Source: Geobacteraceae bacterium (GTDB lineage: Bacteria > Desulfobacterota > Desulfuromonadia > Geobacterales > Geobacteraceae). From it: a DNA stretch of 64,000 nt. How positions within the stretch are numbered: position 1 is the first letter of the stretch; each line of letters starts with the position of its first letter. This document shows, one piece after another, positions 1 through 64,000 of the stretch. The notes beneath the pieces were generated by a model. It had not been told where the DNA came from. It was given only the letters and a program-made list of their open reading frames with translations, and made no database searches. The stretch covers positions 1-64,000 of the forward strand of contig JAMXLF010000013.1 in NCBI GenBank assembly GCA_024281055.1. Reading direction: 5' to 3'. The position numbers and the translations under genes are program-made.

Positions 1-3000
1 ACAATCTGGGCACAGTCCGCCGGCGGTATCATCACCGTCACGAACGCTCTGCCTAACCCGGTAAAACTGACCTCGGCTTACGGCCAGGTTTTCGGGTCCT
101 ACTCCACCGCGGGTGGTGTTGCTCCGAGTGTAACCGTAACGCCGAACCCCGGCTACAATGTTGCTAGCCCTCTTACCACCTGCACGGGTTCCATCGCGAC
201 CGGGGCCACCTCGTCTACCGTGACCTGCGCGGAAGGGCAATCGGTTCAGGCCATGTTCACCTATGGTCCGCAGGCTGCCGTCATGACGGCAGCCGCCGGT
301 GCGGGCGGTCACGTGAACATGATGCAACTCTCCAACATCTTCGTCGGCCAGAAGTTCGTCAGCGCCGTCAACTTCAAGTTCACCCCGAGCGCCGGCTACA
401 GTGTAAGCGGCATCACCGGCGTGCCCGCCGGTGCGATCGTGACCCCGACGCCTTGGGCAGTTAACCAGGTCGTGTCGGTCATGTTCCCGGCCGGCTACCT
501 GCTCACCAACGTCCCCGTGAACCTCGTCGCTTCGTTCGGGACCACCCAAGCCGTCGCCAATGCCGGTGCGCCCCAGACCATCATCGCTCCCGCGTCGACG
601 GCAACCCTGAACGGCTCCGCCAGCCTCAACGCAGTGAGCTATTCTTGGACCCAGACCAGCGGCCCCGCTACGGCAACCCTTGCCACCCCCACGGCTGCAT
701 CATGCGCCGTCAGCAACATGACCGCCCTGGGCACCTACTTCTTCAAGCTGACCGTTAACGGCAGCGTGTACAAAACCACCAGCGTCACCGTGTCCAACTC
801 GATCGCGGCTGCTGCCGCCACCGAGTGCGTGAACTGCCACGACGCCAACGGCATCGGCGGCGGCCTTGCTGCCGGCGGTGTCTACGCCAACTACACCAGC
901 TCCATTCACGGGCAGAGCACCCACGCCCTCTGCGCCATGTGCCATGTCGGCGCCAACGCCGCCGGCCATCCCGGCACCGTCACGAAAAACAGCGTCGATC
1001 CGGCCACCTTCATCGACAAGGCTGCCGGCGTCAACGGCAACCAGGTTGCTGGGCAACTCATGTGTAACACCTGTCACTCTTCGACGCTTACTGACAAGTA
1101 TGCCATTCCCCATGCGAAAACTGCCCTCGGCGCAACCTGCGCCGGCTGTCACACCGGGACGAACGGCTCGAACGGCATTGGCGATGCGCACTCGATCAAG
1201 GCACCGTCCAATCTGAGCGCCCTGCCCAACACCCTGTGCGAAAACTGCCACAGCCAGGCAACATCAGGCAATGCAACAGCGTCCATCTACAATGCCTACA
1301 AAGCCTCGGTCCATGCCGGTTCCGACGGTGATACCGGCCACAGCAGCTGCGCAGCTTGCCACAGCGGCTCTCATGATGTGACTGTTCACGCCTCGACGCA
1401 AAACGTCGACCCGGTCACCTTCAAGACCACTACTGCTACCGTTGCCACCAGCCATGGTGTTCTTGCCCAAGGCGCCATCTTCTGCACCGGTTGCCACAAC
1501 CCGATTCCGCACAGCACCACCTTCAATGCCGGCTTCACCTGCGCAGGCTGCCACACCAGCACGAACGGCACCGGCGGCACCGGTACTCCCCACGACATTA
1601 AACCGCTTAGCTGCGTGAAATGTCACGAAGTCGGTCAGCAGCAGCCCATCGCCGGCCTGGTTAACGACAACAACGGCGTCCGGGCGATCATGCCTGAATT
1701 CCGGAAGAGATCGCACCACATCCTCAATGGACCTGGTGTTGATCCCACGGACGAGCAGTGCGCCGTATGCCACCTGGAAGGCCACACGGGCACCTACGGT
1801 TTCGGTGTCGATAATACAAAACACATGGCAGACGGCTTTGTCCATCTGCGTAACGCCGACACCGACGCTGAGATCCTGTGGAGCGGCACCGAGCACACCA
1901 ACATGGACAACTTCTGTTTCTCCTGCCATGACTCCAACGGCTGCCAGAGTGCAGTAAATGGTGCGGTCCACGCATTCCTCCCGACTGCAACCGCCCAAAA
2001 CCCGTTCGGTGACACCCTCACCAACGGCTATGACCAGGTTCAGCGCGCCGGCGTTGTCGACGTGAAGACCGCCTTCACCACCACCAACGCCTCTCACCAC
2101 GCGGTCAGCGGTCAGCGGTACCAGTACCGCTTCTCCACCAACGCGAACGCCGCGGCCTGGGCTGCCCGGACCGGCAACCCCCTCCCGGCTGCCAACCAGA
2201 TCGCGGAGAACGATCCTAACTACGTTACCGGCACGTTCGATGCGAGCGAAACCTTCAACGGCACCGAAGGGAATGCAACCCTGTTCGAAGCCGGCAAGTT
2301 CGTTGCCGCGTACACTCCGCTCGGCGCTTCCGCGTCCGTCGGTGACAACTCCACCCTCCACTGCGGCGACTGCCATACCGTCGGCCAGTGGACAAACACG
2401 AACACCACCTACAACAAAGCAGCCATCGGTGCCCACGGCTCCAACAACGAGTACCTGCTGCGCAACAACCTCGGTACCGACGCGATTCACAACAACCTGA
2501 CCTATGTCTGCTTCAACTGCCACGGCAGCGGCAGCCAGCTCGTAGCCGGCGCCACCCACCCGCTCACCAACAAGAACCAGGTGCAAGGGTACGCCACCTC
2601 CCACTCCGTCTCCGCCTTCCACATCCAGTGCCTTGCGGATTCGGCCGACAACATCGGCGTCACCAACCGTCTCTCGATGGCCTGGGTAGGCTACCAAGTC
2701 AAGACCCTTGATTACGCTCCGTACGCCGGTACTGCGGTTGCTCCGGCGGCCGGCAGCGACGGCGCCGTCGGCAACATCACCGGCATCGCCTGCACCAACT
2801 GCCACAACAGCGCCATCCGCAGCGGCTTCGGCGGCATCCACGGCGGCGACAACTCCTACACCGACGGTTTCGGCAGGGCGCAGAAATCCTACCGCTTCAT
2901 GCCGGGTATGGGTAACTACCGCTACGCACCTCCGGGCGGCTGGGACGGCAAAGACACCACCTACGTAGCACCTGTCGGTAGTGCTGATGCCGGCAAACCG

Positions 3001-3222
3001 GTTGGTGGTTGCTACACCAACAGCTCCCTGACCGGGTCCGATCCGAACACCGGCTACAGCGCCTGCAGCCACCACGGCACTGCCGCTGCACCAGATCCCA
3101 ATAATCCTAACGTTCTGGGTGGTGGTACGGCCGGTGCACCGTTCACGAGCACGTCTGCCGAGTACACGATCCGTGATGCTACGGCCGGCAACTCCCTCGT
3201 AACACGGCCGCTGAAGTACTAG
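1..3222 (+). CDS. multihaem c-type cytochrome, 5' end outside window
   Basis: The frame is open from base 1, so the start codon and signal peptide lie upstream and 1,073 codons are visible; the GTG at 220 is internal. Codons 1-180 are Ala/Thr/Val-rich beta-type sequence. Codons about 183-266 look like a PKD/REJ-type domain (YSWTQTSGP near codon 214). From codon 276 (base 826) to codon 935 (base 2805) there are 14 CXXCH haem-attachment motifs, the last being CTNCH. The tail holds a further Cys/His cluster (CSHHG) that is not CXXCH. Such proteins are exported and receive haem in the periplasm, then carry electrons in or beyond the envelope. The genes that follow encode haem-attachment machinery, which fits. 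Identity of the class is clear; the specific cytochrome is not recognised. Confidence 0.95.
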   Translation, partial: TIWAQSAGGIITVTNALPNPVKLTSAYGQVFGSYSTAGGVAPSVTVTPNPGYNVASPLTTCTGSIATGATSSTVTCAEGQSVQAMFTYGPQAAVMTAAAGAGGHVNMMQLSNIFVGQKFVSAVNFKFTPSAGYSVSGITGVPAGAIVTPTPWAVNQVVSVMFPAGYLLTNVPVNLVASFGTTQAVANAGAPQTIIAPASTATLNGSASLNAVSYSWTQTSGPATATLATPTAASCAVSNMTALGTYFFKLTVNGSVYKTTSVTVSNSIAAAAATECVNCHDANGIGGGLAAGGVYANYTSSIHGQSTHALCAMCHVGANAAGHPGTVTKNSVDPATFIDKAAGVNGNQVAGQLMCNTCHSSTLTDKYAIPHAKTALGATCAGCHTGTNGSNGIGDAHSIKAPSNLSALPNTLCENCHSQATSGNATASIYNAYKASVHAGSDGDTGHSSCAACHSGSHDVTVHASTQNVDPVTFKTTTATVATSHGVLAQGAIFCTGCHNPIPHSTTFNAGFTCAGCHTSTNGTGGTGTPHDIKPLSCVKCHEVGQQQPIAGLVNDNNGVRAIMPEFRKRSHHILNGPGVDPTDEQCAVCHLEGHTGTYGFGVDNTKHMADGFVHLRNADTDAEILWSGTEHTNMDNFCFSCHDSNGCQSAVNGAVHAFLPTATAQNPFGDTLTNGYDQVQRAGVVDVKTAFTTTNASHHAVSGQRYQYRFSTNANAAAWAARTGNPLPAANQIAENDPNYVTGTFDASETFNGTEGNATLFEAGKFVAAYTPLGASASVGDNSTLHCGDCHTVGQWTNTNTTYNKAAIGAHGSNNEYLLRNNLGTDAIHNNLTYVCFNCHGSGSQLVAGATHPLTNKNQVQGYATSHSVSAFHIQCLADSADNIGVTNRLSMAWVGYQVKTLDYAPYAGTAVAPAAGSDGAVGNITGIACTNCHNSAIRSGFGGIHGGDNSYTDGFGRAQKSYRFMPGMGNYRYAPPGGWDGKDTTYVAPVGSADAGKPVGGCYTNSSLTGSDPNTGYSACSHHGTAAAPDPNNPNVLGGGTAGAPFTSTSAEYTIRDATAGNSLVTRPLKY

Positions 3223-3280
3223 GCCACAACCTGAGAGGGGAGGGTCCGCAAGGGTCCTTCCCTCCCATTTTGATGCTATG

Positions 3281-3308
3281 AAGCCGGTGCAAGCCGGCTT
3301 TTTTTTAT
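3281..3308 (+). terminator. Rho-independent terminator after the multihaem cytochrome
   Basis: The stem AAGCCGG (3281-3287) pairs with CCGGCTT (3294-3300) around a 6-nt loop, and is followed by a run of T to 3307. A second G/C-rich hairpin (GGGAGGG ... CCCTCCC) lies just upstream at about 3237-3267. Together they should separate the cytochrome transcript from the maturation genes. Confidence 0.8.
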
Positions 3309-3436
3309 TTCAGTTTTCCGCGGCATCTGCTAAAATCAGGTTGGCCGCAGGATACAAAAAAACGGCCACAGTTCATCACGACATAGGACCTCCGTGGTTT
3401 CCGCGCCTCGGGGGTCTTTTGTGGATACGGGCCGGG

Positions 3437-4261
3437 ATGTCGAACTGGGAAACCATACTATTCTGGATAGCGCTGTTGATCTACTCCCTGGCTGCCGGGG
3501 GGTATATTTACGCCGTCGTGTTCAAGAACCCCCGGCCCCTGCCGAAGCTGATGCTCTTCATCGTCACGGGGTTCGTGATCCACAGCGCGGCCATCGGCGC
3601 CCGCTACCTCGCGTTGGGTCACCTCCCTTGGGCCGGCGACTACGAGAGCGCCCTGATGGGGGGGTGGTTCATTACCGCGGCCACGCTCTTCGTGGCCTGG
3701 CGGAACAAGGCCCTGCAGGGACTGGCCACCGCAACCGCCCCCTTGGTCATCATCATGATGGGGTACGGGGTCATGCGCAATCCGACCCTTTCCCCAATGT
3801 CGGCAAGCCTCAAGAGCTACTGGCTCTACATTCACGTCTATTTCGCCTGGCTCGCCTTCGGTGCCTACGCCCTGGCCATGGCGGCGGGGGTCATCTGCCT
3901 CCTGAAGCGGAAAGACCCGGCGAACCCTTCCTATGCGCGATTCCCTTCTCTGGCCGGCCTTGACGAGCTGATATTCCGGTACGTGGTGTTCGGTTTCATT
4001 ACTGACACCCTGATGATCGCTGCCGGGGCAATCTGGGCCAAAGACCTGTGGGGGAGCTACTGGAGCTGGGATCCGGTAGAGACCTGGTCCCTCGTCTCCT
4101 GGCTCACCTACGGCATTGCCATCCACCTTCGGGTGACGTTCGGCTGGCGCGAGACGCGGCTGGCGTGGCTGGTGATCCTCGCCCTGAGCACGGTCATCGT
4201 ATCGTTCTTCGGGGTAAGTTTCATGCTCACCAGCAGCCTCCATATTTTTAATGTGCGGTGA
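3437..4261 (+). CDS. ccsB: System II cytochrome c biogenesis protein CcsB/CcsA (ResC family), copy 1
   Basis: This is a 274-residue polytopic membrane protein of the CcsA/CcsB/ResC family, which delivers haem across the membrane and with ResB forms the haem lyase. The family tryptophan-rich signature WGSYWSWDP is at residues 205-213, followed by WSLVSW and a conserved His in IAIHLR. An upstream in-frame start at 3278 would overlap the terminator. I chose ATG 3437 because the second copy at 12365 begins with the same residues (MSN.E.I.FWI). It is the first gene of a co-directional run reaching 15674 and the paralogue of 12365-13201, differing mainly in the N-terminal third and in a short insert near residue 157. 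Confidence 0.93.
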   Translation: MSNWETILFWIALLIYSLAAGGYIYAVVFKNPRPLPKLMLFIVTGFVIHSAAIGARYLALGHLPWAGDYESALMGGWFITAATLFVAWRNKALQGLATATAPLVIIMMGYGVMRNPTLSPMSASLKSYWLYIHVYFAWLAFGAYALAMAAGVICLLKRKDPANPSYARFPSLAGLDELIFRYVVFGFITDTLMIAAGAIWAKDLWGSYWSWDPVETWSLVSWLTYGIAIHLRVTFGWRETRLAWLVILALSTVIVSFFGVSFMLTSSLHIFNVR

Positions 4262-4262
4262 A

Positions 4263-4302
4263 GGGTTGAGGAGTCGAGGAGTCGAAGAGTTGAGGAGTTG
4301 TA
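4263..4302 (+). repeat. five tandem 8-bp units (GAGTYGAG)
   Basis: Immediately after the ccsB stop codon (4259-4261) come GGGTTGAG, GAGTCGAG, GAGTCGAA, GAGTTGAG and GAGTTGTA. These are five degenerate direct copies with exact 8-bp spacing in a non-coding gap. The function is unknown; slippage-generated or interspersed-repeat origin are both possible. Confidence 0.75.
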
Positions 4303-4340
4303 CCAACATTTATTACAGAGTCGAAAGGATGTAACAGACC

Positions 4341-4760
4341 ATGCAGATAAGCCCGGGACTCGGCGTCGCCATCATGATGAACAACTATCTCCACGATATG
4401 GCCACTGGGCTGCTGGTTGGGAGTGGCTTTGCCCTGCATGCCATCTTCCCCATCCAGAAGTCCATGAACACCCCTCAGGCGACACTCTTCTTCCTCAAGA
4501 CGAATCGCCAGATGGTGAAGTTGTTCAAATTCGCCCTCTGGTGGGTCGTCCTCGGCGGCGTTCCGCGCACCATTTTCTATACGAGCTTCGAATGGGCCAA
4601 CGCCGCGGACAAGCTCCAGGTGCCGGCCCTGGCCGTAAAGCATGTCATGATGTTTGCGGCTGTGGTCTGGGGGGTGGTCGCCTGGCGCCGGATGCAGGCG
4701 AGAGTGGCACTCCTGCGCGACTCGCTGCCGTCCGGAATGCGGGACGAGGTAGAAAGCTGA
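4341..4760 (+). CDS. small inner-membrane protein of unknown function
   Basis: A 139-residue protein with about three hydrophobic segments (residues ~20-38, ~62-80 and ~98-116), ending in a charged cytoplasmic-type tail. I do not recognise the family. It sits between ccsB and two ABC permeases and is separated from the permease gene by only 25 bases, so it is probably co-transcribed and works with the transporter or the haem lyase. ATG 4341 has a loosely placed AAAGGA upstream (4322-4327), and no better start exists. Confidence 0.75.
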   Translation: MQISPGLGVAIMMNNYLHDMATGLLVGSGFALHAIFPIQKSMNTPQATLFFLKTNRQMVKLFKFALWWVVLGGVPRTIFYTSFEWANAADKLQVPALAVKHVMMFAAVVWGVVAWRRMQARVALLRDSLPSGMRDEVES

Positions 4761-4785
4761 AGGCTGGTTTCCAAAGGTTATCAAC

Positions 4786-6015
4786 GTGCTATTCCGTATC
4801 CTCAAAAATTCCTTTCTCAAACGCCCAAAGGCCGTTTTCCTGGTATTTCTCTCCATCACCATGGGAGCAGCCGTGGCCACGGCATTCCTGGGGATTGCCG
4901 GCGAGGTCTCCCACAAGATGGCCCTGGAACTCCGCAGCTATGGCGCCAACATCCTGCTGGAGCCCTCTGCCCTCGAAGGAGGGGGATTCCTGCGGGAAGA
5001 GGACCTGCCGAAGATCAAGACGGTTTTCTGGAAATATAACATAACCGGCTTTACCCCCTATCTTTTCGGAGTCGCGGAATTCAGCGCAAACGGAAAGCAC
5101 GAACGGGGAATCGTGTCCGGGACCTGGTTTAACAAGGAATTGGTGGTGCCCGGAGAGGAAAGCACAGTCCAGGGGATAAAGGTGATCGCTCCCTGGTGGG
5201 ACGTGCAGGGTGGATGGCCGCAGGCCGCGGATGACGCCGTTATCGGCGCTGCCCTGGCAAAGCGACTTGGGCTGTCCGTTGGCGGGCAAGTGGAGGCAAC
5301 GGTCCGGGGGACGGGACAGCGTTTCCGGGTCGCCGGCATCGTCACCACCGGCGGTTATGAGGAGGAGCAGGTCTTTGCCCCCCTGGTCACGGTCCAGTCC
5401 CTGCTGCGGCAGCAGGGGAAGGTCTCCCGTGTCCTCGTGAGCGCACTCACGGTGCCGATGGACGCATTCGGTAGAAAAGACCCCGCCACCATGTCCAAGG
5501 ATGAGTACGAAAAGTGGTACTGTACCGCATACGTGACCTCGGTGGCCAAGAACGTCGAGGAGGTCATGGCCGGCAGCCGGGCGAAGCCGATCTGGCAGAT
5601 CGCCAGCGCCGAGGGAGCGCTCCTCAAGAAACTGAACAGCGTCATGCTCCTCCTGACAATATTGGCCCTTGGCGCCTCGGCCACCGCCGTTTCCACGAGT
5701 CTCATGGCTTCCATGGCGGAGCGGAGCCCGGAAATCGCCCTGATGAAGGCGGTGGGTGCCGACCGTTTCCAGATAACCGCCATATTCGTCGGTGAAACCC
5801 TGATCATCTCCTTGTGCGGGGGAGTAATCGGCTACCTGCTGGGGGACCAGCTTGCCGAGCTTATCAGCCGGACTGTCTTCAACTCTACCATCGCATCTCC
5901 CCTCTGGCTTTTCCCGACCGCCATCGTATCGGCATTTGTCGTGGCCGTTGCCGGAAGCGTTGCCCCCCTGCGCCGGGCCTTGAGGATCGAGCCGGTAAGG
6001 GTGTTGAAAGGATAG
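4786..6015 (+). CDS. FtsX/MacB-type ABC transporter permease 1
   Basis: A 409-residue permease with an N-terminal membrane segment (residues ~15-40), a large periplasmic domain (~45-270) and three C-terminal membrane segments. The FtsX-family cytoplasmic motif PEIALMKAVGA precedes the second of these, and the protein ends with the typical R.EPVRVLKG tail. Translation starts at GTG 4786. It forms a module with the second permease (6088) and the ATPase (7264). The closest known arrangement is the accessory ABC set of P19-type iron-uptake loci (Campylobacter cj1661-cj1663 type). The substrate is unknown. MacB/LolCDE-type transporters move periplasmic substrates by mechanotransmission rather than by a membrane channel. 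Confidence 0.9.
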   Translation: MLFRILKNSFLKRPKAVFLVFLSITMGAAVATAFLGIAGEVSHKMALELRSYGANILLEPSALEGGGFLREEDLPKIKTVFWKYNITGFTPYLFGVAEFSANGKHERGIVSGTWFNKELVVPGEESTVQGIKVIAPWWDVQGGWPQAADDAVIGAALAKRLGLSVGGQVEATVRGTGQRFRVAGIVTTGGYEEEQVFAPLVTVQSLLRQQGKVSRVLVSALTVPMDAFGRKDPATMSKDEYEKWYCTAYVTSVAKNVEEVMAGSRAKPIWQIASAEGALLKKLNSVMLLLTILALGASATAVSTSLMASMAERSPEIALMKAVGADRFQITAIFVGETLIISLCGGVIGYLLGDQLAELISRTVFNSTIASPLWLFPTAIVSAFVVAVAGSVAPLRRALRIEPVRVLKG

Positions 6016-6052
6016 AATTCGCAAGTTGCTTGATGCATATATGACTACCATT

Positions 6053-6080
6053 CTGAATTCTGACTCCTGACTACTGGATT
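6053..6080 (+). repeat. four tandem 7-bp units (CTGAMTY)
   Basis: CTGAATT, CTGACTC, CTGACTA and CTGGATT follow each other directly in the 72-base gap between the two permease genes, ending 7 bases before the next ATG. They therefore occupy the place where a ribosome-binding site would be expected. Confidence 0.7.
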
Positions 6081-6087
6081 CTTCTTT

Positions 6088-7248
6088 ATGACGAAACGAC
6101 GCTGGCTCGTATATCTGGTCGCGCGGGCGCTTGCCCACCGCAAGGGGCGCACCGTACTTCTTCTGGCGGTACTGGCCATGGCGTCCAGTCTGGCCACCGC
6201 TCTCGGTATCGTGTCGATCTCCATGGGAAAACGGGTGGCCGAGGAGGTTCGGAAATACGGCGCCAACCTCGTCATTATCCCCGACAGCGCCCGGCTCGAC
6301 GTGGGAAGCGGGGGGCTCAATTTCGGGGCCGTGACCGAGCCGGCGTACCTGAACCAGCAGGAAGTGGAGGGTGCCTTGGCCCGGAGCGGCCTCAAACCGG
6401 GTCGTTCCTTTCATCTGCGGGGATCGCTGCACTGGAAAGACGCTGACATTCTGGTGGAAGGGGTCAATTTTGACGAGATTCGCCAGCTGTTTCCCTGGTG
6501 GCAGATAAAGGGCGGGTGGCCCGCTGCCGGAGAAGCGGTCGTGGGAAGCGACATGGCGGCCCGGTTGGGGCTCAAGGGGGGCGAGACGCTGGAGCTTGCC
6601 GGACCGGGACAGTCGGTCAGGGTGCGTGTCTCCGGAATAGTTTCTTCGGGGGGAGAGGAGGATGGCCTGTTCTTCCTGAGCCTGCCTGAACTGCAGAAGG
6701 TCCTGGGCCTCGAAGGGAAACTCACCACGGTCAGGCTCCTGGTCACCGCCGAGGGGGAAAGCCTTAAAAAAAGAGCTGCGGCCCTACAGCCTCTTCTGCC
6801 GAAGGCCAAGGTCTCGGAAGTGCGGCAGATTGCGCGGACCAGCGAAGGGCTTCTGGCCAAGGTCAAGCTGCTGATGGTCCTCGTTACCGCGGTGGTGCTG
6901 ATTTCGGCGGGAAGCAGCGTGACCGGCACCATGAGTACCACGGTGCTGGAGCGGGGGAAGGAAATAGGTCTCATGAAGGCAATGGGAGGGGGGCGTTGGG
7001 AGGTATTGCTGATATTCTCCGCAGAGGCTATCATGCTCGGCCTCTTCGGGGGTGGAGCGGGATATCTGCTCGGTAGTGCCGTTGCCCAGTTCATCACGCG
7101 CGCCGTCTTTGCCACATCAGCAGATTTTATCCCCTGGTTTGCCTGTGTCTCCCTCGGCGTGAGTCTTTTCCTCGCCCTTCTGGGGAGTGTCGGACCGTTG
7201 ATATCGGTGTTCAGGCTCGATCCCGTCAGGAGCCTGAGAGGGGAATGA
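6088..7248 (+). CDS. FtsX/MacB-type ABC transporter permease 2
   Basis: A 386-residue paralogue of the preceding permease. It has an N-terminal membrane segment with a basic start (TKRRWLVYLVARAL), a periplasmic domain with the same WW.(I/V).GGWP stretch as permease 1, the FtsX motif KEIGLMKAMGGG, and three C-terminal membrane segments ending in LDPVRSLRGE. The two probably form a heterodimer served by the ATPase at 7264. No good Shine-Dalgarno sequence precedes ATG 6088, where a 7-bp repeat lies instead, so expression may depend on coupling to the upstream gene. Confidence 0.9.
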   Translation: MTKRRWLVYLVARALAHRKGRTVLLLAVLAMASSLATALGIVSISMGKRVAEEVRKYGANLVIIPDSARLDVGSGGLNFGAVTEPAYLNQQEVEGALARSGLKPGRSFHLRGSLHWKDADILVEGVNFDEIRQLFPWWQIKGGWPAAGEAVVGSDMAARLGLKGGETLELAGPGQSVRVRVSGIVSSGGEEDGLFFLSLPELQKVLGLEGKLTTVRLLVTAEGESLKKRAAALQPLLPKAKVSEVRQIARTSEGLLAKVKLLMVLVTAVVLISAGSSVTGTMSTTVLERGKEIGLMKAMGGGRWEVLLIFSAEAIMLGLFGGGAGYLLGSAVAQFITRAVFATSADFIPWFACVSLGVSLFLALLGSVGPLISVFRLDPVRSLRGE

Positions 7249-7263
7249 TGAAGGTGAAGAGGT

Positions 7264-7944
7264 ATGGTCATGTCAACCACAATCATTGAAACAGGCGGCC
7301 TCACCAGAAACTACGGTGACATATGCGCTCTGAAGCCGCTTGATCTGAAGGTTCCCGAGGGGGAGTGGCTGTCGGTCATGGGACACTCAGGTTCCGGGAA
7401 AAGCACTCTTCTGAATCTGCTGGGCGGTCTCGACAGGCCGAGCAACGGCTCACTGAGAGTTGGTGGGGAAGATATGCAGGGCCTCACCGAGGACGGCCTC
7501 GCTCGTTTTCGGCGGGAATTCGTAGGGATCATCTTTCAGCAGCACCATCTGATTCCCTATCTGACGGCCGTGGAAAACGTCATGATGGCGCAGTACTTTC
7601 ACAGTGTTCCTGACGAGGCGGAAGCAAGGCTCGCCCTGGAGCGGGTGGGGCTCGGTCACCGCCTGAAGAACCGGCCGAGTGAGCTGTCGGGGGGGGAGCA
7701 GCAGCGGGTTTGCATTGCCCGGGCCATCATCAACAGCCCGAAGCTCCTGCTGGGTGACGAGCCGACCGGCAACCTGGACCACAAGAGTACGCTGATGGTG
7801 ATGGAGCTTCTCAAGGAGCTGCGGGCCGAGGAACGTTTCACCATAGTCATGGTGACCCATAACCCGGAAGTGGCGGCCTGGGGGGATCGAACCATCTACC
7901 TGGATGACGGCATACTTGTGCGGGAAGAACGGACGAGGTCCTGA
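7264..7944 (+). CDS. ABC transporter ATP-binding protein (LolD/MacB type)
   Basis: A 226-residue ATPase with Walker A GHSGSGKST (residues 40-48), Q-loop region IIFQQHHL, signature LSGGEQQR (141-148), Walker B LLLGDEPTG with D165/E166, and the switch His in VTHNPE. The length fits LolD/MacB-type stand-alone ATPases. It energises the two permeases upstream. Its stop codon overlaps the start of the DUF2318 gene by one base (TGATG), so the two are translationally coupled. The start could be ATG 7264 or ATG 7270. Confidence 0.95.
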   Translation: MVMSTTIIETGGLTRNYGDICALKPLDLKVPEGEWLSVMGHSGSGKSTLLNLLGGLDRPSNGSLRVGGEDMQGLTEDGLARFRREFVGIIFQQHHLIPYLTAVENVMMAQYFHSVPDEAEARLALERVGLGHRLKNRPSELSGGEQQRVCIARAIINSPKLLLGDEPTGNLDHKSTLMVMELLKELRAEERFTIVMVTHNPEVAAWGDRTIYLDDGILVREERTRS

Positions 7945-9281
7945 TGGTTCTGGCCAAGCTTGCACCGCATCTCCTTTCCTGGGCCGGGATTGTCCTGGCC
8001 ATGGGGAGAGGGTTTTCCGGCCGGCGTTCCGTCGTGGCGGCCGGAGCGATCGTCGGGTTTCCCCTCGGGGTGGCCGGAGCCTGCCTGCTTTCCCGTGCGT
8101 ACCCGGGAGATTTTTCCTTCGCGATAATCAGGGATATCGTGGGGGGAAGCTTTCTCCTGCTCTGGGGCGGGGCCGTTGCGGCCATCTACAGCAGCACTGT
8201 TCGGGAATTCCCGCGGTCGTGGGGAGAACGGCTCGCGAATTCTCCGTTCTGTGCCGGGGCCGTTGCCCTTTCATCCGGCATGATCGCAGGAGCTATCAGC
8301 GCCTGCCGGCTCGTCGGGACCTATAACACTCTCCCGCCGTTCCTGCTCCTCGCGTTGGCGGCCTCCATTCTGGCCTTGGCGGCCCTCGCGGTCGAAAGGG
8401 CTCTTGCGGCCTCCTTCCCGGTGTCGCACTCGGGCCTGATGGCATCCGTGGTGGCGCTCCTTCTCTTCAGCGCTTCGTCCATCATCCGGCTCGATCTTTT
8501 TTCGCCGCTCACCATGAAGCTGATGAAGTTTTCCCACGATTTCGTCCACCAGTTTTTCGAGTCGATGCTGATTCCTGACCACCTCTTCATCCGCACGTAT
8601 CTCTGGGGGTACATCGGGCTCCTGTTCGGCAACGGGGTCGGTTTCTGGGGGGCGCTCATCCTCTGGTTCACCCCGGCGGTCCTTGTTGCACTGGCCATCC
8701 AATGGGAGCGGCTGCCGTCGGTGGCCCATATCCGGCAGGGAGCCCAGCGTCGACGGCTTCTGGCCACCGGCATCAGGGCGCGGCGCTTCCGGCTCGTTAT
8801 TCCCGTGCTTGCGATGGTGGTCCTGGCGGCTGCGGTCTACCGGAGCCGTTTCCCGAGCGTGGAGTACTGGGACCCGAAACCGCTGCCGATCTCGGCAAGC
8901 CCCTCCGGGGATATTTTCATCCCGAAAAAAGGGGATGTCGACCTGGAGGATGGCAAGTTGCACAAGTACCTGTTCAAGCAGGGAGGGCGGGAAGCACGCT
9001 TCTTCGTGTTGATGACCCCTGCCGGGAAGTTGACCGTCGATCTGGATGCCTGCGCCATTTGCAAGCCGGACGGCTATGGCCAGGCTGAAGGGACGGTGAT
9101 CTGCTATTACTGCAAGACGCTCATCCCGTTGGAAACAGTTGGACAACCGGGAGGATGCAACCCTATCCCGCTTCCGTTTACGGAGAAGGAAGACGGGGTA
9201 CACATTGACGGTCTGACTCTCCTCAACATGTGGGGAACTAACGCCCAGTCAACTGCGCGGGTAAAGGGGGGGGGCAAGTGA
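7944..9281 (+). CDS. DUF2318-type Fe-S membrane protein
   Basis: A 445-residue protein with about eight to nine membrane segments in residues 1-310 and a C-terminal cysteine domain. The cysteine pattern is C370-x2-C373 ... C387-x2-C390 ... C405, inside the family motif C..C....YGQ..G...C..C. This is typical of DUF2318 proteins, which occur beside P19/FTR1 iron importers and are predicted to bind a metal or Fe-S centre outside the membrane. Here it overlaps the ATPase gene by one base and the ResB-like gene by four (GTGA). This ties it to both the ABC module and the haem-lyase genes. No FTR1 or P19 homologue is present in the window. Confidence 0.85.
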   Translation: MVLAKLAPHLLSWAGIVLAMGRGFSGRRSVVAAGAIVGFPLGVAGACLLSRAYPGDFSFAIIRDIVGGSFLLLWGGAVAAIYSSTVREFPRSWGERLANSPFCAGAVALSSGMIAGAISACRLVGTYNTLPPFLLLALAASILALAALAVERALAASFPVSHSGLMASVVALLLFSASSIIRLDLFSPLTMKLMKFSHDFVHQFFESMLIPDHLFIRTYLWGYIGLLFGNGVGFWGALILWFTPAVLVALAIQWERLPSVAHIRQGAQRRRLLATGIRARRFRLVIPVLAMVVLAAAVYRSRFPSVEYWDPKPLPISASPSGDIFIPKKGDVDLEDGKLHKYLFKQGGREARFFVLMTPAGKLTVDLDACAICKPDGYGQAEGTVICYYCKTLIPLETVGQPGGCNPIPLPFTEKEDGVHIDGLTLLNMWGTNAQSTARVKGGGK

Positions 9282-10555
9282 GTCGACCGCTTCGCGCCAT
9301 CTGGGCGGTTATATCATCCCGGGCCACGTCTCCGCTCGTCATCGGCGTATTCCTTCTCATCTATATCGTGTTGGCTTTCATCACCGATGATACCTTGATT
9401 GCCTTGATGGAATATACCCGGACGAACGTTTTACTCGTGGTTCTCCTTGCCCTGGTGCCCCTGAACAGCGGGTGCCGGATCGTGAAGGAAACGGATCGTC
9501 ATCTTAAGCTCCGTCGTGCGTTGGCGGGGAAAAGCGCCAACGATCCATCGGGTCTCTTCGACGAATCGGTCGCGCTGCCTGTTCCGTCATCGTTTGACGG
9601 GCTGTCGGGACGACTTGCCGCAACGGGATACAGGGTTCGCTGCACGGGGGGCACGCTCGCCGCATGGCGAGGAGTAAGCATCTACCCGGTACGGGTGCTC
9701 TTCCTTGCCGGGATGTTTTGCCTCTTTGCCGGCATTCTGGTGAGTCTCACCACCCGGACTACGCACAGAATGTCGGTCATCGAAGGGGAGCCGCTCCCAA
9801 CGGCAACGGGGGGAGGCGGCCTGGTGGAGAGGATCACCTTGAAGACGGGGGCCGGTCCCATTCTTGCGAAGATCCTTACCATGGACGTAGCTCCGTCGGA
9901 TTCAGGGGATGGAAGGAAAGTTTTCGGTTTATATCCCCCGTCTCTCTACCGTGGTTATTTCGTCTATCCCCGCTACATCGCGATAGCCTCCATTATCCGC
10001 TTTTCTGCTCCCGGTGGGCAGACGGCCTACGAAAAGCAGGCGGTCATGAACATTTATCCCGCGGGAAAAGAGGACCGGGTGGAAATCCCCGGCTCTCCTT
10101 ACCGGATACTGTTCAGCATGATTCAGCCGGAGGATGGAAGTGACCCCTATGTAACCGGCCGCATCACCTATCTGTTCAAGCTGATGAACGGTAAGGAGGT
10201 CATCTTTGCCGGGAGCTTGCCGGTTGGCGGAGAGTTTGTCCGTGATGGCTACCGCCTGGCAATCCCCGAAGGAAAGCGGATGGTAATCACTGATTTCATC
10301 CAGGACTACGGGGTGCTGCTGGTCTGGGGGGCCGCGATCTTTTTCCTTGCCGCGGGGTGCATCTGGTTGCCGGTGACGATTTTTCTGCCTCGTCGGGAGA
10401 TGCTCTTCGTCTCCGCTCCGGACAACATTCATGCCTGTTCCCGTTCGGAGGGAGGGGGGAGAAAACATGGTGGGGTATTTCATGAGGCGCTGGACTTTCT
10501 TGAAGCGGGGATGGCTGACAGACAGCCGTTTGATGGGGGATCGGCAGAGAAATGA
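9278..10555 (+). CDS. ResB-like protein, divergent copy 1
   Basis: A 425-residue membrane protein resembling ResB/Ccs1. It has two hydrophobic segments near residues 18-38 and 45-62, a third at ~145-165, a large extracytoplasmic beta-rich domain (~170-340), a last segment at ~347-370 and a cytoplasmic tail. ResB holds haem or apocytochrome for the CcsB channel. The GTG start at 9278 overlaps the DUF2318 stop (GTGA). It is clearly divergent from the canonical ResB at 13237, and its C-terminal 50 residues are low-complexity and charged. Assignment rests on topology and neighbours, so it is less certain than for 13237-14598. Confidence 0.75.
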   Translation: MSRPLRAIWAVISSRATSPLVIGVFLLIYIVLAFITDDTLIALMEYTRTNVLLVVLLALVPLNSGCRIVKETDRHLKLRRALAGKSANDPSGLFDESVALPVPSSFDGLSGRLAATGYRVRCTGGTLAAWRGVSIYPVRVLFLAGMFCLFAGILVSLTTRTTHRMSVIEGEPLPTATGGGGLVERITLKTGAGPILAKILTMDVAPSDSGDGRKVFGLYPPSLYRGYFVYPRYIAIASIIRFSAPGGQTAYEKQAVMNIYPAGKEDRVEIPGSPYRILFSMIQPEDGSDPYVTGRITYLFKLMNGKEVIFAGSLPVGGEFVRDGYRLAIPEGKRMVITDFIQDYGVLLVWGAAIFFLAAGCIWLPVTIFLPRREMLFVSAPDNIHACSRSEGGGRKHGGVFHEALDFLEAGMADRQPFDGGSAEK

Positions 10556-10725
10556 CTGGATTTTGTCCAGGTAAAATGTTAAGGTTTTTTCTTGACTAAT
10601 TGTTGATGGCCGACAAAGCCATTGCTTCTATCTTTTGCTCAAATAGGCTTGAAAACGGTGTGGCCATAAGAGCACTATTGCCAGGAAGATCGATTTTGGA
10701 TGGCAAAGGGAGGTCTAGAAAACCT

Positions 10726-11004
10726 ATGAGGAAATCATTGTTTTTTGTGCTGCTAGTAACGCAGTTGCTGATCGGCCAACTTGTGTCTGCAGATGAGTAT
10801 GAATCATGCATGGATAAGTGTTCCGGAGATTTTCAGAGCTGCATGGGCGGGATTACTGTGGTCAACGATATAGAAATTCAGGATGCAAAATCTCAGTGTG
10901 ACAATACAAACACACAATGTGTCACCGTATGCCAGGAGAATCATACAAAAGCACAAGAAGGCAAGAGCGACAAGGATCAGCAAGAATCACAGGGCAAAGA
11001 ATAG
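10726..11004 (+). CDS. small exported six-cysteine (symmetric C-x3-C-x6-C) protein, copy 1
   Basis: A 92-residue protein with a clear signal peptide (RKSLFFVLLVTQLLIG..VSA, cleavage near residue 22). The mature part has Cys spacing C-x3-C-x6-C-x18-C-x6-C-x3-C, a mirror-symmetric pattern, and then a charged Lys/Gln/Glu tail. I do not know a named family. The spacing suits two helices with cysteines on one face (i, i+4, i+11), joined as a disulfide-stapled hairpin. ATG 10726 is chosen over 10600 because GGGAGG (10708-10713) precedes it and the signal peptide begins there. A homologue with the same pattern is at 57172-57477. Here it sits between two ResB-like genes. Confidence 0.85.
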   Translation: MRKSLFFVLLVTQLLIGQLVSADEYESCMDKCSGDFQSCMGGITVVNDIEIQDAKSQCDNTNTQCVTVCQENHTKAQEGKSDKDQQESQGKE

Positions 11005-11005
11005 G

Positions 11006-11043
11006 GGCACGACAACAATGATGGTTTGTCTTGTTGTGCCTTT
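11006..11043 (+). terminator. hairpin, possible weak terminator or attenuator
   Basis: GGCACGACAA (11006-11015) can pair with TTGTTGTGCC (11031-11040) with one G-U pair, and is followed by only three T. It lies directly after the six-cysteine gene, where partial termination or mRNA end protection would raise that gene's expression over the next one. Confidence 0.4.
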
Positions 11044-11137
11044 ATGAGGAGACAGTGATTCCAGGTTGGTTCAACTTCTTTGTAACACTCTGAGATTCGG
11101 ATCAACTTCATTTTATAGTCAGGAAGTGATTGAGCGC

Positions 11138-12298
11138 ATGCAAAAAATAACCAAGTATTTTTTTACATCCCCGTATTTCCTGTTTCTTTTTCTCTTGATT
11201 CCCGCTTACACCATTTTGGGCCCCAGATGGCATCTTCATGTCTCAGGGAACTTATTGCTCATCAATAACGGCTGCTTCCTGTTGTGTATAGTAGCGCGCC
11301 TTGCCCGATGCGTGATTGGAATGCGGGGCGACATACGGTACGGGGCCGACTATCGGCAGCCAACGGACGTGGTGGCGCTGGAAAGGCCAACATCGCACCT
11401 GCGGCAGAAAATGGCTGACGCCGGGTACCGTTTTGATTCCGACGGTTTTTACGGTGAAAAACGCGATCTTGGATATCTGGGGACAGCACTTTTGTATGGT
11501 GGTCTGGCAGTTCTGCTTTTCTTCGGCTCGTATGACTACATGCGTGAATATTCGGTCATGGGGCGACTGGGAGTTGGGGAACCAATGCCGCTCGATAAGA
11601 GTGGGTTGGTCGGAGAAATCGAGGCAGCTGCTCTGGCAGGAACGAAGCGACTCCCTCTCGTTCAGGTCAGAAGCCAGATTCTGCCCAATCAGCAATGGCC
11701 GAAGGGGGCAACGCAAATTGCCCTGCTCACCAAGGATCGCAAGGAGCTTGCCAAAGCCACCATCGCGCCTGGGAAGTCATTCAGTTACGGCGGCCTGGAT
11801 TACCATATGACCAAGTTCGTTTTCGACGCGCTCATTACGATCAGAGAGGGCAAATTCATCATCTACGAAAGCTTTGTCAAATTCTTTCCCCTCGCTCAAA
11901 ACAAAGGGGCTTACAGCTACTACGGGTCACTCGTCGGCAGGGATACCGGAAAGGTGAAGGGCTCTGTCTGGCTTAATCCTGAAAAAAAAGCCGTGCTGGT
12001 AGAGGCGACACTTGATGGGAAAAAAATTGTCGATACCGACCTGGAACTCTGGGGCGAGAACAAAAAGACGCAGGGAAATTATGTGGCGGCGATCGAAGGT
12101 CTCGCCCAATGGTCCGAAATGAGGGTAGCCCGTACCAGGCACACCATGATGCTGATGATTGGCGGTATTATTGCCATCCTGGGAGCGGCTATGAGGCTTC
12201 TGATCCGCCCGCAGCGAGTATGGCTTGAAGACGCTGACGGCGGCTGCCGGGCACGGGCTGCGGGGAGAAAAACGATGCGGCTGCTCCAGGCTGAATAG
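11138..12298 (+). CDS. ResB-like protein, divergent copy 2
   Basis: A 386-residue membrane protein with the same layout as 9278-10555. It has two N-terminal hydrophobic segments (residues ~10-30 and ~38-55), a third at ~92-112, an extracytoplasmic domain of about 220 residues, and a final membrane segment at ~332-352. A basic tail follows. I chose ATG 11138 because AGGAAG lies 12 bases upstream and the first membrane segment starts nearby; a TTG at 11066 extends the frame but has no signal. It lies immediately before the second ccsB and probably pairs with it or modifies its specificity. Confidence 0.75.
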   Translation: MQKITKYFFTSPYFLFLFLLIPAYTILGPRWHLHVSGNLLLINNGCFLLCIVARLARCVIGMRGDIRYGADYRQPTDVVALERPTSHLRQKMADAGYRFDSDGFYGEKRDLGYLGTALLYGGLAVLLFFGSYDYMREYSVMGRLGVGEPMPLDKSGLVGEIEAAALAGTKRLPLVQVRSQILPNQQWPKGATQIALLTKDRKELAKATIAPGKSFSYGGLDYHMTKFVFDALITIREGKFIIYESFVKFFPLAQNKGAYSYYGSLVGRDTGKVKGSVWLNPEKKAVLVEATLDGKKIVDTDLELWGENKKTQGNYVAAIEGLAQWSEMRVARTRHTMMLMIGGIIAILGAAMRLLIRPQRVWLEDADGGCRARAAGRKTMRLLQAE

Positions 12299-12364
12299 AA
12301 ATCAGGGAACATGCTCTTCAAATCACGTTCAATCGCATAGCACTACGGAGATTAATAACGGATC

Positions 12365-13201
12365 ATGTCAAACTTGGAATCAATATTCTTCTGGATATCA
12401 CTGGTAGTATACTCTCTGGCGACCGGCGGCTACATTTACTCATTCGTATTCAAGAACCCGAGATTCATGCCAAAAATGACGGTCCTCATTTTCGTCGGGT
12501 TTCTCGCCCATAATGCCGCCATCTGTGCCCGCTATGTCGCTCAGGGGCATCTCCCCTGGTCCGGGGATTACGAGAGTGCCTTAATGGGAGGATGGTTCAT
12601 CATCGCAGGCACCCTCTACGTGGGATGGCGGAACAAGGCCCTGCAAGCCCTGGCCACCGGCACCGCACCGCTGGTCGTCATCATGATGGGATTCGGCGTC
12701 ATGCGCAACCCGGTGCTCACCCCCATGGCGGCAAGTTTGAAAAACTTCTGGCTCTACATTCACGTCTACTTTGCCTGGCTGGCTTTTGGGGCGTATACCC
12801 TGGCCATGGCTGCCGGGATTCTGTACCTGATGAAACGGAAAAGCTCGGCGAGCGGCGTCGTGAACCCGTCCTACGATCGATTCCCGTCCCTGGACCGTCT
12901 GGACGAGCTTATCTTCCGTTACATAGTGTTCGGATTCATAACCGATACCATCATGATCGCGGCCGGCGCCATCTGGGCAAAGGACTTGTGGGGGAGCTAC
13001 TGGAGCTGGGATCCGGTGGAAACATGGTCGCTGGTTTCCTGGCTTATCTATGGAATAGCCATCCATTTGCGGGTCACGTTCGGCTGGCGGGAGTCGAAAT
13101 TGGCATGGATGGTCATCCTTGCTCTGAGTACGGTGATCATATCGTTTTTCGGTGTCACGTTCGTCATCGACACCAGCATGCACACGTTTCAGGTGCGGTA
13201 A
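12365..13201 (+). CDS. ccsB: System II cytochrome c biogenesis protein CcsB/CcsA (ResC family), copy 2
   Basis: A 278-residue polytopic protein very similar along its whole length to the product of 3437-4261. It has the WGSYWSWDP haem-handling signature at residues 209-217 and the same IAIHLRVTFGWRE stretch. The main difference is an added SASGVV-type insert near residue 157. It is followed after 35 bases by a canonical resB gene, the usual partner of this family. The pair should catalyse haem export and covalent attachment to CXXCH cysteines. Two near-identical CcsB proteins in one run suggest duplication with different ResB-type partners. Confidence 0.95.
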   Translation: MSNLESIFFWISLVVYSLATGGYIYSFVFKNPRFMPKMTVLIFVGFLAHNAAICARYVAQGHLPWSGDYESALMGGWFIIAGTLYVGWRNKALQALATGTAPLVVIMMGFGVMRNPVLTPMAASLKNFWLYIHVYFAWLAFGAYTLAMAAGILYLMKRKSSASGVVNPSYDRFPSLDRLDELIFRYIVFGFITDTIMIAAGAIWAKDLWGSYWSWDPVETWSLVSWLIYGIAIHLRVTFGWRESKLAWMVILALSTVIISFFGVTFVIDTSMHTFQVR

Positions 13202-13236
13202 CTTTCTCTTCCTCATCTCCCGTCGGGTTCTTATAG

Positions 13237-14598
13237 ATGATCAAGAAAATTGTCAAATTTCTGAGTTCACTTCGATTCACCCTGCTTCTCATCTCCCTGC
13301 TTGGGGTGATGTTCCTGCTGGGGCTCTGGATTCCGCAAGTAAGCCTGGTATCACCTGCGCTCTACAGCCAGTGGAAACAGCATTCTCCGTCATTGGTCCG
13401 GACATTGGAGACGCTGGGCTTCACCTCGATCTATGCATCTCCTATCATGCTGATCCTGTGGGGATTCTTTTTCGTCAACCTGGCGCTGGTCATGTGGCAG
13501 CGGATTCCCCTCATCAGGAAGCGGATCTCCCTCCCCGAAGGACGCATCGGCAATCCATCGACTGCGGCCGGGTATTCGTTCCGTGCTTCGTACCATCTGC
13601 CGCAGGATATGGACGGTTCAGCCATCCGCGGATTCCTGCGCAAGCGCGGTTTTACGGTTATCGGCGATGACGAAGGTTTCTGCGGAGTAAAAAATCGCCT
13701 CTCACCGATTGCTTTCGGACTTTTCCACATCAGTTTCTTTCTTATTCTTCTCGGCGGGCTGATCAGCGTTTATACACGGTTCACCGGCATGCTTGACCTC
13801 GGCATAGGAGAGCCGTTTCAGGGGGAGGTGGCACGCTATAACGCGACACCACAACTGCCGAAGATCGGCGTACCGCCGCGGGCATCCTTCACAGTCTTGA
13901 GTATAGTTCCCATGATCAGTCATGGCACGAAGACCGGCCTCAGGGTGCGACTGGTCGATGCCCAGGGGGTGGAACACGAAGCCGATGTAAACCGCCCGTA
14001 CAAGGTTGACAGCACCAACTTCATTGTCAATCAGGTGGGAGTGGCGCCGCTTTTTGTCGTCAAGGACTCGGCGGGGAAAGAAATCGACGGGGCCTATTTC
14101 AAGTTGAACGTCATGGGAGGTCAGGAAGATGTATTTTCCCTGGCAGGCTTCCATTTTCGGGCACGCTTCTACCCGGACTACGTCGTCAGGAATGGTGCGG
14201 CTGCCACCCGGTCCCAGGAATTCAACAACCCGGTCTTCGTAATTACCGCAGAGCGGCAGGGGAAACCGATAACCCAGGGGACCGTTACCAGTAACGGTGT
14301 CATGGACTTTGCCGGCTACCAGCTGGTATTGAAAGAGCTCCCTTTCTGGATACGCTTTTCGGTTTTCAAGGAGCACGGGCTCGCCATAATCTATGCGGGG
14401 TTTGCCGTTGCATCGCTTGCCGTTATCTGGCGCTTTCTCTTTTACCGGCGAGAAGTCATTGGTGCCGTGCGCGATGAAGAGGGGGAACGGCTTCTCGTTG
14501 TTGCTGGTCGTTCGGAATTTTACAAAAGCCTCACGGAAGACGAATTTAACGGTCTCTTTACTACGTTATTTGAAAAAAACGGGAGAACTGACGCATGA
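13237..14598 (+). CDS. resB: cytochrome c biogenesis protein ResB/Ccs1
   Basis: A 453-residue protein of the ResB family. It has a first membrane segment at residues ~10-32 (LRFTLLLISLLGVMFLLGLW), a second at ~68-88 and a third at ~160-182. A large extracytoplasmic domain (~190-375) is followed by a last segment at ~378-400 and a cytoplasmic tail. It forms the haem lyase with CcsB, encoded 35 bases upstream. Its stop codon overlaps the next start (ATGA), so the WG-repeat lipoprotein is translated from the same message. Of the three ResB-type genes here, this is the most typical. Confidence 0.9.
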   Translation: MIKKIVKFLSSLRFTLLLISLLGVMFLLGLWIPQVSLVSPALYSQWKQHSPSLVRTLETLGFTSIYASPIMLILWGFFFVNLALVMWQRIPLIRKRISLPEGRIGNPSTAAGYSFRASYHLPQDMDGSAIRGFLRKRGFTVIGDDEGFCGVKNRLSPIAFGLFHISFFLILLGGLISVYTRFTGMLDLGIGEPFQGEVARYNATPQLPKIGVPPRASFTVLSIVPMISHGTKTGLRVRLVDAQGVEHEADVNRPYKVDSTNFIVNQVGVAPLFVVKDSAGKEIDGAYFKLNVMGGQEDVFSLAGFHFRARFYPDYVVRNGAAATRSQEFNNPVFVITAERQGKPITQGTVTSNGVMDFAGYQLVLKELPFWIRFSVFKEHGLAIIYAGFAVASLAVIWRFLFYRREVIGAVRDEEGERLLVVAGRSEFYKSLTEDEFNGLFTTLFEKNGRTDA

Positions 14599-15674
14599 AA
14601 CGATTGATCGGATTGTCATTGGCCGTTCTGGCTCTCTGCACTGCTTGCCACCGGGAGGGGACAAAAGAAACAGTAACAGTAACGGATGATTCATACCGGG
14701 TGCTGGTAAAAAGCCAGGGTAAATACGGATACTGCGACCGCAACGGCACTATGATTATTCCTGCCCAGTACGAAAGTGCGTCGCTTTTCTCCGAGGGATT
14801 GGCTGCTGTACGCCAGAGCGGTAAGGACGGTTACATAGACGTGAAGGGGAACTTTCTGATCCCCCCCCACTTCGATGCCGCGTCTATTTTCAGAGAGGGT
14901 AAAGCAGCTGTGAGAACGGGCGACAGATGGGGGTATATTGACAAGAGCGGAAAGCAGGTTTCCGAGTCGCACTTTGTCGTCACGTTCGCATTCACGGAAG
15001 GGCTTGCATCCGTTGTGGTGTTTGAAAAGGATGGCTTCAAGGCGGGTTACATAGGGCAGGACGGGAAATATGCCATCTCGCCCCGGTTCGACGACGCATC
15101 TTTCTTTTCCGAAGGGCTGGCAGCTGTAAAAATCGGTAAAAAGTATGGTTATATCGATAAAAAGGGCGAACTGGTCATCAATGCCGAATATAATGAGGCA
15201 AGCGCCTTCGAGGACGGACTTGCCCGGGTAAAAATCTATGGGAATTACGGCAAAGTGGGTTTCATCGACCACAAGGGCACGATGGTCATCCCAGCCCAAT
15301 ACGCTAACGCCACCAATTTCAGCGACGGCGTCGCGGCAGTCAAAAATGGCACGAAGTGGCAGTTGATCGACACCAAGGGTAACCAGATCACGAACCGGCA
15401 GTTCGACTTTCCCACCATCTTTACCGAAGGTCTGGCGCCGGTTGTGGAAAATAAGAAAATCGGCTACATGGACAAGCAGGGGAAGATGGTAATCGCGGCG
15501 AAATATGACGCAGGCTCAATCTTTGTCAACGGCATCGCCCCGGTCCAGGTGGGAGAAAAATGTGGCTACATCAACAAAAAGGGTGATATGGTGATCAAGC
15601 CTGAATTCGAGTGGGACGGGCGTACCATTGACCAGTATGTCTCCTATTACACAACCATCGGGCGTAAAAAGTAA
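14595..15674 (+). CDS. WG-repeat lipoprotein
   Basis: A 359-residue protein with a lipoprotein signal (lipobox LCTAC, Cys18). It has nine WG-type repeats of about 33-40 residues, each with a core like (K)(Y/W)GYID.KG...I...(F/Y)..A..F.EGLA.V. WG repeats form beta-structures thought to mediate protein contacts. The ATG overlaps the resB stop by four bases, so it is the last gene of the cytochrome maturation run and is probably translated with it. A periplasmic scaffold or apocytochrome-holding role is an inference from position only. The repeats differ enough from each other to be old. Confidence 0.9.
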   Translation: MKRLIGLSLAVLALCTACHREGTKETVTVTDDSYRVLVKSQGKYGYCDRNGTMIIPAQYESASLFSEGLAAVRQSGKDGYIDVKGNFLIPPHFDAASIFREGKAAVRTGDRWGYIDKSGKQVSESHFVVTFAFTEGLASVVVFEKDGFKAGYIGQDGKYAISPRFDDASFFSEGLAAVKIGKKYGYIDKKGELVINAEYNEASAFEDGLARVKIYGNYGKVGFIDHKGTMVIPAQYANATNFSDGVAAVKNGTKWQLIDTKGNQITNRQFDFPTIFTEGLAPVVENKKIGYMDKQGKMVIAAKYDAGSIFVNGIAPVQVGEKCGYINKKGDMVIKPEFEWDGRTIDQYVSYYTTIGRKK

Positions 15675-15691
15675 TGACGGCATGATCCGAA

Positions 15692-15766
15692 GACCGCTCC
15701 CGGGCTGCATTGGCGACTTCAGAGTTTGACCAGGACAACCTCCGGGAGCGGTCGTATGTTTTTTGG
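15692..15766 (+). terminator. long-loop terminator at the end of the maturation operon
   Basis: A perfect 12-bp stem, GACCGCTCCCGG (15692-15703) with CCGGGAGCGGTC (15742-15753), encloses a 38-nt loop. GTATG and six T follow. It lies just after the WG-repeat gene stop and before the YfhO-type gene. Confidence 0.65.
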
Positions 15767-15807
15767 TTCATACAGAAAAGACATCTCGAAAGTAAGGCGG
15801 ATTGTCT

Positions 15808-18231
15808 GTGGACGCTTTGTTTAAGTCAGCCGGTTCTAAGACTTTTCTGGCGTTTATCTGTCTTTGCCTGGCCTCGGTACTACTCTTCTGGCCTGTTTTC
15901 TTCCAAGGGAAGGTAATTGTTCCGGGCGATATTCCCAACAGTAATCCCTTCCTGTTTCTGAGTGCAACCCCTCCGCCTCCACCCCAGAATACTCTGCTCA
16001 GCGATGAGATCGAGCAGTTCTACGTCTGGCACAAAGTGGCCTCTGATGCTTTGCATAGCGGCCATGTGCCGTTGTGGAATCCGTACATTTTTACCGGGCA
16101 ACCACTAGTTGCAGACGCCCAATCGTCCCTGTTCTATCTTCCCAACCTCCTGCTGCGCTTCCTTTCCCCTGGAAAAGCGGCCACAATTCGCATTTTTTTC
16201 AATCTACTCTTTGCGGGTATCTTCACCTACCTTTTTTGCCGCGAACTGAGGATTTCCCATAAGGGTGCCCTCATGGCCGCCATTTCCTTCGCATTTTCCG
16301 GCCCGGTTATCGTCTGGGTCGGGTTTCCTTTGGCCAATGTCCAAATCTGTCTTCCCTTTCTTTTGTGGGCGGGGGAAAAGCTCATCTGCCAGAGGATTTT
16401 TTTTCGCACAGCCCTGCTCGGGGCCGGGATGGGGTTGTCCCTCCTGGCAGGACATCCGGAAACCACGTTCCAGACCCTGGCCATTTTCTCCCTGTACTTC
16501 CTGGCACGGACATTTCTGTTGAAACAGGATTTCCGGTCGAAAGGGAGGCTGCTCGGCTCCTTCCTTCTCGCCGTACTCATAGGAGCCTTCATCAGCGCAA
16601 TCCAGATCCTTCCTTTTCTCGATTTCATGGTCCATAGCGCCACATTTGCCCGCGGCGGACGCGGTGGCGAGATGGGGGGTACCTTCGTGTATTCGCCGGA
16701 GTGGAGTGCGAATCTCGCTACGGCAGTCACCCTCATCTGCCCCAACTTTTTCGGCAATCCCCTGAATCACAGCTATATCTGGCCGTTCGAGAATTTTCAG
16801 AACTATAACGAGCAATCGATATACTTCGGACTGGTGCCTCTTGCGCTGGCCTGCGGAGCGATGGTCGCCGGGGCGAAGCGTGTGCCTTTCATCATCATTT
16901 CATTCCTGGCGCTGTTTTGCATTGGTCTTGCCTGGCATCTGCCCGGCTTCGAAGCCATCAACCACCTGCCGGTCTTTTCCATGGCTCCCGGCAAGCGGTT
17001 CAAGCTTCCCTTTACGTTTCTGGCCACCGTCATGGCGGGCTTCGGCTATGATATCTTCCTGGATTGTTTCAAATCCGATCAAAAGCGATGCAAGAGTTTG
17101 TACGCCAGCAGTGCCGTACTCTTCATCACGATCACTCTCTACCTCATCATCTTCGTTCTGAAGGGGACTGCCGCGGATTCGATTCCGCCCGGGACCTTTG
17201 GTCACAGGATCCTTCAGTCGGTTTTCGCGTTACAGCAATGGAGGACGTATGTTCCCCTTTGCATGGCACTCGCGCTTCTCTCTTTTTACTTCCTCTCTCT
17301 GCGCTCACAGCGTGCTTACCGTCTTTTCCCGATCGGTCTGCTCCTCCTGACGGTATTCGAACTGATCGCGCTGGGATGGGGTTACAACCCCACAGTCGAA
17401 GAAACGGCCATTCTGCCGACTGCCCCCGCAGTTGAATACCTCAAGAAAAGGGAGCGGGAACCCTACCGGATTCTGACGACGGACGGTTATTTTTACCCCA
17501 ACTACGGGGCAGCATACGGGATTGCCGATGTTGCCGGCTACGACGCGCCGGTGTACCAAAGCTTTTCGGACCTCTATCTTGCCCAGGGCGGACGGAGTAT
17601 TGGCGGCCAGATCGATTCCCGACAGGAGTGGAACCCGGGTTGGCCGATGGTTGATTTTCTCAATGTCAAATATGTCATATCACCGCGAGACCTTCCCGTG
17701 GACAAGTTCAAGATGCTCTATGAGAATCGATACTTCGCGGTTTACGAAAACCAACATGCTTTGCCGAGAGCGTTCATGGTATTCGATAGCGAGGTCGTCC
17801 CTGACCGACGAGTCCTCCTGAACAGAATGCTTGGCAAGAGCGTGGATCTCAGCCGAAAAGTCCTTCTGGAGGAAGCGCCTCTCCCCCCCTTCGCAGCCAT
17901 GCCGGAGAAGGTACAATACTCCGTGCGCCATAAAGTCTATACAAACGATGAAGTCGTTCAGGAGGTTACCACCGAAAAAACAGGCATCCTTGTTATGAGC
18001 GACCTGTATACGCCGGACTGGACCGTGCTGATAGACGACCGGGAGGCAAAGCTGTACCGTGCGAATTACGCCTACCGGGCCGTTGTTGTCCCCGCCGGCA
18101 GGCATACCGTCATCTTTCGCTATGTTCCCGCTTCATACCGCATCGGGATGTTTTTGACCGTTGCTGGGATGGCTGTAGTCGCTTTGGGTGCGGTGACTTC
18201 CCTCATGCGCCGGAAAAAAGCGGTGTCTTAA
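15808..18231 (+). CDS. YfhO-family membrane protein (GT-C type)
   Basis: An 807-residue protein with about twelve to fourteen membrane segments in residues 1-540 and a soluble C-terminal part, like YfhO-family proteins, which share the GT-C fold and modify glycans using lipid-linked sugars. An early extracytoplasmic loop holds PGDIPNSNPF with the acidic residue expected near the active site, and a later loop has W(N)PYIFTGQPL. GTG 15808 is preferred over TTG 15802 because GGCGG (15796-15800) is correctly spaced from it. A last membrane segment lies near residues 775-797. It starts the GT-C-rich region and converges with the next gene. Confidence 0.85.
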   Translation: MDALFKSAGSKTFLAFICLCLASVLLFWPVFFQGKVIVPGDIPNSNPFLFLSATPPPPPQNTLLSDEIEQFYVWHKVASDALHSGHVPLWNPYIFTGQPLVADAQSSLFYLPNLLLRFLSPGKAATIRIFFNLLFAGIFTYLFCRELRISHKGALMAAISFAFSGPVIVWVGFPLANVQICLPFLLWAGEKLICQRIFFRTALLGAGMGLSLLAGHPETTFQTLAIFSLYFLARTFLLKQDFRSKGRLLGSFLLAVLIGAFISAIQILPFLDFMVHSATFARGGRGGEMGGTFVYSPEWSANLATAVTLICPNFFGNPLNHSYIWPFENFQNYNEQSIYFGLVPLALACGAMVAGAKRVPFIIISFLALFCIGLAWHLPGFEAINHLPVFSMAPGKRFKLPFTFLATVMAGFGYDIFLDCFKSDQKRCKSLYASSAVLFITITLYLIIFVLKGTAADSIPPGTFGHRILQSVFALQQWRTYVPLCMALALLSFYFLSLRSQRAYRLFPIGLLLLTVFELIALGWGYNPTVEETAILPTAPAVEYLKKREREPYRILTTDGYFYPNYGAAYGIADVAGYDAPVYQSFSDLYLAQGGRSIGGQIDSRQEWNPGWPMVDFLNVKYVISPRDLPVDKFKMLYENRYFAVYENQHALPRAFMVFDSEVVPDRRVLLNRMLGKSVDLSRKVLLEEAPLPPFAAMPEKVQYSVRHKVYTNDEVVQEVTTEKTGILVMSDLYTPDWTVLIDDREAKLYRANYAYRAVVVPAGRHTVIFRYVPASYRIGMFLTVAGMAVVALGAVTSLMRRKKAVS

Positions 18232-18287
18232 CGATGAATGGGGAACATTGCTTTTGATACATATGTGGACTGCTGGTGGGAATGACA

Positions 18288-19541
18288 TCAGACTCGGTGT
18301 GACAGGGCCAGGATCGGCTTGTATAGCCACACGGGCACCATCCTGCCGGTTACAAACGGGTAAAGGTAGACGCCCCACAGCGCGATAAGGGCCATGAGAA
18401 TATTGAAGGTTTTCCCTTTCAGTTTTAGCTTTTCAACTATTGAAACCAGGAAGTACGCCAGCAAAATATATGCAAAAGGCATGATTGCCATTGTCGAATG
18501 TATGAACAAGGGGCGCCGTACGAGCAGAAATTGAAGATACGTTACTATGAAAAGGGCACACGCTATCAAAACATGCCGATCGGCATACCGCAAGCCATGG
18601 TAAAGAAGATACACCAAAGACGGTAACACCAGGAGCCAGAAGGGAAAGTTGTTCATAAATACGACGAACTGGCCTGAGAGATCCTGTCCACCGTTCTGGA
18701 ATATTATGATAATAGGTTTCACAAACCATTGCATCTGCTTAAACTCGAGAGCGCCCAGAAGTTGTTTGTGCAAGTAGTCATTCACCGTTACCAATTGGAG
18801 CGTCCTGTACGCATCGAATTGCATCAAACAGAAATCCCGAAAACCGTACCCCCTGCCGAACCATTGGTAGAACACAAGCAGATAGACACTTGCAGGAATG
18901 ACCAGGTATGAGCAAACGTAGTAAAGAGCTTTATCCCAGTGCATTCCCTCATCTTTGGTGACAACCAGTGCGACGCAAAGGGCGGCAGTTATCCAGGTAA
19001 AAATGAAGTACCATTTTATGGCAAGTGCAAGCCCGAAGAATACCCCGGCAAATATCGCAGAATTGGTCTTTCCCTTCAAATGCCGCGCAGTAAAGTAAAG
19101 CGCCGTTATTATGAACGCAGTTGCCGGAATTTCCTCGAACGAAGAGCGTGAATAGAGAATATGAAGCGGTTCGATACAGATGAGCAGAGCCGCCACGAAC
19201 GCTTTCCGGGTATCGGAGAAAAGCTCTCCGGTGAGCAGGAACAGCATCACAACCGCTCCAGCTCCGAATAGTACATTCCGCATTCTCCACCCGTACGGAT
19301 TGTCCCCGAACGTTTTTATCGAGGCGTATTCCAGGATGTGTTTGAGGGGGGGATGATACCAGAAGTCGGGAGATGAATGCCCACTCGTCACGTAATTCAA
19401 GGCAGCGACGGCATGCATGGATTCGTCGCCTCTGGGTGAGGCGATATCCGCCACCCCCCATATTCGCAATACAAATGCGAACGATAGCAAAACAAGGACT
19501 GCTGCAATGTTGAACCTGGCGGAGGATTGTTCCATAAACAC
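18288..19541 (-). CDS. PMT/ArnT-type glycosyltransferase (GT39-like)
   Basis: A 417-residue polytopic protein with the PMT/ArnT first-loop acidic motif (SPRGDESMHA, residues ~35-44) and the following YHPPLKH stretch. About ten to eleven membrane segments are visible. Such enzymes transfer a sugar from a polyprenyl phosphate to an acceptor outside the inner membrane. The start may be GTG 19541 (5 bases after AAAGG) or ATG 19535. Either way it touches the stop of the gene before it, so the two are coupled. Base composition is more AT-rich than the flanking genes, hinting at separate acquisition. Confidence 0.85.
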   Translation of the reverse strand: MFMEQSSARFNIAAVLVLLSFAFVLRIWGVADIASPRGDESMHAVAALNYVTSGHSSPDFWYHPPLKHILEYASIKTFGDNPYGWRMRNVLFGAGAVVMLFLLTGELFSDTRKAFVAALLICIEPLHILYSRSSFEEIPATAFIITALYFTARHLKGKTNSAIFAGVFFGLALAIKWYFIFTWITAALCVALVVTKDEGMHWDKALYYVCSYLVIPASVYLLVFYQWFGRGYGFRDFCLMQFDAYRTLQLVTVNDYLHKQLLGALEFKQMQWFVKPIIIIFQNGGQDLSGQFVVFMNNFPFWLLVLPSLVYLLYHGLRYADRHVLIACALFIVTYLQFLLVRRPLFIHSTMAIMPFAYILLAYFLVSIVEKLKLKGKTFNILMALIALWGVYLYPFVTGRMVPVWLYKPILALSHRV

Positions 19542-20110
19542 TAAAACCTTTGCTGGGTCTTCCCTGACTCGGTAATAATATCTGCCGTTATTTTTCCGGA
19601 ACGAAGCAATTCCTTAATCTCGTTTATCTCATGTTCAGTATACAAGTCCGTATTTATATTCATCATCACCTTGTCCCTCAGACGGGGAATATCGCTGATT
19701 CTGAGAATATACAGCGGCGCTCCTTCTATCGTCGATCTGTATATGCCGTTCGAGAAGTCTCTGACTTGAATGTTTTGGATGTTATGTTTGACTTCCTCCC
19801 AGGCATTGTCAGGGATAACGTGGTAGACAGCGCGTACCGCGTTCTTGGCAATCGCCCAGTGCATGTAATTGGACTCCGCGACCGAAGATCCTTCCTGGTC
19901 CACGTTCAGGTGCCTGTCGAACAAAAGGACAACACGACCCTTCACGCCTAGTTGTTCCCATACGTCATAGGCCTTATAGGGCTTGTCGATGTTTATCTGT
20001 TGAGGGGGTGCGTAAATACGCCTTGATGAGCTGTAAACGGATAATGACACTACAGTTGCCAAAAAGAATACTAAGATGACACAACTTTTTTGTAGATAAC
20101 TGAATTTCAT
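19541..20110 (-). CDS. membrane-anchored periplasmic protein of unknown function
   Basis: A 189-residue protein with one N-terminal hydrophobic anchor (residues ~9-27) and a soluble extracytoplasmic domain that has no cysteines beyond the anchor. The family is not recognised. It is directly upstream of, and touching, the GT39-like gene 18288-19541, and shares its AT-rich composition. A small accessory subunit or acceptor-recognition partner of that transferase is a reasonable guess. About 190 bases of AT-rich non-coding sequence precede it and may hold the promoter for the pair; no clear -35/-10 set was found. Confidence 0.7.
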   Translation of the reverse strand: MKFSYLQKSCVILVFFLATVVSLSVYSSSRRIYAPPQQINIDKPYKAYDVWEQLGVKGRVVLLFDRHLNVDQEGSSVAESNYMHWAIAKNAVRAVYHVIPDNAWEEVKHNIQNIQVRDFSNGIYRSTIEGAPLYILRISDIPRLRDKVMMNINTDLYTEHEINEIKELLRSGKITADIITESGKTQQRF

Positions 20111-20302
20111 AAAATAGAGGTTCTTTTCAATAGTCGTGTCTTCAGTGCGACTGTGTCAGTCCGGTCGGGAATCGAAAAAGTCGGCAAATTTTATCACCTC
20201 TGATCCTATTTTGTCAATATTATCGAATATTGCTGCGATAGTTCGTCCTGTAGTCAGCTGCGAGGTAGTTCCTGATCGAAGTCTTTCATGTTTCCTGCTC
20301 TG

Positions 20303-22030
20303 CTAACGACTTGTTTTCAGTTGCATGCACCGTTGCAAATACTGTCGCGATTGCTCAAAATCCGGCCGGATCCGCAATGCTTCGGAGAAATTGTCGATAG
20401 CCTCATCGTATTTCCCCATATCCATGAGAGCAACCCCCACGTTAAAGTGAAGTTCCATACTGTCGGGATCCAGGCGCAGGGCCTCGTTGTAATGCGTCAG
20501 GGCCTCCTCTATCCTTCCCTGAGCCTGAAGGGCGACTCCCAGGTTATAGTGCGCAAATCCCGATGCTGGTTTCAAGGCAAGGGCCCGGTTAAGATGGTCG
20601 ACGGCTTCTACCTGGTTTCCTTGCTTTGAATAAATAACGCCCATATAAATGAACACATCGGCGAATCGGGGATTGAGTCGGGAAGCTATGGCATACTGGG
20701 CGATGGCATCGGAGAACCTCGCGTCTTTATAAAGGGCGTTTCCGTACACGAAGTGTGCGTAGTAATTGTCTGTCGTTGCTTCGATTGCGTGATGAAACAG
20801 GGTTGTGCTGTTTTGCCAGCAGCTCACGTATCTCCAGGTGACAATGCTGTAAACGACTAACAATCCCGCGGCAGCAAAGATCAGCGGGATTCGCAGGAAT
20901 GCCCGCTGGGTGGCGATGTCCGACACTCCCCAGACGATCGCAACGAGGAGTCCGATCACGGGGAAATAGGTGTAACGGTCCGCCATGGATTGCAGGCCCA
21001 CCTGGACTATGCCGATGACCGGGACCAGTGTTCCGAGAAACCAGAACCAGCCCACCGGCAGATAAGGGCGCCGCTTTGCCGCCGCAAACGCAAGGAATGA
21101 AATCAGCATGAGCAGCATCCCGCATCCTACGCTTTGAATCAGCGGGATATCCCGGGGGAGAGGATAGATGACCGCGAGGTCCTGGGGGCAGACCGCCTTG
21201 CCCAGGTAACGAACGTAAGCGACAAGGGCGTTGGCGACACGAAGCGTCAGGGGGGTGACCTCCAGGGAATTGAGGGCATCCCCTTTTGCCTGTACATAGA
21301 GCGTGACGACTCCTGAGGCAACGGACAGGGCAAAGAGAGGCACCTTCTCAATGAGGAGTCTGGAAATCGGCAGCCCGTTGCGGGGTAGACCCTGCTGCCG
21401 GGTGCTCTCTCCGGGGATGAAACGCCTCAGCGGCCAGTAATCCAGAAGGAGCAATACGAACGGGAGCGTGACCAGCATCGGCTTGGACATCAGGCCGAGC
21501 GCAAAACAGCCGCACAGCACGGCGTAGCGCCACTTGCCGCCTCTGCGCACGTAACCGGCGTACGCAAGAAGCGTCAGCATTCCAAAGAACGTCGAGAGGA
21601 CGTCCTTTCTCTCCGCAACCCAGGCGACGGACTCGACACGCAGGGGGTGAAGCGCGAAGAACCCGGCGACGAGCGCGCTTCGCCAGAAAGCTCCCGTGAT
21701 GGTGTTCAGAACCAGGAAAAGGAGGCAGGCGTTGGTGATATGGAAGAGGAGGCTGAGGAGGTGATGTCCCCACGGCTCCATCCCGAACAGTTCGACATCC
21801 ACCATATGGGAAATCCAGGTTACTGGATGCCAGTTGGCGGCATGCCCCGAGGTGAAGGCCCAGACGACGTTCTCCTTCGACAGCCCGGAAGTCACATGCT
21901 GATTGGCGGTAACGTACTGCAAATCATCGTAGTTGATGAAGTCATTTTGCAGCACGCCCCAAAAGGCGGCGAAGGTCGATAGGCCGAGCAACAGACAGAA
22001 AATCATGTTTTTTCGGACGGATTGGTTCAT
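20303..22030 (-). CDS. TMTC-like GT-C glycosyltransferase with C-terminal TPR repeats
   Basis: A 575-residue protein. Residues ~10-400 are polytopic, with the GT-C acidic loop motif NYDDLQYVTAN (~33-43), the NWHPVTWISHM stretch and HPLRVESVAWVAERKDVLS. This layout is shared with TMTC-type O-mannosyltransferases and with the genes at 28315 and 30158. Residues ~430-570 are four tetratricopeptide repeats (e.g. GFAHYNLGVALQAQGRIEEA). A role in O-glycosylation of exported proteins or glycans is likely by family, but no substrate can be named. It is 14 bases downstream of the GT2 gene (22045-22734) on the same strand, so both should be expressed together. Confidence 0.88.
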   Translation of the reverse strand: MNQSVRKNMIFCLLLGLSTFAAFWGVLQNDFINYDDLQYVTANQHVTSGLSKENVVWAFTSGHAANWHPVTWISHMVDVELFGMEPWGHHLLSLLFHITNACLLFLVLNTITGAFWRSALVAGFFALHPLRVESVAWVAERKDVLSTFFGMLTLLAYAGYVRRGGKWRYAVLCGCFALGLMSKPMLVTLPFVLLLLDYWPLRRFIPGESTRQQGLPRNGLPISRLLIEKVPLFALSVASGVVTLYVQAKGDALNSLEVTPLTLRVANALVAYVRYLGKAVCPQDLAVIYPLPRDIPLIQSVGCGMLLMLISFLAFAAAKRRPYLPVGWFWFLGTLVPVIGIVQVGLQSMADRYTYFPVIGLLVAIVWGVSDIATQRAFLRIPLIFAAAGLLVVYSIVTWRYVSCWQNSTTLFHHAIEATTDNYYAHFVYGNALYKDARFSDAIAQYAIASRLNPRFADVFIYMGVIYSKQGNQVEAVDHLNRALALKPASGFAHYNLGVALQAQGRIEEALTHYNEALRLDPDSMELHFNVGVALMDMGKYDEAIDNFSEALRIRPDFEQSRQYLQRCMQLKTSR

Positions 22031-22044
22031 GTCTGCCTAAAGGT

Positions 22045-22734
22045 TTACTTCTTGATCTTGTATTTGACGATGCACCAAATGGCCTTGACGCCGTCTTTCC
22101 AGCCGATCTTTTTCCCCTCGGAATAGGTCCTGCCGCTGTAGGAAATGCCGACTTCGAAAATCCGGCAACCCGTTCTGGCAATCTTTGCCGTGATTTCGGG
22201 TTCGAACCCGAACCGGTTCTGTTCGAGCCGGATACCCCTGATGAGGTCGGACCTGAAGACCTTGTAGCACGTCTCCATGTCGGTGAGATTCAAGTTGGTG
22301 AGCATGTTGGAAAAGAGGGTCAGGAACCGGTTTCCCACGTAGTGCCAGAAATAGAGGACGCGGTGTTCCTCGCCGCCGACGAACCTTGAGCCGTACACGA
22401 CATCAGCCCTTTCTTCGACAATCGGCCTGACGAGCCGGGGATATTCGGCGGGATTGTACTCCAGGTCGGCGTCCTGAATGATCACCATGTCTCCCCTGAC
22501 ATGCTGAAGTCCGGTCCTTATGGCGAAACCTTTTCCCCTGTTCTTTTCGTGATAAACGATCTTCAGGTTGTCGTGCTTTTCTGCCAAACAGTCGAGCATT
22601 TCCCGCGTGCCGTCCGTCGAAAAGTCATCGACGACGATTATCTCTTTGGCAAGCGGTACGGCACTGACCCGGCCCACTATCTTGTCGATCGTTTTGGCTT
22701 CATTGAAGACGGGAATGATGACGCTCAGAATCAT
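22045..22734 (-). CDS. DPM1-like polyprenyl-phosphate glycosyltransferase (GT2)
   Basis: A 229-residue GT2 enzyme with IPVFNEAKT near the start, VDDFSTDGT, the nucleotide-sugar/metal motif QDADLEYNP, and DMETCYKVF, which is characteristic of dolichol-phosphate-mannose-synthase-like proteins. There is no C-terminal membrane domain. ATG 22734 is chosen because GGAAAGGA lies 9 bases upstream; ATG 22743 lies directly against it. It probably makes a polyprenyl-phosphate sugar that the neighbouring GT-C enzymes consume. It lies between two GT-C genes in the same operon. Confidence 0.88.
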
Positions 22735-22771
22735 ATGATTCATTCCTTTCCGAGCTTGACCGGGCTGCCGG

Positions 22772-24118
22772 CTATTGGGGTGACAGAATAAAAAAGGTCC
22801 TGACGAAGTATACCCATGTGGTCCCATCGTAGGGTATGACCCCGGTCCAGTACTTGAGCATCAGCCACGTTTCAAGTGCCACGCCCATGACTGTCAGGCA
22901 GATCAGCGCGCGTTTCAGGAAAAAGGAGCTCAGCCCCTCGTACAAGGCACAGAAGCATACCGTAAAAAGCGGCAACGATTCGATGAAGGCCCTGTGCCCG
23001 AAAGAGCCGCCATAGAACCAGCTGTGCCAGGATGATATGACATAGACGTTCAATGGCAGGAACAGCAGCGCGGGAACGAAATACTCGCCGGCTTTCCGCC
23101 GAAGGTAAAACAAGCCGGGGATGACCGTCAGTAAAATCGGAGCCCAGAAGAAGAGCCCTTTGCGCACACTGAACAGCACGTTGATAATCTCGGGATTGGC
23201 AAAGTAGAATCGCTCACCCCGATAGGAAAAAATCACCATGTGACCCGTAATGAGCTTCCAGTAGATCATCTGCAGGGAAACGACGCAGGCGGCCAGGGCC
23301 GTGCCATACGATAATGCGGTTGCGCGCTCTTTCCAGAAAGCAAGCCTGTCCGCCAGGGAGCAGCGGGAATCCACACCGTAAAAAAACCCGAACAGAAGCC
23401 AGAGCGCGTTGGTTGGTCTCGTTATGATTATGAGGCCTGCCACCATTCCGCTGGCCAGGAAGTACCTCGTGGATCCTCCCGCATAGATGCGCTGGATGAC
23501 GTAAAGAAAAGCGGCGAAGAGAAAAAACGAATAGACATGACTGAAAACGCTGTCATAGGTGGCATAGTGAAAGAGGTTCGTGCCGAATACCACCCCGAAC
23601 ATGGCGAGCAGGATGGTGTTCTGCCTGAAATGTCTTTCCAGCACCTTCCAGAGCACGGCAATTCCCGCCAGGGCGTAGAACAGACCCGAAAATGCGGCCG
23701 CGTACTGGAATACCGGCGAAAAACCGTCAACGGGGGTTTGGGTGATAAGCGCCGCGAGGCAGGCGAGGAGGAAAAACGGCATCATCAGGATTGCCTCGCC
23801 CATGGGGTACTTTATCAGATAATTCGAGGAATTCTCCCAGAGTGCGGGGCCGGAATCCCTCCACAGAGGGGCATCGGCCAACCAGGGGAGAAGGTTGCTG
23901 CGAAAAAAGTCGGCGACGCTCTGAAGACTGAGATCGTGATATATGAATGTGGCCGGGAGATAGAGATAATACCCAAGGCCATCGCTGCGAATGGGAGGGT
24001 AATTCAAACGGAGAGAATAGACCGCGCCTATGGCGATGATCCCCAGAATGGCGGTCGAAAGGATGAAGAACCAGAGCCGGTGCCGGTGAAAAGGGTGTGT
24101 TGCCTCTGTTCGGCTCAT
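22772..24118 (-). CDS. polytopic membrane protein, probable GT-C glycosyltransferase
   Basis: A 448-residue protein with about eleven membrane segments. The first extracytoplasmic loop carries [15 protein letters not shown] (residues ~36-50) with an Asp at the place used by GT-C enzymes. Family membership is inferred from this loop and from the neighbours; it lacks a TPR or soluble C-terminal domain. Its start overlaps the stop of the upstream gene by four bases (24115-24118, ATGA), showing translational coupling in a minus-strand operon running from 26340 or 25749 down to 20303. Confidence 0.78.
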
Positions 24119-25749
24119 TTTTGACCGGTCCGTTTGGGGTCGAAGAGATACACACAGTAGCTCTCTTCCGTCGCTATTTCAGCTTGGCGGCATCCCACCA
24201 GTCGCAGCTCGCTCTGCAGGCTCGCGGGCGGCGGGAATTTCTTCATGACGAAGTCGTCGACAACCACGACCGTGGGGGAACCGGATTTTCTCGCAAGCTG
24301 CAAGGGATCCCCCCAGACGACCGAATGGAGCAGGCGTGCGGTGTCCCAGACGACAAACGAGCCATAACGGTCGCCGCAGGGGTAGTAGACGGAGCGCTTG
24401 TCAAGATAGCCCGCCACCGGCATGCCGGAGACGTCGAGATCGGCGATCATCGGCAGCTTGTCGAGCCCCTCCGAGCGGATCAAGTCAGCGGTTGCCTTTG
24501 CCGCCGAGAAAGTGTACCGGTATTCGCCGGCTGCGGCAATCATGGCACCGGCAAAGTGGACAGCCAGAATTGCCGGCAGAATGCGGGCAACCAGGCGCTC
24601 CGCGTGGTGCGCGGCGACATCGAGCGGGCCCGGCAGGGTGGCGGGCTGCATGGTTCCGGCGAGCCAGAGAGCGGTTCCAAAGCAGAGAAAAAGAAAGCCG
24701 TGATGACGCAGATAGCCGACATGCTTCACATAGAAAAAGGCCAATAGCCCGAGGCTGCCGGTCAGGTAGTAGCAGAGTGCCAGAGGCCGTCGCACCAGGG
24801 AAAGAGAAACGACCATGAGAATGACCAGCGCTCCGAGCCACGAAAAGTGACGATACGGGGAGAAGCCTTCAAGGAATTGGGTTTCCCAGAAACCGGGGCC
24901 AGGCTTCGGCAGCGGCAGAAAGGCATTCGTCATGTTTTTCAGCACCTGCAGAAGCCTTGCCGGTTCGAGCCCGACATGCCAGCCCATTGCGTAACCCGTA
25001 TCCGGTGGCGGAATCATCTGCCAGACAGCGAAGATGATGCCCGCTGCTGCGATGCCGAGTCCCCACCAGGGGGCTGTGCGGTTCGAGAGGCGGGGAGGGG
25101 AGGAGGCGGCCTCGGCCGCCAGCATGACGAGGGCGGCGATGGCAAGCAGGCAGGCGAGCATGCTCGTGTTGGCCGTCAGCATAAGCAGGACGCCGAGCAA
25201 AAGAGGCCGATCATGCCGCCGCGGGAAGACCCGGCAGAATGCGCTCAGCAGCAGGAGCCCGAGGGCGTAGTTTCGTGCAATCGATCCGTATTCGAAGACC
25301 GGGTAGTACCCCAGGGCAACGGTAGCGCGTATCCATCGCGGGGCAGGGGCGGACTCGGCAATCAGGTAGACGGCCCCGGCGCATATACCCAGGTTTAACC
25401 ACTGCATCGCTTCGGGATTGGCAGTGAATAGCCTCAGAAGCCAGAGCAGAATGTACCAGAGTGAAGGGTGACCGTCGTAGCGGATATTGTGGAAGATGTC
25501 GAGCAGAGAACGGCTGTCGCGGGCGATGAGCCAGGGCCCCATTTCATCGCGCCACATCTCGTGATGGAATGTCGTGATTCCCGCGAGCAGCAGGAACAAC
25601 GCCGTCACGGAAAGGGCAAAAAGAGGTTCCCGCTTTGGCTGGTGCCATAGACCCGTCAGATCGGCCCGGTCTTCCACTTCGCATCCTTGTCTAAGGCTCT
25701 TGAATCGAGTCATCACAGGCATGAACGTCATTGAGCCATTTGGGCGCAT
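24115..25749 (-). CDS. PMT-like GT-C glycosyltransferase
   Basis: A 544-residue polytopic protein with the acidic first-loop motif MWRDEMGPWLIARDS and the following GHPSLWYILLWLL, a variant of the PMT (D/E)E ... HPP layout. It has about ten to twelve membrane segments and a soluble C-terminal part of ~150 residues. The start is uncertain. ATG 25749 follows AGCGGA closely, and further in-frame ATG codons lie at 25731, 25722 and 25713. It overlaps the next gene by four bases. Confidence 0.82.
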   Translation of the reverse strand: MRPNGSMTFMPVMTRFKSLRQGCEVEDRADLTGLWHQPKREPLFALSVTALFLLLAGITTFHHEMWRDEMGPWLIARDSRSLLDIFHNIRYDGHPSLWYILLWLLRLFTANPEAMQWLNLGICAGAVYLIAESAPAPRWIRATVALGYYPVFEYGSIARNYALGLLLLSAFCRVFPRRHDRPLLLGVLLMLTANTSMLACLLAIAALVMLAAEAASSPPRLSNRTAPWWGLGIAAAGIIFAVWQMIPPPDTGYAMGWHVGLEPARLLQVLKNMTNAFLPLPKPGPGFWETQFLEGFSPYRHFSWLGALVILMVVSLSLVRRPLALCYYLTGSLGLLAFFYVKHVGYLRHHGFLFLCFGTALWLAGTMQPATLPGPLDVAAHHAERLVARILPAILAVHFAGAMIAAAGEYRYTFSAAKATADLIRSEGLDKLPMIADLDVSGMPVAGYLDKRSVYYPCGDRYGSFVVWDTARLLHSVVWGDPLQLARKSGSPTVVVVDDFVMKKFPPPASLQSELRLVGCRQAEIATEESYCVYLFDPKRTGQK

Positions 25750-25893
25750 TATTCCGCTTCGTCCCGCTTGGCTGCCACCGGACTGCATTCAGGTGGCAAT
25801 CCCCCATCAGGCGTGCTGCGGGTGAATCAGCGTGCAGACGCCACTCCGGTTTTTTCCCCGCCGAGATGGTATCGTTTCGGAAACGACCGATGG

Positions 25894-26340
25894 TTAGCGA
25901 TTATAAAAATATGCTTTCAGTTTGCCGTTTCGTTTTTTGACCATCATCATTTTTCGTTCTTTTATCGGATTCATAAAGGACACAACCCAGTAATCGTTAC
26001 CCTTTTCGTCAACTTTGAAATCTGTGAATGCGGTAGCGTAAGTATTCTTCAGGGGGGCATACGATTCCATGATGGTTTTAACCATGTCATCCTTGATCTG
26101 ACCCCATTTTTCCGCGCCGTTGTTCTTGATCACATCCTGTTCCGAGGTGCCGTACTTGTTCGCCGCCGCTTCGAAATCGATTACGTCCTTCAAAGAGCTG
26201 TCCCCAGTTGCCGCCTTCTTTATGAACTCTTTGCAGATGGCAATGGCCGGATCGTTCTTGGCGTTCTTGCTTGAACATGAAGTGAGCAACAAAGAAGCTA
26301 TCGCAACCGAACAAACCGCAACTACTGACAGAAACCGCAT
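25894..26340 (-). CDS. small lipoprotein of unknown function
   Basis: A 148-residue protein with a lipoprotein signal (lipobox LLTSC, Cys22). The mature part is predicted alpha/beta and ends in a strongly basic stretch (KERKMMMVKKRNGK). The layout resembles small DUF4878-like lipoproteins, but I cannot place it firmly. AAGGGAGG lies just upstream of the ATG. It sits between two GT-C genes on the same strand with gaps of 144 and 74 bases, so its link to them is by position only. Confidence 0.82.
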   Translation of the reverse strand: MRFLSVVAVCSVAIASLLLTSCSSKNAKNDPAIAICKEFIKKAATGDSSLKDVIDFEAAANKYGTSEQDVIKNNGAEKWGQIKDDMVKTIMESYAPLKNTYATAFTDFKVDEKGNDYWVVSFMNPIKERKMMMVKKRNGKLKAYFYNR

Positions 26341-26415
26341 ACCGCCTCCCTTTTTTGGTTGAACTTTTTATTTTCAGGCTGACCGAGCCTGGTATCCAAT
26401 TGATTCACTGATCAA

Positions 26416-28071
26416 CTACGGCTTGTATGTCGTTGAAAAACGGATGACATGGTATATCTCGTCAAGTCCCTCGCCCATCACGAAGGGGAGGGGGCCGAAG
26501 ACGCTTGAGTAGTAGCCTGCGCCCGCACTGTAGTTCATGGTGGTCAGCAGGCTTGTCGGCGGGAAGCGGAGGCGTTGCAGGGGGGCGCCCTTCTCAATGA
26601 CTTCCGGAAACGCATTGGTGTTGTTTTCCGGGATGACCATCAGGTCTCCCGGCTGGATTATCGAGTATTTCCTATCATACGCGATGCCGTTATTTTTTTC
26701 CATATAGTATTGGAAGCCCCAATGACCCTGGAACCAGACAGGCCTTGCGGAGTTGCCATAAGCGCGGGCGATGGCCGTTGCCGCCTCGCGGGTCGTTTCC
26801 GCCAGCCTGAAGTCGGCCCATGTAACAGCCAATGAAACGAGCCCGGCGCAGGTCAACGGCACAAGCAACCGGATCATGCCCGGCTGCCACTCTTTCCCCC
26901 GCTGGTGTTCCAGGCAGCGCATGACAAGGATCCCCGATATCGGGGCCATCGGGAGTATGCTCCTGCCGTTGACGGACCAGTTGACGACAGCGGCGAATAC
27001 TAACGTTCCCACGAACCAGAGGGCAAGGAAAAGAGAGTCGGGTGATTTGTGGTGGTGAAGATCGAGACAGACCAGAACGAGGATGTTGAGCCCCGCTGCC
27101 ACGAAGAGTGAGAGTTGAAGGTAGTAACTCCACGAAGCGTTCTCGGCGATGTGGGAAAAGTTGAGCAACTTCAAGGGGATGGTGGCAAATAGTGTGAGGA
27201 GGATGCTTACGCCGATAGCCCGCTTTTTCCAGAGGAATGGGACAAAGAAGAGCGTGGAAATGAGGCAGCCTCCGGTAAAGCTGAGCCCCGTGACAAGATT
27301 GGGAAGGATGGCCGCTATGTTCATACCCTTCTGCTGGGTAGCATAACCGGCGGCATCCGACAGGAGACCCCTGCCATACTGGACATTGGTGCCCCATTGA
27401 TACAGTCCCAGAATGACGACCGGTATCAGCAGAACGAGTGCCCGGTGTTTTTTTTCTTTCCCGGCCGCCAACGCAAAGATCAGCAGGAGCGGGATCAGGC
27501 TGATGCCGAAATATTTCGTAAGACTGCAGAGCGCGATCAGCAGGGAAGCGATGCCCAGGTCTCGCCAACTGTCGTTCCTGATGCCGCGGACCCAGAAGAA
27601 TGCCGACCAGACATACAATGCGAGCATCATCGTGTCACACATGACTGTTGTGCCTGACAGCAGGAAGACCGGGTTCAGGATGCCGATGAGAGTGGCCGCC
27701 AGCGGGTGGTGCGAAAACTCCCGGGCCAGGAAGTAGGTTCCCAGCGCCGCAGCGACTGCGGGGATCAGAAAGGCAAGATGGAGGGGGATTTCCTTCCAGC
27801 CGAAAAGGGCGGCGGCGAGACTCAGGCAGTAAGCGGCGAGGGGAGGGTTCTTTATGATCCGGGAGGCGTCCATGTCGGTTCCGTACCAGTTTGTCCGGAA
27901 ACCGTAGAAGTCCAGTGGATGTACGTGAATTTGTTTGGCGACCCAGATGAAGAGCGGCTCATCAATGTTGAATGGCTTGGCGGCGAAGGGGGCGAGACAG
28001 ATGACGGTTACCGAGACCAGGATGAGAAGTGGCAGAAAATCGATGTGATGGTTACGGTTTCTCGTGGTCAT
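26416..28071 (-). CDS. PMT/ArnT-type glycosyltransferase (GT39-like)
   Basis: A 551-residue polytopic protein with the PMT/ArnT signature NIDEPLFIWVAKQ and, later in the same loop, IIKNPPLAAYCL (equivalent to the family HPPL). About eleven membrane segments are followed by a soluble C-terminal domain of ~120 residues. ATG 28071 is preferred; the frame stays open upstream to 28311, but that stretch has no hydrophobic or family character and overlaps the divergent promoter region. The 243 bases to the next gene (28072-28314) should contain both divergent promoters, but I could not define them. Confidence 0.85.
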   Translation of the reverse strand: MTTRNRNHHIDFLPLLILVSVTVICLAPFAAKPFNIDEPLFIWVAKQIHVHPLDFYGFRTNWYGTDMDASRIIKNPPLAAYCLSLAAALFGWKEIPLHLAFLIPAVAAALGTYFLAREFSHHPLAATLIGILNPVFLLSGTTVMCDTMMLALYVWSAFFWVRGIRNDSWRDLGIASLLIALCSLTKYFGISLIPLLLIFALAAGKEKKHRALVLLIPVVILGLYQWGTNVQYGRGLLSDAAGYATQQKGMNIAAILPNLVTGLSFTGGCLISTLFFVPFLWKKRAIGVSILLTLFATIPLKLLNFSHIAENASWSYYLQLSLFVAAGLNILVLVCLDLHHHKSPDSLFLALWFVGTLVFAAVVNWSVNGRSILPMAPISGILVMRCLEHQRGKEWQPGMIRLLVPLTCAGLVSLAVTWADFRLAETTREAATAIARAYGNSARPVWFQGHWGFQYYMEKNNGIAYDRKYSIIQPGDLMVIPENNTNAFPEVIEKGAPLQRLRFPPTSLLTTMNYSAGAGYYSSVFGPLPFVMGEGLDEIYHVIRFSTTYKP

Positions 28072-28314
28072 AACATGGAATCGATGGGATCGATCGCCCC
28101 TTGCTGGTCTTCCTGCCGGCGTTTCCCGGCGCGAAGAAATTATGTAGCACGTATTGATGAAATTAGCAATAACAGGTGATGAACGGTGGTTGGTTTGCCG
28201 GGAACCGCGTTCCCACCATGCCTCAAATGTATTGACGGTCTCTGTTCGGGGGTGATATGTTGTTATGTCAGCAATGATGACGTCCGAGCGTACTGGGTCA
28301 AAGGATTCCACGGA

Positions 28315-30147
28315 ATGACAGGCGCACAGAAAAACCTCGTTTACAGGTTAACCCTCATCACCATCCTTGTTGTCGCGGTATACGGGACTACCCTCGGCAA
28401 TCGTTTCGTATGGGACGATCTCTCCGTTATCGTCAAGAATCCGCTTCTGGAAAAAGTCAGCAATCTGCCAAGACTTTTCCTGTATGAGGACAGGACGGCT
28501 GCCGGGCCAACCGGCTATTACCGGCCCGTAACATACATCTCCTTTTTGTTCGATCGCACCGTGTGGGGTCTCAATCCCCTCGGCTTCAATATTACCAATC
28601 TCATCCTCCACATCGCGGTCGCGCTCCTTTTTTACGGTGTCGTGGCGGCGCTGTTCAAGAATGAACGGCTGGCTCTCGTCGCCGCATTGCTGTTTGCGCT
28701 CCATCCGGTAGCCGCCGAGAGCGTAAATTTCCATGCGGGAGGAAGAAACACACTTCTCAGTGCCTGTTTCGCACTGCTGGCATTGCTCCTGTATATCAAC
28801 AAACGGTGGCTCGCCTCCCTCCTCTGTTTTATTGTGGCAATTTTCTCGAAAGAGTTTGCCCTTCTTTTGCCGCTGGTTTTTATCGTCCGTGACAGGTACG
28901 CCGGCGAGGAAAAGAAACGCTGGCTTTCGTATGCCCCCTATTTCGGCGCCATTATCTGCTACCTCACCCTTCGCTCATTCGCAGTCGCGCAGGGCAATTT
29001 GCTCGCGACCCTTCGGTTGTCGGGCAATCTGCTGCTGGTTCCCCGGATCGTCGTCGGTTACCTGAAGAACATGCTCTTTCCCCTGAACCTGAAAGTCATC
29101 TACGATCTTTCCCCCCACATTTCGGTGTCGTCGTTCGTGGTATACACACTGATCCTGCTTGCTGTCGCTGGCGTGGTGTTCGTATTCAGGAGCAAAGACG
29201 AACTGGCTTTTTCCGCCTTCTGGTTTTTCCTTTTCCTGCTCCCCGTCATCGGCATCGTTCCTCTCGGGACCACCCTGATGGCGGACCGGTATGCCTACTT
29301 TTCGCTGATGGGGTTCAGTCTTGCGCTGGCCTATGTCATCTGCCGGGCAAATAAGCGGGTCGTCGTTACGGTGACCGTCATACTCTGTGTCTGTTTTGCC
29401 GCAATTGATATGCAGCGGAATGCCATCTGGAAGAATATGCCGTCACTCTACACTCAGATGACCATCGATGCCCCGGAATGGAGCATCGGTTTCACGAACC
29501 TCGGCATGTATTACTACGAAAAGGGAGATCTGGCCAAAGCCGAAAAGTATCTGGAAGAATCCTGCTCCAAGAAAGGGATCGTTATCCGGGACGCGTACCA
29601 GTACCTGTCGGCAGTTTACTGGGAAGGCAACAGATTCGACAAGGCCCTGTCCGTCTTGCAGAAGCTGATGGACCTCGAGCCGGGCAATCCCCAATCGTAC
29701 ATCATGGCGAGCAAAATCTACGACAGCATGGGCGACAAGGTCATGGCCCGGAAATACTACGACAAAGTTGCGGCGATGTTCCCGAACATCGAAGAAATGC
29801 TGGCCGGCAGAGTCAATGCTCTCTGCCAGGAAGGTGAAAAGCTCATGGCGGAAGGGCGCGCCGGCGAAGCCGAGAGGAAGTTCCGGGAAGCGCTCATGAT
29901 GAAGCCTGACTCAGCTCCCGCGCTCATCGATATGGGAAACCTGGTTGCCGAGAAGGGAGACCTGGCGGGGGCGGTGACGTACTTCAGCAAGGCTGCGGCC
30001 TTGGACCCCCTCAACCCCCAGGCGCACTACAACCTCTCAACGGCGTATGACTTGATGGGAAAACCGGCTGAAGCAGCCATGGAAATGAAAAGGTACAAAG
30101 AACTGGATGCGTCTGCCGGGCAGGGAAAAGGCGCTGCCGGCAGGTGA
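28315..30147 (+). CDS. TMTC-like GT-C glycosyltransferase with TPR tail, copy 2
   Basis: A 610-residue protein with an N-terminal polytopic region (residues ~10-380), the GT-C motif VWDDLSVIVKNP (~31-42), YYRPVTYISFLFD and HPVAAESVNFHAGGRNTLLS. About six TPR units follow (~390-600, e.g. AEKYLEESCSKKG and ALIDMGNLVAEKGDLAGA). ATG 28315 is chosen because AAAGGA lies 9 bases upstream; the frame is open from 28186. It forms a two-gene unit with the next, 10 bases downstream. The TPR tail may bind the protein acceptor, as proposed for TMTC and OGT enzymes. Confidence 0.88.
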   Translation: MTGAQKNLVYRLTLITILVVAVYGTTLGNRFVWDDLSVIVKNPLLEKVSNLPRLFLYEDRTAAGPTGYYRPVTYISFLFDRTVWGLNPLGFNITNLILHIAVALLFYGVVAALFKNERLALVAALLFALHPVAAESVNFHAGGRNTLLSACFALLALLLYINKRWLASLLCFIVAIFSKEFALLLPLVFIVRDRYAGEEKKRWLSYAPYFGAIICYLTLRSFAVAQGNLLATLRLSGNLLLVPRIVVGYLKNMLFPLNLKVIYDLSPHISVSSFVVYTLILLAVAGVVFVFRSKDELAFSAFWFFLFLLPVIGIVPLGTTLMADRYAYFSLMGFSLALAYVICRANKRVVVTVTVILCVCFAAIDMQRNAIWKNMPSLYTQMTIDAPEWSIGFTNLGMYYYEKGDLAKAEKYLEESCSKKGIVIRDAYQYLSAVYWEGNRFDKALSVLQKLMDLEPGNPQSYIMASKIYDSMGDKVMARKYYDKVAAMFPNIEEMLAGRVNALCQEGEKLMAEGRAGEAERKFREALMMKPDSAPALIDMGNLVAEKGDLAGAVTYFSKAAALDPLNPQAHYNLSTAYDLMGKPAEAAMEMKRYKELDASAGQGKGAAGR

Positions 30148-30157
30148 TGTGACCGCG

Positions 30158-32029
30158 ATGCAGACCTACTTCGAAAAGGCAAAAGCACACCTGCTCCCGG
30201 CGTGTGGGCTGCTCCTCCTGACGCTGGCCGTCTATGGCCAGACCCTGGGGTTCGATTTCCAATCCAACTGGGACGATTACCAGTATGTGACCAGCAATCC
30301 GGATATTCTCGGATTCAGCGCGAAGAACCTGATCCGCGTCTTCTCCTCGGTGTACGTCGGAAACTACGCGCCGGTGCACCTCGTCTCCTACATGCTCGAC
30401 TATCAGCTCGCGGGGATGAATCCGGCCTGGTTCCACGGGGTAAATGTACTCTTTCATGCCGCTAACGGGCTGCTGTTCTACCTTCTTGTCCAGCGCCTGA
30501 CGGGGAAACCCGTCTGGGCCTTCGCGTCCGGGGCCGTTTTTCTGCTTCATCCGGCGCAGGTCGAGTCGGTGGCATGGGTCACCGAGCGCAAGAACCTTCT
30601 GGCCATGTTCTTCTCGCTCTGCTCTTTTCACGCCTACATCACGTATCGGCGGCGGAGCGGAGAAGGGAGGCAGGGCGCCTATCTCCTCTCGGTGGTATTC
30701 CTGATCGCGGCGCTCTTCGCCAAGTCGATCGCGGTCATTGTCCCGTGCGTCTTTCTCCTCTACGATGTTTGCGTCGAGAGGCCGGGGTGGCGAAAAGGCA
30801 TATTTGTCGACAAGATCCCCCACTTTATCGCCGTGGCGGTTGCCTCTGGCATCACCCTCTATACCCAGTCCGTCGAGATGGGGGGAGGGAGCGTCGATTT
30901 CTTCGAGGGGGATGTAACCGCCAAGCTCCTCACCATGCTGCCCGTTCTGACGAAGTACCTGCAGATCCTGGTCTGGCCTGCCCTGCACAGCTTGAGCTCC
31001 ATTTATATCTTTCACATCAAGACCCGCATCGATGGGGAGTTCGTTTTCGCTCTCCTGCTCGTTCTGGCGCTCTGCGTCGCCGGAGCATATCTCGTGCGCC
31101 GGGAACGGCGTCTGTTTTTCGGGTTCGCCCTCTTTTTTCTCGGTCTTGTCCCGGTTTCCCAGATCGTTCCGCTTGCTACCCTGATGAACGACCGCTACCT
31201 CTACTTTCCCATGCTGGGCGCTGCCTGGATTGTCGGGGGCCTGCTCTCGCGTCTCGCAGACCGCTTCCCGGACAAGAAGATCAACCCCGCGCTGGTGCTG
31301 ATCGTTTTGATCCTCGTCCCGCTGGCAGTGGTCTCTTACCAGCGCTCAAAGGTCTGGCGTAACTCGATAGCCCTCTGGAGCGATGTGGTCAGCAAGCTGC
31401 CGACGCTCAGAGACCAGCGCGCTGCCCTTGCCGCGGCATACCTGTATGACGGGCAGAAAGAAAAAGCCCTGACCGTCTACGAAGAGGTTTTTGCCCTGCA
31501 GAGGGATTTTGCGGACCCCTTGGCTGAGAGAAAGGCATTGAAAGAGGCGGCGACCCTCTACCTGGAGTCGGGCCGCCCCGACAAGGCGTACCCCCTTCTG
31601 AGAACACTCACCACGAAGTTTCCCGATTATGCCCCGGGGTTTCTCGGCCTCGGTTCCTATCACTACCTCAGCCGCAATCTGCCCGAAGCCGAAAAAGCCT
31701 ACCGCAGGGCTTTGCTGCTCGCCCCGCGTTCATCCAGGGCGCTTGCCTCGCTGGGCGACATCTGTCTCGAAACGGGGAGGGTGGCGGAGGCCCGGACATA
31801 CTACCGTACGTGCTACGAAAATGGCGGCAACAGCCCCGAGCTCCAGTACCAGCTCGCCCGTGTCGAAGCGGCCGCGAAGAATTACGAGGCATCGCTGCAG
31901 CATCTCGGCGAGGCCCTCGGGATGGGGTACCGCAACCTCGACGCCATCAATGCCAGCCCCGAGCTGGCTCCTCTGCGACGGCTTGACTCTTTCAAACGGC
32001 TGATTGCCGACCACTTCGGTCATCCCTGA
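30158..32029 (+). CDS. TMTC-like GT-C glycosyltransferase with TPR tail, copy 3
   Basis: A 623-residue protein with the same build as the preceding one. The GT-C loop is NWDDYQYVTSNP, followed by YAPVHLVSYMLDYQLAG and HPAQVESVAWVTERKNLLAM, then a polytopic region to ~410 and TPR-like repeats to ~600. The start ATG 30158 has AGGTGA ten bases upstream; the in-frame codon at 30107 would overlap the previous gene by 41 bases. The membrane part is closer in motif to 20303-22030 (HP...VESVAWV.ERK) than to its immediate neighbour. Confidence 0.88.
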   Translation: MQTYFEKAKAHLLPACGLLLLTLAVYGQTLGFDFQSNWDDYQYVTSNPDILGFSAKNLIRVFSSVYVGNYAPVHLVSYMLDYQLAGMNPAWFHGVNVLFHAANGLLFYLLVQRLTGKPVWAFASGAVFLLHPAQVESVAWVTERKNLLAMFFSLCSFHAYITYRRRSGEGRQGAYLLSVVFLIAALFAKSIAVIVPCVFLLYDVCVERPGWRKGIFVDKIPHFIAVAVASGITLYTQSVEMGGGSVDFFEGDVTAKLLTMLPVLTKYLQILVWPALHSLSSIYIFHIKTRIDGEFVFALLLVLALCVAGAYLVRRERRLFFGFALFFLGLVPVSQIVPLATLMNDRYLYFPMLGAAWIVGGLLSRLADRFPDKKINPALVLIVLILVPLAVVSYQRSKVWRNSIALWSDVVSKLPTLRDQRAALAAAYLYDGQKEKALTVYEEVFALQRDFADPLAERKALKEAATLYLESGRPDKAYPLLRTLTTKFPDYAPGFLGLGSYHYLSRNLPEAEKAYRRALLLAPRSSRALASLGDICLETGRVAEARTYYRTCYENGGNSPELQYQLARVEAAAKNYEASLQHLGEALGMGYRNLDAINASPELAPLRRLDSFKRLIADHFGHP

Positions 32030-32116
32030 AAAACAGCGAAATCTGCCTGTTTCCCGGGTGCACTCTGGGCGGCATTAGCTTTGATGAGGTTTTGGCTGAT
32101 GTAGAGGGGGTGAGGC

Positions 32117-32467
32117 TCAGTCGCACTTCTTGTGATCTTCAAGTTCCTTCTTCAGCAAGGCGACTTCCTGGGCAAGCTTGTGAGTGCTCTGCGTGAGGCG
32201 CGAAAGGGTCACCGAGAAACCGATGTTGACCAGAAGGAGAAAGAGCATCCCGAGCAGGAAGAGGAGTGAGGGGGGGTAGTAGATTCCGACGGCGATCGCG
32301 ACGGTTTCGAGCAGCCGGCGCGAAACCGCCAGGGCAATGATGATGAGACTGGTGCAGAGCCAGAGCAGCGAGTACTTTTCCCGCAGCCTTCCTTCCCGGA
32401 TCAGCCAGATGACGAGGGTCAGAATGGAGCCGCTCAGCAGGAGCGCGACAAGCCTGGTTACATCCAC
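32117..32467 (-). CDS. DUF2304 small membrane protein
   Basis: A 116-residue protein with three hydrophobic segments (residues ~7-24, ~33-50 and ~65-88) and a C-terminal coiled-coil tail with KKELEDHKKCD. This is the DUF2304 family, almost always encoded beside a DPM-type GT2. Here it is three bases after the stop of that gene (32471-33172). The pair probably works together, the small protein anchoring the transferase or helping the lipid-linked sugar cross the membrane. Confidence 0.9.
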   Translation of the reverse strand: MDVTRLVALLLSGSILTLVIWLIREGRLREKYSLLWLCTSLIIIALAVSRRLLETVAIAVGIYYPPSLLFLLGMLFLLLVNIGFSVTLSRLTQSTHKLAQEVALLKKELEDHKKCD

Positions 32468-32470
32468 GGG

Positions 32471-33172
32471 CTAGAATTCTCTCCAGGCGATTTTTTCCCG
32501 CATGGCGTCCACAATCAACGCGAGACTCACCTTCACCATATAGTAGGCTGATTTTCTTCGGTTAATGGATGAATGGCCGGAGAGCCGCTGTCGCATGAGC
32601 ACAGGGACCTCGACGACGGTCAGCCCGTGGCGGGCGGCGGTAATGATCGATTCAACCTCCGGATAATCGTCCGGATAGGAGAGGGAGAAGAGACGGAGCG
32701 CATTGGGGCCGTAGCAGCGGAAACCGGCGGTTGGGTCGGCGATCCACTTGCCGGTCAAGAGCTTGATCAGGAGGGAGAAGATCCTGCTTCCGATCTTCCG
32801 GGCAAAGCCGCACTTGTAGCCTTCCGGCAAGGTTCGGGCACCGATCACCATGTCCGCCTCGCCAGCCTCCACCAGGGCGATGATCTTTTCTATCTGGTCG
32901 GCCCGGTGCTGGCCGTCCCCGTCGAACTGGATGGCGTAGTCATAGCCGTTGCGCAGTGCGTGTTTCAGCCCGGTCTGGACCGAGCCGCCGATCCCGAGGT
33001 TGAAGGGATGGCTGACGTGGGGGGCGCCGCAGCGTCGGGCGACCGCCGCGGTGGTGTCTTTCGACCCGTCGTCGACAACCAGGACATCGCCGGCAAATCC
33101 CTGCAGGTCTTGCAGCACGAAGGGGATGTTTGCCTCTTCATTGTATGCGGGAACGATGACAAGCGCTTTCAC
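32471..33172 (-). CDS. DPM1-like polyprenyl-phosphate glycosyltransferase (GT2)
   Basis: A 233-residue GT2 enzyme with VPAYNEEAN, VDDGSKDTT, the DXD-type motif FDGDGQH, and DPTAGFRCY, typical of bacterial dolichol-phosphate-mannose-synthase homologues. It lacks membrane helices and is paired with DUF2304. It should charge a polyprenyl phosphate with a hexose on the cytoplasmic side. It is divergent from the GT2 gene starting at 33388. Confidence 0.92.
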   Translation of the reverse strand: MKALVIVPAYNEEANIPFVLQDLQGFAGDVLVVDDGSKDTTAAVARRCGAPHVSHPFNLGIGGSVQTGLKHALRNGYDYAIQFDGDGQHRADQIEKIIALVEAGEADMVIGARTLPEGYKCGFARKIGSRIFSLLIKLLTGKWIADPTAGFRCYGPNALRLFSLSYPDDYPEVESIITAARHGLTVVEVPVLMRQRLSGHSSINRRKSAYYMVKVSLALIVDAMREKIAWREF

Positions 33173-33387
33173 GGGTCCACTCCGTTATTTCACACAAAAA
33201 AGGCGGAAAATCTGCAATAAACGGTATTGTCAGCAAGACCCGCGCCAAGGAAGGCACGAAAAAGATCGCCCTTCACTTTTGCGGCTAAAAGCACTAGTAT
33301 AGGCGTGCACAGGGGACCGTGCCCTGGGCTCGATTCGAGCGGCCGGAGTCTCTCCTCCCCGCCATTACGCCTGTTTCCGGAGTCTGT

Positions 33388-34407
33388 GTGCGCGTATCCG
33401 TCATCATCGTCACCTGGAACGGTTTGGAGCACCTGGCGACCTGCCTGGAGAGCCTTGCCGCCCAGGTGTTCCGGGACTTTGAGGTCCTCCTCGTGGACAA
33501 CGGTTCGACCGATGGCTCCGTCCCCTTCGTCCGGGAGCGCTTTCCCTGGGTAGAGCTGATCCTGCTGCCGGATAACGCGGGCTTCGCGGCGGGGAACAAC
33601 GCCGGTTTCGCCCGCGCCCGGGGGGAGTACATCGTTACCCTCAACAACGACACCGCGGCCGATCCCGGGTGGCTGGCGGAGTTGGTGGCCGTCGCCGACG
33701 CGCGTTCCGACGCCGGGATGGTGGCGAGCCGGATCTGCGATTACATGGACCGGGACCGGATCGACTCCCTCGGAGTGCGCATTTGCCGCGACGGCATGTC
33801 CCGCGGGGCATATCGGCTGCAACGCTTCTCCACTGTCTCCGTCGGCCGGATCGAGGAGATCCTCCTCCCCTCGGCGTGCGTCGCCCTTTACAAACGTGCC
33901 ATGTTGGATGAAACCGGCTTCTTCGACGCGGACTTCTTCGCCTATTGCGAGGACACCGACCTGGGGCTGCGGGGGCGTCTGGCCGGGTGGGGGGCGGTGC
34001 TCGCCCGCGACGCGGTCGTCTATCACAAGTATTCGCAGACTGCAGGCACCTTTTCCCCCATGAAGCTCTACCTGGTAGAGCGCAACCACTACTGGGCCGC
34101 CCTCAAGACCTTTCCGCCACACCTCCTCTTCCTGATCCCGTTCTTCACCTTGCTCCGCTTTTTCGTGCAGGCCCGACTGGTTCTGGCTGGCTCAGGTTCC
34201 GGTGGCGAGTTCCGGGAGAGCGGGTCGGCTTTCCCCCTGTTCCTGGCCATCCTGCGTGCCCTGCGTGATGCCATTTTCGGCATTCCGGCAGTTCTCGTCA
34301 AGCGGCGGGAGGCGATGCGGACCCGCCGGCTTGCAAATCGCGAACTCGCCCGACTCCTGGGAAAATACAGGATGCGCTTCAGGGAGCTGCTGGATGACGG
34401 GGAATAG
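33388..34407 (+). CDS. rhamnosyltransferase-like GT2 glycosyltransferase
   Basis: A 339-residue GT2 enzyme with SVIIVTWNG at the start, DNGSTDGS, the metal/nucleotide motif LNNDTAADP, and CEDTDLGLRGRLAGW (the ED...R motif near the catalytic base). A C-terminal hydrophobic patch at ~240-262 is usual for this family. GTG 33388, five bases after CCGGAG, fits the protein start better than GTG 33319. Such enzymes (WbbL-like) extend cell-surface glycans from nucleotide sugars on the cytoplasmic side. It precedes the 467-base gap before the exporter genes. Confidence 0.88.
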   Translation: MRVSVIIVTWNGLEHLATCLESLAAQVFRDFEVLLVDNGSTDGSVPFVRERFPWVELILLPDNAGFAAGNNAGFARARGEYIVTLNNDTAADPGWLAELVAVADARSDAGMVASRICDYMDRDRIDSLGVRICRDGMSRGAYRLQRFSTVSVGRIEEILLPSACVALYKRAMLDETGFFDADFFAYCEDTDLGLRGRLAGWGAVLARDAVVYHKYSQTAGTFSPMKLYLVERNHYWAALKTFPPHLLFLIPFFTLLRFFVQARLVLAGSGSGGEFRESGSAFPLFLAILRALRDAIFGIPAVLVKRREAMRTRRLANRELARLLGKYRMRFRELLDDGE

Positions 34408-34874
34408 AGCCCACGGGGTTCCGGAGGTGAAATGGGTCCTGATGGGGTCTTCCCGGCACCAACACGTTCGGGCTACGTTGAAAATTCACATCGGATGCAA
34501 TTTGGGAACAAGGATTGCTTAGAAGAGGCGGTATGATTTCTGAAAAAATTCTTGTGTTCAGGCAAATGTCTAATATATTATTAAACCCTCTCATGTCCCC
34601 TCTTGACTCGATTAGTGCACGACGAAGTCAGAACACTTTTTAGCCAAATACTGCGCAGGAATCCTTTGAATTGACGCTTGGAACATACTCGGTCCCTTCG
34701 TGCTCGGAAGTTCTCTCCCCAAAGACGACTACTTCCCTTCGAGCAATTCGCTGGCTGACCAACAAGTTTTAATAGCGCTTCTTTTGGAACGAAGTTACAA
34801 CATGCAAGCGTTTTGGCTTAAGCATATGCGTGCTGCTTGCCGTTCCGCTAATCTCATGAATTTGGATACTGTAC
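34408..34874. other. 467-base non-coding, AT-richer gap before the export locus
   Basis: No convincing gene is present. The short frames here lack ribosome-binding sites and family character. Composition is lower in G+C than on either side. The likely role is promoter and leader for the wzm-wzt locus, but no -35/-10 or -24/-12 pair of good spacing was found. GGCGGTA at 34527-34533 matches only the core of the ops element. Confidence 0.5.
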
Positions 34875-35657
34875 ATGATCACGAGTTTCCTGGAGATCTT
34901 CAGATATAAGGAACTGATAAAGAACCTCGTAGGCCGGGACCTCAAAGTCCGATACAAGAACTCGGTCCTGGGTTTTGCCTGGACATGGCTCGATCCTCTC
35001 ATGACCATGTTCATCTTCATCATTGTCTTCGACTTCATTCTCGCCATCAAGACCAAGAACTTTCCGGTTTTTCTCCTCACTGGGCTGATTCCCTGGACTT
35101 TGTTCAACAACTCCGTCATCGGCTCGGTGAATTCAATCACTGGAAATGAAGGTCTGATAAAGCGCGTCTACTACCCAAGAGAAATCTTTCCGCTTACACT
35201 GGTACTCGCGAATACGATCAATATGTTGTTGAGCCTTCTGGTTTTGATCCCCGTCATCCTTGCCTTCCGTATACCCTTGACCACAAAGATTTTTCTCCTC
35301 CCTATCCCTGCCATTTTCCTCTTCTTCTTCACATTCGGACTCGGCCTCGTGTTTTCCTGTCTCAACGTTTTTCTCAGGGACATGGAGTATATCGGCCCGT
35401 TTGCCATCCGGCTTTGGTTTTATCTCACTCCGATTTTTTACGCGGTGGAAGGACGTGTCCCGCAAAGGTTCCTGGACATCTACATGACCCTGAATCCTCT
35501 GGCGGTGATTCTCACTTTTTTTAGGGCTACTTTAATGGGAGAACCTATTCCGGCGTTGCGGCACATTGTTGTTGCGTTCAGCATCTGCATACTGGTCCAG
35601 TTGGCCGGATATACCTTTTTTAAGAAAAACGAAGATAAGATGGTTAAGAGGATATGA
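34875..35657 (+). CDS. wzm: ABC-2 polysaccharide exporter permease (Wzm-like)
   Basis: A 260-residue permease with six membrane segments. The N-terminal family stretch FRYKELIKNLVGRDLKVRYKNS leads into GFAWTWLDPL, and IPWTLFNN.. and LRDMEYI occur later. This is the membrane half of ATP-driven O-antigen/polysaccharide exporters. It overlaps the ATPase gene by four bases (ATGA). The start codon has only a weak GGAT upstream but matches the usual family start. Confidence 0.93.
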   Translation: MITSFLEIFRYKELIKNLVGRDLKVRYKNSVLGFAWTWLDPLMTMFIFIIVFDFILAIKTKNFPVFLLTGLIPWTLFNNSVIGSVNSITGNEGLIKRVYYPREIFPLTLVLANTINMLLSLLVLIPVILAFRIPLTTKIFLLPIPAIFLFFFTFGLGLVFSCLNVFLRDMEYIGPFAIRLWFYLTPIFYAVEGRVPQRFLDIYMTLNPLAVILTFFRATLMGEPIPALRHIVVAFSICILVQLAGYTFFKKNEDKMVKRI

Positions 35658-36430
35658 CGGGTATGTTGGCACTGGAAGTCCGGGAGATGGGAATCAAATT
35701 TCATCTCCACCACGAAGTGGAACAAACCTTGACGGAAACGGTTATCGACCTGTTGAGTTGGCGTGCCCGGAAGAAAAAGACAAAAACCGCTGTCACAAAC
35801 GAAGAATTCTGGCCCGTCAGGAACATTTCCTTTTCCGTACGCCCAGGCGAATCCGTAGGGGTCATCGGCAAGAACGGCGCGGGTAAGAGCACCCTGCTCC
35901 AGGTCCTGACCGGCATTTACAAGCCCGACGAGGGGACGGTCGTACGGCACGGCAATATCGGCTTGCTGCAGTTGGGGACCGGTTTTCATCCCGAGCTGAC
36001 CGGCCGGGACAACATCTACCTGAACGGCGCGATCCTTGGCCTCTCCCGCAAGGAGATCGACAGCGTCTACCGCGCCATCATTGATTTTTCGGAGCTACAC
36101 GATTTCATCGATACGCCGCTGCGCAACTACTCGTCGGGTATGGTTTCCCGGCTGGGTTTTTCCATCGCAATAAACATCCGGCCCGATATCCTCCTCATCG
36201 ACGAAGTCCTGTCAGTAGGAGACGAAGGTTTTCAACGAAAGTGCAGTGAGAAAATTGAAGAACTGCGGGGAGCGGGGAGAACGATCGTCTTTGTCTCCCA
36301 CTCCATGGACCAGGTCGTACAACTCTGTGAAAGAGCGATCTGTCTTGACCACGGGAGAATTTTGTTCGACGGGAGCAGCACCGAAGCGAGCAAATACTAC
36401 CTCGATCTAATCGAGAGGGAAAGCGTCTGA
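35654..36430 (+). CDS. wzt: ABC polysaccharide exporter ATPase (Wzt-like, no C-terminal carbohydrate domain)
   Basis: A 258-residue ATPase with Walker A GKNGAGKST (residues 72-80), signature YSSGM.SRLGFS and Walker B LLIDEVLSVGDE (D183/E184). The ~50-residue lead before Walker A with HHEVE and RKKKT is typical of Wzt/TagH/KpsT-type exporters. It stops soon after the ATPase core, so it lacks the beta-sandwich carbohydrate-binding domain that full-length Wzt proteins of the E. coli O9a type use to read a terminal methyl cap. It works with the Wzm-like protein encoded immediately upstream. Confidence 0.93.
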   Translation: MTGMLALEVREMGIKFHLHHEVEQTLTETVIDLLSWRARKKKTKTAVTNEEFWPVRNISFSVRPGESVGVIGKNGAGKSTLLQVLTGIYKPDEGTVVRHGNIGLLQLGTGFHPELTGRDNIYLNGAILGLSRKEIDSVYRAIIDFSELHDFIDTPLRNYSSGMVSRLGFSIAINIRPDILLIDEVLSVGDEGFQRKCSEKIEELRGAGRTIVFVSHSMDQVVQLCERAICLDHGRILFDGSSTEASKYYLDLIERESV

Positions 36431-36543
36431 TCTCGGCGTATTTTTTTGCAGTATGTTGGTAGGGGCATCCGGTACATTGGGATGGTTTGTCGTTTTCATT
36501 GTCATAGCATTGAGTTGCATCGAATGGACACAAACGGACGGTT

Positions 36544-39500
36544 ATGAACGCTGATAGAATAAACGAATTGTATGCAGGGCAGATATTTAGTTTGGAGACC
36601 CAGAAACTCTGCCGTGAGCGCGTTCACTGGATGTGCCGCCAGGTCCGCGGCGACAAGGTCCTCGATATAGGTTGCAGCCAGGGGATCGTATCCCTTCTTC
36701 TCGGGCGGGAAGGTTTCGACTGCACGGGCATCGATTACGAAAAGAACTCGATCGATTTTGCCCGCACAGAACTGGAAAAAGAAGAAGAGACCGTCCGGAA
36801 GAGGGTCAGGTTCGAGCTGGTGGACGCCACCACGCTTCCCTTCGAGGCGGAAACCTTCGACACGGTCATGCTCGGGGAGATCCTCGAGCACCTGACAAAT
36901 CCCGGGAGGGTTCTGAAGGAAGCGCGGCGGGTGCTGAAGAAAGAAGGAACAGCTGTCATCACGGTCCCGTTCGGCCTGAATAACGCCCCCGATCACAAGA
37001 TGACGTACTATCCCGCCTCCTTCCTGGAGCTTGTGCGGCCGTACTTTGAACCGGTGAAGATTGACACCATCGAGGCGAATATCCTTTTCGTCGGTCGCAA
37101 GCCAGCATCCGATGATCCTGCTTCGATAAGTCCCGAACTGGCGTTTCGGGATTTATTCCATCTGCAGAGGGACATGGAGAGGCGCTGCCTCCTTAAGGAG
37201 CAGATGCTGCTCGAAAGGTCGGTGGAATTCTACGAAAAGTCAAAGAAGCTGAACGAAGCGGTCGAGGCCAACAAGAAGGCCACCGAGGAGGTAAGACAGC
37301 TTCTGAACCTGAAGACCCGGGAATTGGAAGAGGTTCTGTCGAAAGATGAAAAAGAGATTGCGGCGGTCCGGGCGCGGGAGTCCGCCGCCGTCGAGAAATG
37401 GGAGCAGGAGAAGGCGGGGTTCCGGAAGGAGCTGGAGGAGCGGCTGGGTGAAGAACAAAAGCGCCACCAGGAGGAACTTTCAGCCCGTGACCGGGAAGTG
37501 GCATCAATCATCGAAGCGAAGGATGTCTTGCTTCAGCAGGCAGAGTCCGGGCGGCTGCGGGAGATCGAGGATCTTCGGTATGCTCTCGCAGCCAAACGCG
37601 AAACCCGAGAAGAGTTGGAGCGGCGACTGGCCGCAATAGTAGAGGAGCTGACTTCCCATCAGGGGAAATCAGCCGAGCTGGAAAAACTGAAAGAAGAGCG
37701 TGAATCGGCTCTTTCCCAAAGAGAGAGCGAAATTATCCGGCTCCGGGGAGCCCTGGAGAGCGCCAACAACGCTGTAACGCTGCACCAGGAGATCCTTGCC
37801 GGGCAGGAGAAGCGAGCCGCAGAGCTCCAGTCATCGGTTGCTTCTCTACAACTGCTGCTGGCTGAGAGCGAGGGGCAGAATTCGGAAATTACTAGCAGAC
37901 TAACCAAACTGTCTGAGATGTTCGACGAGCAGGGGGCATTACTGTCTGCTAGGGAAAAAGATCTCGAATCTCTCCGTTTGAATAACGCCTTGGATCTGAG
38001 AAACAAAGAGAGGTACTTCAGGATGGCCATGACCGGAAAAGAGAAGGAGCACGAGAAGGTCCTGCTGAAGAAGATCAAGGACTTCGAAGTGACACTAAAC
38101 GCAATTGAGAAACGTTTCCAGGACGATCTGAAGCGCAAGGATGCCGCACTGAACGACCTCTCCTCCTCTTACGCCAAGCAGTTGGAAGAGATGCAGATCT
38201 CTCATAAACACGCTGTAGTTGAGCTCAAGGAAGAATGGGAGGTCCGCCTCCTTGAGCAAGGGATCGAGCACCGGCAGGAAGTCGCCCGGAAGAGCGCCGA
38301 GGTTACCGAATTTGCCGAAAGTCACGCACGCGAAATCGCTGAGATCAGGGAGGAATGGGAGGTCCGCCTCAACCAGCAAGGGATCGAGCACCGGCAGGAG
38401 ATCGCCCGGAAGAGCGCGGAGATTACCGAACTTACCGAAAGGCACACGCGTGAACTTGCCGAAGGGGAGGCGGCTTTCAACGAGAAGTTCCTAAAGCTGG
38501 AAAACGAATGGCAAACCCGGTTCGCAAAGAAGAATGAGGAGTTGAAGACGAAGCTGGAGGAAATGCGGCGCGAGAAGGAATGTGCCCTTGTTGACCAGGA
38601 AGAGTTGTTCCGAAGGGCCTATAGCTGGCGCCTCGGCTCAGTCTTAACCGGCGGTGTGGTCCTGGCTGCCGACATGATCAAACAGCCCCACCGTGCCAGC
38701 CACCACTTCAGGAAATACATCAGGAACGTGATCCCTGCTCCCGCGCAGCCCGCGGGTGAGCCTCCCCGCAGAGAACTCCCGCTTAAACCTTCGGAGGCGC
38801 CCGGACCGGCTGCAGCCCCAGAATCTCTCGCCGTCAGGCCTCTTGACCTTCCTGCCATCCGAAAAGACAGGGTCACCTTGGGGTGTATCCTCGACGAGTT
38901 CACCGCCGAGAATTTCCGGCCCGAATGCCGGATGGTGACTTTCCGTCCCGACAACTGGAAACAGGTCCTGGAGGCGAATCCGCCGAATGCCATCTTCGTC
39001 GAGTCTGCGTGGAGAGGCAATGACGGTGCGTGGCTCTACCGCATCGCCAAGTATCCCGCGAACATGGGGGATGAGCTCCAGCACTTGCTGGAGTGGGCAA
39101 AGGCGCAGGGGATACCTTCCTTCTTCTGGAACAAGGAAGACCCCGTCCACTTTGACCGGTTCATTCCGAAGGCGAAGAACTACGACTACATCTTCACCTC
39201 CGACGCCGACTGCATTCCCCGCTACCGGGAAGCCCTGGGGCACGACCGGGTGTTCTCCCTTCCTTTTGCGGCCCAGCCGCGGATACAGAACCCGGTCCTC
39301 GAAGAAAACCGGCAGAATCTCGCCTGTTTCGCCGGCACCTATTACGGCGACACCATGTTCCCGGAGCGGCAGAGGGACATGGAATACCTCCTTCGCCCCG
39401 CCCTCGATTTCGGCCTCCACATCTACGACCGGCAGTACGGGATGGTTGGTCCCGAGGCAGACAAGTACCGCTTCCCCGACATCTACCAGCCGGCCATCCA

Positions 39501-40461
39501 GGGGCGCCTCGATTTCACGGAGATGGTGAAGGCATACAAGAACTACCGGGTTTTCCTTAACGTCAATTCGGTGAAGGATTCCCCGACCATGTTCTCCCGC
39601 CGCGTCTTCGAGCTCCTTGCCAGCGGGACCCCCGTGATCAGCACCTACTCGAAAGGAATCCAGGAGATGTTCGGCAGCGACCTCGTTCTCCTCACCGAGT
39701 CGGAGGCGGACACGCGCACGCACCTGGAGAAGCTCTTCAACGATGAGGACTACTGGGCCCGACTCTCGGTGCGCGGAATGCGCCACGTCATGGAAGGCCA
39801 TACCTATGCCCAGCGGATGAGCTACGTCCTCACCTGTATGGGGATGAATCACACCGCTGATGATGACGTCTATTTCACCGCGCTTGCCCGCATCGACAGC
39901 CAGCGGGACCTAGACAACCTGCTGGGATCGTTGGGCAGCCAGAACTATCGCAAGTTCGAAGTGAAGCTCCTTTGCAGCGATAAGGTGAAGAAGGGGCAGA
40001 TCCAGAAGTTTGTCGAGGCGATGGTGCCAGTCAGGGTCGCAACGATTCCCCATGGAAACGAGAACGCCCTGGAACAGGCGATCTCCCATGCCACGACCGA
40101 TTTCGTCTGCGTCTTCGATCCCGCAGACCATTATGGCGCCAATTACCTGAAGGACTACGCCATCGCCCTCCGCTACGCCAATGCGCTCTATATCGGCAAG
40201 GAGACGCATTTCACCGAAGAATCGAACATCGTCGAGCTGCGTAATCCCGGCAACGAGTTCAGGTACTCCTTCGAAGTCCCGGTTGCGACCCTGGCAATCA
40301 AGCGGAACATCATCGACCTCAAGTACCTGCACAAATTGCTGACCAACCGGACGTTCCGGAACAAGGACCGGAAAATCCTTTCCCTCGACCGGTTCAACTA
40401 TCTGCACAACACGAACCGCGAGATACCGGCCGATTCGTACGCCAAAACGGTTGATCTGTAG
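36544..40461 (+). CDS. methyltransferase / long coiled coil / glycosyltransferase fusion
   Basis: A 1305-residue protein. Residues ~1-190 are a class I SAM methyltransferase (VLDIGCSQG at 39-47, then ILEHL). Residues ~205-690 are almost entirely charged coiled coil, including a 40-residue unit present twice (563-602 and 603-642). YSWRLGSVLTGGVVLAADM (~693-711) may touch the membrane, and a Pro-rich linker follows (~725-765). Residues ~775-1105 resemble CgeB-type glycosyltransferases (FWNKEDPVHF, SRRVFELLASGTPVIST). The last ~190 residues look like a reduced GT2 domain (ARIDSQRDLDNLL). Beside Wzm/Wzt the design recalls WbdD, whose methyltransferase plus coiled coil caps O-antigen and measures chain length. 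That role is an inference. Confidence 0.9.
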   Translation: MNADRINELYAGQIFSLETQKLCRERVHWMCRQVRGDKVLDIGCSQGIVSLLLGREGFDCTGIDYEKNSIDFARTELEKEEETVRKRVRFELVDATTLPFEAETFDTVMLGEILEHLTNPGRVLKEARRVLKKEGTAVITVPFGLNNAPDHKMTYYPASFLELVRPYFEPVKIDTIEANILFVGRKPASDDPASISPELAFRDLFHLQRDMERRCLLKEQMLLERSVEFYEKSKKLNEAVEANKKATEEVRQLLNLKTRELEEVLSKDEKEIAAVRARESAAVEKWEQEKAGFRKELEERLGEEQKRHQEELSARDREVASIIEAKDVLLQQAESGRLREIEDLRYALAAKRETREELERRLAAIVEELTSHQGKSAELEKLKEERESALSQRESEIIRLRGALESANNAVTLHQEILAGQEKRAAELQSSVASLQLLLAESEGQNSEITSRLTKLSEMFDEQGALLSAREKDLESLRLNNALDLRNKERYFRMAMTGKEKEHEKVLLKKIKDFEVTLNAIEKRFQDDLKRKDAALNDLSSSYAKQLEEMQISHKHAVVELKEEWEVRLLEQGIEHRQEVARKSAEVTEFAESHAREIAEIREEWEVRLNQQGIEHRQEIARKSAEITELTERHTRELAEGEAAFNEKFLKLENEWQTRFAKKNEELKTKLEEMRREKECALVDQEELFRRAYSWRLGSVLTGGVVLAADMIKQPHRASHHFRKYIRNVIPAPAQPAGEPPRRELPLKPSEAPGPAAAPESLAVRPLDLPAIRKDRVTLGCILDEFTAENFRPECRMVTFRPDNWKQVLEANPPNAIFVESAWRGNDGAWLYRIAKYPANMGDELQHLLEWAKAQGIPSFFWNKEDPVHFDRFIPKAKNYDYIFTSDADCIPRYREALGHDRVFSLPFAAQPRIQNPVLEENRQNLACFAGTYYGDTMFPERQRDMEYLLRPALDFGLHIYDRQYGMVGPEADKYRFPDIYQPAIQGRLDFTEMVKAYKNYRVFLNVNSVKDSPTMFSRRVFELLASGTPVISTYSKGIQEMFGSDLVLLTESEADTRTHLEKLFNDEDYWARLSVRGMRHVMEGHTYAQRMSYVLTCMGMNHTADDDVYFTALARIDSQRDLDNLLGSLGSQNYRKFEVKLLCSDKVKKGQIQKFVEAMVPVRVATIPHGNENALEQAISHATTDFVCVFDPADHYGANYLKDYAIALRYANALYIGKETHFTEESNIVELRNPGNEFRYSFEVPVATLAIKRNIIDLKYLHKLLTNRTFRNKDRKILSLDRFNYLHNTNREIPADSYAKTVDL
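38230..38469 (+). repeat. 120-bp direct duplication inside the coiled coil
   Basis: Bases 38230-38349 and 38350-38469 are consecutive copies with a 120-bp period. By my own count they encode 40-residue units with 29 of 40 residues identical, both beginning EEWEVRL and containing QGIEHRQE.ARKSAE.TE. Forty residues equals three hendecads plus one heptad, so the coiled-coil register is kept. Long stretches of identical codons point to a fairly recent duplication. Confidence 0.85.
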
Positions 40462-40495
40462 GAGATGTCGCGACGTTTGACAGGCGGAGCATGTA

Positions 40496-41545
40496 ATGAA
40501 ATGTACGATCCTATTCAACGGTCACGACTTCAAGTTTCTCGATCCGGTCATCTCCCACTACCGGGAAAAACCGGGGTTCGAGGTGCTGATCGACAGCCAC
40601 CGGGCTCACGTTATCACGGACACCGACGCGAGCAGAAAGATGCTCGAAAAGGCCGATACCGTCTTTTGCGAATGGGCCTTGGGCAACGCCGTCTGGTATT
40701 CGAAGAACAAGAGGAAAGACCAGAAGCTCATCGTCCGGTTGCACCGCCAGGAGCTTACCACATCCTATCTCAATGACATCGAGTGGGAAAACGTCGATCA
40801 CCTCATCCTGATCTGCCCCCGGAATCTGGATATCATCCTGGAGAGATTCCCGTTCCTGAAGGGGAAGACGAAGATCATCTACAACCCGATCGACTGCGAC
40901 AGCTTCGACCTCCCGAAACTCTACGGCAGCGAGTTCAATCTCGGCATGATCGGGAACGCGCCGAAGCTGAAGGCCCCCCATCTTGCCTTCGAGATACTGG
41001 AAAAACTGAAGCGGATCGACAGTCGGTACACCCTCTTCATCAAGGGGAAGCAGCCGTGGGAGTACGACTGGCTGTGGCGCCGAACGGAAGAACGCGCTTA
41101 CTACGATGCCTTCTATGCCCGCATCAAGAACTCACCCTGCGCGAACTCCGTTGTCTTCGATCCCCACGGTAACGACATCGGCGACTGGTTTTCCAAGATC
41201 GGCTTCATCCTCTCGACGAGCGATCTCGAAGGCTCTCACCAGGCGGTGGCCGAGGGGATGGCCTCGGGGGCGGTCCCCGTCATCAGAAACTGGGCCGGAT
41301 CGGAGCAGCTCTATCCCGACAGGTTCATTTTCCGGAATACCGATGAGGCGGCGGCACTCGTCAGGAAATGGAGTAGCCGCGAGCATTACGACCGGGAGTG
41401 CAAATCGGTGAAACAATTCGCACGGGAACTTTTCCATCAGGACATCATCAATGCGCAGTACGATGCCCTCATTGCCGAAGCAGCCGTGTCGGTGCACAAT
41501 AGAGGGGATGCCGTTCCCGGCGCCCCGCTGCGGGGGTCCGCATGA
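40496..41545 (+). CDS. glycosyltransferase, GT4-like
   Basis: A 349-residue protein. The C-terminal half has the GT-B features GMIGNAPKLKAPHLAFE, VVFDPHGNDI and STSDLEGSHQAVAEGMASGAVPVIRNW, where the E.....EGMA.G.PVI pattern binds the nucleotide-sugar donor. The N-terminal half holds DSHRAHVITD and RLHRQEL. GGAG lies seven bases before the ATG. Its stop overlaps the next start by four bases. It is probably one of the enzymes that assemble the glycan exported by Wzm/Wzt. Confidence 0.88.
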   Translation: MKCTILFNGHDFKFLDPVISHYREKPGFEVLIDSHRAHVITDTDASRKMLEKADTVFCEWALGNAVWYSKNKRKDQKLIVRLHRQELTTSYLNDIEWENVDHLILICPRNLDIILERFPFLKGKTKIIYNPIDCDSFDLPKLYGSEFNLGMIGNAPKLKAPHLAFEILEKLKRIDSRYTLFIKGKQPWEYDWLWRRTEERAYYDAFYARIKNSPCANSVVFDPHGNDIGDWFSKIGFILSTSDLEGSHQAVAEGMASGAVPVIRNWAGSEQLYPDRFIFRNTDEAAALVRKWSSREHYDRECKSVKQFARELFHQDIINAQYDALIAEAAVSVHNRGDAVPGAPLRGSA

Positions 41546-42807
41546 ACCGGGCACCGCTGGTGGCAATGCACGTCTGCTTCCTCTCCCCTGGGAACCAGAG
41601 CGGCTATGAGACCCGGGTGATCGAGGAAACGAACCTTCTCGCCTCCCTCGGGATCAGGGTAGTCATCGTCAGCTTCATCCAGAAGCCGAAAAAGCAGAAG
41701 TTCTTGTCATGGTTCCTTCAACTGCGCCGGTTCAAGAGGAGAATCGACCAGGCGACCCGGGCGAAACTCTACGTCGTCCCGACCAGCGATTTCTTCGAAT
41801 TGACGGTGACCCCCGGCCAGCAACAGTCGATTCTCGACCCGCTGGTGAGGATCGCGCGCGAGAACGGCGTCACCATAATGCACGGGCAAGCGCTCTATTC
41901 CTTCATGCACATCCTCCGCGCCAACGACCGGATCGGGGCGAAGATACTTTTTGACATCCACGGCGTTGCACCGGAAGAGACCGAAATGACCGGAGGCCAT
42001 CCGAGCCGTATCAAGGCGGTCACCAACTGGGAGATTGATGCCCTGAAAAAGGCGGATGTCCGGATCTTCGTCTCCAGCAAGATGAAGTCCTTCTTCGACC
42101 GCAAGTACGGTTTTTCCAACCTGCCCTACACAGTGATCCCTTGCTGCGTCCATCCGGAGAAATTTCGGATGCCCCACGAAACCAGAATGGCGAAGAAGGC
42201 GCGCCTGGGGCTGGAGAAGAAGTTCATCGTCCTCTACCTCGGGACGCTGAGCGCATGGCAGTGGCCGAAGGCGATGTTCTCCCTCTTCAGCCAGATCTAC
42301 CGGGAGAGAAGCGACGCCCTCTTCTACCTGTTGCTCCCCCACTACGAACACGAAAAAGCGCGCTCCTTCCTCCGGGAACACGATCTTCCCGAGAAGAGTT
42401 TCCGGATGGAGGAGGTCCCGCACAGTGAAGTAGGTGAGTACATCGGTCTGGGGGACGTCGGGCTCCTGCTGCGGGAACCGTCTCCCGTCAATTACGTCTC
42501 TTCCCCGACCAAGTTCGGCGAATACCTTGCCGCCGGGGTACCGGTCATCGCCACCGCGGACATCGGCGATTCGTCAGGAATGCTCACCGCCGACCGGGTC
42601 GGACTCATCGTTTCCGCTTCCGACGACGGGGTGCCGGCGACGGACCTGCAGCGGATATTCTCTCTCATGGACGATATTGCCGCCAGCCGCCGGGAATGGG
42701 CCGACCGCTGCGAGAAGTCAGCCGCAACTAATCTCGACTGGCCCCGCCACGGCAGGCTCCTTGCCGCCGCCTACGAGCGGCTCTCCCTGAGCCATGGGGG
42801 GAGCTGA
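41542..42807 (+). CDS. glycosyltransferase, GT4 family
   Basis: A 421-residue GT-B protein with FLSPGNQSGYETRVIEE at the start, DIHGVAPEE mid-way, the hinge region IPCCVHPEKF, then FIVLYLGTLSAWQWPK, and the donor-site region SPTKFGEYLAAGVPVIAT. It overlaps the previous gene by four bases (ATGA), and the next gene begins directly after its stop (TGA then GTG at 42808). All features fit a cytoplasmic polysaccharide-assembly enzyme. Confidence 0.92.
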   Translation: MNRAPLVAMHVCFLSPGNQSGYETRVIEETNLLASLGIRVVIVSFIQKPKKQKFLSWFLQLRRFKRRIDQATRAKLYVVPTSDFFELTVTPGQQQSILDPLVRIARENGVTIMHGQALYSFMHILRANDRIGAKILFDIHGVAPEETEMTGGHPSRIKAVTNWEIDALKKADVRIFVSSKMKSFFDRKYGFSNLPYTVIPCCVHPEKFRMPHETRMAKKARLGLEKKFIVLYLGTLSAWQWPKAMFSLFSQIYRERSDALFYLLLPHYEHEKARSFLREHDLPEKSFRMEEVPHSEVGEYIGLGDVGLLLREPSPVNYVSSPTKFGEYLAAGVPVIATADIGDSSGMLTADRVGLIVSASDDGVPATDLQRIFSLMDDIAASRREWADRCEKSAATNLDWPRHGRLLAAAYERLSLSHGGS

Positions 42808-43776
42808 GTGAAGAAGCGCCCGGTCGTTATCACCATCGATGTCGAAGCGGTACCCCGCTTCGAGCTCTGCAACCACGTCGAGTACCTCATCTGGGGACGG
42901 TTCGGCAAAGAGATCGTCGGCATCACCCGGATGATGGACATCGCCGACGAACATGGCTGCAAGCTTACCTTCTTCATCGATTACTGTGAGAAGTTCCTCT
43001 ATCCATCGGCGTTCGAGAACGTGAGCTGCCGCATCGTCGAGCGTGGTCATGACCTGCAGCTCCATGCCCACATGGATCTCCTCCCCCGGGAGTTCTGGAA
43101 AAAGCACAGCCTGGAAAAATACCAGATCGGCCTGAGCGAGCTACCCCAGGACCGCGCGGAGATACTGTTCGATTTCCTCATCGATTGCGCCGTCGAGATG
43201 GGGGGCGTTACGCCGGTCGCCTTCCGGGGGGGGAATTTCCGCTTCAACCACGAGATCCTGAAGGTGATGAAGGGGAAGGGGATCGACCTGAGCTTCAACT
43301 ACAATATCAATTCACTGCACCAGCCGAACAACGCCACGAATTTCCCGATGTTCAAATGGAGCAATGACGTTCTTGAACTGCCGCTGGCAATCACGGAGTC
43401 TGGCGGCAGGATGCAGCCGTTCGAGTTCAACGATTTTTACAACTACGGGCTCCTGACGTCGATCAGACCCGACCGGCACCGCGCTGTCTACAGGTTCATG
43501 GAGAAATATTTTCGACAGTTCGAAAATGCGGTGATGGTGATGCTCATGCACTCCTGGTCGTTTACCGACGTCAACCCGCAGACCGGCTACCGCACGTTCC
43601 GGGACCTGAAGCTCGTCAATGATTTCGAATCGTTTCTGGCAAACCTGCCGGAACAGTTTGAGATCATCACCGCGTCCGATTTGCTCAACCGTTACAGGGA
43701 AGGGAGCTTGAACGTCGGAATCACCAGGGATGTCGAACTCATGGACCGCGAGAAGTACGGCGCCAGGGAGCTCTGA
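42808..43776 (+). CDS. polysaccharide deacetylase-like (NodB-fold) protein
   Basis: A 322-residue cytoplasmic-type protein with no signal peptide. TIDVEA (residues ~8-13) resembles the metal/base motif of NodB-fold deacetylases, LQLHAHMD gives an H-x-H in place of the usual HxxxH, FRGGNFR resembles motif 3, and MLMHSWSF resembles motif 5. GTG 42808 follows GGGGGAG by four bases. It is a full-length paralogue of the C-terminal half of the next gene's product. Its substrate could be an N-acetyl sugar of the glycan; activity is not assured because the motifs are variant. Confidence 0.85.
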   Translation: MKKRPVVITIDVEAVPRFELCNHVEYLIWGRFGKEIVGITRMMDIADEHGCKLTFFIDYCEKFLYPSAFENVSCRIVERGHDLQLHAHMDLLPREFWKKHSLEKYQIGLSELPQDRAEILFDFLIDCAVEMGGVTPVAFRGGNFRFNHEILKVMKGKGIDLSFNYNINSLHQPNNATNFPMFKWSNDVLELPLAITESGGRMQPFEFNDFYNYGLLTSIRPDRHRAVYRFMEKYFRQFENAVMVMLMHSWSFTDVNPQTGYRTFRDLKLVNDFESFLANLPEQFEIITASDLLNRYREGSLNVGITRDVELMDREKYGAREL

Positions 43777-43816
43777 TCCTTTCGACCGTGCCGGCAGGCA
43801 ATCTATAGAGGATTTT

Positions 43817-45757
43817 ATGGAATCTGATTTCAAGGCAGCGTGGGCTGCACATTTCGAGGCCGAACGGCAGAAATCGCCTCTGACCGAAGAGCAGGCGGCC
43901 GAATACGAAAAATACGCCCTTGCCAACAGGGAACGAGCCTCGGAATCGCTTGAAAACATCCTGAGATATCTCCACCTCGACCTGCGCGGTAGGCGCGTTC
44001 TGGATGTGGGGAGCGCCTACGGTGGATTTTCGATCGTTGCCGCACAAAAGGGTGCGGAAGCCTACGGGGTCGAGATCCTCGACTACCTCCACCGCCTGGG
44101 AGAGGCGAATGCGCTGAATGAACCAGGCAACATCAAGCTCATCAACGCAGACATCCTGGATAGGGGCATTTCAGCGGAACTGGGAGCGGAGCCGTTCGAT
44201 CTGATCATGCTGCACGACGTTTTTGAGCATGTATACGACTCCTCGGCTCTTTTCAGGAGAATCGGCGATCTCAGCGATGTCGGAACGACAGTCAATTTTG
44301 CGATCCCCAACGGCGATTGCTGGCAAGCCATCGAACGCGAGGCTCACCGGTTCATGTTCGGGCTTACCCTGCTGGAGCCCGGGGCATGGTCTGAATTGAC
44401 CGGTTCATTCAACATCTACTACCGTCCGCTGCACTACTACCAGCTATTCTTCCAGGCGATCGGCTTTTCCCATCTCTACCTCATGATCGACAGGCAGCTG
44501 GTTCAGACCGCCGTCGAGAGGGTTCAACTGAAATTCCGGGAACTGGAGCAAAAGGTCACTGCGGGCCCGTTTGCCTCCGATCACCTCAATTCCCTGGCAC
44601 GCCACCGCTTTGCCCTTCTTGAGCACCAGCTGGCAGAGGATATCAAAGAAAAGAACCCCCTCTATATACACCTGATGTACGATCATTACGTTTGGCAGGG
44701 ATTTGCCGCGAAAAACATCGTGCAGCCCCTGGAACATGCCGAGGATATCGTCCGACTTACCTACGGGACCCCAGTTTCAGTAGAGACTGAGCCGTCGTAT
44801 ACTAAGCCCGAGAAAAAGAGAGTAGTTATTACGATTGACGTCGAGGCATCACCCTATGCGCAGTCAGAGGACCACGTAGACCGGCTTATCTGGGGAAAAT
44901 TCGGTAACGAGGAAGTGGGCATCCGCCGGATGATGGAAGTCGCCGACCGCTACGGGCACAAACTCACGTTCTTTGTTGATTATTGCGAGGTCTTCCGCTA
45001 CCCAGGCCGGTTTGAAGAAATTTCCCGGGAGATTACGGACAGAGGCCACGACCTTCAGCTTCATGCCCATATGGACCTGCTCCCGGAGGAATTCTGGGAA
45101 AAGCACAACCTGAAGAAATACCATATCAGCTTGAGTGATGTGGATAGACAGCGTGCCGGCATCTTGCTCGATTTCCTGCAGGAAACCGCCCAGAAGATGG
45201 GAGGCGGCAACAAGCCCGTCGCCTTCAGGGGGGGCAGTTTCAGGTACAATAACGTATTGCTGCGGCAGATGAAAGAGCGCGGCATCGACCTCAGTTTCAA
45301 CTATAATGTTCTGTCGCAGCACCAGACCAATAACAGTGAAAACCTCCCGCTTTTCAAATGGAACAATGGCGTGTTCGAGCTGCCGATGGCTAACGTCTAT
45401 ATGAATAACTGGCTCAGGGATCTCGATTTTAACGATCTGAACAACTTTCAATTCACTGATTTCGTTTACGCCTTTATTGACAAATATTACACTATTTACC
45501 CCTCCAACTCTGTTGCCGTCATGATCATGCATTCATGGTCTTTCTGTTACACTGAGGAGAATACGCGGTTCAAAATATTCAGGGACAATAAGCTTGTTGA
45601 CAATTTTGACAGATTTCTTGCAAATCTGCCTCAAGACATCGAAATAGTAACTGCGACTGATGTGCACAACCTGATAACAGCAGGGGAACTGCAAACAGAC
45701 ATTGTTCGCGATGTGGACCTTGTTGATAAGTATAAGTTTAGATCCAGGATTCTTTAG
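43817..45757 (+). CDS. SAM methyltransferase fused to a NodB-like deacetylase domain
   Basis: A 646-residue protein. Residues ~30-310 are a class I SAM methyltransferase (VLDVGSAYGG from residue 61, then DLIMLHDVFEHV). From residue ~333 to the end it repeats the preceding gene's product almost collinearly, with TIDVEA, LQLHAHMD, FRGGSFR and MIMHSWSF all conserved. AGAGGA lies four bases before ATG 43817; the open frame further upstream overlaps the previous gene and is not used. The fusion implies methylation and deacetylation of the same glycan. The 3' end is more AT-rich than the 5' end. Confidence 0.9.
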   Translation: MESDFKAAWAAHFEAERQKSPLTEEQAAEYEKYALANRERASESLENILRYLHLDLRGRRVLDVGSAYGGFSIVAAQKGAEAYGVEILDYLHRLGEANALNEPGNIKLINADILDRGISAELGAEPFDLIMLHDVFEHVYDSSALFRRIGDLSDVGTTVNFAIPNGDCWQAIEREAHRFMFGLTLLEPGAWSELTGSFNIYYRPLHYYQLFFQAIGFSHLYLMIDRQLVQTAVERVQLKFRELEQKVTAGPFASDHLNSLARHRFALLEHQLAEDIKEKNPLYIHLMYDHYVWQGFAAKNIVQPLEHAEDIVRLTYGTPVSVETEPSYTKPEKKRVVITIDVEASPYAQSEDHVDRLIWGKFGNEEVGIRRMMEVADRYGHKLTFFVDYCEVFRYPGRFEEISREITDRGHDLQLHAHMDLLPEEFWEKHNLKKYHISLSDVDRQRAGILLDFLQETAQKMGGGNKPVAFRGGSFRYNNVLLRQMKERGIDLSFNYNVLSQHQTNNSENLPLFKWNNGVFELPMANVYMNNWLRDLDFNDLNNFQFTDFVYAFIDKYYTIYPSNSVAVMIMHSWSFCYTEENTRFKIFRDNKLVDNFDRFLANLPQDIEIVTATDVHNLITAGELQTDIVRDVDLVDKYKFRSRIL

Positions 45758-45777
45758 GAAGAACATCCGGAGGTGAT

Positions 45778-46020
45778 ATGGCGCTCGATGTGATGGCGGA
45801 ACTTGCAAAGTTGCTGCGAGAGGTTTTTGACGATGAGGATATCGAAGTCGATCGTGAGACCGTGGCAAGCGACATCCCCGGATGGGATTCGCTGTCCCAC
45901 ACCGTCGTCATGATGACGATAGAGAACCACTTCGGCATCCGGTTCCCCGGGAAAAGCGTCTTCAGCAATGTGGGAGACCTGGCGGACAACATAGAGGAGC
46001 TGACCGGCAACAAATGCTAA
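45778..46020 (+). CDS. acyl carrier protein
   Basis: An 80-residue acidic protein with the phosphopantetheine attachment motif GWDSLSH (Ser38) and the usual four-helix length. A strong GGAGG precedes the ATG. It overlaps the start of the triple hydrolase gene by seven bases (ATG 46014 inside its last codons), so the two proteins are made together. Stand-alone ACPs in glycan loci usually carry an acyl group for transfer to a sugar or amino-sugar. No KAS, condensation or acyltransferase domain is visible nearby. Confidence 0.92.
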   Translation: MALDVMAELAKLLREVFDDEDIEVDRETVASDIPGWDSLSHTVVMMTIENHFGIRFPGKSVFSNVGDLADNIEELTGNKC

Positions 46021-48662
46021 AGCATCTGGCTTCAAAAAACTTTTCCGACCCGAGAGAGATCACCCTTGACCAGATAGAGGGTCGGACATTTCTGGTGGAC
46101 TCAGGAGGCTATACCTTCCCGTGTCGCTACAACTCGTTTCCGGGAAGCCGCTTCCTGTTCGTCATGCTTCACGACTCTGTCGACCGGCGAAACCATCCTC
46201 TTCCTGTCCTCCCCCGATGGAACTGGGGGAAAATTCTTCGCGCCAATATCCTGTCGATTGACGACCCCACGTTGTACCTCGACGAAGACCTCAGTACCGC
46301 GTGGTACATCGGCACAAAAGAAAGGGACGTTATTCCCGGACTGGCGCGGATTTGCCAGACGGTTGCAACACGGCTCGGGCTGATCTTTTCCCGGATCGTC
46401 TTCTATGGCAGCGGCTCCGGGGGGTTTGCCGCCATTGCCGCAGCAATGCATTGTTCTGCTTCCTGCGTCGCCATTAATCCTCACACGGACCTTCATAACA
46501 TTGAAACGGATATAAAGTCTCCTTTTTCGACCATGTTCGATCCTGCCTGTTCTCCCGAGGAGAACCGCACCTCTGCCTGGGCTCGATGGAACATGACGGG
46601 GGCCGTGGGGCTGTCAAAACGCTATGGGCGTTTTCCGTGCATCGTGGTGGTCCAGGATGTGCACGACAGCTCTACATACTCCCGTCATTATCTCCCGTTC
46701 TGCGAAGCGTTAAAGGTGCCGCATACGGGGGGAATCGGGTTTCACGGCCTTATCAAGACAATTCCGGTAGACTCGGAGACTCCGCAGGGGGCAGATTCCC
46801 TTGCCATCGTATGGCGTATCCTTTCCGAGGGGATGCCATTCATCGAAAAATTCCATTATGCCGATGTAAGCCAGCTTGATCCGGATGCGCTTGATGGCAA
46901 GCCGTTCGCGGTTCAGAGCGAAGGTCTCACGTTTCCCTGCCGCTACAACTCGCATCCGGGTTCTAAAACCCTCTTCGTGGCATTTCACGCCGCAGTGGAT
47001 CGGGAAAAGAAAACTTTGCCCCTCTACGCGCGGTGGAACTGGGGAAAAATTCTAAACGGCAATATCCTATGTATCGACGATCCGACTCTCTATCTGAATG
47101 ACCGGCTCCGTATCGCCTGGTACATAGGCACAAGAGAAAAGGACGTTATCCAGGGCGTGGTGCGGATTGCAGAGACCTTTGCAGAACGGATGGGGCTGAC
47201 ACCTTCGCAAATCATATTCTATGGTGACTCAGCAGGTGGGTTTGCTGCGATTGCCGCTGCCGCAAAAGCTTCCGCGACCTGTGTCGCGATCAACCCCCAG
47301 ACGCAAATTGCGCTTTACGAAAAGAATGCTCTGGCCGCCTTCGCCAAAGTATTCGATCCGGCTTCCTCCCCGGAACAAAGCAGCACGGCGTTCCCAACAC
47401 GCTGGAGCGCTATCGAGGCAGTGCGGGCTGCACGAAGCGCCGGACGAACTCCGAGGGTGTTGATTATACAGAATATGACGAATGATGCGTTCACCGTCAA
47501 AAACCATTATCTTCCCTTCTGCAATGCATTCGATGTGCCGAGTGACGGGGGGGTAGGTTGTCAAGAGTCTATTATGTCGATGACATATGACGACGAAGGC
47601 GGGCATGACGCGGCTGACACTCCGGAGGTGGTGAGGGAGATCACCTCCAAAGGTCTGTCCTTCCTGACAGGAAAGGTCATCGAAAACAACAATGCCGCGA
47701 CAGCTCGATGCGGGGATGCCAGCCTGAAAAATGCGGAGGGAGAGGCATCTGTCGCTGCCCAAAAGGCGGCTACCGAAAGGGCTGAAGAAGAGAAGGCTGC
47801 TGCTGATAAGGGCGCCATGTACTATGCCAACGCCAGCGAAGTCGCGTTGTCCGACGTTCAAGGCAAAGTCTTCACCGTTAACGCCAACGGGATCGATTAC
47901 CCCGCCCGTTTTGCCTCGAACCCCGGCAGCTCGCTCCTCTATGTGGCATTGCATGGTGCCGTTGATCGCACCCAAAGATTGCCGGTCTTTGCACGTTGGA
48001 ACTGGGCAAAGATCCTTGGCGGACATGTCCTTGCCATCTGCGACCCTACACTTTTTTTCGATGACGAACTCACCGTCGGATGGTATGTCGGTGACAAGGA
48101 ACGCAACGTCATCAAAGGAGTTGCGGAAATATCCAGTGCTATCGCGTCAAAGCTGGGGCTGCGTCCCCACCAGGTCGTTTATTACGGCAGTTCCGGCGGA
48201 GGTTTCGCCGCGATGATGGCTGCCGCGATCTCTAATGGCTCAGGAGTTGCCATTAATCCGCAGACAGACCTCGCGAACCATCTACCGTTCTACCGCGACC
48301 AGTTTGCGAAGATGTTCGACTCCGCCGCTTCTCTCGACGAGAGCCGCGCAGCCTTCCCATCCCGGTGGAGTTGCGCCGAGGCGATGATATCGGCCAGCGC
48401 AGCGGGGCGCTGCCCGAAAGTCGTGATTATCCAGAACCTCATCGACACCTACACCCACAGGGAACACTACTTGCCCTTTTGCTCAATGTTGGGAGTTCCG
48501 CTGGAAGGAGGCCGCGGGTACGGTGATATGGTGATGTCGATTACTTACAGCCACGAAGACGGCCACGGTGCTGCAGATACCCCTGATGTGGTTAGAACAA
48601 TTCTTTCCGACGGGCTGTCTTTTTTGATGGCGAATAGGAGTTACCAGGAACAAACGGTTTGA
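46014..48662 (+). CDS. triple-domain alpha/beta-hydrolase-like protein
   Basis: An 882-residue protein made of three homologous units starting near residues 23, 295 and 617. Each has GK.F.V...G..(F/Y)P.R(Y/F), (R)WNW.KIL..(N/H)(I/V)L.I.DPTL, a nucleophile-elbow region YG..(A/S/G)GGFAA and AINP(Q/H)T. Domains 2 and 3 have a Ser in the elbow (S406, S727) and a His in GGHDAAD or GHGAAD (H531, H851). Domain 1 has Gly134 in place of the Ser and no matching His, so it is probably inactive. Domains 2 and 3 are separated by an Ala/Glu-rich helical linker (~555-605). No signal peptide. The start overlaps the ACP gene. A thioesterase or acyltransferase acting on acyl-ACP is the simplest reading, but this is inference. 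Confidence 0.88.
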   Translation: MLKHLASKNFSDPREITLDQIEGRTFLVDSGGYTFPCRYNSFPGSRFLFVMLHDSVDRRNHPLPVLPRWNWGKILRANILSIDDPTLYLDEDLSTAWYIGTKERDVIPGLARICQTVATRLGLIFSRIVFYGSGSGGFAAIAAAMHCSASCVAINPHTDLHNIETDIKSPFSTMFDPACSPEENRTSAWARWNMTGAVGLSKRYGRFPCIVVVQDVHDSSTYSRHYLPFCEALKVPHTGGIGFHGLIKTIPVDSETPQGADSLAIVWRILSEGMPFIEKFHYADVSQLDPDALDGKPFAVQSEGLTFPCRYNSHPGSKTLFVAFHAAVDREKKTLPLYARWNWGKILNGNILCIDDPTLYLNDRLRIAWYIGTREKDVIQGVVRIAETFAERMGLTPSQIIFYGDSAGGFAAIAAAAKASATCVAINPQTQIALYEKNALAAFAKVFDPASSPEQSSTAFPTRWSAIEAVRAARSAGRTPRVLIIQNMTNDAFTVKNHYLPFCNAFDVPSDGGVGCQESIMSMTYDDEGGHDAADTPEVVREITSKGLSFLTGKVIENNNAATARCGDASLKNAEGEASVAAQKAATERAEEEKAAADKGAMYYANASEVALSDVQGKVFTVNANGIDYPARFASNPGSSLLYVALHGAVDRTQRLPVFARWNWAKILGGHVLAICDPTLFFDDELTVGWYVGDKERNVIKGVAEISSAIASKLGLRPHQVVYYGSSGGGFAAMMAAAISNGSGVAINPQTDLANHLPFYRDQFAKMFDSAASLDESRAAFPSRWSCAEAMISASAAGRCPKVVIIQNLIDTYTHREHYLPFCSMLGVPLEGGRGYGDMVMSITYSHEDGHGAADTPDVVRTILSDGLSFLMANRSYQEQTV

Positions 48663-48723
48663 ACATGAGAGTTTCTTATATTATCGTGACGAAAGATCCC
48701 CGCTTTGAAATGGAGGTGTGATG

Positions 48724-50727
48724 ATGGAGCCTGTAATAAACGCTCCGAGAGAAGTTGAGGCCGATGTAGTTCGGTCGGGACCGTCGGTTCTTTGCTCTGC
48801 ATATGAAAAGATCGAATTGGTGTCCAGAGACTACATCAACATGTCAGTGTTGTTTTTCTGTTCACTGCTCGTCCACAGCTTCTTTATCATAAGAGGTCTT
48901 GGTGAAGCTGACGCTGGAAGGTTGTTGCAGTGTGCGGTTTTGTGGCACGTGACCGGCGACGCAGCAGCCGCGTATTCGCGTGTTAGCCCCCTCTACGTAA
49001 ACTTCATGAAGCTATTACTCGATTGGGATGTTTCAATTGCGTCAATCCCGACATATCTGAACTGGTTTAATGTTTTCATGAGCAGCATGGCGATCTTCCC
49101 GGTATACTGCTTCTGGAAGATGATATTCAATCGGAACGTTGCGCTCTGGGGAACAATTTTCCTTTTGTTTTCTCCCTCTTTCTGGCTGGCATCCATCTAT
49201 GGGATGCCGCATCTTCCCGCCTTTGTTTTTCTTTCTTTAGCGCTGCTGTTTTTTCTTCTTGCCCTCGAAGATGACGGCAAGGTCACTATCAGCTTGTACC
49301 TCTTGTCTCTGGTTTCGATGATGGTCGCCTGTACCTTCAAGGCCGACATCTTCCTCTGCGGGTCGGCTTTTGGAGCAGTAGTGCTGCTCAAAAAGAAGCT
49401 GTCTGTAAAAACCGCTGTATTGGCGGTAATACCAGCCATTTTGGGAGTCGCCTCTCCGATCGTTTATTATAAATTCATTGCCCTGCCTGATGTCTCGACC
49501 TCTGCATTCGCTAATCAGTGGTCTGACCAGTACCTTTTCACCATCAAAGCCTTCCTTAACCGCAAAAATCTCTTGGTTCTCCCTCATGTCAACGGCCCTG
49601 TCATCTTTTACACTGCTTTGACCGCGGCGCTCATAGTATCAGTAATTTGCAAGAAGCAGAGATGGTTGATCCTTGCCGTCCTTATTTGGATACTTCCAAC
49701 AGAAATATGGTGGGGGTTCAGGGATGGCAACTCTTCTCGCCACATGATGATGGCATTTTCAATCTTCCCCTACCTGTGTGGTTTGTTGCTTTTCGCTATC
49801 ATTCCTCAAACGAAATACAAATTTCTTCCCCACTTAGCATGTTTTTTCTTTCTAATTCTTAACTATTATTCTACTGAAGCAAGCGGGGACGGCGTAATTT
49901 ATCCGAGCACACAAATTTTTTCCTCCAAACGCCTGCTGCAAAAAGTAATCTTGGACCAGCACAAAAGAGCAAAGGATTTCGTTGCGCTAAAAGCAGAAAA
50001 AAAAGCCTTCATAGGAGGAGCAACAAATCCGTATACACTGTATGAGGTGTTCAACAATGCCACGGAGATACATTTCCCAAACAGAGCAAACCTCTTCGAA
50101 GTCAAAAAAGAATCGGGTATCATGGAGACCGTTCTTTGGAGGGAAATCCCGTCAAACAATGCGGCTGAAGAAGCGGCTAGGCTGAAAAAGGAAGGGTGGG
50201 CGGTTTGGTCTCAGGAATTCGACCTTGCTCAGCTGGATGAAAACTCCATGGACGAGGACCTGCGTTCCCCTTCGGTTAATCTCGTGAAAATTTCCAACCC
50301 CGGATTCGAAACCTGGGAGGGCAGCTTACCATCGGGTTATACAGTCAGGGATGGGGGCATCGTCCGTAAGACTACAGCGAACCCTTATGAAGGAAATGCT
50401 GCTTTGGAATTGTCTACGGGCCAGAAGCTGAGCTACCTGTATCAGAACATCGCCCTTGATCCCTCATTTGGTGGGAAAAAAGTGATCGTTTCGACGATGG
50501 CTAAAGCTGACAGGGATCGAGCCGTTGTCTGGGTATACACCGTCATCAATGGTGTCCAGAGCAAAACCCTCTACGGAGCTCCGCACCCCGGAGATGGGAA
50601 GTGGCATCGCATAGGTGTTGCGCTTCAATTACCGGAAAAAACTCCAGAAGGCCGCCTTTGCTTCGTGCTGGAAGGTGAGCCCTCCAACGCCATCGAGTTT
50701 GACGACGTGAAGATGTATACCAAATAA
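48724..50727 (+). CDS. GT-C-like membrane protein with C-terminal beta-sandwich domain
   Basis: A 667-residue protein. Residues ~40-400 hold about ten membrane segments, with GLGEADAGRLLQC in the first loop as a possible GT-C acidic site. Residues ~520-667 form a domain ending in HPGDGKWHRIGV and FDDVKMYTK, which is homologous to the mature lipoprotein at 54084-54758 and looks like a carbohydrate-binding-module type jelly roll. GGAGG (48712-48716) fits ATG 48724 best; ATG 48721 and GTG 48718 are alternatives. The membrane part is noticeably more AT-rich than its neighbours. Confidence 0.83.
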   Translation: MEPVINAPREVEADVVRSGPSVLCSAYEKIELVSRDYINMSVLFFCSLLVHSFFIIRGLGEADAGRLLQCAVLWHVTGDAAAAYSRVSPLYVNFMKLLLDWDVSIASIPTYLNWFNVFMSSMAIFPVYCFWKMIFNRNVALWGTIFLLFSPSFWLASIYGMPHLPAFVFLSLALLFFLLALEDDGKVTISLYLLSLVSMMVACTFKADIFLCGSAFGAVVLLKKKLSVKTAVLAVIPAILGVASPIVYYKFIALPDVSTSAFANQWSDQYLFTIKAFLNRKNLLVLPHVNGPVIFYTALTAALIVSVICKKQRWLILAVLIWILPTEIWWGFRDGNSSRHMMMAFSIFPYLCGLLLFAIIPQTKYKFLPHLACFFFLILNYYSTEASGDGVIYPSTQIFSSKRLLQKVILDQHKRAKDFVALKAEKKAFIGGATNPYTLYEVFNNATEIHFPNRANLFEVKKESGIMETVLWREIPSNNAAEEAARLKKEGWAVWSQEFDLAQLDENSMDEDLRSPSVNLVKISNPGFETWEGSLPSGYTVRDGGIVRKTTANPYEGNAALELSTGQKLSYLYQNIALDPSFGGKKVIVSTMAKADRDRAVVWVYTVINGVQSKTLYGAPHPGDGKWHRIGVALQLPEKTPEGRLCFVLEGEPSNAIEFDDVKMYTK

Positions 50728-50854
50728 CCCGAAATTAGAGAGAAAGGGCCTTGAGCAAGTAAGTTGACACGCTTGAAATGCCATTCCCTGCTATAAGAAA
50801 CGGGACAATCTTATGGCCGTCCGACGAAAGGTATTCCCCTAACAAGGAAGAGTT

Positions 50855-51790
50855 ATGATATCAGTAGTGCTTCCCTGCTTTAACGAGCAGGACAACGTTG
50901 AGATAGTGCATGACAGTTTGTCAGCAGTGCTGCCGAAGTTGGACCCTGCCTATGAGATCATCTTCGTCAACGACGGCAGCTCGGACGGCACGGCCCGGAA
51001 ACTGGCAGAGCTGGCGGCGAAGGACCCCCGCGTCCAGACTGTCGAGTTCTCGCGGAACTTCGGGCATCAAGCGGCCATCTGCGCCGGGCTCGACCTGGCC
51101 TCGGGCGATGCGGTCGTGATGATGGACGCCGACATGCAGCATCCTCCCGAGATGATCCCGGCCCTGGTGGAGAAATGGAAGGAAGGCTTCGACGTGGTCT
51201 ACACTGTCAGGGTCGATCCCCCTGACATTGGCTACTTCAAGAAATCAACCTCCAGATTCTTCTATAAGCTCATCAACGTACTCGCCAAGATCGAGCTCCC
51301 GGAGAACTCCGCCGATTTCCGACTGGTCGACCGGAAGGTGGTGGCGTGCCTTCGCGACCTGAAGGAAACCACCAAATTCTTCAGGGGGCTCATCAGATGG
51401 ATCGGCTACCGCCAGGTGGGGATCTCCTACACCGCAGCGCCACGCCACGCGGGGGTCACCAAGTACACCGTCTGGAAGATGGTGAAGTTCGCCTTCGATG
51501 GCATCACCTCCTTCTCGACCTTCCCGTTGCACATAGCGACCATGGTCGGCTTCGTGGTCTCCGTCCTGAGCTTCGTCTACGCGTCCTACGCCCTCTACAT
51601 CAAGATCTTTACGAACCTGGCGCTGCCGGGCTGGGCATCGATCCTCATACCGGTGCTGTTCATCGGGGGGATCCAGCTCATGTGCCTAGGGATCATCGGG
51701 GAATACATCGGCCGCATCTACTCCGAAAGCAAGGCCCGGCCGACCTACATCATCAGAACCATCAACGGAAAGGAACCAAGGGTCGGTTAA
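50855..51790 (+). CDS. GtrB/ArnC-like polyprenyl-phosphate glycosyltransferase
   Basis: A 311-residue GT2 enzyme with LPCFNEQDN, VNDGSSDGT, the DXD-type MDADMQHP, and SADFRLVDRK. Two C-terminal membrane helices (~225-248 and ~258-282) follow, the usual layout of GtrB/ArnC. It transfers a sugar from a nucleotide to undecaprenyl phosphate. AAGGAAGAG precedes ATG 50855. The next gene, five bases downstream, encodes a small SMR-type membrane protein that could flip the product, as ArnEF and GtrA do in known systems. Confidence 0.93.
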   Translation: MISVVLPCFNEQDNVEIVHDSLSAVLPKLDPAYEIIFVNDGSSDGTARKLAELAAKDPRVQTVEFSRNFGHQAAICAGLDLASGDAVVMMDADMQHPPEMIPALVEKWKEGFDVVYTVRVDPPDIGYFKKSTSRFFYKLINVLAKIELPENSADFRLVDRKVVACLRDLKETTKFFRGLIRWIGYRQVGISYTAAPRHAGVTKYTVWKMVKFAFDGITSFSTFPLHIATMVGFVVSVLSFVYASYALYIKIFTNLALPGWASILIPVLFIGGIQLMCLGIIGEYIGRIYSESKARPTYIIRTINGKEPRVG

Positions 51791-51795
51791 CCATC

Positions 51796-52122
51796 ATGGC
51801 CAGTTATCTTTTGGTAGTCGCGGGAATCGTCGCATCGGCACTGGCGCAGATCTGCATGAAGATGGCGTCGGGCAGCGCCAACAAGCTGCAATGGGCCTTC
51901 TTCGTCGGCTCCAGCATCGCAAGTTACGGCGGGGCCTTCGTGCTGTACTACATCTGCCTCAAGTTCTACCCCATCAGCAGGCTGAGCCCCGTCATGACCA
52001 TCTCCACCATGCTGCTGGTGGTCGTCTTCGGCGTCGTCATGAACGAAAAGGTCTACATGAGGCAGAGCCTCGGCATCATCTTCGGGATCGCCTCCATACT
52101 CCTCATCGCTTCCGAAAAGTGA
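51796..52122 (+). CDS. SMR/EamA-type small membrane protein (ArnE-like)
   Basis: A 108-residue protein with four hydrophobic helices and the SMR/EamA-type pattern ASALAQICMKMAS in helix 1 and LSPVMTISTMLLVVVFGVVMNEK in helices 3-4, typical of ArnE-like subunits. ATG 51796 lies just after the GT2 stop, and the long frame upstream of it is only the GT2 gene read out of frame. With the GT2 it probably forms a make-and-flip pair for a lipid-linked sugar used by GT-C enzymes. Confidence 0.88.
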   Translation: MASYLLVVAGIVASALAQICMKMASGSANKLQWAFFVGSSIASYGGAFVLYYICLKFYPISRLSPVMTISTMLLVVVFGVVMNEKVYMRQSLGIIFGIASILLIASEK

Positions 52123-52206
52123 GATTGCAACTGGGTCGGGTGGCTGAATCACTTCGCCAGGAAACTTTTCGCGGGTCCCGGGCCCGCAGATCAGAGGGAA
52201 GTCAAA

Positions 52207-53850
52207 ATGGCAGCATCTCCAACCACGGTGTCGCAAAAAATCCTTTTATCCTTCCTGTTTCTTTCTTTGCTCCTCACCACTTCCGGCCCGGCCTCCGCCT
52301 CCGAAGTACGCAAGTTTCCTTTCCCGTTCGTCAATATGGTCGCCATCATGTCAGACACTGACCTCTCTGACAAGGACGAGTTCGAGCACATGCACCGTTT
52401 TCTCAACACCGAGCAGGACTGCGGCTCGTTGGGAAGAGGGGTAGGGCTCGACGTCGGCGACACCTTCTGGATGGACCTCTATCACGGCACCGACAAGGAC
52501 AACTGGCGCATCAATTCGAAGGGCTGGTCCTGGATCTACTGGCACAACGGCACAAAAAAATACGGCGACCTCATGGAGAGGTACATCCTGGGCGGTTGGA
52601 TCGACATCCCCCATACGTTCTTCTCCTACTACATCGGCGCCGACACGGATCTCTCCATCAAGGCCGAGCAGGAGATCTTCCGGACCTGGGGCACCACCTC
52701 GGGGCCAAACGTCTTCCGTGAAGAGGTGGAAAAGGTGCTCGGGGAATGGAAGCGCATCGGCTATCACCCCGTCGCCTGGGCCGATCATGCCAACAATCCC
52801 TGGGACGTTATGTTCTACGACACCGGCAACCTCCAGCAGGGCGCCGATGCCGGCGACAACGTGGTGGTCCTGAAGCCGTCACAGGTGAAGGTGAAAGAAT
52901 TGAACGTGATCTGCTTTCCCCCTACCGGCGAGGTCTGCCAGGTCTCCAGAGTGGTGTCCGAGGACCATGGCACAGTGCTGCTCCTTAAGAGCCCCTTAAG
53001 GCACGCCTACGCACCGGAAGAAGCGGTCACCATACACGGGGCCGGGCAGGGAGGGCCACGTCTTGGTGCCGTGAAGGGGAGTCCCTACTACTGCATGGAC
53101 CTGATCCTCAGGTCCGGAATCAAGTTCTTCTGGATCCGCCCCGGCTGGCAACTCGCCAAGAGGACCGGCTCTGGCAGCCTCGGCTTCGAGAGTTCCATAG
53201 CGCCGTTCCAGCTTCCCGACGCCCACAGGGTATGGGGATTCTACCGGTATTACGAGCAGCCCGAGGCGGATAACGACCACCTGGGACGCTGCGTGGACCG
53301 AATCCTCGCAGGGGACGACAAGGGCGGGCCCCTCCGGCCGGGAACCTACTGCATCGTGACGACCCACCTTGGTTACGGTCGCTTGGAAAACGGCCAACTT
53401 GCCCTCGCCGACGAACTCTACAAGCGCAACGGCAACGGCTGGTTCAACGCGGAGACCGTCAAGGCACTGAGAAGACTTCGGGCCGCCCAGGATAACGGCC
53501 GCATTCTTGTGGCCAGGACCTCCAGGCTGCTCCGGTACAACCTCGTGCAGGACATGCTCTCGAAGTACCATGACAGCAGGTACGGCTACACCAGGGAGTA
53601 CCGCAACGGCATCGAGTCCATCGTCATTCACGAGATTCACGACGATGTCTTCGGTGCCTTCAGGCCCGAGCCCGAGGACCTTCGCGGCATTACCTTCTAT
53701 ACCGCTGACCCCGCCAGGACCAGGATCTTCATAGGAGACCGGCCGGTCTCCCCCTCGCTTCTGCAGGTCAATCCCGCAGACGAAACCGGGCTTCCCAGTA
53801 TCGGCTTCAAGTGGTTTCCGCCCGACACCACGGATTACACAAGGAAATAG
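52207..53850 (+). CDS. exported protein of unknown family
   Basis: A 547-residue protein with a signal peptide (about 30 residues, cleavage after ASA). AGAGGGAAG precedes the ATG. I do not recognise the family. Residues ~45-65 (IMSDTDLSDKDEFEHMHRF) and ~195-215 (AWADHANNPWD) have Asp and His spacings reminiscent of metal-dependent glycan deacetylases or hydrolases, but no full motif set is present. There are few cysteines and no membrane segments after the signal, so a soluble periplasmic or secreted protein is expected. Its place between the GT2/SMR pair and the glycan-binding lipoprotein suggests glycan processing outside the membrane. Confidence 0.8.
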   Translation: MAASPTTVSQKILLSFLFLSLLLTTSGPASASEVRKFPFPFVNMVAIMSDTDLSDKDEFEHMHRFLNTEQDCGSLGRGVGLDVGDTFWMDLYHGTDKDNWRINSKGWSWIYWHNGTKKYGDLMERYILGGWIDIPHTFFSYYIGADTDLSIKAEQEIFRTWGTTSGPNVFREEVEKVLGEWKRIGYHPVAWADHANNPWDVMFYDTGNLQQGADAGDNVVVLKPSQVKVKELNVICFPPTGEVCQVSRVVSEDHGTVLLLKSPLRHAYAPEEAVTIHGAGQGGPRLGAVKGSPYYCMDLILRSGIKFFWIRPGWQLAKRTGSGSLGFESSIAPFQLPDAHRVWGFYRYYEQPEADNDHLGRCVDRILAGDDKGGPLRPGTYCIVTTHLGYGRLENGQLALADELYKRNGNGWFNAETVKALRRLRAAQDNGRILVARTSRLLRYNLVQDMLSKYHDSRYGYTREYRNGIESIVIHEIHDDVFGAFRPEPEDLRGITFYTADPARTRIFIGDRPVSPSLLQVNPADETGLPSIGFKWFPPDTTDYTRK

Positions 53851-54016
53851 CAGGTTAACCGCCGATCCCCGTTGAACTGCTAGGCCACCCTGCTGGCCGG
53901 GCCGGAAAAGTCGCGGCGGGGATAAAGGCCGGCAGGAGGTTGTCCGGTGCTAATCCGACCAGCCCCCGTATTGCCCCTGATTCCGCTAGGTTCTAGGATA
54001 AAGGGGATAAAATGAC

Positions 54017-54045
54017 TTGATTTTAAGAAGTGGCGCTTATAAAAT
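54017..54045 (+). promoter_or_regulatory. sigma-70-type promoter for the lipoprotein gene
   Basis: TTGATT (54017-54022) and TAAAAT (54040-54045) are separated by exactly 17 bases in a non-coding gap of 233 bases. A CGGAGGAA ribosome-binding site follows at 54068, with ATG at 54084. The predicted leader is about 30 bases. Confidence 0.6.
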
Positions 54046-54083
54046 ATGCTGCCGCAAAGAAAATAACCGGAGGAACGAAAGTA

Positions 54084-54758
54084 ATGAGAAAAAACCTCGT
54101 AATCAGCCATGTGCTCTGTCTTCTTTTGGCTTCGCTGCTGTTCTCTGGCTGCAGCAAGGAACAACCGCCCCAGGAGTCGGCCAAGCCTGCCCCGGCGGCA
54201 CCGGCTGCTCCTCAGGCAGCAGCCCCGGCGCCTGCGCCGGCAACCGACCCCAACAAGCCCAGCGAGGCATCGCTGGAAGCGGATCTCAAGTCCGCAACTG
54301 TCAGTCTGCTCACCGTCGACAACGCCAGCTTCGAGAACTGGGATAAGGGCGTGCCGACCGGTTGGTCGGTAAGGGACCACCAAAAAGTCTCGAAATCCAG
54401 CGACGCAACAGACGGCAAGACGGCCGTCGAGGTCCCCGCCACCAAGAAGGCTCTGAACTACGTGTACCAGAGCGTTCCGGTCACCCCTGCAATGGCTGGC
54501 AAGCAGGTTATTGTAACAGCAATGGCCAAGGCCTTCGAGCCCGGCAGCACGCTGGCCTGGGGGTATACGGTGCTCAACAAGGTCCAAGGCGAATCGATCC
54601 ATGGCGTGCAGCACCCCGGCGACGGCAAGTGGCACAGGATCGCTGTCGTGATCCCTATACCCGCCGGCCCCGCGGACGGCAAGGTCGCCTTTGTGCTGGA
54701 ATCCGCCGCTTTCTCAAAGCCGTCTCTCTTCGACGACGTGAAGGTCTACACCAAGTAA
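54084..54758 (+). CDS. lipoprotein with carbohydrate-binding-like domain
   Basis: A 224-residue lipoprotein (lipobox LFSGC, Cys23). An Ala/Pro-rich linker (~28-60) leads to a ~150-residue domain (~75-224) homologous to the C-terminal domain of the GT-C protein at 48724-50727. Shared stretches include HPGDGKWHRI and the ending FDDVK.YTK. The pattern SFENWDKG.P.GW, with a W/F-rich strand and a terminal FDDV strand, is typical of CBM4/9-like jelly rolls. ATG 54084 follows CGGAGGAA. It probably binds the glycan at the envelope surface. It has its own promoter (54017-54045), so it may be expressed separately from the genes before it. Confidence 0.88.
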   Translation: MRKNLVISHVLCLLLASLLFSGCSKEQPPQESAKPAPAAPAAPQAAAPAPAPATDPNKPSEASLEADLKSATVSLLTVDNASFENWDKGVPTGWSVRDHQKVSKSSDATDGKTAVEVPATKKALNYVYQSVPVTPAMAGKQVIVTAMAKAFEPGSTLAWGYTVLNKVQGESIHGVQHPGDGKWHRIAVVIPIPAGPADGKVAFVLESAAFSKPSLFDDVKVYTK

Positions 54759-54774
54759 ATCTGCATGGGCTGCA

Positions 54775-54798
54775 CCGGCCCTCTCCGAGGAGGGCCGG
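54775..54798 (+). terminator. G/C-rich hairpin between lipoprotein and heparinase-like genes
   Basis: CCGGCCCTC (54775-54783) pairs perfectly with GAGGGCCGG (54790-54798) around a 6-nt loop, 17 bases after the lipoprotein stop. There is no T run, so it could be a weak terminator, an mRNA end stabiliser or an attenuator before the gene at 54936. Confidence 0.45.
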
Positions 54799-54935
54799 CG
54801 TCTCCCCAGCCTGCGTGCGGTCCCCCCACTGCCAAGGGCCGCACTTGGCCCCTACGCCCTGCCACTTCGGTTTGTGCCGCCCGGGGCCAACCGATTCGGA
54901 CCACCATCCGAGCTGCCGCCGCAGCAGGAGGTACA

Positions 54936-56918
54936 GTGGCCACCGACCTGAAGCCCACCCTTCTTCTTGCCATACTGCTGTTTACCGGCCTTGGCAGTGC
55001 AGCCACCTCTTGGGGCTACGCGCCCCCGACCTCGTTCATAGCCTACGCCGACCGGATGGACGCCAAGTATTTTCCCGTCTTTTTGCGCTCCTTCGAAATC
55101 CTGAAAAAGGGCGATGTTGACAGATTGCACGAGTATTTCCACGAGGATATTTTCCGCGCCAACACCTCGAGGCAGCGGGTTTCCTTTGAAAGTAACGGCT
55201 CGGCACCGTCGGACATCATCTACCATGACACCTACGCACTTTTTCCGCAGGGCTACCCGGTCCGTTTCCCCGTCCAATGGCGCGCCAACCCCAAGAACGA
55301 CCTCTCCTGGTCTTTCGACTTCCAGAGCCTGGTCTGGCTTGACGACTACCTATCCAAGGGAGAGAGGGGCGACTACGCCTCGGCCGCCAAGGCCTTCCGG
55401 GTCATGTCCGACTGGATCCGGGCCAACCCGGCCTGGCCCACCGACAATCCCCTCATGTACGACGAGCACTGCTGTGTCCTGAGGCTGGAAGCATTCTACC
55501 GGGCGCTGCGGATTTACCAGAAATCCCCCTATCGCGACGACGAATTCCTGAACCAGCTGCTGTGTGGCATCCTCAATCACCTCTCGCTGCTAGCCACGGA
55601 GGAGCTGTTCCACTGGCACAACCGGATGATCATCGTCGACTCAAGACTGATCAAAATACTGGACGGATTCTATGAGTTAAAAGGAAGGGACGAACTGCTG
55701 AAACTGGCAGTGGAGCGCTTCAGTGAGGAGCTGCGGGCGGAGTATTCCCCGGAAGGAGTCCACAATGAACACTCGAGCTGCTACCACATCTACGTCAACT
55801 CCGCGCTGGTTGAATTGGTCGACTACCTCAAAAAGAAGGGAGATGCCCCCGCTGACCTCGTGGAGCTCCAAGAACGCTCGGCCGACTTTTATGCATACAT
55901 ACTGAAACCCGACGGCTCCTGGCCGGACTTCGGCGACTGCTCGGATGGGGGGAAGTACGTGATGACGGGGACGCTGGGTGAGGATTATTTCCGCCGACAC
56001 CCGGAGGTAAGGTACGCCCTGACGTCGGGGCGCGAGGGGAGAAGGCCGCTGCATCCGATCCGAGTCTTCCCGCAATCGGGCTACGCGGTGTTCAGGGACG
56101 TCTGGCCGGCAAAGACCTACGCCGCGGTGAAGTCGGAGTTCCACTCCGACGCACACTACCACGAGGACGAGACTTCTTTCGTGCTAAGCGCCTTTGGGCA
56201 CGATCTCATCGTCGACCCCGGCATCTACAGCTACAACCGCGACCCTTTCGGCAGCTACATGAGGAGTTCGGCGGCGCACAACATTCTTGCAGTGGACGAC
56301 CGGGATTTCGAGAGGGACTGGGGGATGGTTGGCCTGGCGGGGATCACCCGCTTTCATGTAGCGGCGGACGAGACATCGGGGATGGTAGAACTCACCCACC
56401 CCCACTACGAGAAGATCGAGGTCGGGGTGTTCAGGCAGTTCGGCCAGCTCGCCCCCGGCAGCTATGTTGTGAGAGACCTGCACGAGTCCAAAACGACCCG
56501 GGTGTACTCCCAGTTGTTCCACCTCGCGCCGGGAGCCTCGGTGCGAAAGACGGGACAGAATACCTTCGCGGTGAGTTGGAAGGGATACCCCTACGTGCTT
56601 TGGTTCAGGAGCGTCTTCGATTCCTTTGACGTCATAGAGGGAGCCATCGCTCCGATTCAGGGATGGTACTTCCCATCATACGGGGTCAAAACTGCGGCCC
56701 CGGTGCTGAAGCTCGACCGGGTCGGCGACAGCGGCAGTTTCGAGACCCTCATCGCCTTACTTCCGGAAGGCACCGCTCCCGAATGGGAGAAACTCGCCCG
56801 GCAGTCCTCAGAGCTGTCGGAGTCGCTCGCGGCTCACCCCAGACGTTCCCTCCAGCGAGAAGTGTCACCTCCCGAACTGACCCCGCCCAGAAAGAGAAAC
56901 AAAACGTCAGGGCGCTGA
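54936..56918 (+). CDS. heparinase II/III-like exported polysaccharide lyase
   Basis: A 660-residue protein starting at GTG 54936 (AGGAGG four bases before); the in-frame ATG at 54765 would overlap the hairpin. A signal peptide (LLLAILLFTGLGSAATSWGYA) is followed by an alpha-helical toroid domain (~60-370, with WPTDNPLMYDEHCCVLR). The C-terminal heparinase II/III beta domain contains HSDAHYHEDETSFVLSAFG..LIVDPG and SSAAHN. Family members cleave uronate-containing polysaccharides by elimination. In an assembly locus it may trim or release the glycan. The wecC gene at 60572, which makes a uronic acid precursor, fits such a substrate. Confidence 0.9.
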   Translation: MATDLKPTLLLAILLFTGLGSAATSWGYAPPTSFIAYADRMDAKYFPVFLRSFEILKKGDVDRLHEYFHEDIFRANTSRQRVSFESNGSAPSDIIYHDTYALFPQGYPVRFPVQWRANPKNDLSWSFDFQSLVWLDDYLSKGERGDYASAAKAFRVMSDWIRANPAWPTDNPLMYDEHCCVLRLEAFYRALRIYQKSPYRDDEFLNQLLCGILNHLSLLATEELFHWHNRMIIVDSRLIKILDGFYELKGRDELLKLAVERFSEELRAEYSPEGVHNEHSSCYHIYVNSALVELVDYLKKKGDAPADLVELQERSADFYAYILKPDGSWPDFGDCSDGGKYVMTGTLGEDYFRRHPEVRYALTSGREGRRPLHPIRVFPQSGYAVFRDVWPAKTYAAVKSEFHSDAHYHEDETSFVLSAFGHDLIVDPGIYSYNRDPFGSYMRSSAAHNILAVDDRDFERDWGMVGLAGITRFHVAADETSGMVELTHPHYEKIEVGVFRQFGQLAPGSYVVRDLHESKTTRVYSQLFHLAPGASVRKTGQNTFAVSWKGYPYVLWFRSVFDSFDVIEGAIAPIQGWYFPSYGVKTAAPVLKLDRVGDSGSFETLIALLPEGTAPEWEKLARQSSELSESLAAHPRRSLQREVSPPELTPPRKRNKTSGR

Positions 56919-56973
56919 TGCGTCGGGCCTTCCTGCCTGTGCTGCCGAGGATTTATCTTTAACTCCGTTGCGG

Positions 56974-57123
56974 TCAGCTCTTCCGGAGCAGCAAGCCCAT
57001 CTCACCGATATTGAACTTCAGGCTGCGATCCGCCGTTACCGCTTCGAAAGCACCCCTGGCAATCTTCAGCGACGGTAGTTTCAGGAGCAGATGGTTAAGC
57101 AGGATGCTCGACGTACGAGCCAT
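56974..57123 (-). CDS. possible small ORF after the six-cysteine gene
   Basis: A 49-residue frame (MARTSSILLNHLLLKLPS ... GEMGLLLRKS) reads from ATG 57123, or 56 residues from GTG 57144. It is in the same frame as the six-cysteine gene and begins after that gene's TAA. AAGGAG lies about 13 bases before the GTG. It has a sensible hydrophobic/basic composition but no recognised family. It may be the degraded C-terminal end of a larger enzyme or a real small protein. Confidence 0.3.
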   Translation of the reverse strand: MARTSSILLNHLLLKLPSLKIARGAFEAVTADRSLKFNIGEMGLLLRKS

Positions 57124-57171
57124 TCGCGGTGGGGTGTTCGTCACCAGTATTATGATACTCCTTGGACTTGA

Positions 57172-57477
57172 TTACTTCGCCTGGGGCGGAAGGGTTGGGC
57201 TCGAAGTGCTCGCATTCGTATCCGAACTCGCATTCGAGCCCCCCTGCGAACTCCCCTGGGAGCAGCCCACGTAGCAGAACCTGAGCGCCGCTTCGCAGGT
57301 GCCCCTGGTTGCAGAACTCTGCTTTTTCACCTCAACGTCCTTGTCATCCCCCATGCATGCCGCGAAAGCTTGATTGCAGGAGGTTCGGCAGTCCAGATAT
57401 ACATCCGCGTGCGCCCCCTGCGGCGCAAAACTGACAAGCAGGGCGCAAAGCATGACGGTCACGAAACTTCTTTTCAT
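57172..57477 (-). CDS. small exported six-cysteine (symmetric C-x3-C-x6-C) protein, copy 2
   Basis: A 101-residue protein with a signal peptide (RSFVTVMLCALLVSFAPQGAHA). The mature part has Cys spacing C-x3-C-x6-C-x19-C-x6-C-x3-C, the same mirror-symmetric pattern as the product of 10726-11004 (x18 in the middle there). The tail is Ser/Asn/Thr-rich where copy 1 is Lys/Glu-rich. AAGGAGAG precedes ATG 57477; the frame upstream of it is not used. It lies 22 bases downstream of the collagen-like secreted protein gene on the same strand, so both are probably co-expressed. Confidence 0.85.
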   Translation of the reverse strand: MKRSFVTVMLCALLVSFAPQGAHADVYLDCRTSCNQAFAACMGDDKDVEVKKQSSATRGTCEAALRFCYVGCSQGSSQGGSNASSDTNASTSSPTLPPQAK

Positions 57478-57499
57478 CTCACACTCTCCTTTTCCCGGG

Positions 57500-60112
57500 C
57501 TACCACGAACTAAGAGCCGCACGCATCCAGGTGTTTGCGGCAACACAGACGTAGATATAATTGGAATCCCACGAGATCTCGCCCTGGTTGCAGGGATCCG
57601 AGGAACTGGCCGGCGTGCGCGGGGTGTCTATCCGCAAGGTATCACCGTGCAGGTGAAGCTTGCCTGCCCCGGAGATGACAGGCTGGGTCCCGATACCAAC
57701 AGCCGCCGCCGAGCTGTCGCCGAAGATGGTGTTGCCGATGTTGATCTGATTGGAGGCGGTGCCATCGTTGGCGTTGACATTGGCACCGATCATGATGTTG
57801 TTGGAGCCGGTAGTGATGTTGTAGCCAGCGAGGTAACCGACCGACGTGTTGCTGTTACCGGTGGTATCTGAATAGAGCGCCTGGTAGCCTGTCGCTGTGT
57901 TGTTGCTGCCGGTGGTGCTGAAAAGGGCAGAGGCCCCGAGTGCGGCGTTGTAGTCGCCGCTGACGTTGGTATACAGGGCGGAGGCGCCAAATGCGCTGTT
58001 CAAGGTGCCGTCGCTGTTGGATGTCATGGCGGAATCGCCAGTTGCGGTGTTCAAGATACCGATGGTGTTGCCGGCAAGAGCGCGGGTGCCGACCGAGTTG
58101 TTGTAACTGCCGGAGGTGTTGCCATAGAGGGAGCTGACCCCGATGGCGTTGTTGTTGGAGCCGATACTGTTCAGCCTGAGGGAGTTGCGTCCCACTGCTG
58201 TGTTGAACAGCCCGGTGGTGTTGGTTGTCAGGGAGGTTACACCGATGGCGGTGTTGTCATTGCCAGTGGTGTTATTCATCAAGGCACTGAAGCCGAGGGC
58301 AGTATTCTCCGCGCCAACATTATTGTTATGAAGGGAGTCGACCCCCACCGAGGTGTTCCAATTGCCGGTGGTGTTGCCGTAAAGGGCATTGGTACCATAC
58401 GCCGCGTTCTTCTGGCCCGAGGTGTTGAGGGTGAGGGAAAAGGTCCCGCTAGCGGTGTTGTAGGCACCGGTGGTGTTGGCATTAAGGGCGTAGTAACCAG
58501 TGGCGGTGTTGCTTATTCCTGTCGTATTGTTTATCAGCGCACCAGCTCCGTTTCCCGTATTGGCTACGCCGGTCATCGTCAGATTGCCGGAATTGCCCGA
58601 GAAATAATCGTTAAGAGAAGTAATTGCAGAATCATACGTCGTCCCAGCCGGTCCCTGAGGCCCAATCGGACCCTGTGGGCCTGTAGCACCAATCGGTCCC
58701 TGAGGCCCCGTTGCCCCCGTCGGACCAACCGGCCCCTGCGCTCCTGCCGGACCTGCAGGCCCCTGCGGCCCGGCTGGCCCTTGCAGGCCTGCGGGAATAT
58801 TTGTCAGTTGTGACCCGTCACCAATAAAAGCAGTCGCTTTCACCGTGCCGTTTACCTCCAGCTTTTGTGACGGCGCGACCGTACCGACGCCGACATTACC
58901 GGCAAAATAGTTCGTGGCGTTGGGCTCGTTGACGTAGACCCCATACATGCTCCCTACGGTACCAGTCCCGAGGTTTTGGGTGTCAACAAAGATTCCGTAC
59001 CAGTTGTTGATTATCCCGCTGGCCATCCACGGCCTTGTGTAGAGACCGTATGCATAGTTGATTGTACCGGTACTGCCGTTATAGGGATAGGCATTCACCC
59101 CGAATGCAGAATTCAGAAAACCGGTTCCCTTGTGTTGCGCGGTAAACCTTATACCAAAAAGCGCATTATTATTTACAGATCCTCCGATAGCTGTTCTTGC
59201 GGTGCCATTGATGCCGTAAACTTCTCCTGTGGAATCTGTATCAGGATCCGCTGTGACATCGAAGAAGCCGCCAATATTGCCATACCCAGTCGTAGCCTTG
59301 GTGGTATAAGATATTCTTGCCGCCATAATATTTTGATTCGTTTCCGTGGTGCTCAGATGAAATTTGCTGACGGGGGTGATGCCGATACCCACATGACCGT
59401 CAGCGGTAACCATGAAGTTGCTTGTTCCGGTCGTATCTTGTATTCCGAGCTTCACCGCACTCCCTGCCTCGGTCGGCCCCTGCTGCATGACCAGGGTGGC
59501 GCCGTCGGTCGGAGTGGCTATCAGGGAAAGCGCCCCGCTCTGGGTCTGAGGCAGACCTGCCGGGCCCTGCGCCCCCTGCGGGCCTAGGGGGCCTTGTAGC
59601 CCCGTCTCGCCTGCGGGGCCTGCAGGTCCTGCTGGGCCCGCAGGCCCCTGGGGTCCGGCAACCCCCGCAGAACAGCTCCAACTCGAAGTGGCCGCACTGT
59701 ATTGCAGTATCTGGCCGTCGCCGCAGACCTGGCCGAGTGTATCGGCAGTGGCCGCATGGTAGGAAAAGGGCATCTCCTGCCGTGGGGTTATCTCCTGGTC
59801 AGTATCCACTGATATCCCCAGGTAGTACGTGATGTCAGGCGTCAGGCTGATGGGCGTGCCGCTCCCCAGAATGGCGGAGTATGATCCGCTTGTCACCGGT
59901 ACGCTGGAATGGGGTTCACTCCAAAGGGGGGTTCCGCCTGCAGGAGTTGAGTAAAGAGAAAAGGTCAGATTGACAGGATGGTCGATAGGCACGCCGGACG
60001 AATCCCTGACATACCCCTGGTAACTTATCGTGGCCGGGACCGCGGCCATTGCCGCAGCGATTCCGATAATGGAGCAGATGCACACAATTGCGATCAAATT
60101 CAGCTTCTGCAT
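57500..60112 (-). CDS. secreted collagen-like protein with 17-residue beta-repeats
   Basis: An 870-residue protein. A signal peptide ([20 protein letters not shown]) leads to an N-terminal beta domain with the motif [11 protein letters not shown] (~25-140). The first Gly-x-y collagen-like run (~150-190) is followed by a beta-rich middle (~195-430) and a second Gly-x-y run (~440-490). Fifteen 17-residue repeats of the form NTA.G..AL..NTTG.. follow (57800-58561), then a short C-terminal domain with [20 protein letters not shown]. This design fits a trimeric fibre; similar repeats are seen in phage-tail-fibre-like and surface-adhesin proteins. AAAGGA precedes ATG 60112 by 8 bases. No peptidase S74 tail is evident. 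Confidence 0.88.
57800..58561 (-). repeat. fifteen 17-residue (51-bp) repeats
   Basis: Fourteen units of 17 residues and one of 16 run without gaps, each beginning with Asn and carrying a Gly at position 5 and usually TTG or similar near position 13-15. The units differ in sequence, so the array is old rather than freshly expanded. A further degenerate unit (NIMIG...) follows. This regularity suggests a beta-solenoid or trimeric beta-prism stalk. Confidence 0.9.
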
Positions 60113-60571
60113 GGTACTGGTCCTTTCAGGCGGGAAATTGCTCTGGCAAAAAATGCGAGGATATATCCGGTATGGAATATGGAAAGACAGGACAGCAATT
60201 TGTGTTCCCGAATCCACCCGTGCTCAGGATAACATAAAATAAACAACGCCATATAGTTCCGAATAACAGCCCTGAGTTTTACCATAAATAAAACAATATG
60301 TTAAAAGGCTTGTCGAAAATTATTCCATGATGCGATAGGGATAGACTGGCAGCTCTTACAGGTTGGAGATAAAGCACAATAATTAAATATTGCTATTAAT
60401 TAGCTATTTAGCAAAACGGTCCGTGAAATGACCGCTTAAGGGCAAGGGGCAGGCCCCTGCTCTCGCATTTTTTCCCTTGAAGAAGATGTGATAAAGAATT
60501 ATAAATTTATATTTTAAAGAATTCTTGCGCATACGACCCTCAGCTCGTTTTTCCCATCGGAGGTTATTAAA
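60113..60571. other. 459-base AT-rich divergent intergenic region
   Basis: It separates the minus-strand collagen-like gene from wecC. No credible gene is present. It contains the good plus-strand promoter at 60477-60505. A short G/C inverted repeat (GGGGC AG GCCCC, near 60446-60457) lies upstream of it. No clear promoter was found for the minus-strand gene. Confidence 0.6.
60477..60505 (+). promoter_or_regulatory. sigma-70-type promoter upstream of wecC
   Basis: TTGAAG (60477-60482) and TATAAA (60500-60505) are separated by 17 bases in AT-rich DNA. A GGAGG ribosome-binding site is at 60559-60563, eight bases before ATG 60572. The predicted leader is about 60 bases. Confidence 0.65.
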
Positions 60572-61831
60572 ATGAACAACATTTGCGTCGTCGGTCTAGG
60601 CTACATCGGTCTCCCCACCGCAAGCCTGCTCGCCACGAAAGGGTTTCAAGTGCACGGGGTCGACGTCAACCCGAAGGCGGTCGAGACCATCAATGCCGGG
60701 AAGATTCACATCACCGAGCCCGACCTGGACATTTTGGTCCGGGCGGCGGTCCAGAGCGGCAACCTCAAGGCATTCCTTGAGCCCGGGCCTGCCGACGTCT
60801 TCATCCTCGCCGTCCCCACCCCCTTCAAGGGAGACCACGAGCCCGACCTCTCCTACGTGGAGGAGGCCACCAAGGCCATTGCACCCCATGTTGCGGAAGG
60901 CAACCTCATCGTCCTCGAATCGACCAGCCCGGTCGGCACTACCGAGAAGATTGCCGAGTGGCTGAGGGCGCTCCGCCCCGACCTTTCCATTCCCTCATGG
61001 AAGAAGAGCGGTAATGCACCCGGCAGCGGTTGCTGCCAGGTATTCATCGCCCACTGCCCGGAACGGGTCCTCCCGGGCCAGATCATCCGCGAACTCGTCG
61101 ACAACGACCGGATCATCGGCGGTATCGACGAGGCGTCGGTACAGAAGGCGGAGCAGCTCTACCAGCGGTTCGTTAATGGCAAGATACTGAAAACCAACTC
61201 CCGCACCGCCGAGATGGCCAAGCTTACCGAAAACGCTTACCGGGATGTGAACATCGCCTTTGCCAACGAGCTCTCCATCATCTGCGATACCCTGGGGATA
61301 AATGTCTGGGAACTGATCGAGCTGGCCAACCACCACCCCCGCGTTAAAATCCTCCAGCCCGGGCCGGGCGTAGGAGGGCACTGCATCGCCGTTGACCCCT
61401 GGTTCATCGTCAATTCCGTGCCGGAACAGGCCCGCCTCATGAGGACCGCCCGCGAAGTTAACGACAGCAAGCCGCATTATGTGATCGACAAGGTCAAATC
61501 CAAAGCGGAGCGCTTCAAACAGCCGAGCATAGCCTGTCTCGGACTCGCCTTCAAGGCCGACATCGACGATCTGCGGGAAAGCCCGGCCGTGGAGATCGTG
61601 GAGGCGCTGGTAAAGGGGAACGTGGGGGACATTCTGGCGGTTGAACCGAACATCCAGGTATTACCAAAGAAGCTCGCCTCCCACAGCAACATAGCCCTGA
61701 CCGACCTGGACAGCGCCCTCCAGAAGGCGGATATCATCCTCCTCCTCGTCAACCACCGTGCGTTCAAGGGGATTGACCGGGGAGTGCTGAAGGAGAAGGT
61801 CGTCATCGATACGCGGGGGGAATGGCGTTAG
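60572..61831 (+). CDS. wecC: UDP-N-acetyl-D-mannosamine dehydrogenase (WecC-like)
   Basis: A 419-residue nucleotide-sugar dehydrogenase. The N-terminal NAD-binding site is VGLGYIGLP (residues 7-15), ESTSPVGTT lies in the middle, and the catalytic Cys271 sits in GPGVGGHCIAVDPWF. CLGLAFKADIDDLRESPA begins the C-terminal UDP-binding domain. The FIAHCPERVLPG and GVGGHCIAVDPWF stretches are those of the WecC (UDP-ManNAcA-forming) branch rather than UDP-glucose dehydrogenase. It makes a uronic acid donor for surface glycans. Confidence 0.93.
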   Translation: MNNICVVGLGYIGLPTASLLATKGFQVHGVDVNPKAVETINAGKIHITEPDLDILVRAAVQSGNLKAFLEPGPADVFILAVPTPFKGDHEPDLSYVEEATKAIAPHVAEGNLIVLESTSPVGTTEKIAEWLRALRPDLSIPSWKKSGNAPGSGCCQVFIAHCPERVLPGQIIRELVDNDRIIGGIDEASVQKAEQLYQRFVNGKILKTNSRTAEMAKLTENAYRDVNIAFANELSIICDTLGINVWELIELANHHPRVKILQPGPGVGGHCIAVDPWFIVNSVPEQARLMRTAREVNDSKPHYVIDKVKSKAERFKQPSIACLGLAFKADIDDLRESPAVEIVEALVKGNVGDILAVEPNIQVLPKKLASHSNIALTDLDSALQKADIILLLVNHRAFKGIDRGVLKEKVVIDTRGEWR

Positions 61832-61868
61832 AGTCGTTACCATAACTGCGAAAGGAAAACATTGATTA

Positions 61869-61989
61869 CGCGAAGAACGCAAAGAAGGCGCGAAGAGCCC
61901 TAAGGAACCAGAAAAAGCTTTAGGTTTAATCATAAATATAGATTTGCTTCGCGTCCTTTGATTTTTTCATGGCGTCCTTTGCGGTTAAG
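61869..61989. repeat. nested imperfect inverted repeat
   Basis: CGCAAAG (61878-61884) and CGCGAAG (61889-61895) on the left are matched in nested order by CTTCGCG (61947-61953) and CTTTGCG (61977-61983) on the right, with a second GCGTCCTTTG copy between the right-hand elements. The 121 bases lie wholly between wecC and the acyl-CoA ligase gene. They look like an interspersed palindromic repeat rather than a terminator, as no T run follows. Confidence 0.6.
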
Positions 61990-62008
61990 GGTTATCAGGA
62001 GGTAAAAT

Positions 62009-63634
62009 ATGCCGGACCTGATTGTAAATAACCAGTACAACATCGGCCACATCTGTACCCGTCAGCAGTGCGAGGCAGGGCTCGGCGAAAAAGTGGCGAT
62101 GCGCTGGGTCTCGGCGCACCTGGAGCGGAAGGATTACACCTATGCCGACCTGGAAGCCGAGAGTAACAGGTTCGCCAATGCTCTGCAATCCCTCGACCTC
62201 GAAGCGGGGGACATTCTCTTCACCTTTCTCCCCAAGATGCCGGAGCAATTCTTCGCCTTCCTCGGGGCTCTGAAGCTGCGGCTGATAACCGGCACGCTCT
62301 TTTCCAATTTCGGCGAAGAAGCCCTGCTCGACCGTCTGGGAGATGCCGGTGCAAAATGCGTCATCACCAAGAAGAGCTTCCTGAAGAAGATCGGCCGGAT
62401 CCGCTCCCAGCTTCCCGCTCTGCGCCACATCATCGTGGTGGATGGTGAGGATGACCCGGCAAACGGCGTTGTCGGCTATCAGGGACTCATGGCGGCCGCG
62501 TCGCCCGACTTCGCAACCACGCCGACTCCCGCCGATACCCCCTCCGTGCTCCATTACACCTCCGGCTCTACCGGAAAACCGAAAGGGGTGCTACATCGCC
62601 ATCACAGCATACTGTCCCAACACCGGACAGCCCGGGAGATACTCCATCTCGACAGTGACGATATTTACTGGTGCACGGCGGACCAAGGGTGGGTCACCGG
62701 CACGTCCTACGGGATCATCGGTCCCTGGAGTCTCGGCGTGACACAGCTCCACTTCGGCGGCACTTACAACGCGGCCGCTTGGTTCGACCTCTTGGAGCAG
62801 GAACGGATCACCATCTGGTATTCCGCTCCCACGGCGCTCCGGATGCTGATGCGGGAAGATCCTGCCATCTTCGCGGGGCGCGACCTGGGAAGCCTCCGGC
62901 ACATCTTCAGCGTCGGCGAGCCGCTCAATCCCGAGGTGATCCACTGGGCGCGCCGCACCCTCGGCAGGGACATTTACGACACCTGGTTCCAGACCGAAAC
63001 CGGCGCCATTATGATCACCAACCGTCCCGGCCTTGAAGTCAGGCCAGGTTCCATGGGAAAGCCGGTTGCCGGCATCGAGGCCGCCATCATCGCCGACGAC
63101 GGCATGCCCATGGCCGACGGGGAACAGGGAAACCTCTGCGTCAGACCCGGCTGGCCCTCTATGTTCACCACCTACCTGAATAACGACGAGGTCTACCGGC
63201 AAAAGTTCAGGCACGGCTACTACTTTTCCGGCGACACGGCCTACCGCGACCCTGACGGCTATTTCTGGTTCATGGGCCGCAGCGACGACGTGATCAACAC
63301 CGCCGGCCACCTGGTGAGCCCCTTCGAGGTGGAGAGCGCGCTTCTGGAGTTGCCGGAGGTGGCCGAATCAGGGGTCATCGGCGCGCCGGATGAACTTCTC
63401 TTCGAGAAGGTGGTGGCATTTGTCCACCTGCATGCGCAGTATGAGTGGTCACGTGAACTGGAGTTGAAACTGCGCCTGCACGTGGCGAACAAGGCCTCCT
63501 CGATCGCCACGCCGCAGGAGATTATTATTGTCGATTCAATACCCAAGAACAAGAGCGGCAAGATCATGCGCCGGGTACTGAAAGCCCGCTACCTGGGGAC
63601 AGATGCCGGAGACGTATCGACCCTGGACATATAG
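62009..63634 (+). CDS. AMP-forming acyl-CoA synthetase (AcsA-like)
   Basis: A 541-residue ANL-superfamily enzyme with the ATP loop TSGSTGKPKG (near 184-193), TETGAIM, the adenylate motif YFSGDTAYRDPDGYFWFMGR, and the C-terminal catalytic lysine in NKSGKIMRR (Lys518). The KPGSMGKP-like stretch (RPGSMGKPVAG) and overall length resemble Bacillus AcsA-type acetyl/short-acyl-CoA synthetases. It is placed between wecC and galE, which suggests acyl-CoA for sugar acylation. Alternatively, it is a general acetate-activating enzyme that happens to be here. A GGAGG precedes the ATG. Confidence 0.9.
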   Translation: MPDLIVNNQYNIGHICTRQQCEAGLGEKVAMRWVSAHLERKDYTYADLEAESNRFANALQSLDLEAGDILFTFLPKMPEQFFAFLGALKLRLITGTLFSNFGEEALLDRLGDAGAKCVITKKSFLKKIGRIRSQLPALRHIIVVDGEDDPANGVVGYQGLMAAASPDFATTPTPADTPSVLHYTSGSTGKPKGVLHRHHSILSQHRTAREILHLDSDDIYWCTADQGWVTGTSYGIIGPWSLGVTQLHFGGTYNAAAWFDLLEQERITIWYSAPTALRMLMREDPAIFAGRDLGSLRHIFSVGEPLNPEVIHWARRTLGRDIYDTWFQTETGAIMITNRPGLEVRPGSMGKPVAGIEAAIIADDGMPMADGEQGNLCVRPGWPSMFTTYLNNDEVYRQKFRHGYYFSGDTAYRDPDGYFWFMGRSDDVINTAGHLVSPFEVESALLELPEVAESGVIGAPDELLFEKVVAFVHLHAQYEWSRELELKLRLHVANKASSIATPQEIIIVDSIPKNKSGKIMRRVLKARYLGTDAGDVSTLDI

Positions 63635-63667
63635 AAATACGGGCTTAATGTCGAGGAGGTCATTTCG

Positions 63668-64000
63668 ATGGACAGGATACTCGTTACCGGCGGCGCCGGG
63701 TATATCGGCAGCCATGTGGTGCGGCAGCTGAGCGAGTCGGGGCGTGAGGTCATTGTCTACGACAATCTTTCGACCGGCTTCGCCGACTCCCTGATCCACG
63801 GGGAACGGCTGGTGGTGGGAGACCTCGCCGACAGCGCCAAACTGGCGCAGGTTTTCACCGAGTACGGCTGCACCACGGTCCTCCACTTCGCCGCCGCCAT
63901 CATCGCCCCGGAATCGGTCGTGCTCCCCCTGAAGTATTACGCCAACAACACCTGCAACACCCTCAATCTCCTGCGGGCCTGCGTTGAGGCCAAAGTGAGG
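63668..64000 (+). CDS. galE: UDP-glucose 4-epimerase, 3' end outside window
   Basis: The first 111 codons are visible. The extended-SDR NAD-binding motif TGGAGYIG is at residues 7-14, followed by YDNLSTG (~37-43), GDLAD and HFAA, all typical of GalE. A GAGGAGG ribosome-binding site lies upstream. The frame runs to the last base of the window. GalE interconverts UDP-glucose and UDP-galactose for glycan synthesis. Confidence 0.93.
   Translation, partial: MDRILVTGGAGYIGSHVVRQLSESGREVIVYDNLSTGFADSLIHGERLVVGDLADSAKLAQVFTEYGCTTVLHFAAAIIAPESVVLPLKYYANNTCNTLNLLRACVEAKVR

What the first reader, a model, noticed from the sequence alone, without database searches (positions are those of the whole stretch)
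10726..11004. Mirror-symmetric six-cysteine exported protein family, two copies in one window
The products of 10726-11004 and 57172-57477 share a signal peptide and the spacing C-x3-C-x6-C-x18/19-C-x6-C-x3-C but little other sequence, so the pattern is what is conserved. Each half places cysteines at i, i+4 and i+11, one face of a helix. A helical hairpin stapled by three nested disulfides (C1-C6, C2-C5, C3-C4) is the natural model, analogous to but not the same as CHCH or small-Tim twin-Cys proteins. One copy sits inside a haem-attachment cluster, the other beside a secreted fibre protein. I know no described family with this pattern.
Basis: partly seen in the sequence, partly recalled or inferred. 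Interest (0 to 1): 0.78.

Follow-up and report, generated by a model that had tools for sequence, protein, structure and literature searches.

The report
Three-staple hairpin protein beside haem lyases
Two small exported proteins in this bacterium belong to an unnamed family found almost only in Geobacter-type bacteria: each is probably a pair of helices pinned together by three nested disulfide bonds, and in eight genomes its gene ends a gene cluster that attaches haem to respiratory cytochromes, although the same cysteine spacing is already known from aphid and worm peptides.

Summary
Both proteins are real members of one family. A profile built only from relatives in other genomes finds both in the window at E=1.5e-15 and 3e-13. 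The family has 24 members here, almost all in Geobacterales. No Pfam, NCBIfam or PHROGs family was credibly matched.

Cysteine spacing is mirror-symmetric in 23 of 24 members. One subgroup changed both inner gaps together, from 6 to 10, as nested pairing predicts. AlphaFold2 gives a two-helix hairpin for copy 1 (good confidence) and copy 2 (weak). Pairing itself was not measured.

"No described family" is wrong for the pattern. Aphid BCR3 peptides have the same spacing, nemertean neurotoxin B-IV contains it, and glycocins prove the nested x6 pair. These look like convergence.

Context: in 8 genomes of 5 genera the gene directly follows a ResB-like gene in a module of FtsX permeases, ABC ATPase, FtrD/FetA-like protein and ResB-like protein, usually near CcsA, ResB and cytochrome genes. 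The best mechanism is a rigid acidic periplasmic accessory of cytochrome c maturation. The fold is likely; the function is inferred. Other members, copy 2 included, lack that context.

The parts
10726..11004 (+). copy 1, six-Cys exported hairpin protein (92 aa); signal peptide about residues 1-22, Cys at residues 7, 11, 18, 37, 44, 48 of the modelled fragment (numbered from A22)
57172..57477 (-). copy 2, six-Cys exported hairpin protein (101 aa), minus strand
9278..10555 (+). ResB-like membrane protein directly upstream of copy 1; no Pfam match, profile-profile match to the neighbouring ResB family
7944..9281 (+). polytopic membrane protein with FtrD-like / DUF2318 domain (PF10080), FetA-like
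7264..7944 (+). ABC ATPase of LolD/MacB type
6088..7248 (+). FtsX-type permease 2
4786..6015 (+). FtsX-type permease 1
4341..4760 (+). small membrane protein conserved in the module (cluster c10)
3278..4261 (+). CcsA-type cytochrome c assembly protein
1..3222 (+). large multihaem c-type cytochrome, up to 13 CxxCH in its frame (runs off the window start)
11066..12298 (+). ResB-family protein
12365..13201 (+). CcsA/CcsB-type haem lyase subunit
13237..14598 (+). ResB
14595..15674 (+). WG-repeat exported protein conserved in the module

Best explanation
The two proteins belong to one Geobacterales family of small, acidic, Sec-exported helical hairpins. Shown: family membership, symmetric cysteine spacing, acidic charge, and gene context. 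Predicted: each mature protein is two antiparallel helices. Inferred: the helices are stapled by three nested disulfides (C1-C6, C2-C5, C3-C4), so the cysteines are structural and not catalytic or haem-binding. The operon-linked members (copy 1 and seven others) most likely act as a rigid periplasmic adaptor or assembly aid of the dedicated cytochrome c maturation machinery they are encoded with: FtsX permeases, ABC ATPase, FtrD/FetA-like membrane protein, ResB-like protein and CcsA/ResB haem lyase. A natural binding partner is the periplasmic domain of the adjacent ResB-like protein. Copy 2 and the standalone members have the same scaffold with a different, unknown partner. Rough odds: family real 0.97; hairpin 0.85; nested pairing 0.75; structural accessory of haem attachment for the operon-linked members 0.4.
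For: Leave-out profile finds both copies. Six Cys invariant in 13 aligned members; mirror spacing in 23 of 24, with loops of 18-22, and a subgroup with both inner gaps 10 instead of 6. AlphaFold2 for copy 1: helices 3-20 and 27-58, pLDDT about 87-94 over the hairpin; copy 2: helices 2-19 and 32-55. Precedents for the pairing and fold: glycocin pairs C7-C30 and C14-C23 are nested with x6 spacing by mass spectrometry (PMC12457901), and neurotoxin B-IV, which carries the same half-motifs, is a solved helical hairpin (PMC6410017). The gene follows the ResB-like gene on the same strand in G000, G005, G048, G051, G054, G057, G092 and G265 (5 genera, 3 families), overlapping it by 4 bp in G092. In G005 ten genes run CcsA-ResB-WG-c10-FtsX-FtsX-ABC-FtrD-ResB-like-SixCys; G265 adds a multihaem cytochrome and a second ResB. 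This synteny is kept although the proteins are mostly only 20-30% identical to copy 1. All members are acidic, pI 4.1-5.0.
Against: Only 8 of 46 genomes with the ResB-like gene have the six-Cys gene beside it, so it is dispensable for the module. Most other members, copy 2 included, have no haem-lyase context. Nothing shows a physical interaction. Model coordinates could not be read, so Cys-Cys distances are untested. The alignment had only 7 rows and copy 2's model is weak. One member (G048) reads x7 against x6. Foldseek found no significant PDB match. The genome has DsbA homologues but no DsbB or VKOR by Pfam, so the oxidant is unknown.
Confidence: 0.42

Rival explanations
1. Redox-active thiol carrier. 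The cysteines cycle between thiol and disulfide and relay or buffer reducing power between the FetA-like DUF2318 domain (two CxxC motifs) and apocytochrome CxxCH thiols, filling the place of the FetE/FetF thioredoxins of Campylobacter.
For: The module resembles Campylobacter FetA-FetB-FetC-FetD, where thioredoxin-like FetE/FetF are encoded downstream and a redox relay is proposed (PMC10783030). The six-Cys gene takes that 3' place and no thioredoxin gene is evident in the operon.
Against: No CxxC or other fast-exchange motif; all six Cys are arranged as in stapled hairpins and kept together; absent from 38 of 46 modules.
Confidence: 0.17
2. Secreted peptide effector or antimicrobial built on the disulfide-stabilised helical hairpin, like glycocins, BCR3, alpha-hairpinins or B-type nemertean toxins.
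For: The same scaffold and spacing recur in antimicrobial or toxic peptides; sequences diverge fast; related loci encode an 8-Cys hairpin fused to a knottin-like tail.
Against: All members are acidic, whereas membrane-active members of those groups are usually cationic (own knowledge). The operon-linked group sits with haem lyases; no immunity gene or peptide-maturation gene was recognised.
Confidence: 0.13
3. Metal or haem chaperone: reduced cysteines bind Cu, Fe-S or haem for delivery to the maturation machinery, in the way Cox17 serves mitochondrial oxidase assembly.
For: Context of haem attachment; six invariant Cys.
Against: No other conserved ligand residue (His or Met) in the alignment. 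Symmetric spacing is explained by stapling; a metal site gives no reason for the paired 6-to-10 change.
Confidence: 0.1
4. No shared function: a generic stable scaffold for several unrelated periplasmic or surface roles. The operon position of one group is inherited synteny and the gene is a passenger.
For: Scattered contexts of the non-operon members; absent from most modules; optional gene.
Against: Operon position kept in 5 genera despite low identity, with a 4-bp overlap in G092, points to selection on the linkage.
Confidence: 0.18

Closest known systems
Aphid BCR3 (bacteriocyte-specific cysteine-rich peptide 3)
   Same: Same cysteine framework, CX3CX6CX21-25CX6CX3C, with a secretory signal peptide (PMC9604261)
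   Different: Insect, restricted to aphids, antimicrobial activity reported; disulfide pairing unknown; sequences were not compared here, so homology is untested but very unlikely
Nemertean neurotoxin B-IV (PF07822, PDB 1VIB)
   Same: Solved helical hairpin cross-linked by disulfides; its two helices carry C-x3-C-x6-C and C-x6-C-x3-C; only PDB sequence hit of the profile (E=4.3, not significant)
   Different: Eight Cys, animal toxin, no significant sequence similarity
Glycocins (glycocin F, sublancin, thermoglycocin)
   Same: Bacterial two-helix peptides with nested disulfides at x6 spacing, shown by mass spectrometry (PMC12457901)
   Different: Short, glycosylated, exported by C39-peptidase ABC transporters, no outer CX3C staple
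Acrorhagin I (PDB 6UX5) and alpha-hairpinins
   Same: Disulfide-stabilised helical hairpins
   Different: Different cysteine numbers and spacing; Foldseek E=7.2 only
CHCH (twin CX9C) and small Tim (twin CX3C) proteins
   Same: Helical hairpins with nested disulfides used as structural or assembly proteins (own knowledge)
   Different: Mitochondrial, four core Cys, other spacing; no profile match
Campylobacter FetABCD (fetMP-fetABCDEF)
   Same: Context only: DUF2318 membrane protein, two permeases, ATPase (PMC10783030)
   Different: No haem lyase or six-Cys protein described there; here FetM, FetP and thioredoxin genes are not part of the cluster

Membership tests
Six-Cys family defined here | profile match by a model that excludes the tested sequence | tested here: met
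   E=1.5e-15 and 3.2e-13 in window six frames
Six-Cys family defined here | signal peptide followed by mirror-symmetric six-Cys core | tested here: met
   signal peptide judged by eye, no predictor available
Nemertean B-IV toxin family (PF07822) | significant profile match | tested here: not met
   Pfam: one of 13 members at E=0.58; PDB profile search E=4.3
Nemertean B-IV toxin family (PF07822) | eight Cys | tested here: not met
   six Cys in the mature protein
Aphid BCR3 | CX3CX6CX21-25CX6CX3C | tested here: inconclusive
   same framework with a loop of 18-22 (PMC9604261); sequences not compared
Glycocins | nested C-x6-C pairs | tested here: inconclusive
   x6 spacing met in most members, pairing not measured
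Glycocins | leader peptide with C39-peptidase transporter and dedicated glycosyltransferase in the cluster | tested here: not met
   Sec-type signal peptide; transporter genes beside copy 1 are FtsX type
CHCH / small Tim | twin CX9C, or twin CX3C with only four core Cys | tested here: not met
   spacing 3-6-loop-6-3; no Pfam match
Disulfide-stabilised helical hairpin (structural class) | two antiparallel helices | tested here: met
   AlphaFold2 prediction of two helices for both copies, weak for copy 2; prediction only
Disulfide-stabilised helical hairpin (structural class) | disulfides linking the helices | not testable with these tools

The most novel reading that the evidence does not exclude
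A bacterial counterpart of the twin-cysteine assembly factors of mitochondria: a triple-stapled periplasmic hairpin that serves as a dedicated assembly factor of a special cytochrome c maturation machine (ABC transporter, FetA-like protein and ResB/CcsA) for giant multihaem cytochromes, with paralogues adapted to other surface complexes.
Probability: 0.2. Interest if true: 0.75.

Novelty: new variant of a known kind. Interest (0 to 1): 0.5.

Why it matters
If the adaptor reading is right, metal-respiring bacteria evolved their own stapled-hairpin assembly factors for cytochromes, in parallel with the CHCH and small Tim proteins of mitochondria. It would also give a handle on how Geobacterales mature very large multihaem cytochromes, and on what an ABC module of the Fet type does beside haem lyases. 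As a scaffold, the family suggests that one cysteine framework has arisen separately in bacteria, aphids and ribbon worms.

Tried and rejected
Pfam, NCBIfam and PHROGs scans gave no credible family. The NCBIfam hit PRK10040 (E=0.0035) is far below its cut-off. Several single-sequence genome hits (L005, L008-L013) fall in a long protein, apparently RNA polymerase beta', and are false. Weak profile hits L046-L053 lack the spacing. Plasmid tblastn was empty. Outside the order, 395 genomes of the phylum gave only one weak hit, an 8-Cys protein. The wide contig scan gave 7 loci, all Geobacterales or Desulfuromonadales by title. Foldseek against PDB gave only generic, insignificant helical matches.

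Link to multihaem cytochromes in general: 10 of 25 family regions of about 20 kb against 2 of 20 arbitrary regions hold an ORF with 4 or more CxxCH. The ten collapse to about four lineages, so this is suggestive only. A tree of the family has only three well-supported branches and places copy 2 on a very long branch, so its descent is unresolved. Copy 2 beside a fibre protein is not conserved and is treated as incidental.

Full report
WHAT IS THERE. Copy 1 (10726-11004, +) and copy 2 (57172-57477, minus strand) are as described except for the strand of copy 2. Both start at ATG with a Shine-Dalgarno-like stretch upstream and a Sec-type signal peptide judged by eye. Spacing is 3-6-18-6-3 and 3-6-19-6-3.

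IT IS NOT CHANCE. A regex for the symmetric spacing gave 18 distinct hits in 702 kb of six-frame ORFs, all of them family members, and none in three shuffles. A profile built from 15 relatives without the window proteins finds exactly the two proteins in the window, at 1.5e-15 and 3.2e-13. The cysteine core alone gives 5e-8 and 7e-8.

THE FAMILY. Searches of about 280 genomes of the class and 395 of the phylum place it almost only in Geobacterales; the contig scan agrees. I assembled 24 members. The six cysteines are invariant in the first 13. Spacing is 3-6-n-6-3 with n 18-22 in 18 members, and 3-10-13-10-3 in five (four from one genus, one from G261). One member, G048, reads 3-7-20-6-3. The joint 6-to-10 change is what an antiparallel hairpin with pairs C2-C5 and C3-C4 requires. 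It is probably one event, since those five form one clade. All mature proteins are acidic, pI 4.1-5.0, with variable, often Pro/Glu-rich tails.

FOLD. AlphaFold2 on a 7-row alignment gives copy 1 as helices 3-20 and 27-58, mean pLDDT 81.6, about 87-94 over the hairpin. Copy 2 is helices 2-19 and 32-55, mean 69.5. In copy 1 the cysteines are at 7, 11, 18 and 37, 44, 48, so the three nested pairs have the same sum of positions (55), as an antiparallel register needs. Foldseek gave only insignificant hairpin matches.

CONTEXT OF COPY 1. Around it lie a multihaem cytochrome, two CcsA-type genes, two ResB-family genes, two FtsX permeases, a LolD/MacB-type ATPase, an FtrD-like (PF10080) membrane protein, a WG-repeat protein and the adjacent 9278-10555 gene. 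The last has no Pfam match but aligns with the ResB family profile over 282 columns (hhalign probability 89, E=2e-6). Of 141 genomes of the order, 46 have this ResB-like gene. Thirty loci were inspected. In the other 16 genomes the six-Cys gene is absent or on another contig. It directly follows the ResB-like gene in eight: G000, G005, G048, G051, G054, G057, G092 and G265 (5 genera, 3 families), with a 4-bp overlap in G092. G005 and G265 show the full operon ending in it. In G008 and G014 the module continues into ResB without it, so it is an optional accessory. GC falls to 0.41-0.47 over copy 1 against about 0.55-0.65 upstream, so it may have a separate history.

OTHER CONTEXTS. Four loci of one genus lie beside giant multihaem cytochromes and a peptidyl-prolyl isomerase-like gene. 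Others are beside sugar-phosphate metabolism genes or alone. Copy 2 follows a collagen-repeat protein by 22 bp; no other member examined does. Multihaem ORFs occur in 10 of 25 family regions against 2 of 20 arbitrary ones, but the lineages are not independent.

MECHANISM. Shown: family, spacing, charge, operon position. Predicted: hairpin. Inferred: three nested structural disulfides and an adaptor or assembly role at the ResB-like protein. The Campylobacter Fet system has the DUF2318-permease-permease-ATPase set followed by thioredoxins, with a proposed redox relay (PMC10783030). That makes a thiol-carrier role the first rival. The genome has DsbA homologues but no DsbB or VKOR by Pfam, so how the disulfides form is open.

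COMPARISON WITH KNOWN KINDS. The pattern is not new. Aphid BCR3 is CX3CX6CX21-25CX6CX3C (PMC9604261). Neurotoxin B-IV contains both halves and is a solved hairpin. Glycocins prove nested x6 pairs in bacteria (PMC12457901). The family fails the profile test for PF07822 and the biosynthetic test for glycocins, so convergence is the best reading. It is a new, undescribed family within the known class of disulfide-stabilised helical hairpins.

Noticed in passing
L164, L165, L075 (and L163 with a different tail): Exported proteins with an 8-Cys mirror-symmetric hairpin domain (C-x3-C-x6-C-x3-C, loop of 10-13, then C-x3-C-x6-C-x3-C). In L164, L165 and L075 this is fused to a knottin-like tail C-x6-C-x6-C-C-x4-C-x8-C; two of them have weak Pfam resemblance to tachystatin B (E 0.04-0.1).
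   Followed up: partly
window 4341-10555: A Fet-like module (FtsX, FtsX, ABC ATPase, FtrD/DUF2318 membrane protein) tied to ResB-like, CcsA and ResB genes and a multihaem cytochrome; its ResB-like gene occurs in 46 of 141 genomes of the order. No literature on this combination was found.
   Followed up: partly
window 10600-11200: Local GC minimum (0.41-0.47 against 0.55-0.65 upstream) over copy 1.
   Followed up: no
window 57500-60217 (-): Long exported protein with collagen repeats (PF01391) and many degenerate short repeats, 22 bp upstream of copy 2.
   Followed up: no
window 20303-22030, 28186-30147, 30107-32029; L055-L060, L073: Large membrane glycosyltransferase-like proteins (cluster c1) recur near the six-Cys gene in several genomes.
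   Followed up: no
whole genome G000: DsbA homologues found but no DsbB (PF02600) or VKOR (PF07884) match: the oxidant for periplasmic disulfides is unclear.
   Followed up: partly

Follow-up and report, generated by a model that had tools for sequence, protein, structure and literature searches.

The nearest structural counterpart of the protein considered here is CsaC (SacC), the capsule O-acetyltransferase of Neisseria meningitidis serogroup A (PDB 6YUO and 6YUS), which uses acetyl-CoA as its acyl donor and extends its catalytic triad in an unusual manner with a glutamine, Q138, whose replacement by alanine cuts transfer activity by 97% (PMC7501274). The authors of that structure observed that an extra glutamine of this type recurs in uncharacterised bacterial proteins (PMC7501274), and asked if a triad extended by Gln could be the hallmark of a broader enzyme group. 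A second glycan O-acetyltransferase, Asp2/Gap2 (PDB 6OYC), belongs to the accessory Sec system and O-acetylates GlcNAc on GspB; its role in export is independent of its catalytic site (PMC5578698), which provides a precedent for a non-catalytic duty in a protein of this fold.

The window, that is, the whole stretch of 64,000 nucleotides from a Geobacteraceae bacterium that was analysed, contains a CsaC/Asp2-like, probable glycan acyltransferase that is triplicated, includes one pseudoenzyme unit and is encoded by a gene overlapping that of an ACP, and this is a real, well-defined feature (Table 1). The original prediction had described the seven-base overlap and the three collinear units in one chain, and both are borne out, as are its residue numbers (Ser406, Ser727, His531, His851 and Gly134); the units are about 280 residues each, they are pairwise 42-50% identical in the alignment, and Ser406 and Ser727 both lie in GxSxG motifs. 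A signal peptide or membrane helix is not evident in the sequence of the triple protein. The ACP retains the DSL serine and scores just below the cut-off of PF00550 (20.1 bits, cut-off 20.8).

Table 1. Features of the ACP and triple-unit genes and of the surrounding glycan locus (positions in the window).
Feature	Position	Strand	Remarks
ABC-2 permease and ATPase, polysaccharide-export type	34875..36430	+	Pfam
Methyltransferase/glycosyltransferase	36544..40461	+	homologues in 43/78 loci
NodB-like (weak) polysaccharide deacetylase homologue	42808..43776	+	shares 54% identity with the NodB-like domain encoded by the following gene
Methyltransferase fused to second NodB-like domain	43730..45757	+	Methyltransf_23; sub-threshold Polysacc_deac_1; directly upstream of ACP
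ACP gene	45778..46020	+	80 aa; Ser38 in GWDSLSH is the predicted phosphopantetheine site; ribosome site GGAGGTGAT
Overlap of ACP stop and triple-gene start	46014..46020	+	7 bases, ATGCTAA (sequence)
Triple-unit gene	46014..48662	+	882 residues, three homologous units
Unit 1, alpha/beta-hydrolase pseudo-domain	46014..46856	+	Gly134, His157, Asp218, Gln258; alignment and AlphaFold2, pLDDT 95.4
Unit 2, complete set	46857..47686	+	Ser406, Gln429, Asp491, His531
Ala/Glu-rich linker before unit 3	47694..47819	+	residues 561-602 (translation)
Unit 3, complete set	47820..48659	+	Ser727, Gln750, Asp811, His851; AlphaFold2, pLDDT 95.2; CsaC Z 21.2
Heparinase II/III-like protein	54765..56918	+	homologues in relatives' loci
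AMP-forming acyl ligase, candidate ACP loader	62009..63634	+	acetate-CoA ligase-like

Units 1 and 3 were modelled singly with AlphaFold2; the full-length alignment had stacked the relatives on unit 3. Both models (pLDDT 95) support the alpha/beta-hydrolase fold that had been predicted, and in the structural comparison of these two units all 1000 of 1000 chains stood at a Z score of at least 8. The best solved structure was CsaC for unit 1 (Z 21.1, 3.7 A, 236 residues) as well as for unit 3 (Z 21.2, 3.3 A, 232 residues), and the second was Gap2/Asp2 (Z 19.4 and 19.2, respectively), which Foldseek placed first for unit 1. Esterases followed from Z 18.9 downward, and for unit 3 Gap2 ties with the best of them. 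At the level of sequence, a family profile built from 64 members and compared with all PDB sequences found CsaC first (E about 1e-4; next match 5e-3), and aligned the family's serine with CsaC S114 and the glutamine of its NPQ motif with Q138. The equivalents of Q138 are Gln429 and Gln750 in units 2 and 3, and the residue is gone from unit 1. The position of CsaC His201, the second His of that enzyme and the one that positions its Gln, is occupied by Thr in all three units, so that the protein may be said to work like CsaC but is not filed as a CsaC; this Thr counts against the reading preferred below. A Pfam match (28.8 bits, above the cut-off) was taken as generic similarity of fold, and its reading as a 'peptidase S9' or a lipase was set aside, the gene context giving it no support.

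The first unit

Units 2 and 3 each contain the GxSxG elbow together with the Asp and His of the triad. Unit 1 has Gly134 for the Ser and Gln258 for the His, with Asp218 retained, and the earlier view of it as a pseudo-domain with Gly134 and without the His is supported. All 72 relatives that are readable at the column of the catalytic His have His there, unit 1 being the sole exception; the second genome scan was made with the pattern [FY][YV]GSS[GA]GGF, which selects for the Ser but not for the His, and the presence of a Ser nucleophile in 80 of 80 relatives must accordingly be read with the knowledge that the pattern had preselected it in most of them. The Gln column holds Gln in 76 of 80 relatives and His157 in unit 1.

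Conservation reaches 85% or more in 23 columns of the alignment; unit 1 differs in seven of these, all three catalytic ones among them, as compared with three departures in unit 2 and none in unit 3. The state of unit 1 thus looks like more than general drift (hypergeometric p = 0.02 for the catalytic columns, a post hoc figure since the test was chosen after the data had been seen). The core residues Arg68, Trp71, Asp84 and Trp97 and the GGF turn are still in place. In the tree the three units form a single clade (support 100/100) in which the branch of unit 1 is the longest (0.71, against 0.34 and 0.56), which places the triplication within the window lineage and the loss of the active site of the first copy after it. 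For units 1 and 2, dN is 0.46 and dS 1.6, a dN/dS of about 0.3 that is a rough gauge of selection because dS is near or at saturation; with this reservation, the ratio and the intact reading frame make simple decay of unit 1 improbable. Unit 1 is very probably non-catalytic, and it could perhaps have taken on glycan binding, ACP binding or spacing.

Relatives and the glycan locus

Relatives were drawn from plasmids, from the phylum, and from bacterial and archaeal genomes. A first scan of genome contigs in which the three units were the only queries gave no confirmed relative, and in total about 80 loci were found; they come from methanogens and from both Gram-negative and Gram-positive bacteria, and capsule-type genes often accompany them. 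Most relatives are single units within capsule-type loci that also encode glycosyltransferases, ABC exporters, UDP-sugar dehydrogenases and heparinase-like proteins. Homologues of the large methyltransferase/glycosyltransferase were present in 43 of 78 loci and those of the UDP-glucose-type dehydrogenase in 33 of the 78, the window being included in both counts; homologues of the ABC exporter genes were present in 28-35 of the 78. Heparinase II/III-like homologues occur in the loci of 18 relatives besides the window, and in nine cases they form one protein with the hydrolase unit (L033, L069, L035, L045, L044, L053, L058, L031 and L042), these being from Bacillales and some Shewanella/Psychromonas; the L042 protein carries an additional, weaker CsaC-like unit at its N-terminus.

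CsaC-like units were also observed on contigs of Methanobrevibacter and other archaea (L049, L063, L065, L071, L080 and L084). Those of them included in the tree are nested among bacterial sequences, a placement suggestive of inter-domain transfer. A Desulfovibrio contig (L038, 3-2366) has two neighbouring CsaC-like genes, which lie close to the window clade but stem from a tandem duplication of their own. The triple arrangement itself was absent from 96 relatives, from the sampled genomes of the phylum and from the genome-contig relatives. An origin of the gene from phages or plasmids was considered and rejected, as no match was found among phage or viral contigs and the plasmid relatives are just five in number and distant.

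The locus in the window is of the same general type; in addition to the genes listed in Table 1 it holds further glycosyltransferases and a UDP-glucose-type dehydrogenase. In Desulfovibrio, the gene that starts 6 bp after a single-unit relative codes for a protein with which both NodB-like proteins share about 30% identity. They belong to a family with the motifs TxDxE, HxH, FR[GA]G and HSW that falls below the Pfam thresholds and adjoins CsaC-like units in two unrelated genomes (the window and L026, 8769-9737). Two further observations concern the same stretch: a domain ending in FDDVKxYTK (noted by eye) is shared by the C-terminus of a membrane glycosyltransferase-like protein (48718-50727) and a small lipoprotein-like protein (54030-54758), and a collagen-repeat protein of 905 aa is encoded on the minus strand at 57500-60217, inside the glycan locus.

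Taken together, the locus context and the homology argue for a glycan-modifying role. The original prediction of a glycan acylation module is supported in this respect by the top structural matches, CsaC and Gap2/Asp2, in combination with a surface-glycan locus, although the word 'undescribed' was too strong, as the family fits the proteins with an extra glutamine that had already been noted with the CsaC structure (PMC7501274).

Acyl donor and reaction

The relatives of the window ACP are 33-49% identical to it. A gene order of the ligase-ACP-MBOAT type surrounds three of them, on another contig of the same genome, C35 (47% identity), in another genome of the order (49%) and in a third genome (39%), the identity of the MBOATs being confirmed by the family model for the window's own genome. 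An ACP relative lies near an MBOAT in Sinorhizobium, and one in Mesorhizobium directly follows a ligase in a polysaccharide-export locus. Compared with the window, the members of the cassettes are 47-49% (ACP) and 69-78% (ligase) identical; the window ligase is 78% identical to the ligase adjoining the ACP paralogue on C35, and the genome has just two such close copies. That the ACP is of the ligase-ACP-acyltransferase cassette type and has a cognate-like ligase in its own locus strengthens its link to the triple protein. Three MBOATs were detected in the genome, all on C35, and none on the window contig, C13; the triple protein is therefore the evident candidate for acyl transfer in the window locus. 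The C35 cassette (L107, about 5185-13677) combines its ligase and ACP with the three MBOATs and SGNH-like partners and appears to be a membrane counterpart of the window system. A literature search on ACP-fed polysaccharide acylation found nothing relevant.

We give an even chance to the reading in which the triple protein is a cytoplasmic O-acyltransferase, most likely an O-acetyltransferase, of an ABC-exported surface glycan, with the acyl group probably supplied by the ACP and with unit 1 non-catalytic. In this scheme the ligase would load the ACP with an acyl group, for which a short one, perhaps acetyl, is the natural guess given that the ligase is acetate-CoA ligase-like. The overlap of the genes and the apparent substitution for an MBOAT suggest that the ACP would deliver this group to the triple protein. 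There, if the homologous CsaC is a guide, Ser406 and Ser727 would take it up as an acyl-enzyme in a Ser-His-Asp site with the extra Gln, and the hydroxyl of a sugar would then accept it. Unit 1, having kept the fold and lost Ser, His and Gln, might bind the glycan or the ACP. Modification in the cytoplasm fits with the ABC-exporter type of the locus and with a protein that has no evident signal peptide or membrane helix.

As the donor, ACP and CoA appear to us about equally probable. The alternative, which we regard as unlikely overall, is that the triple protein is a glycan O-acyltransferase acting on acetyl-CoA, the donor of CsaC (PMC7501274), with the ACP serving some other enzyme, such as the MBOATs on C35, and the overlap reflecting operon packing. 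It had been proposed that single-domain homologues be checked for adjacent ACP genes, and this check turned out negative: in approximately 80 loci of hydrolase relatives, neither phmmer nor an HMM built from the ACPs of this genome detected one. The HMM is rough (one row came from the wrong strand) yet recovers the window ACP at 3e-22. Hence the hydrolase family as such does not need an ACP. Moreover, the MBOATs elsewhere in the genome come with their own ligase and ACP, and the window ligase sits 13 kb from the triple gene, outside the gene pair, which counts against an ACP-fed enzyme. The same cassette can be turned the other way, as C35 is already supplied and the window has a second ligase and ACP pair in one locus, the ACP gene of which overlaps the triple gene.

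Another alternative to the preferred O-acyltransferase would be an esterase that removes acyl groups, in editing or trimming, from the glycan or from acyl-ACP. Most alpha/beta-hydrolases of this fold are indeed esterases, many at Z 17-19 and with scores only about 2 below that of CsaC, a fact that counts against our explanation, and the heparinase-like fusions in some relatives hint at the trimming of glycans. However, both top solved structures are acetyltransferases, and units 2 and 3, like 76 of 80 relatives, retain the Gln that extends the CsaC triad; on these grounds transfer would be favoured over hydrolysis, and we consider an esterase quite improbable.

In the synthesis of Nod factors, NodB, NodF and NodA carry out an N-deacetylation followed by re-acylation of the freed amine. 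An analogous N-acyl exchange, in which the NodB-like pair strips N-acetyl groups and the ACP and triple protein re-acylate the amine, would account for the two NodB-like domains directly upstream of the ACP and for the matching pair of hydrolase and NodB-like genes, 6 bp apart, in Desulfovibrio, but it is very improbable, as the NodB-like match lies under the Pfam threshold, the domains found no match among PDB sequences, deacetylases included, CsaC and Asp2 form O-esters, and other relatives lack the NodB-like gene.

Comparison with known systems

The O-acyltransferase preferred here shares with CsaC the alpha/beta-hydrolase fold (over about 235 residues), the Ser-Asp-His triad, the position of the catalytic Gln and a setting in a capsule locus. 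In contrast, CsaC is a single domain with acetyl-CoA as donor and His201, whereas the window protein comprises three units with Thr at that position, a dead first unit and an overlapping ACP gene. With Asp2/Gap2 the common ground is the fold and the Ser-Asp-His triad; unlike the window protein, Asp2 has extra domains, acts on serine-rich glycoproteins and resides in an accessory Sec locus, and the Pfam scan of genes in the window revealed no Sec genes. The Asp2 family models likewise fall short of their cut-offs (PF16929, 11.5 bits against 28; TIGR03712, 10.7 against 210.75). The XcbB/CpsF family of capsule proteins without known activity (NF033892) has weak similarity to all three units and a capsule setting in common with the window, with 57.8 bits over three stretches, below the curated cut-off of 125; in this connection, the NmX candidates CsxB and CsxC showed no transition-transferase activity (PMC11666461).

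This returns us to the ligase-ACP-MBOAT cassettes and their Dlt-like logic. The window ligase and ACP are related to theirs, and one such cassette is present in the same genome, but the cassettes employ an MBOAT, whereas the partner of the window ACP would be a soluble array of alpha/beta-hydrolase units. One may therefore envisage, tentatively and as a rather unlikely full account, a glycan O-acyltransferase that depends on the ACP and whose tandem of two active CsaC-like units plus a pseudoenzyme stands in for the membrane acyltransferase of the cassette, the dead unit docking the ACP or holding the glycan.

With respect to the question raised by the authors of the CsaC structure, the sequences, predicted folds and gene neighbourhoods of the window family speak for a broader group that has the Gln-extended triad. 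The window would add to this group a variant with chained units, a dead one among them, and with a coupled ACP, amounting to a cytoplasmic, ACP-fed decoration of surface glycans.
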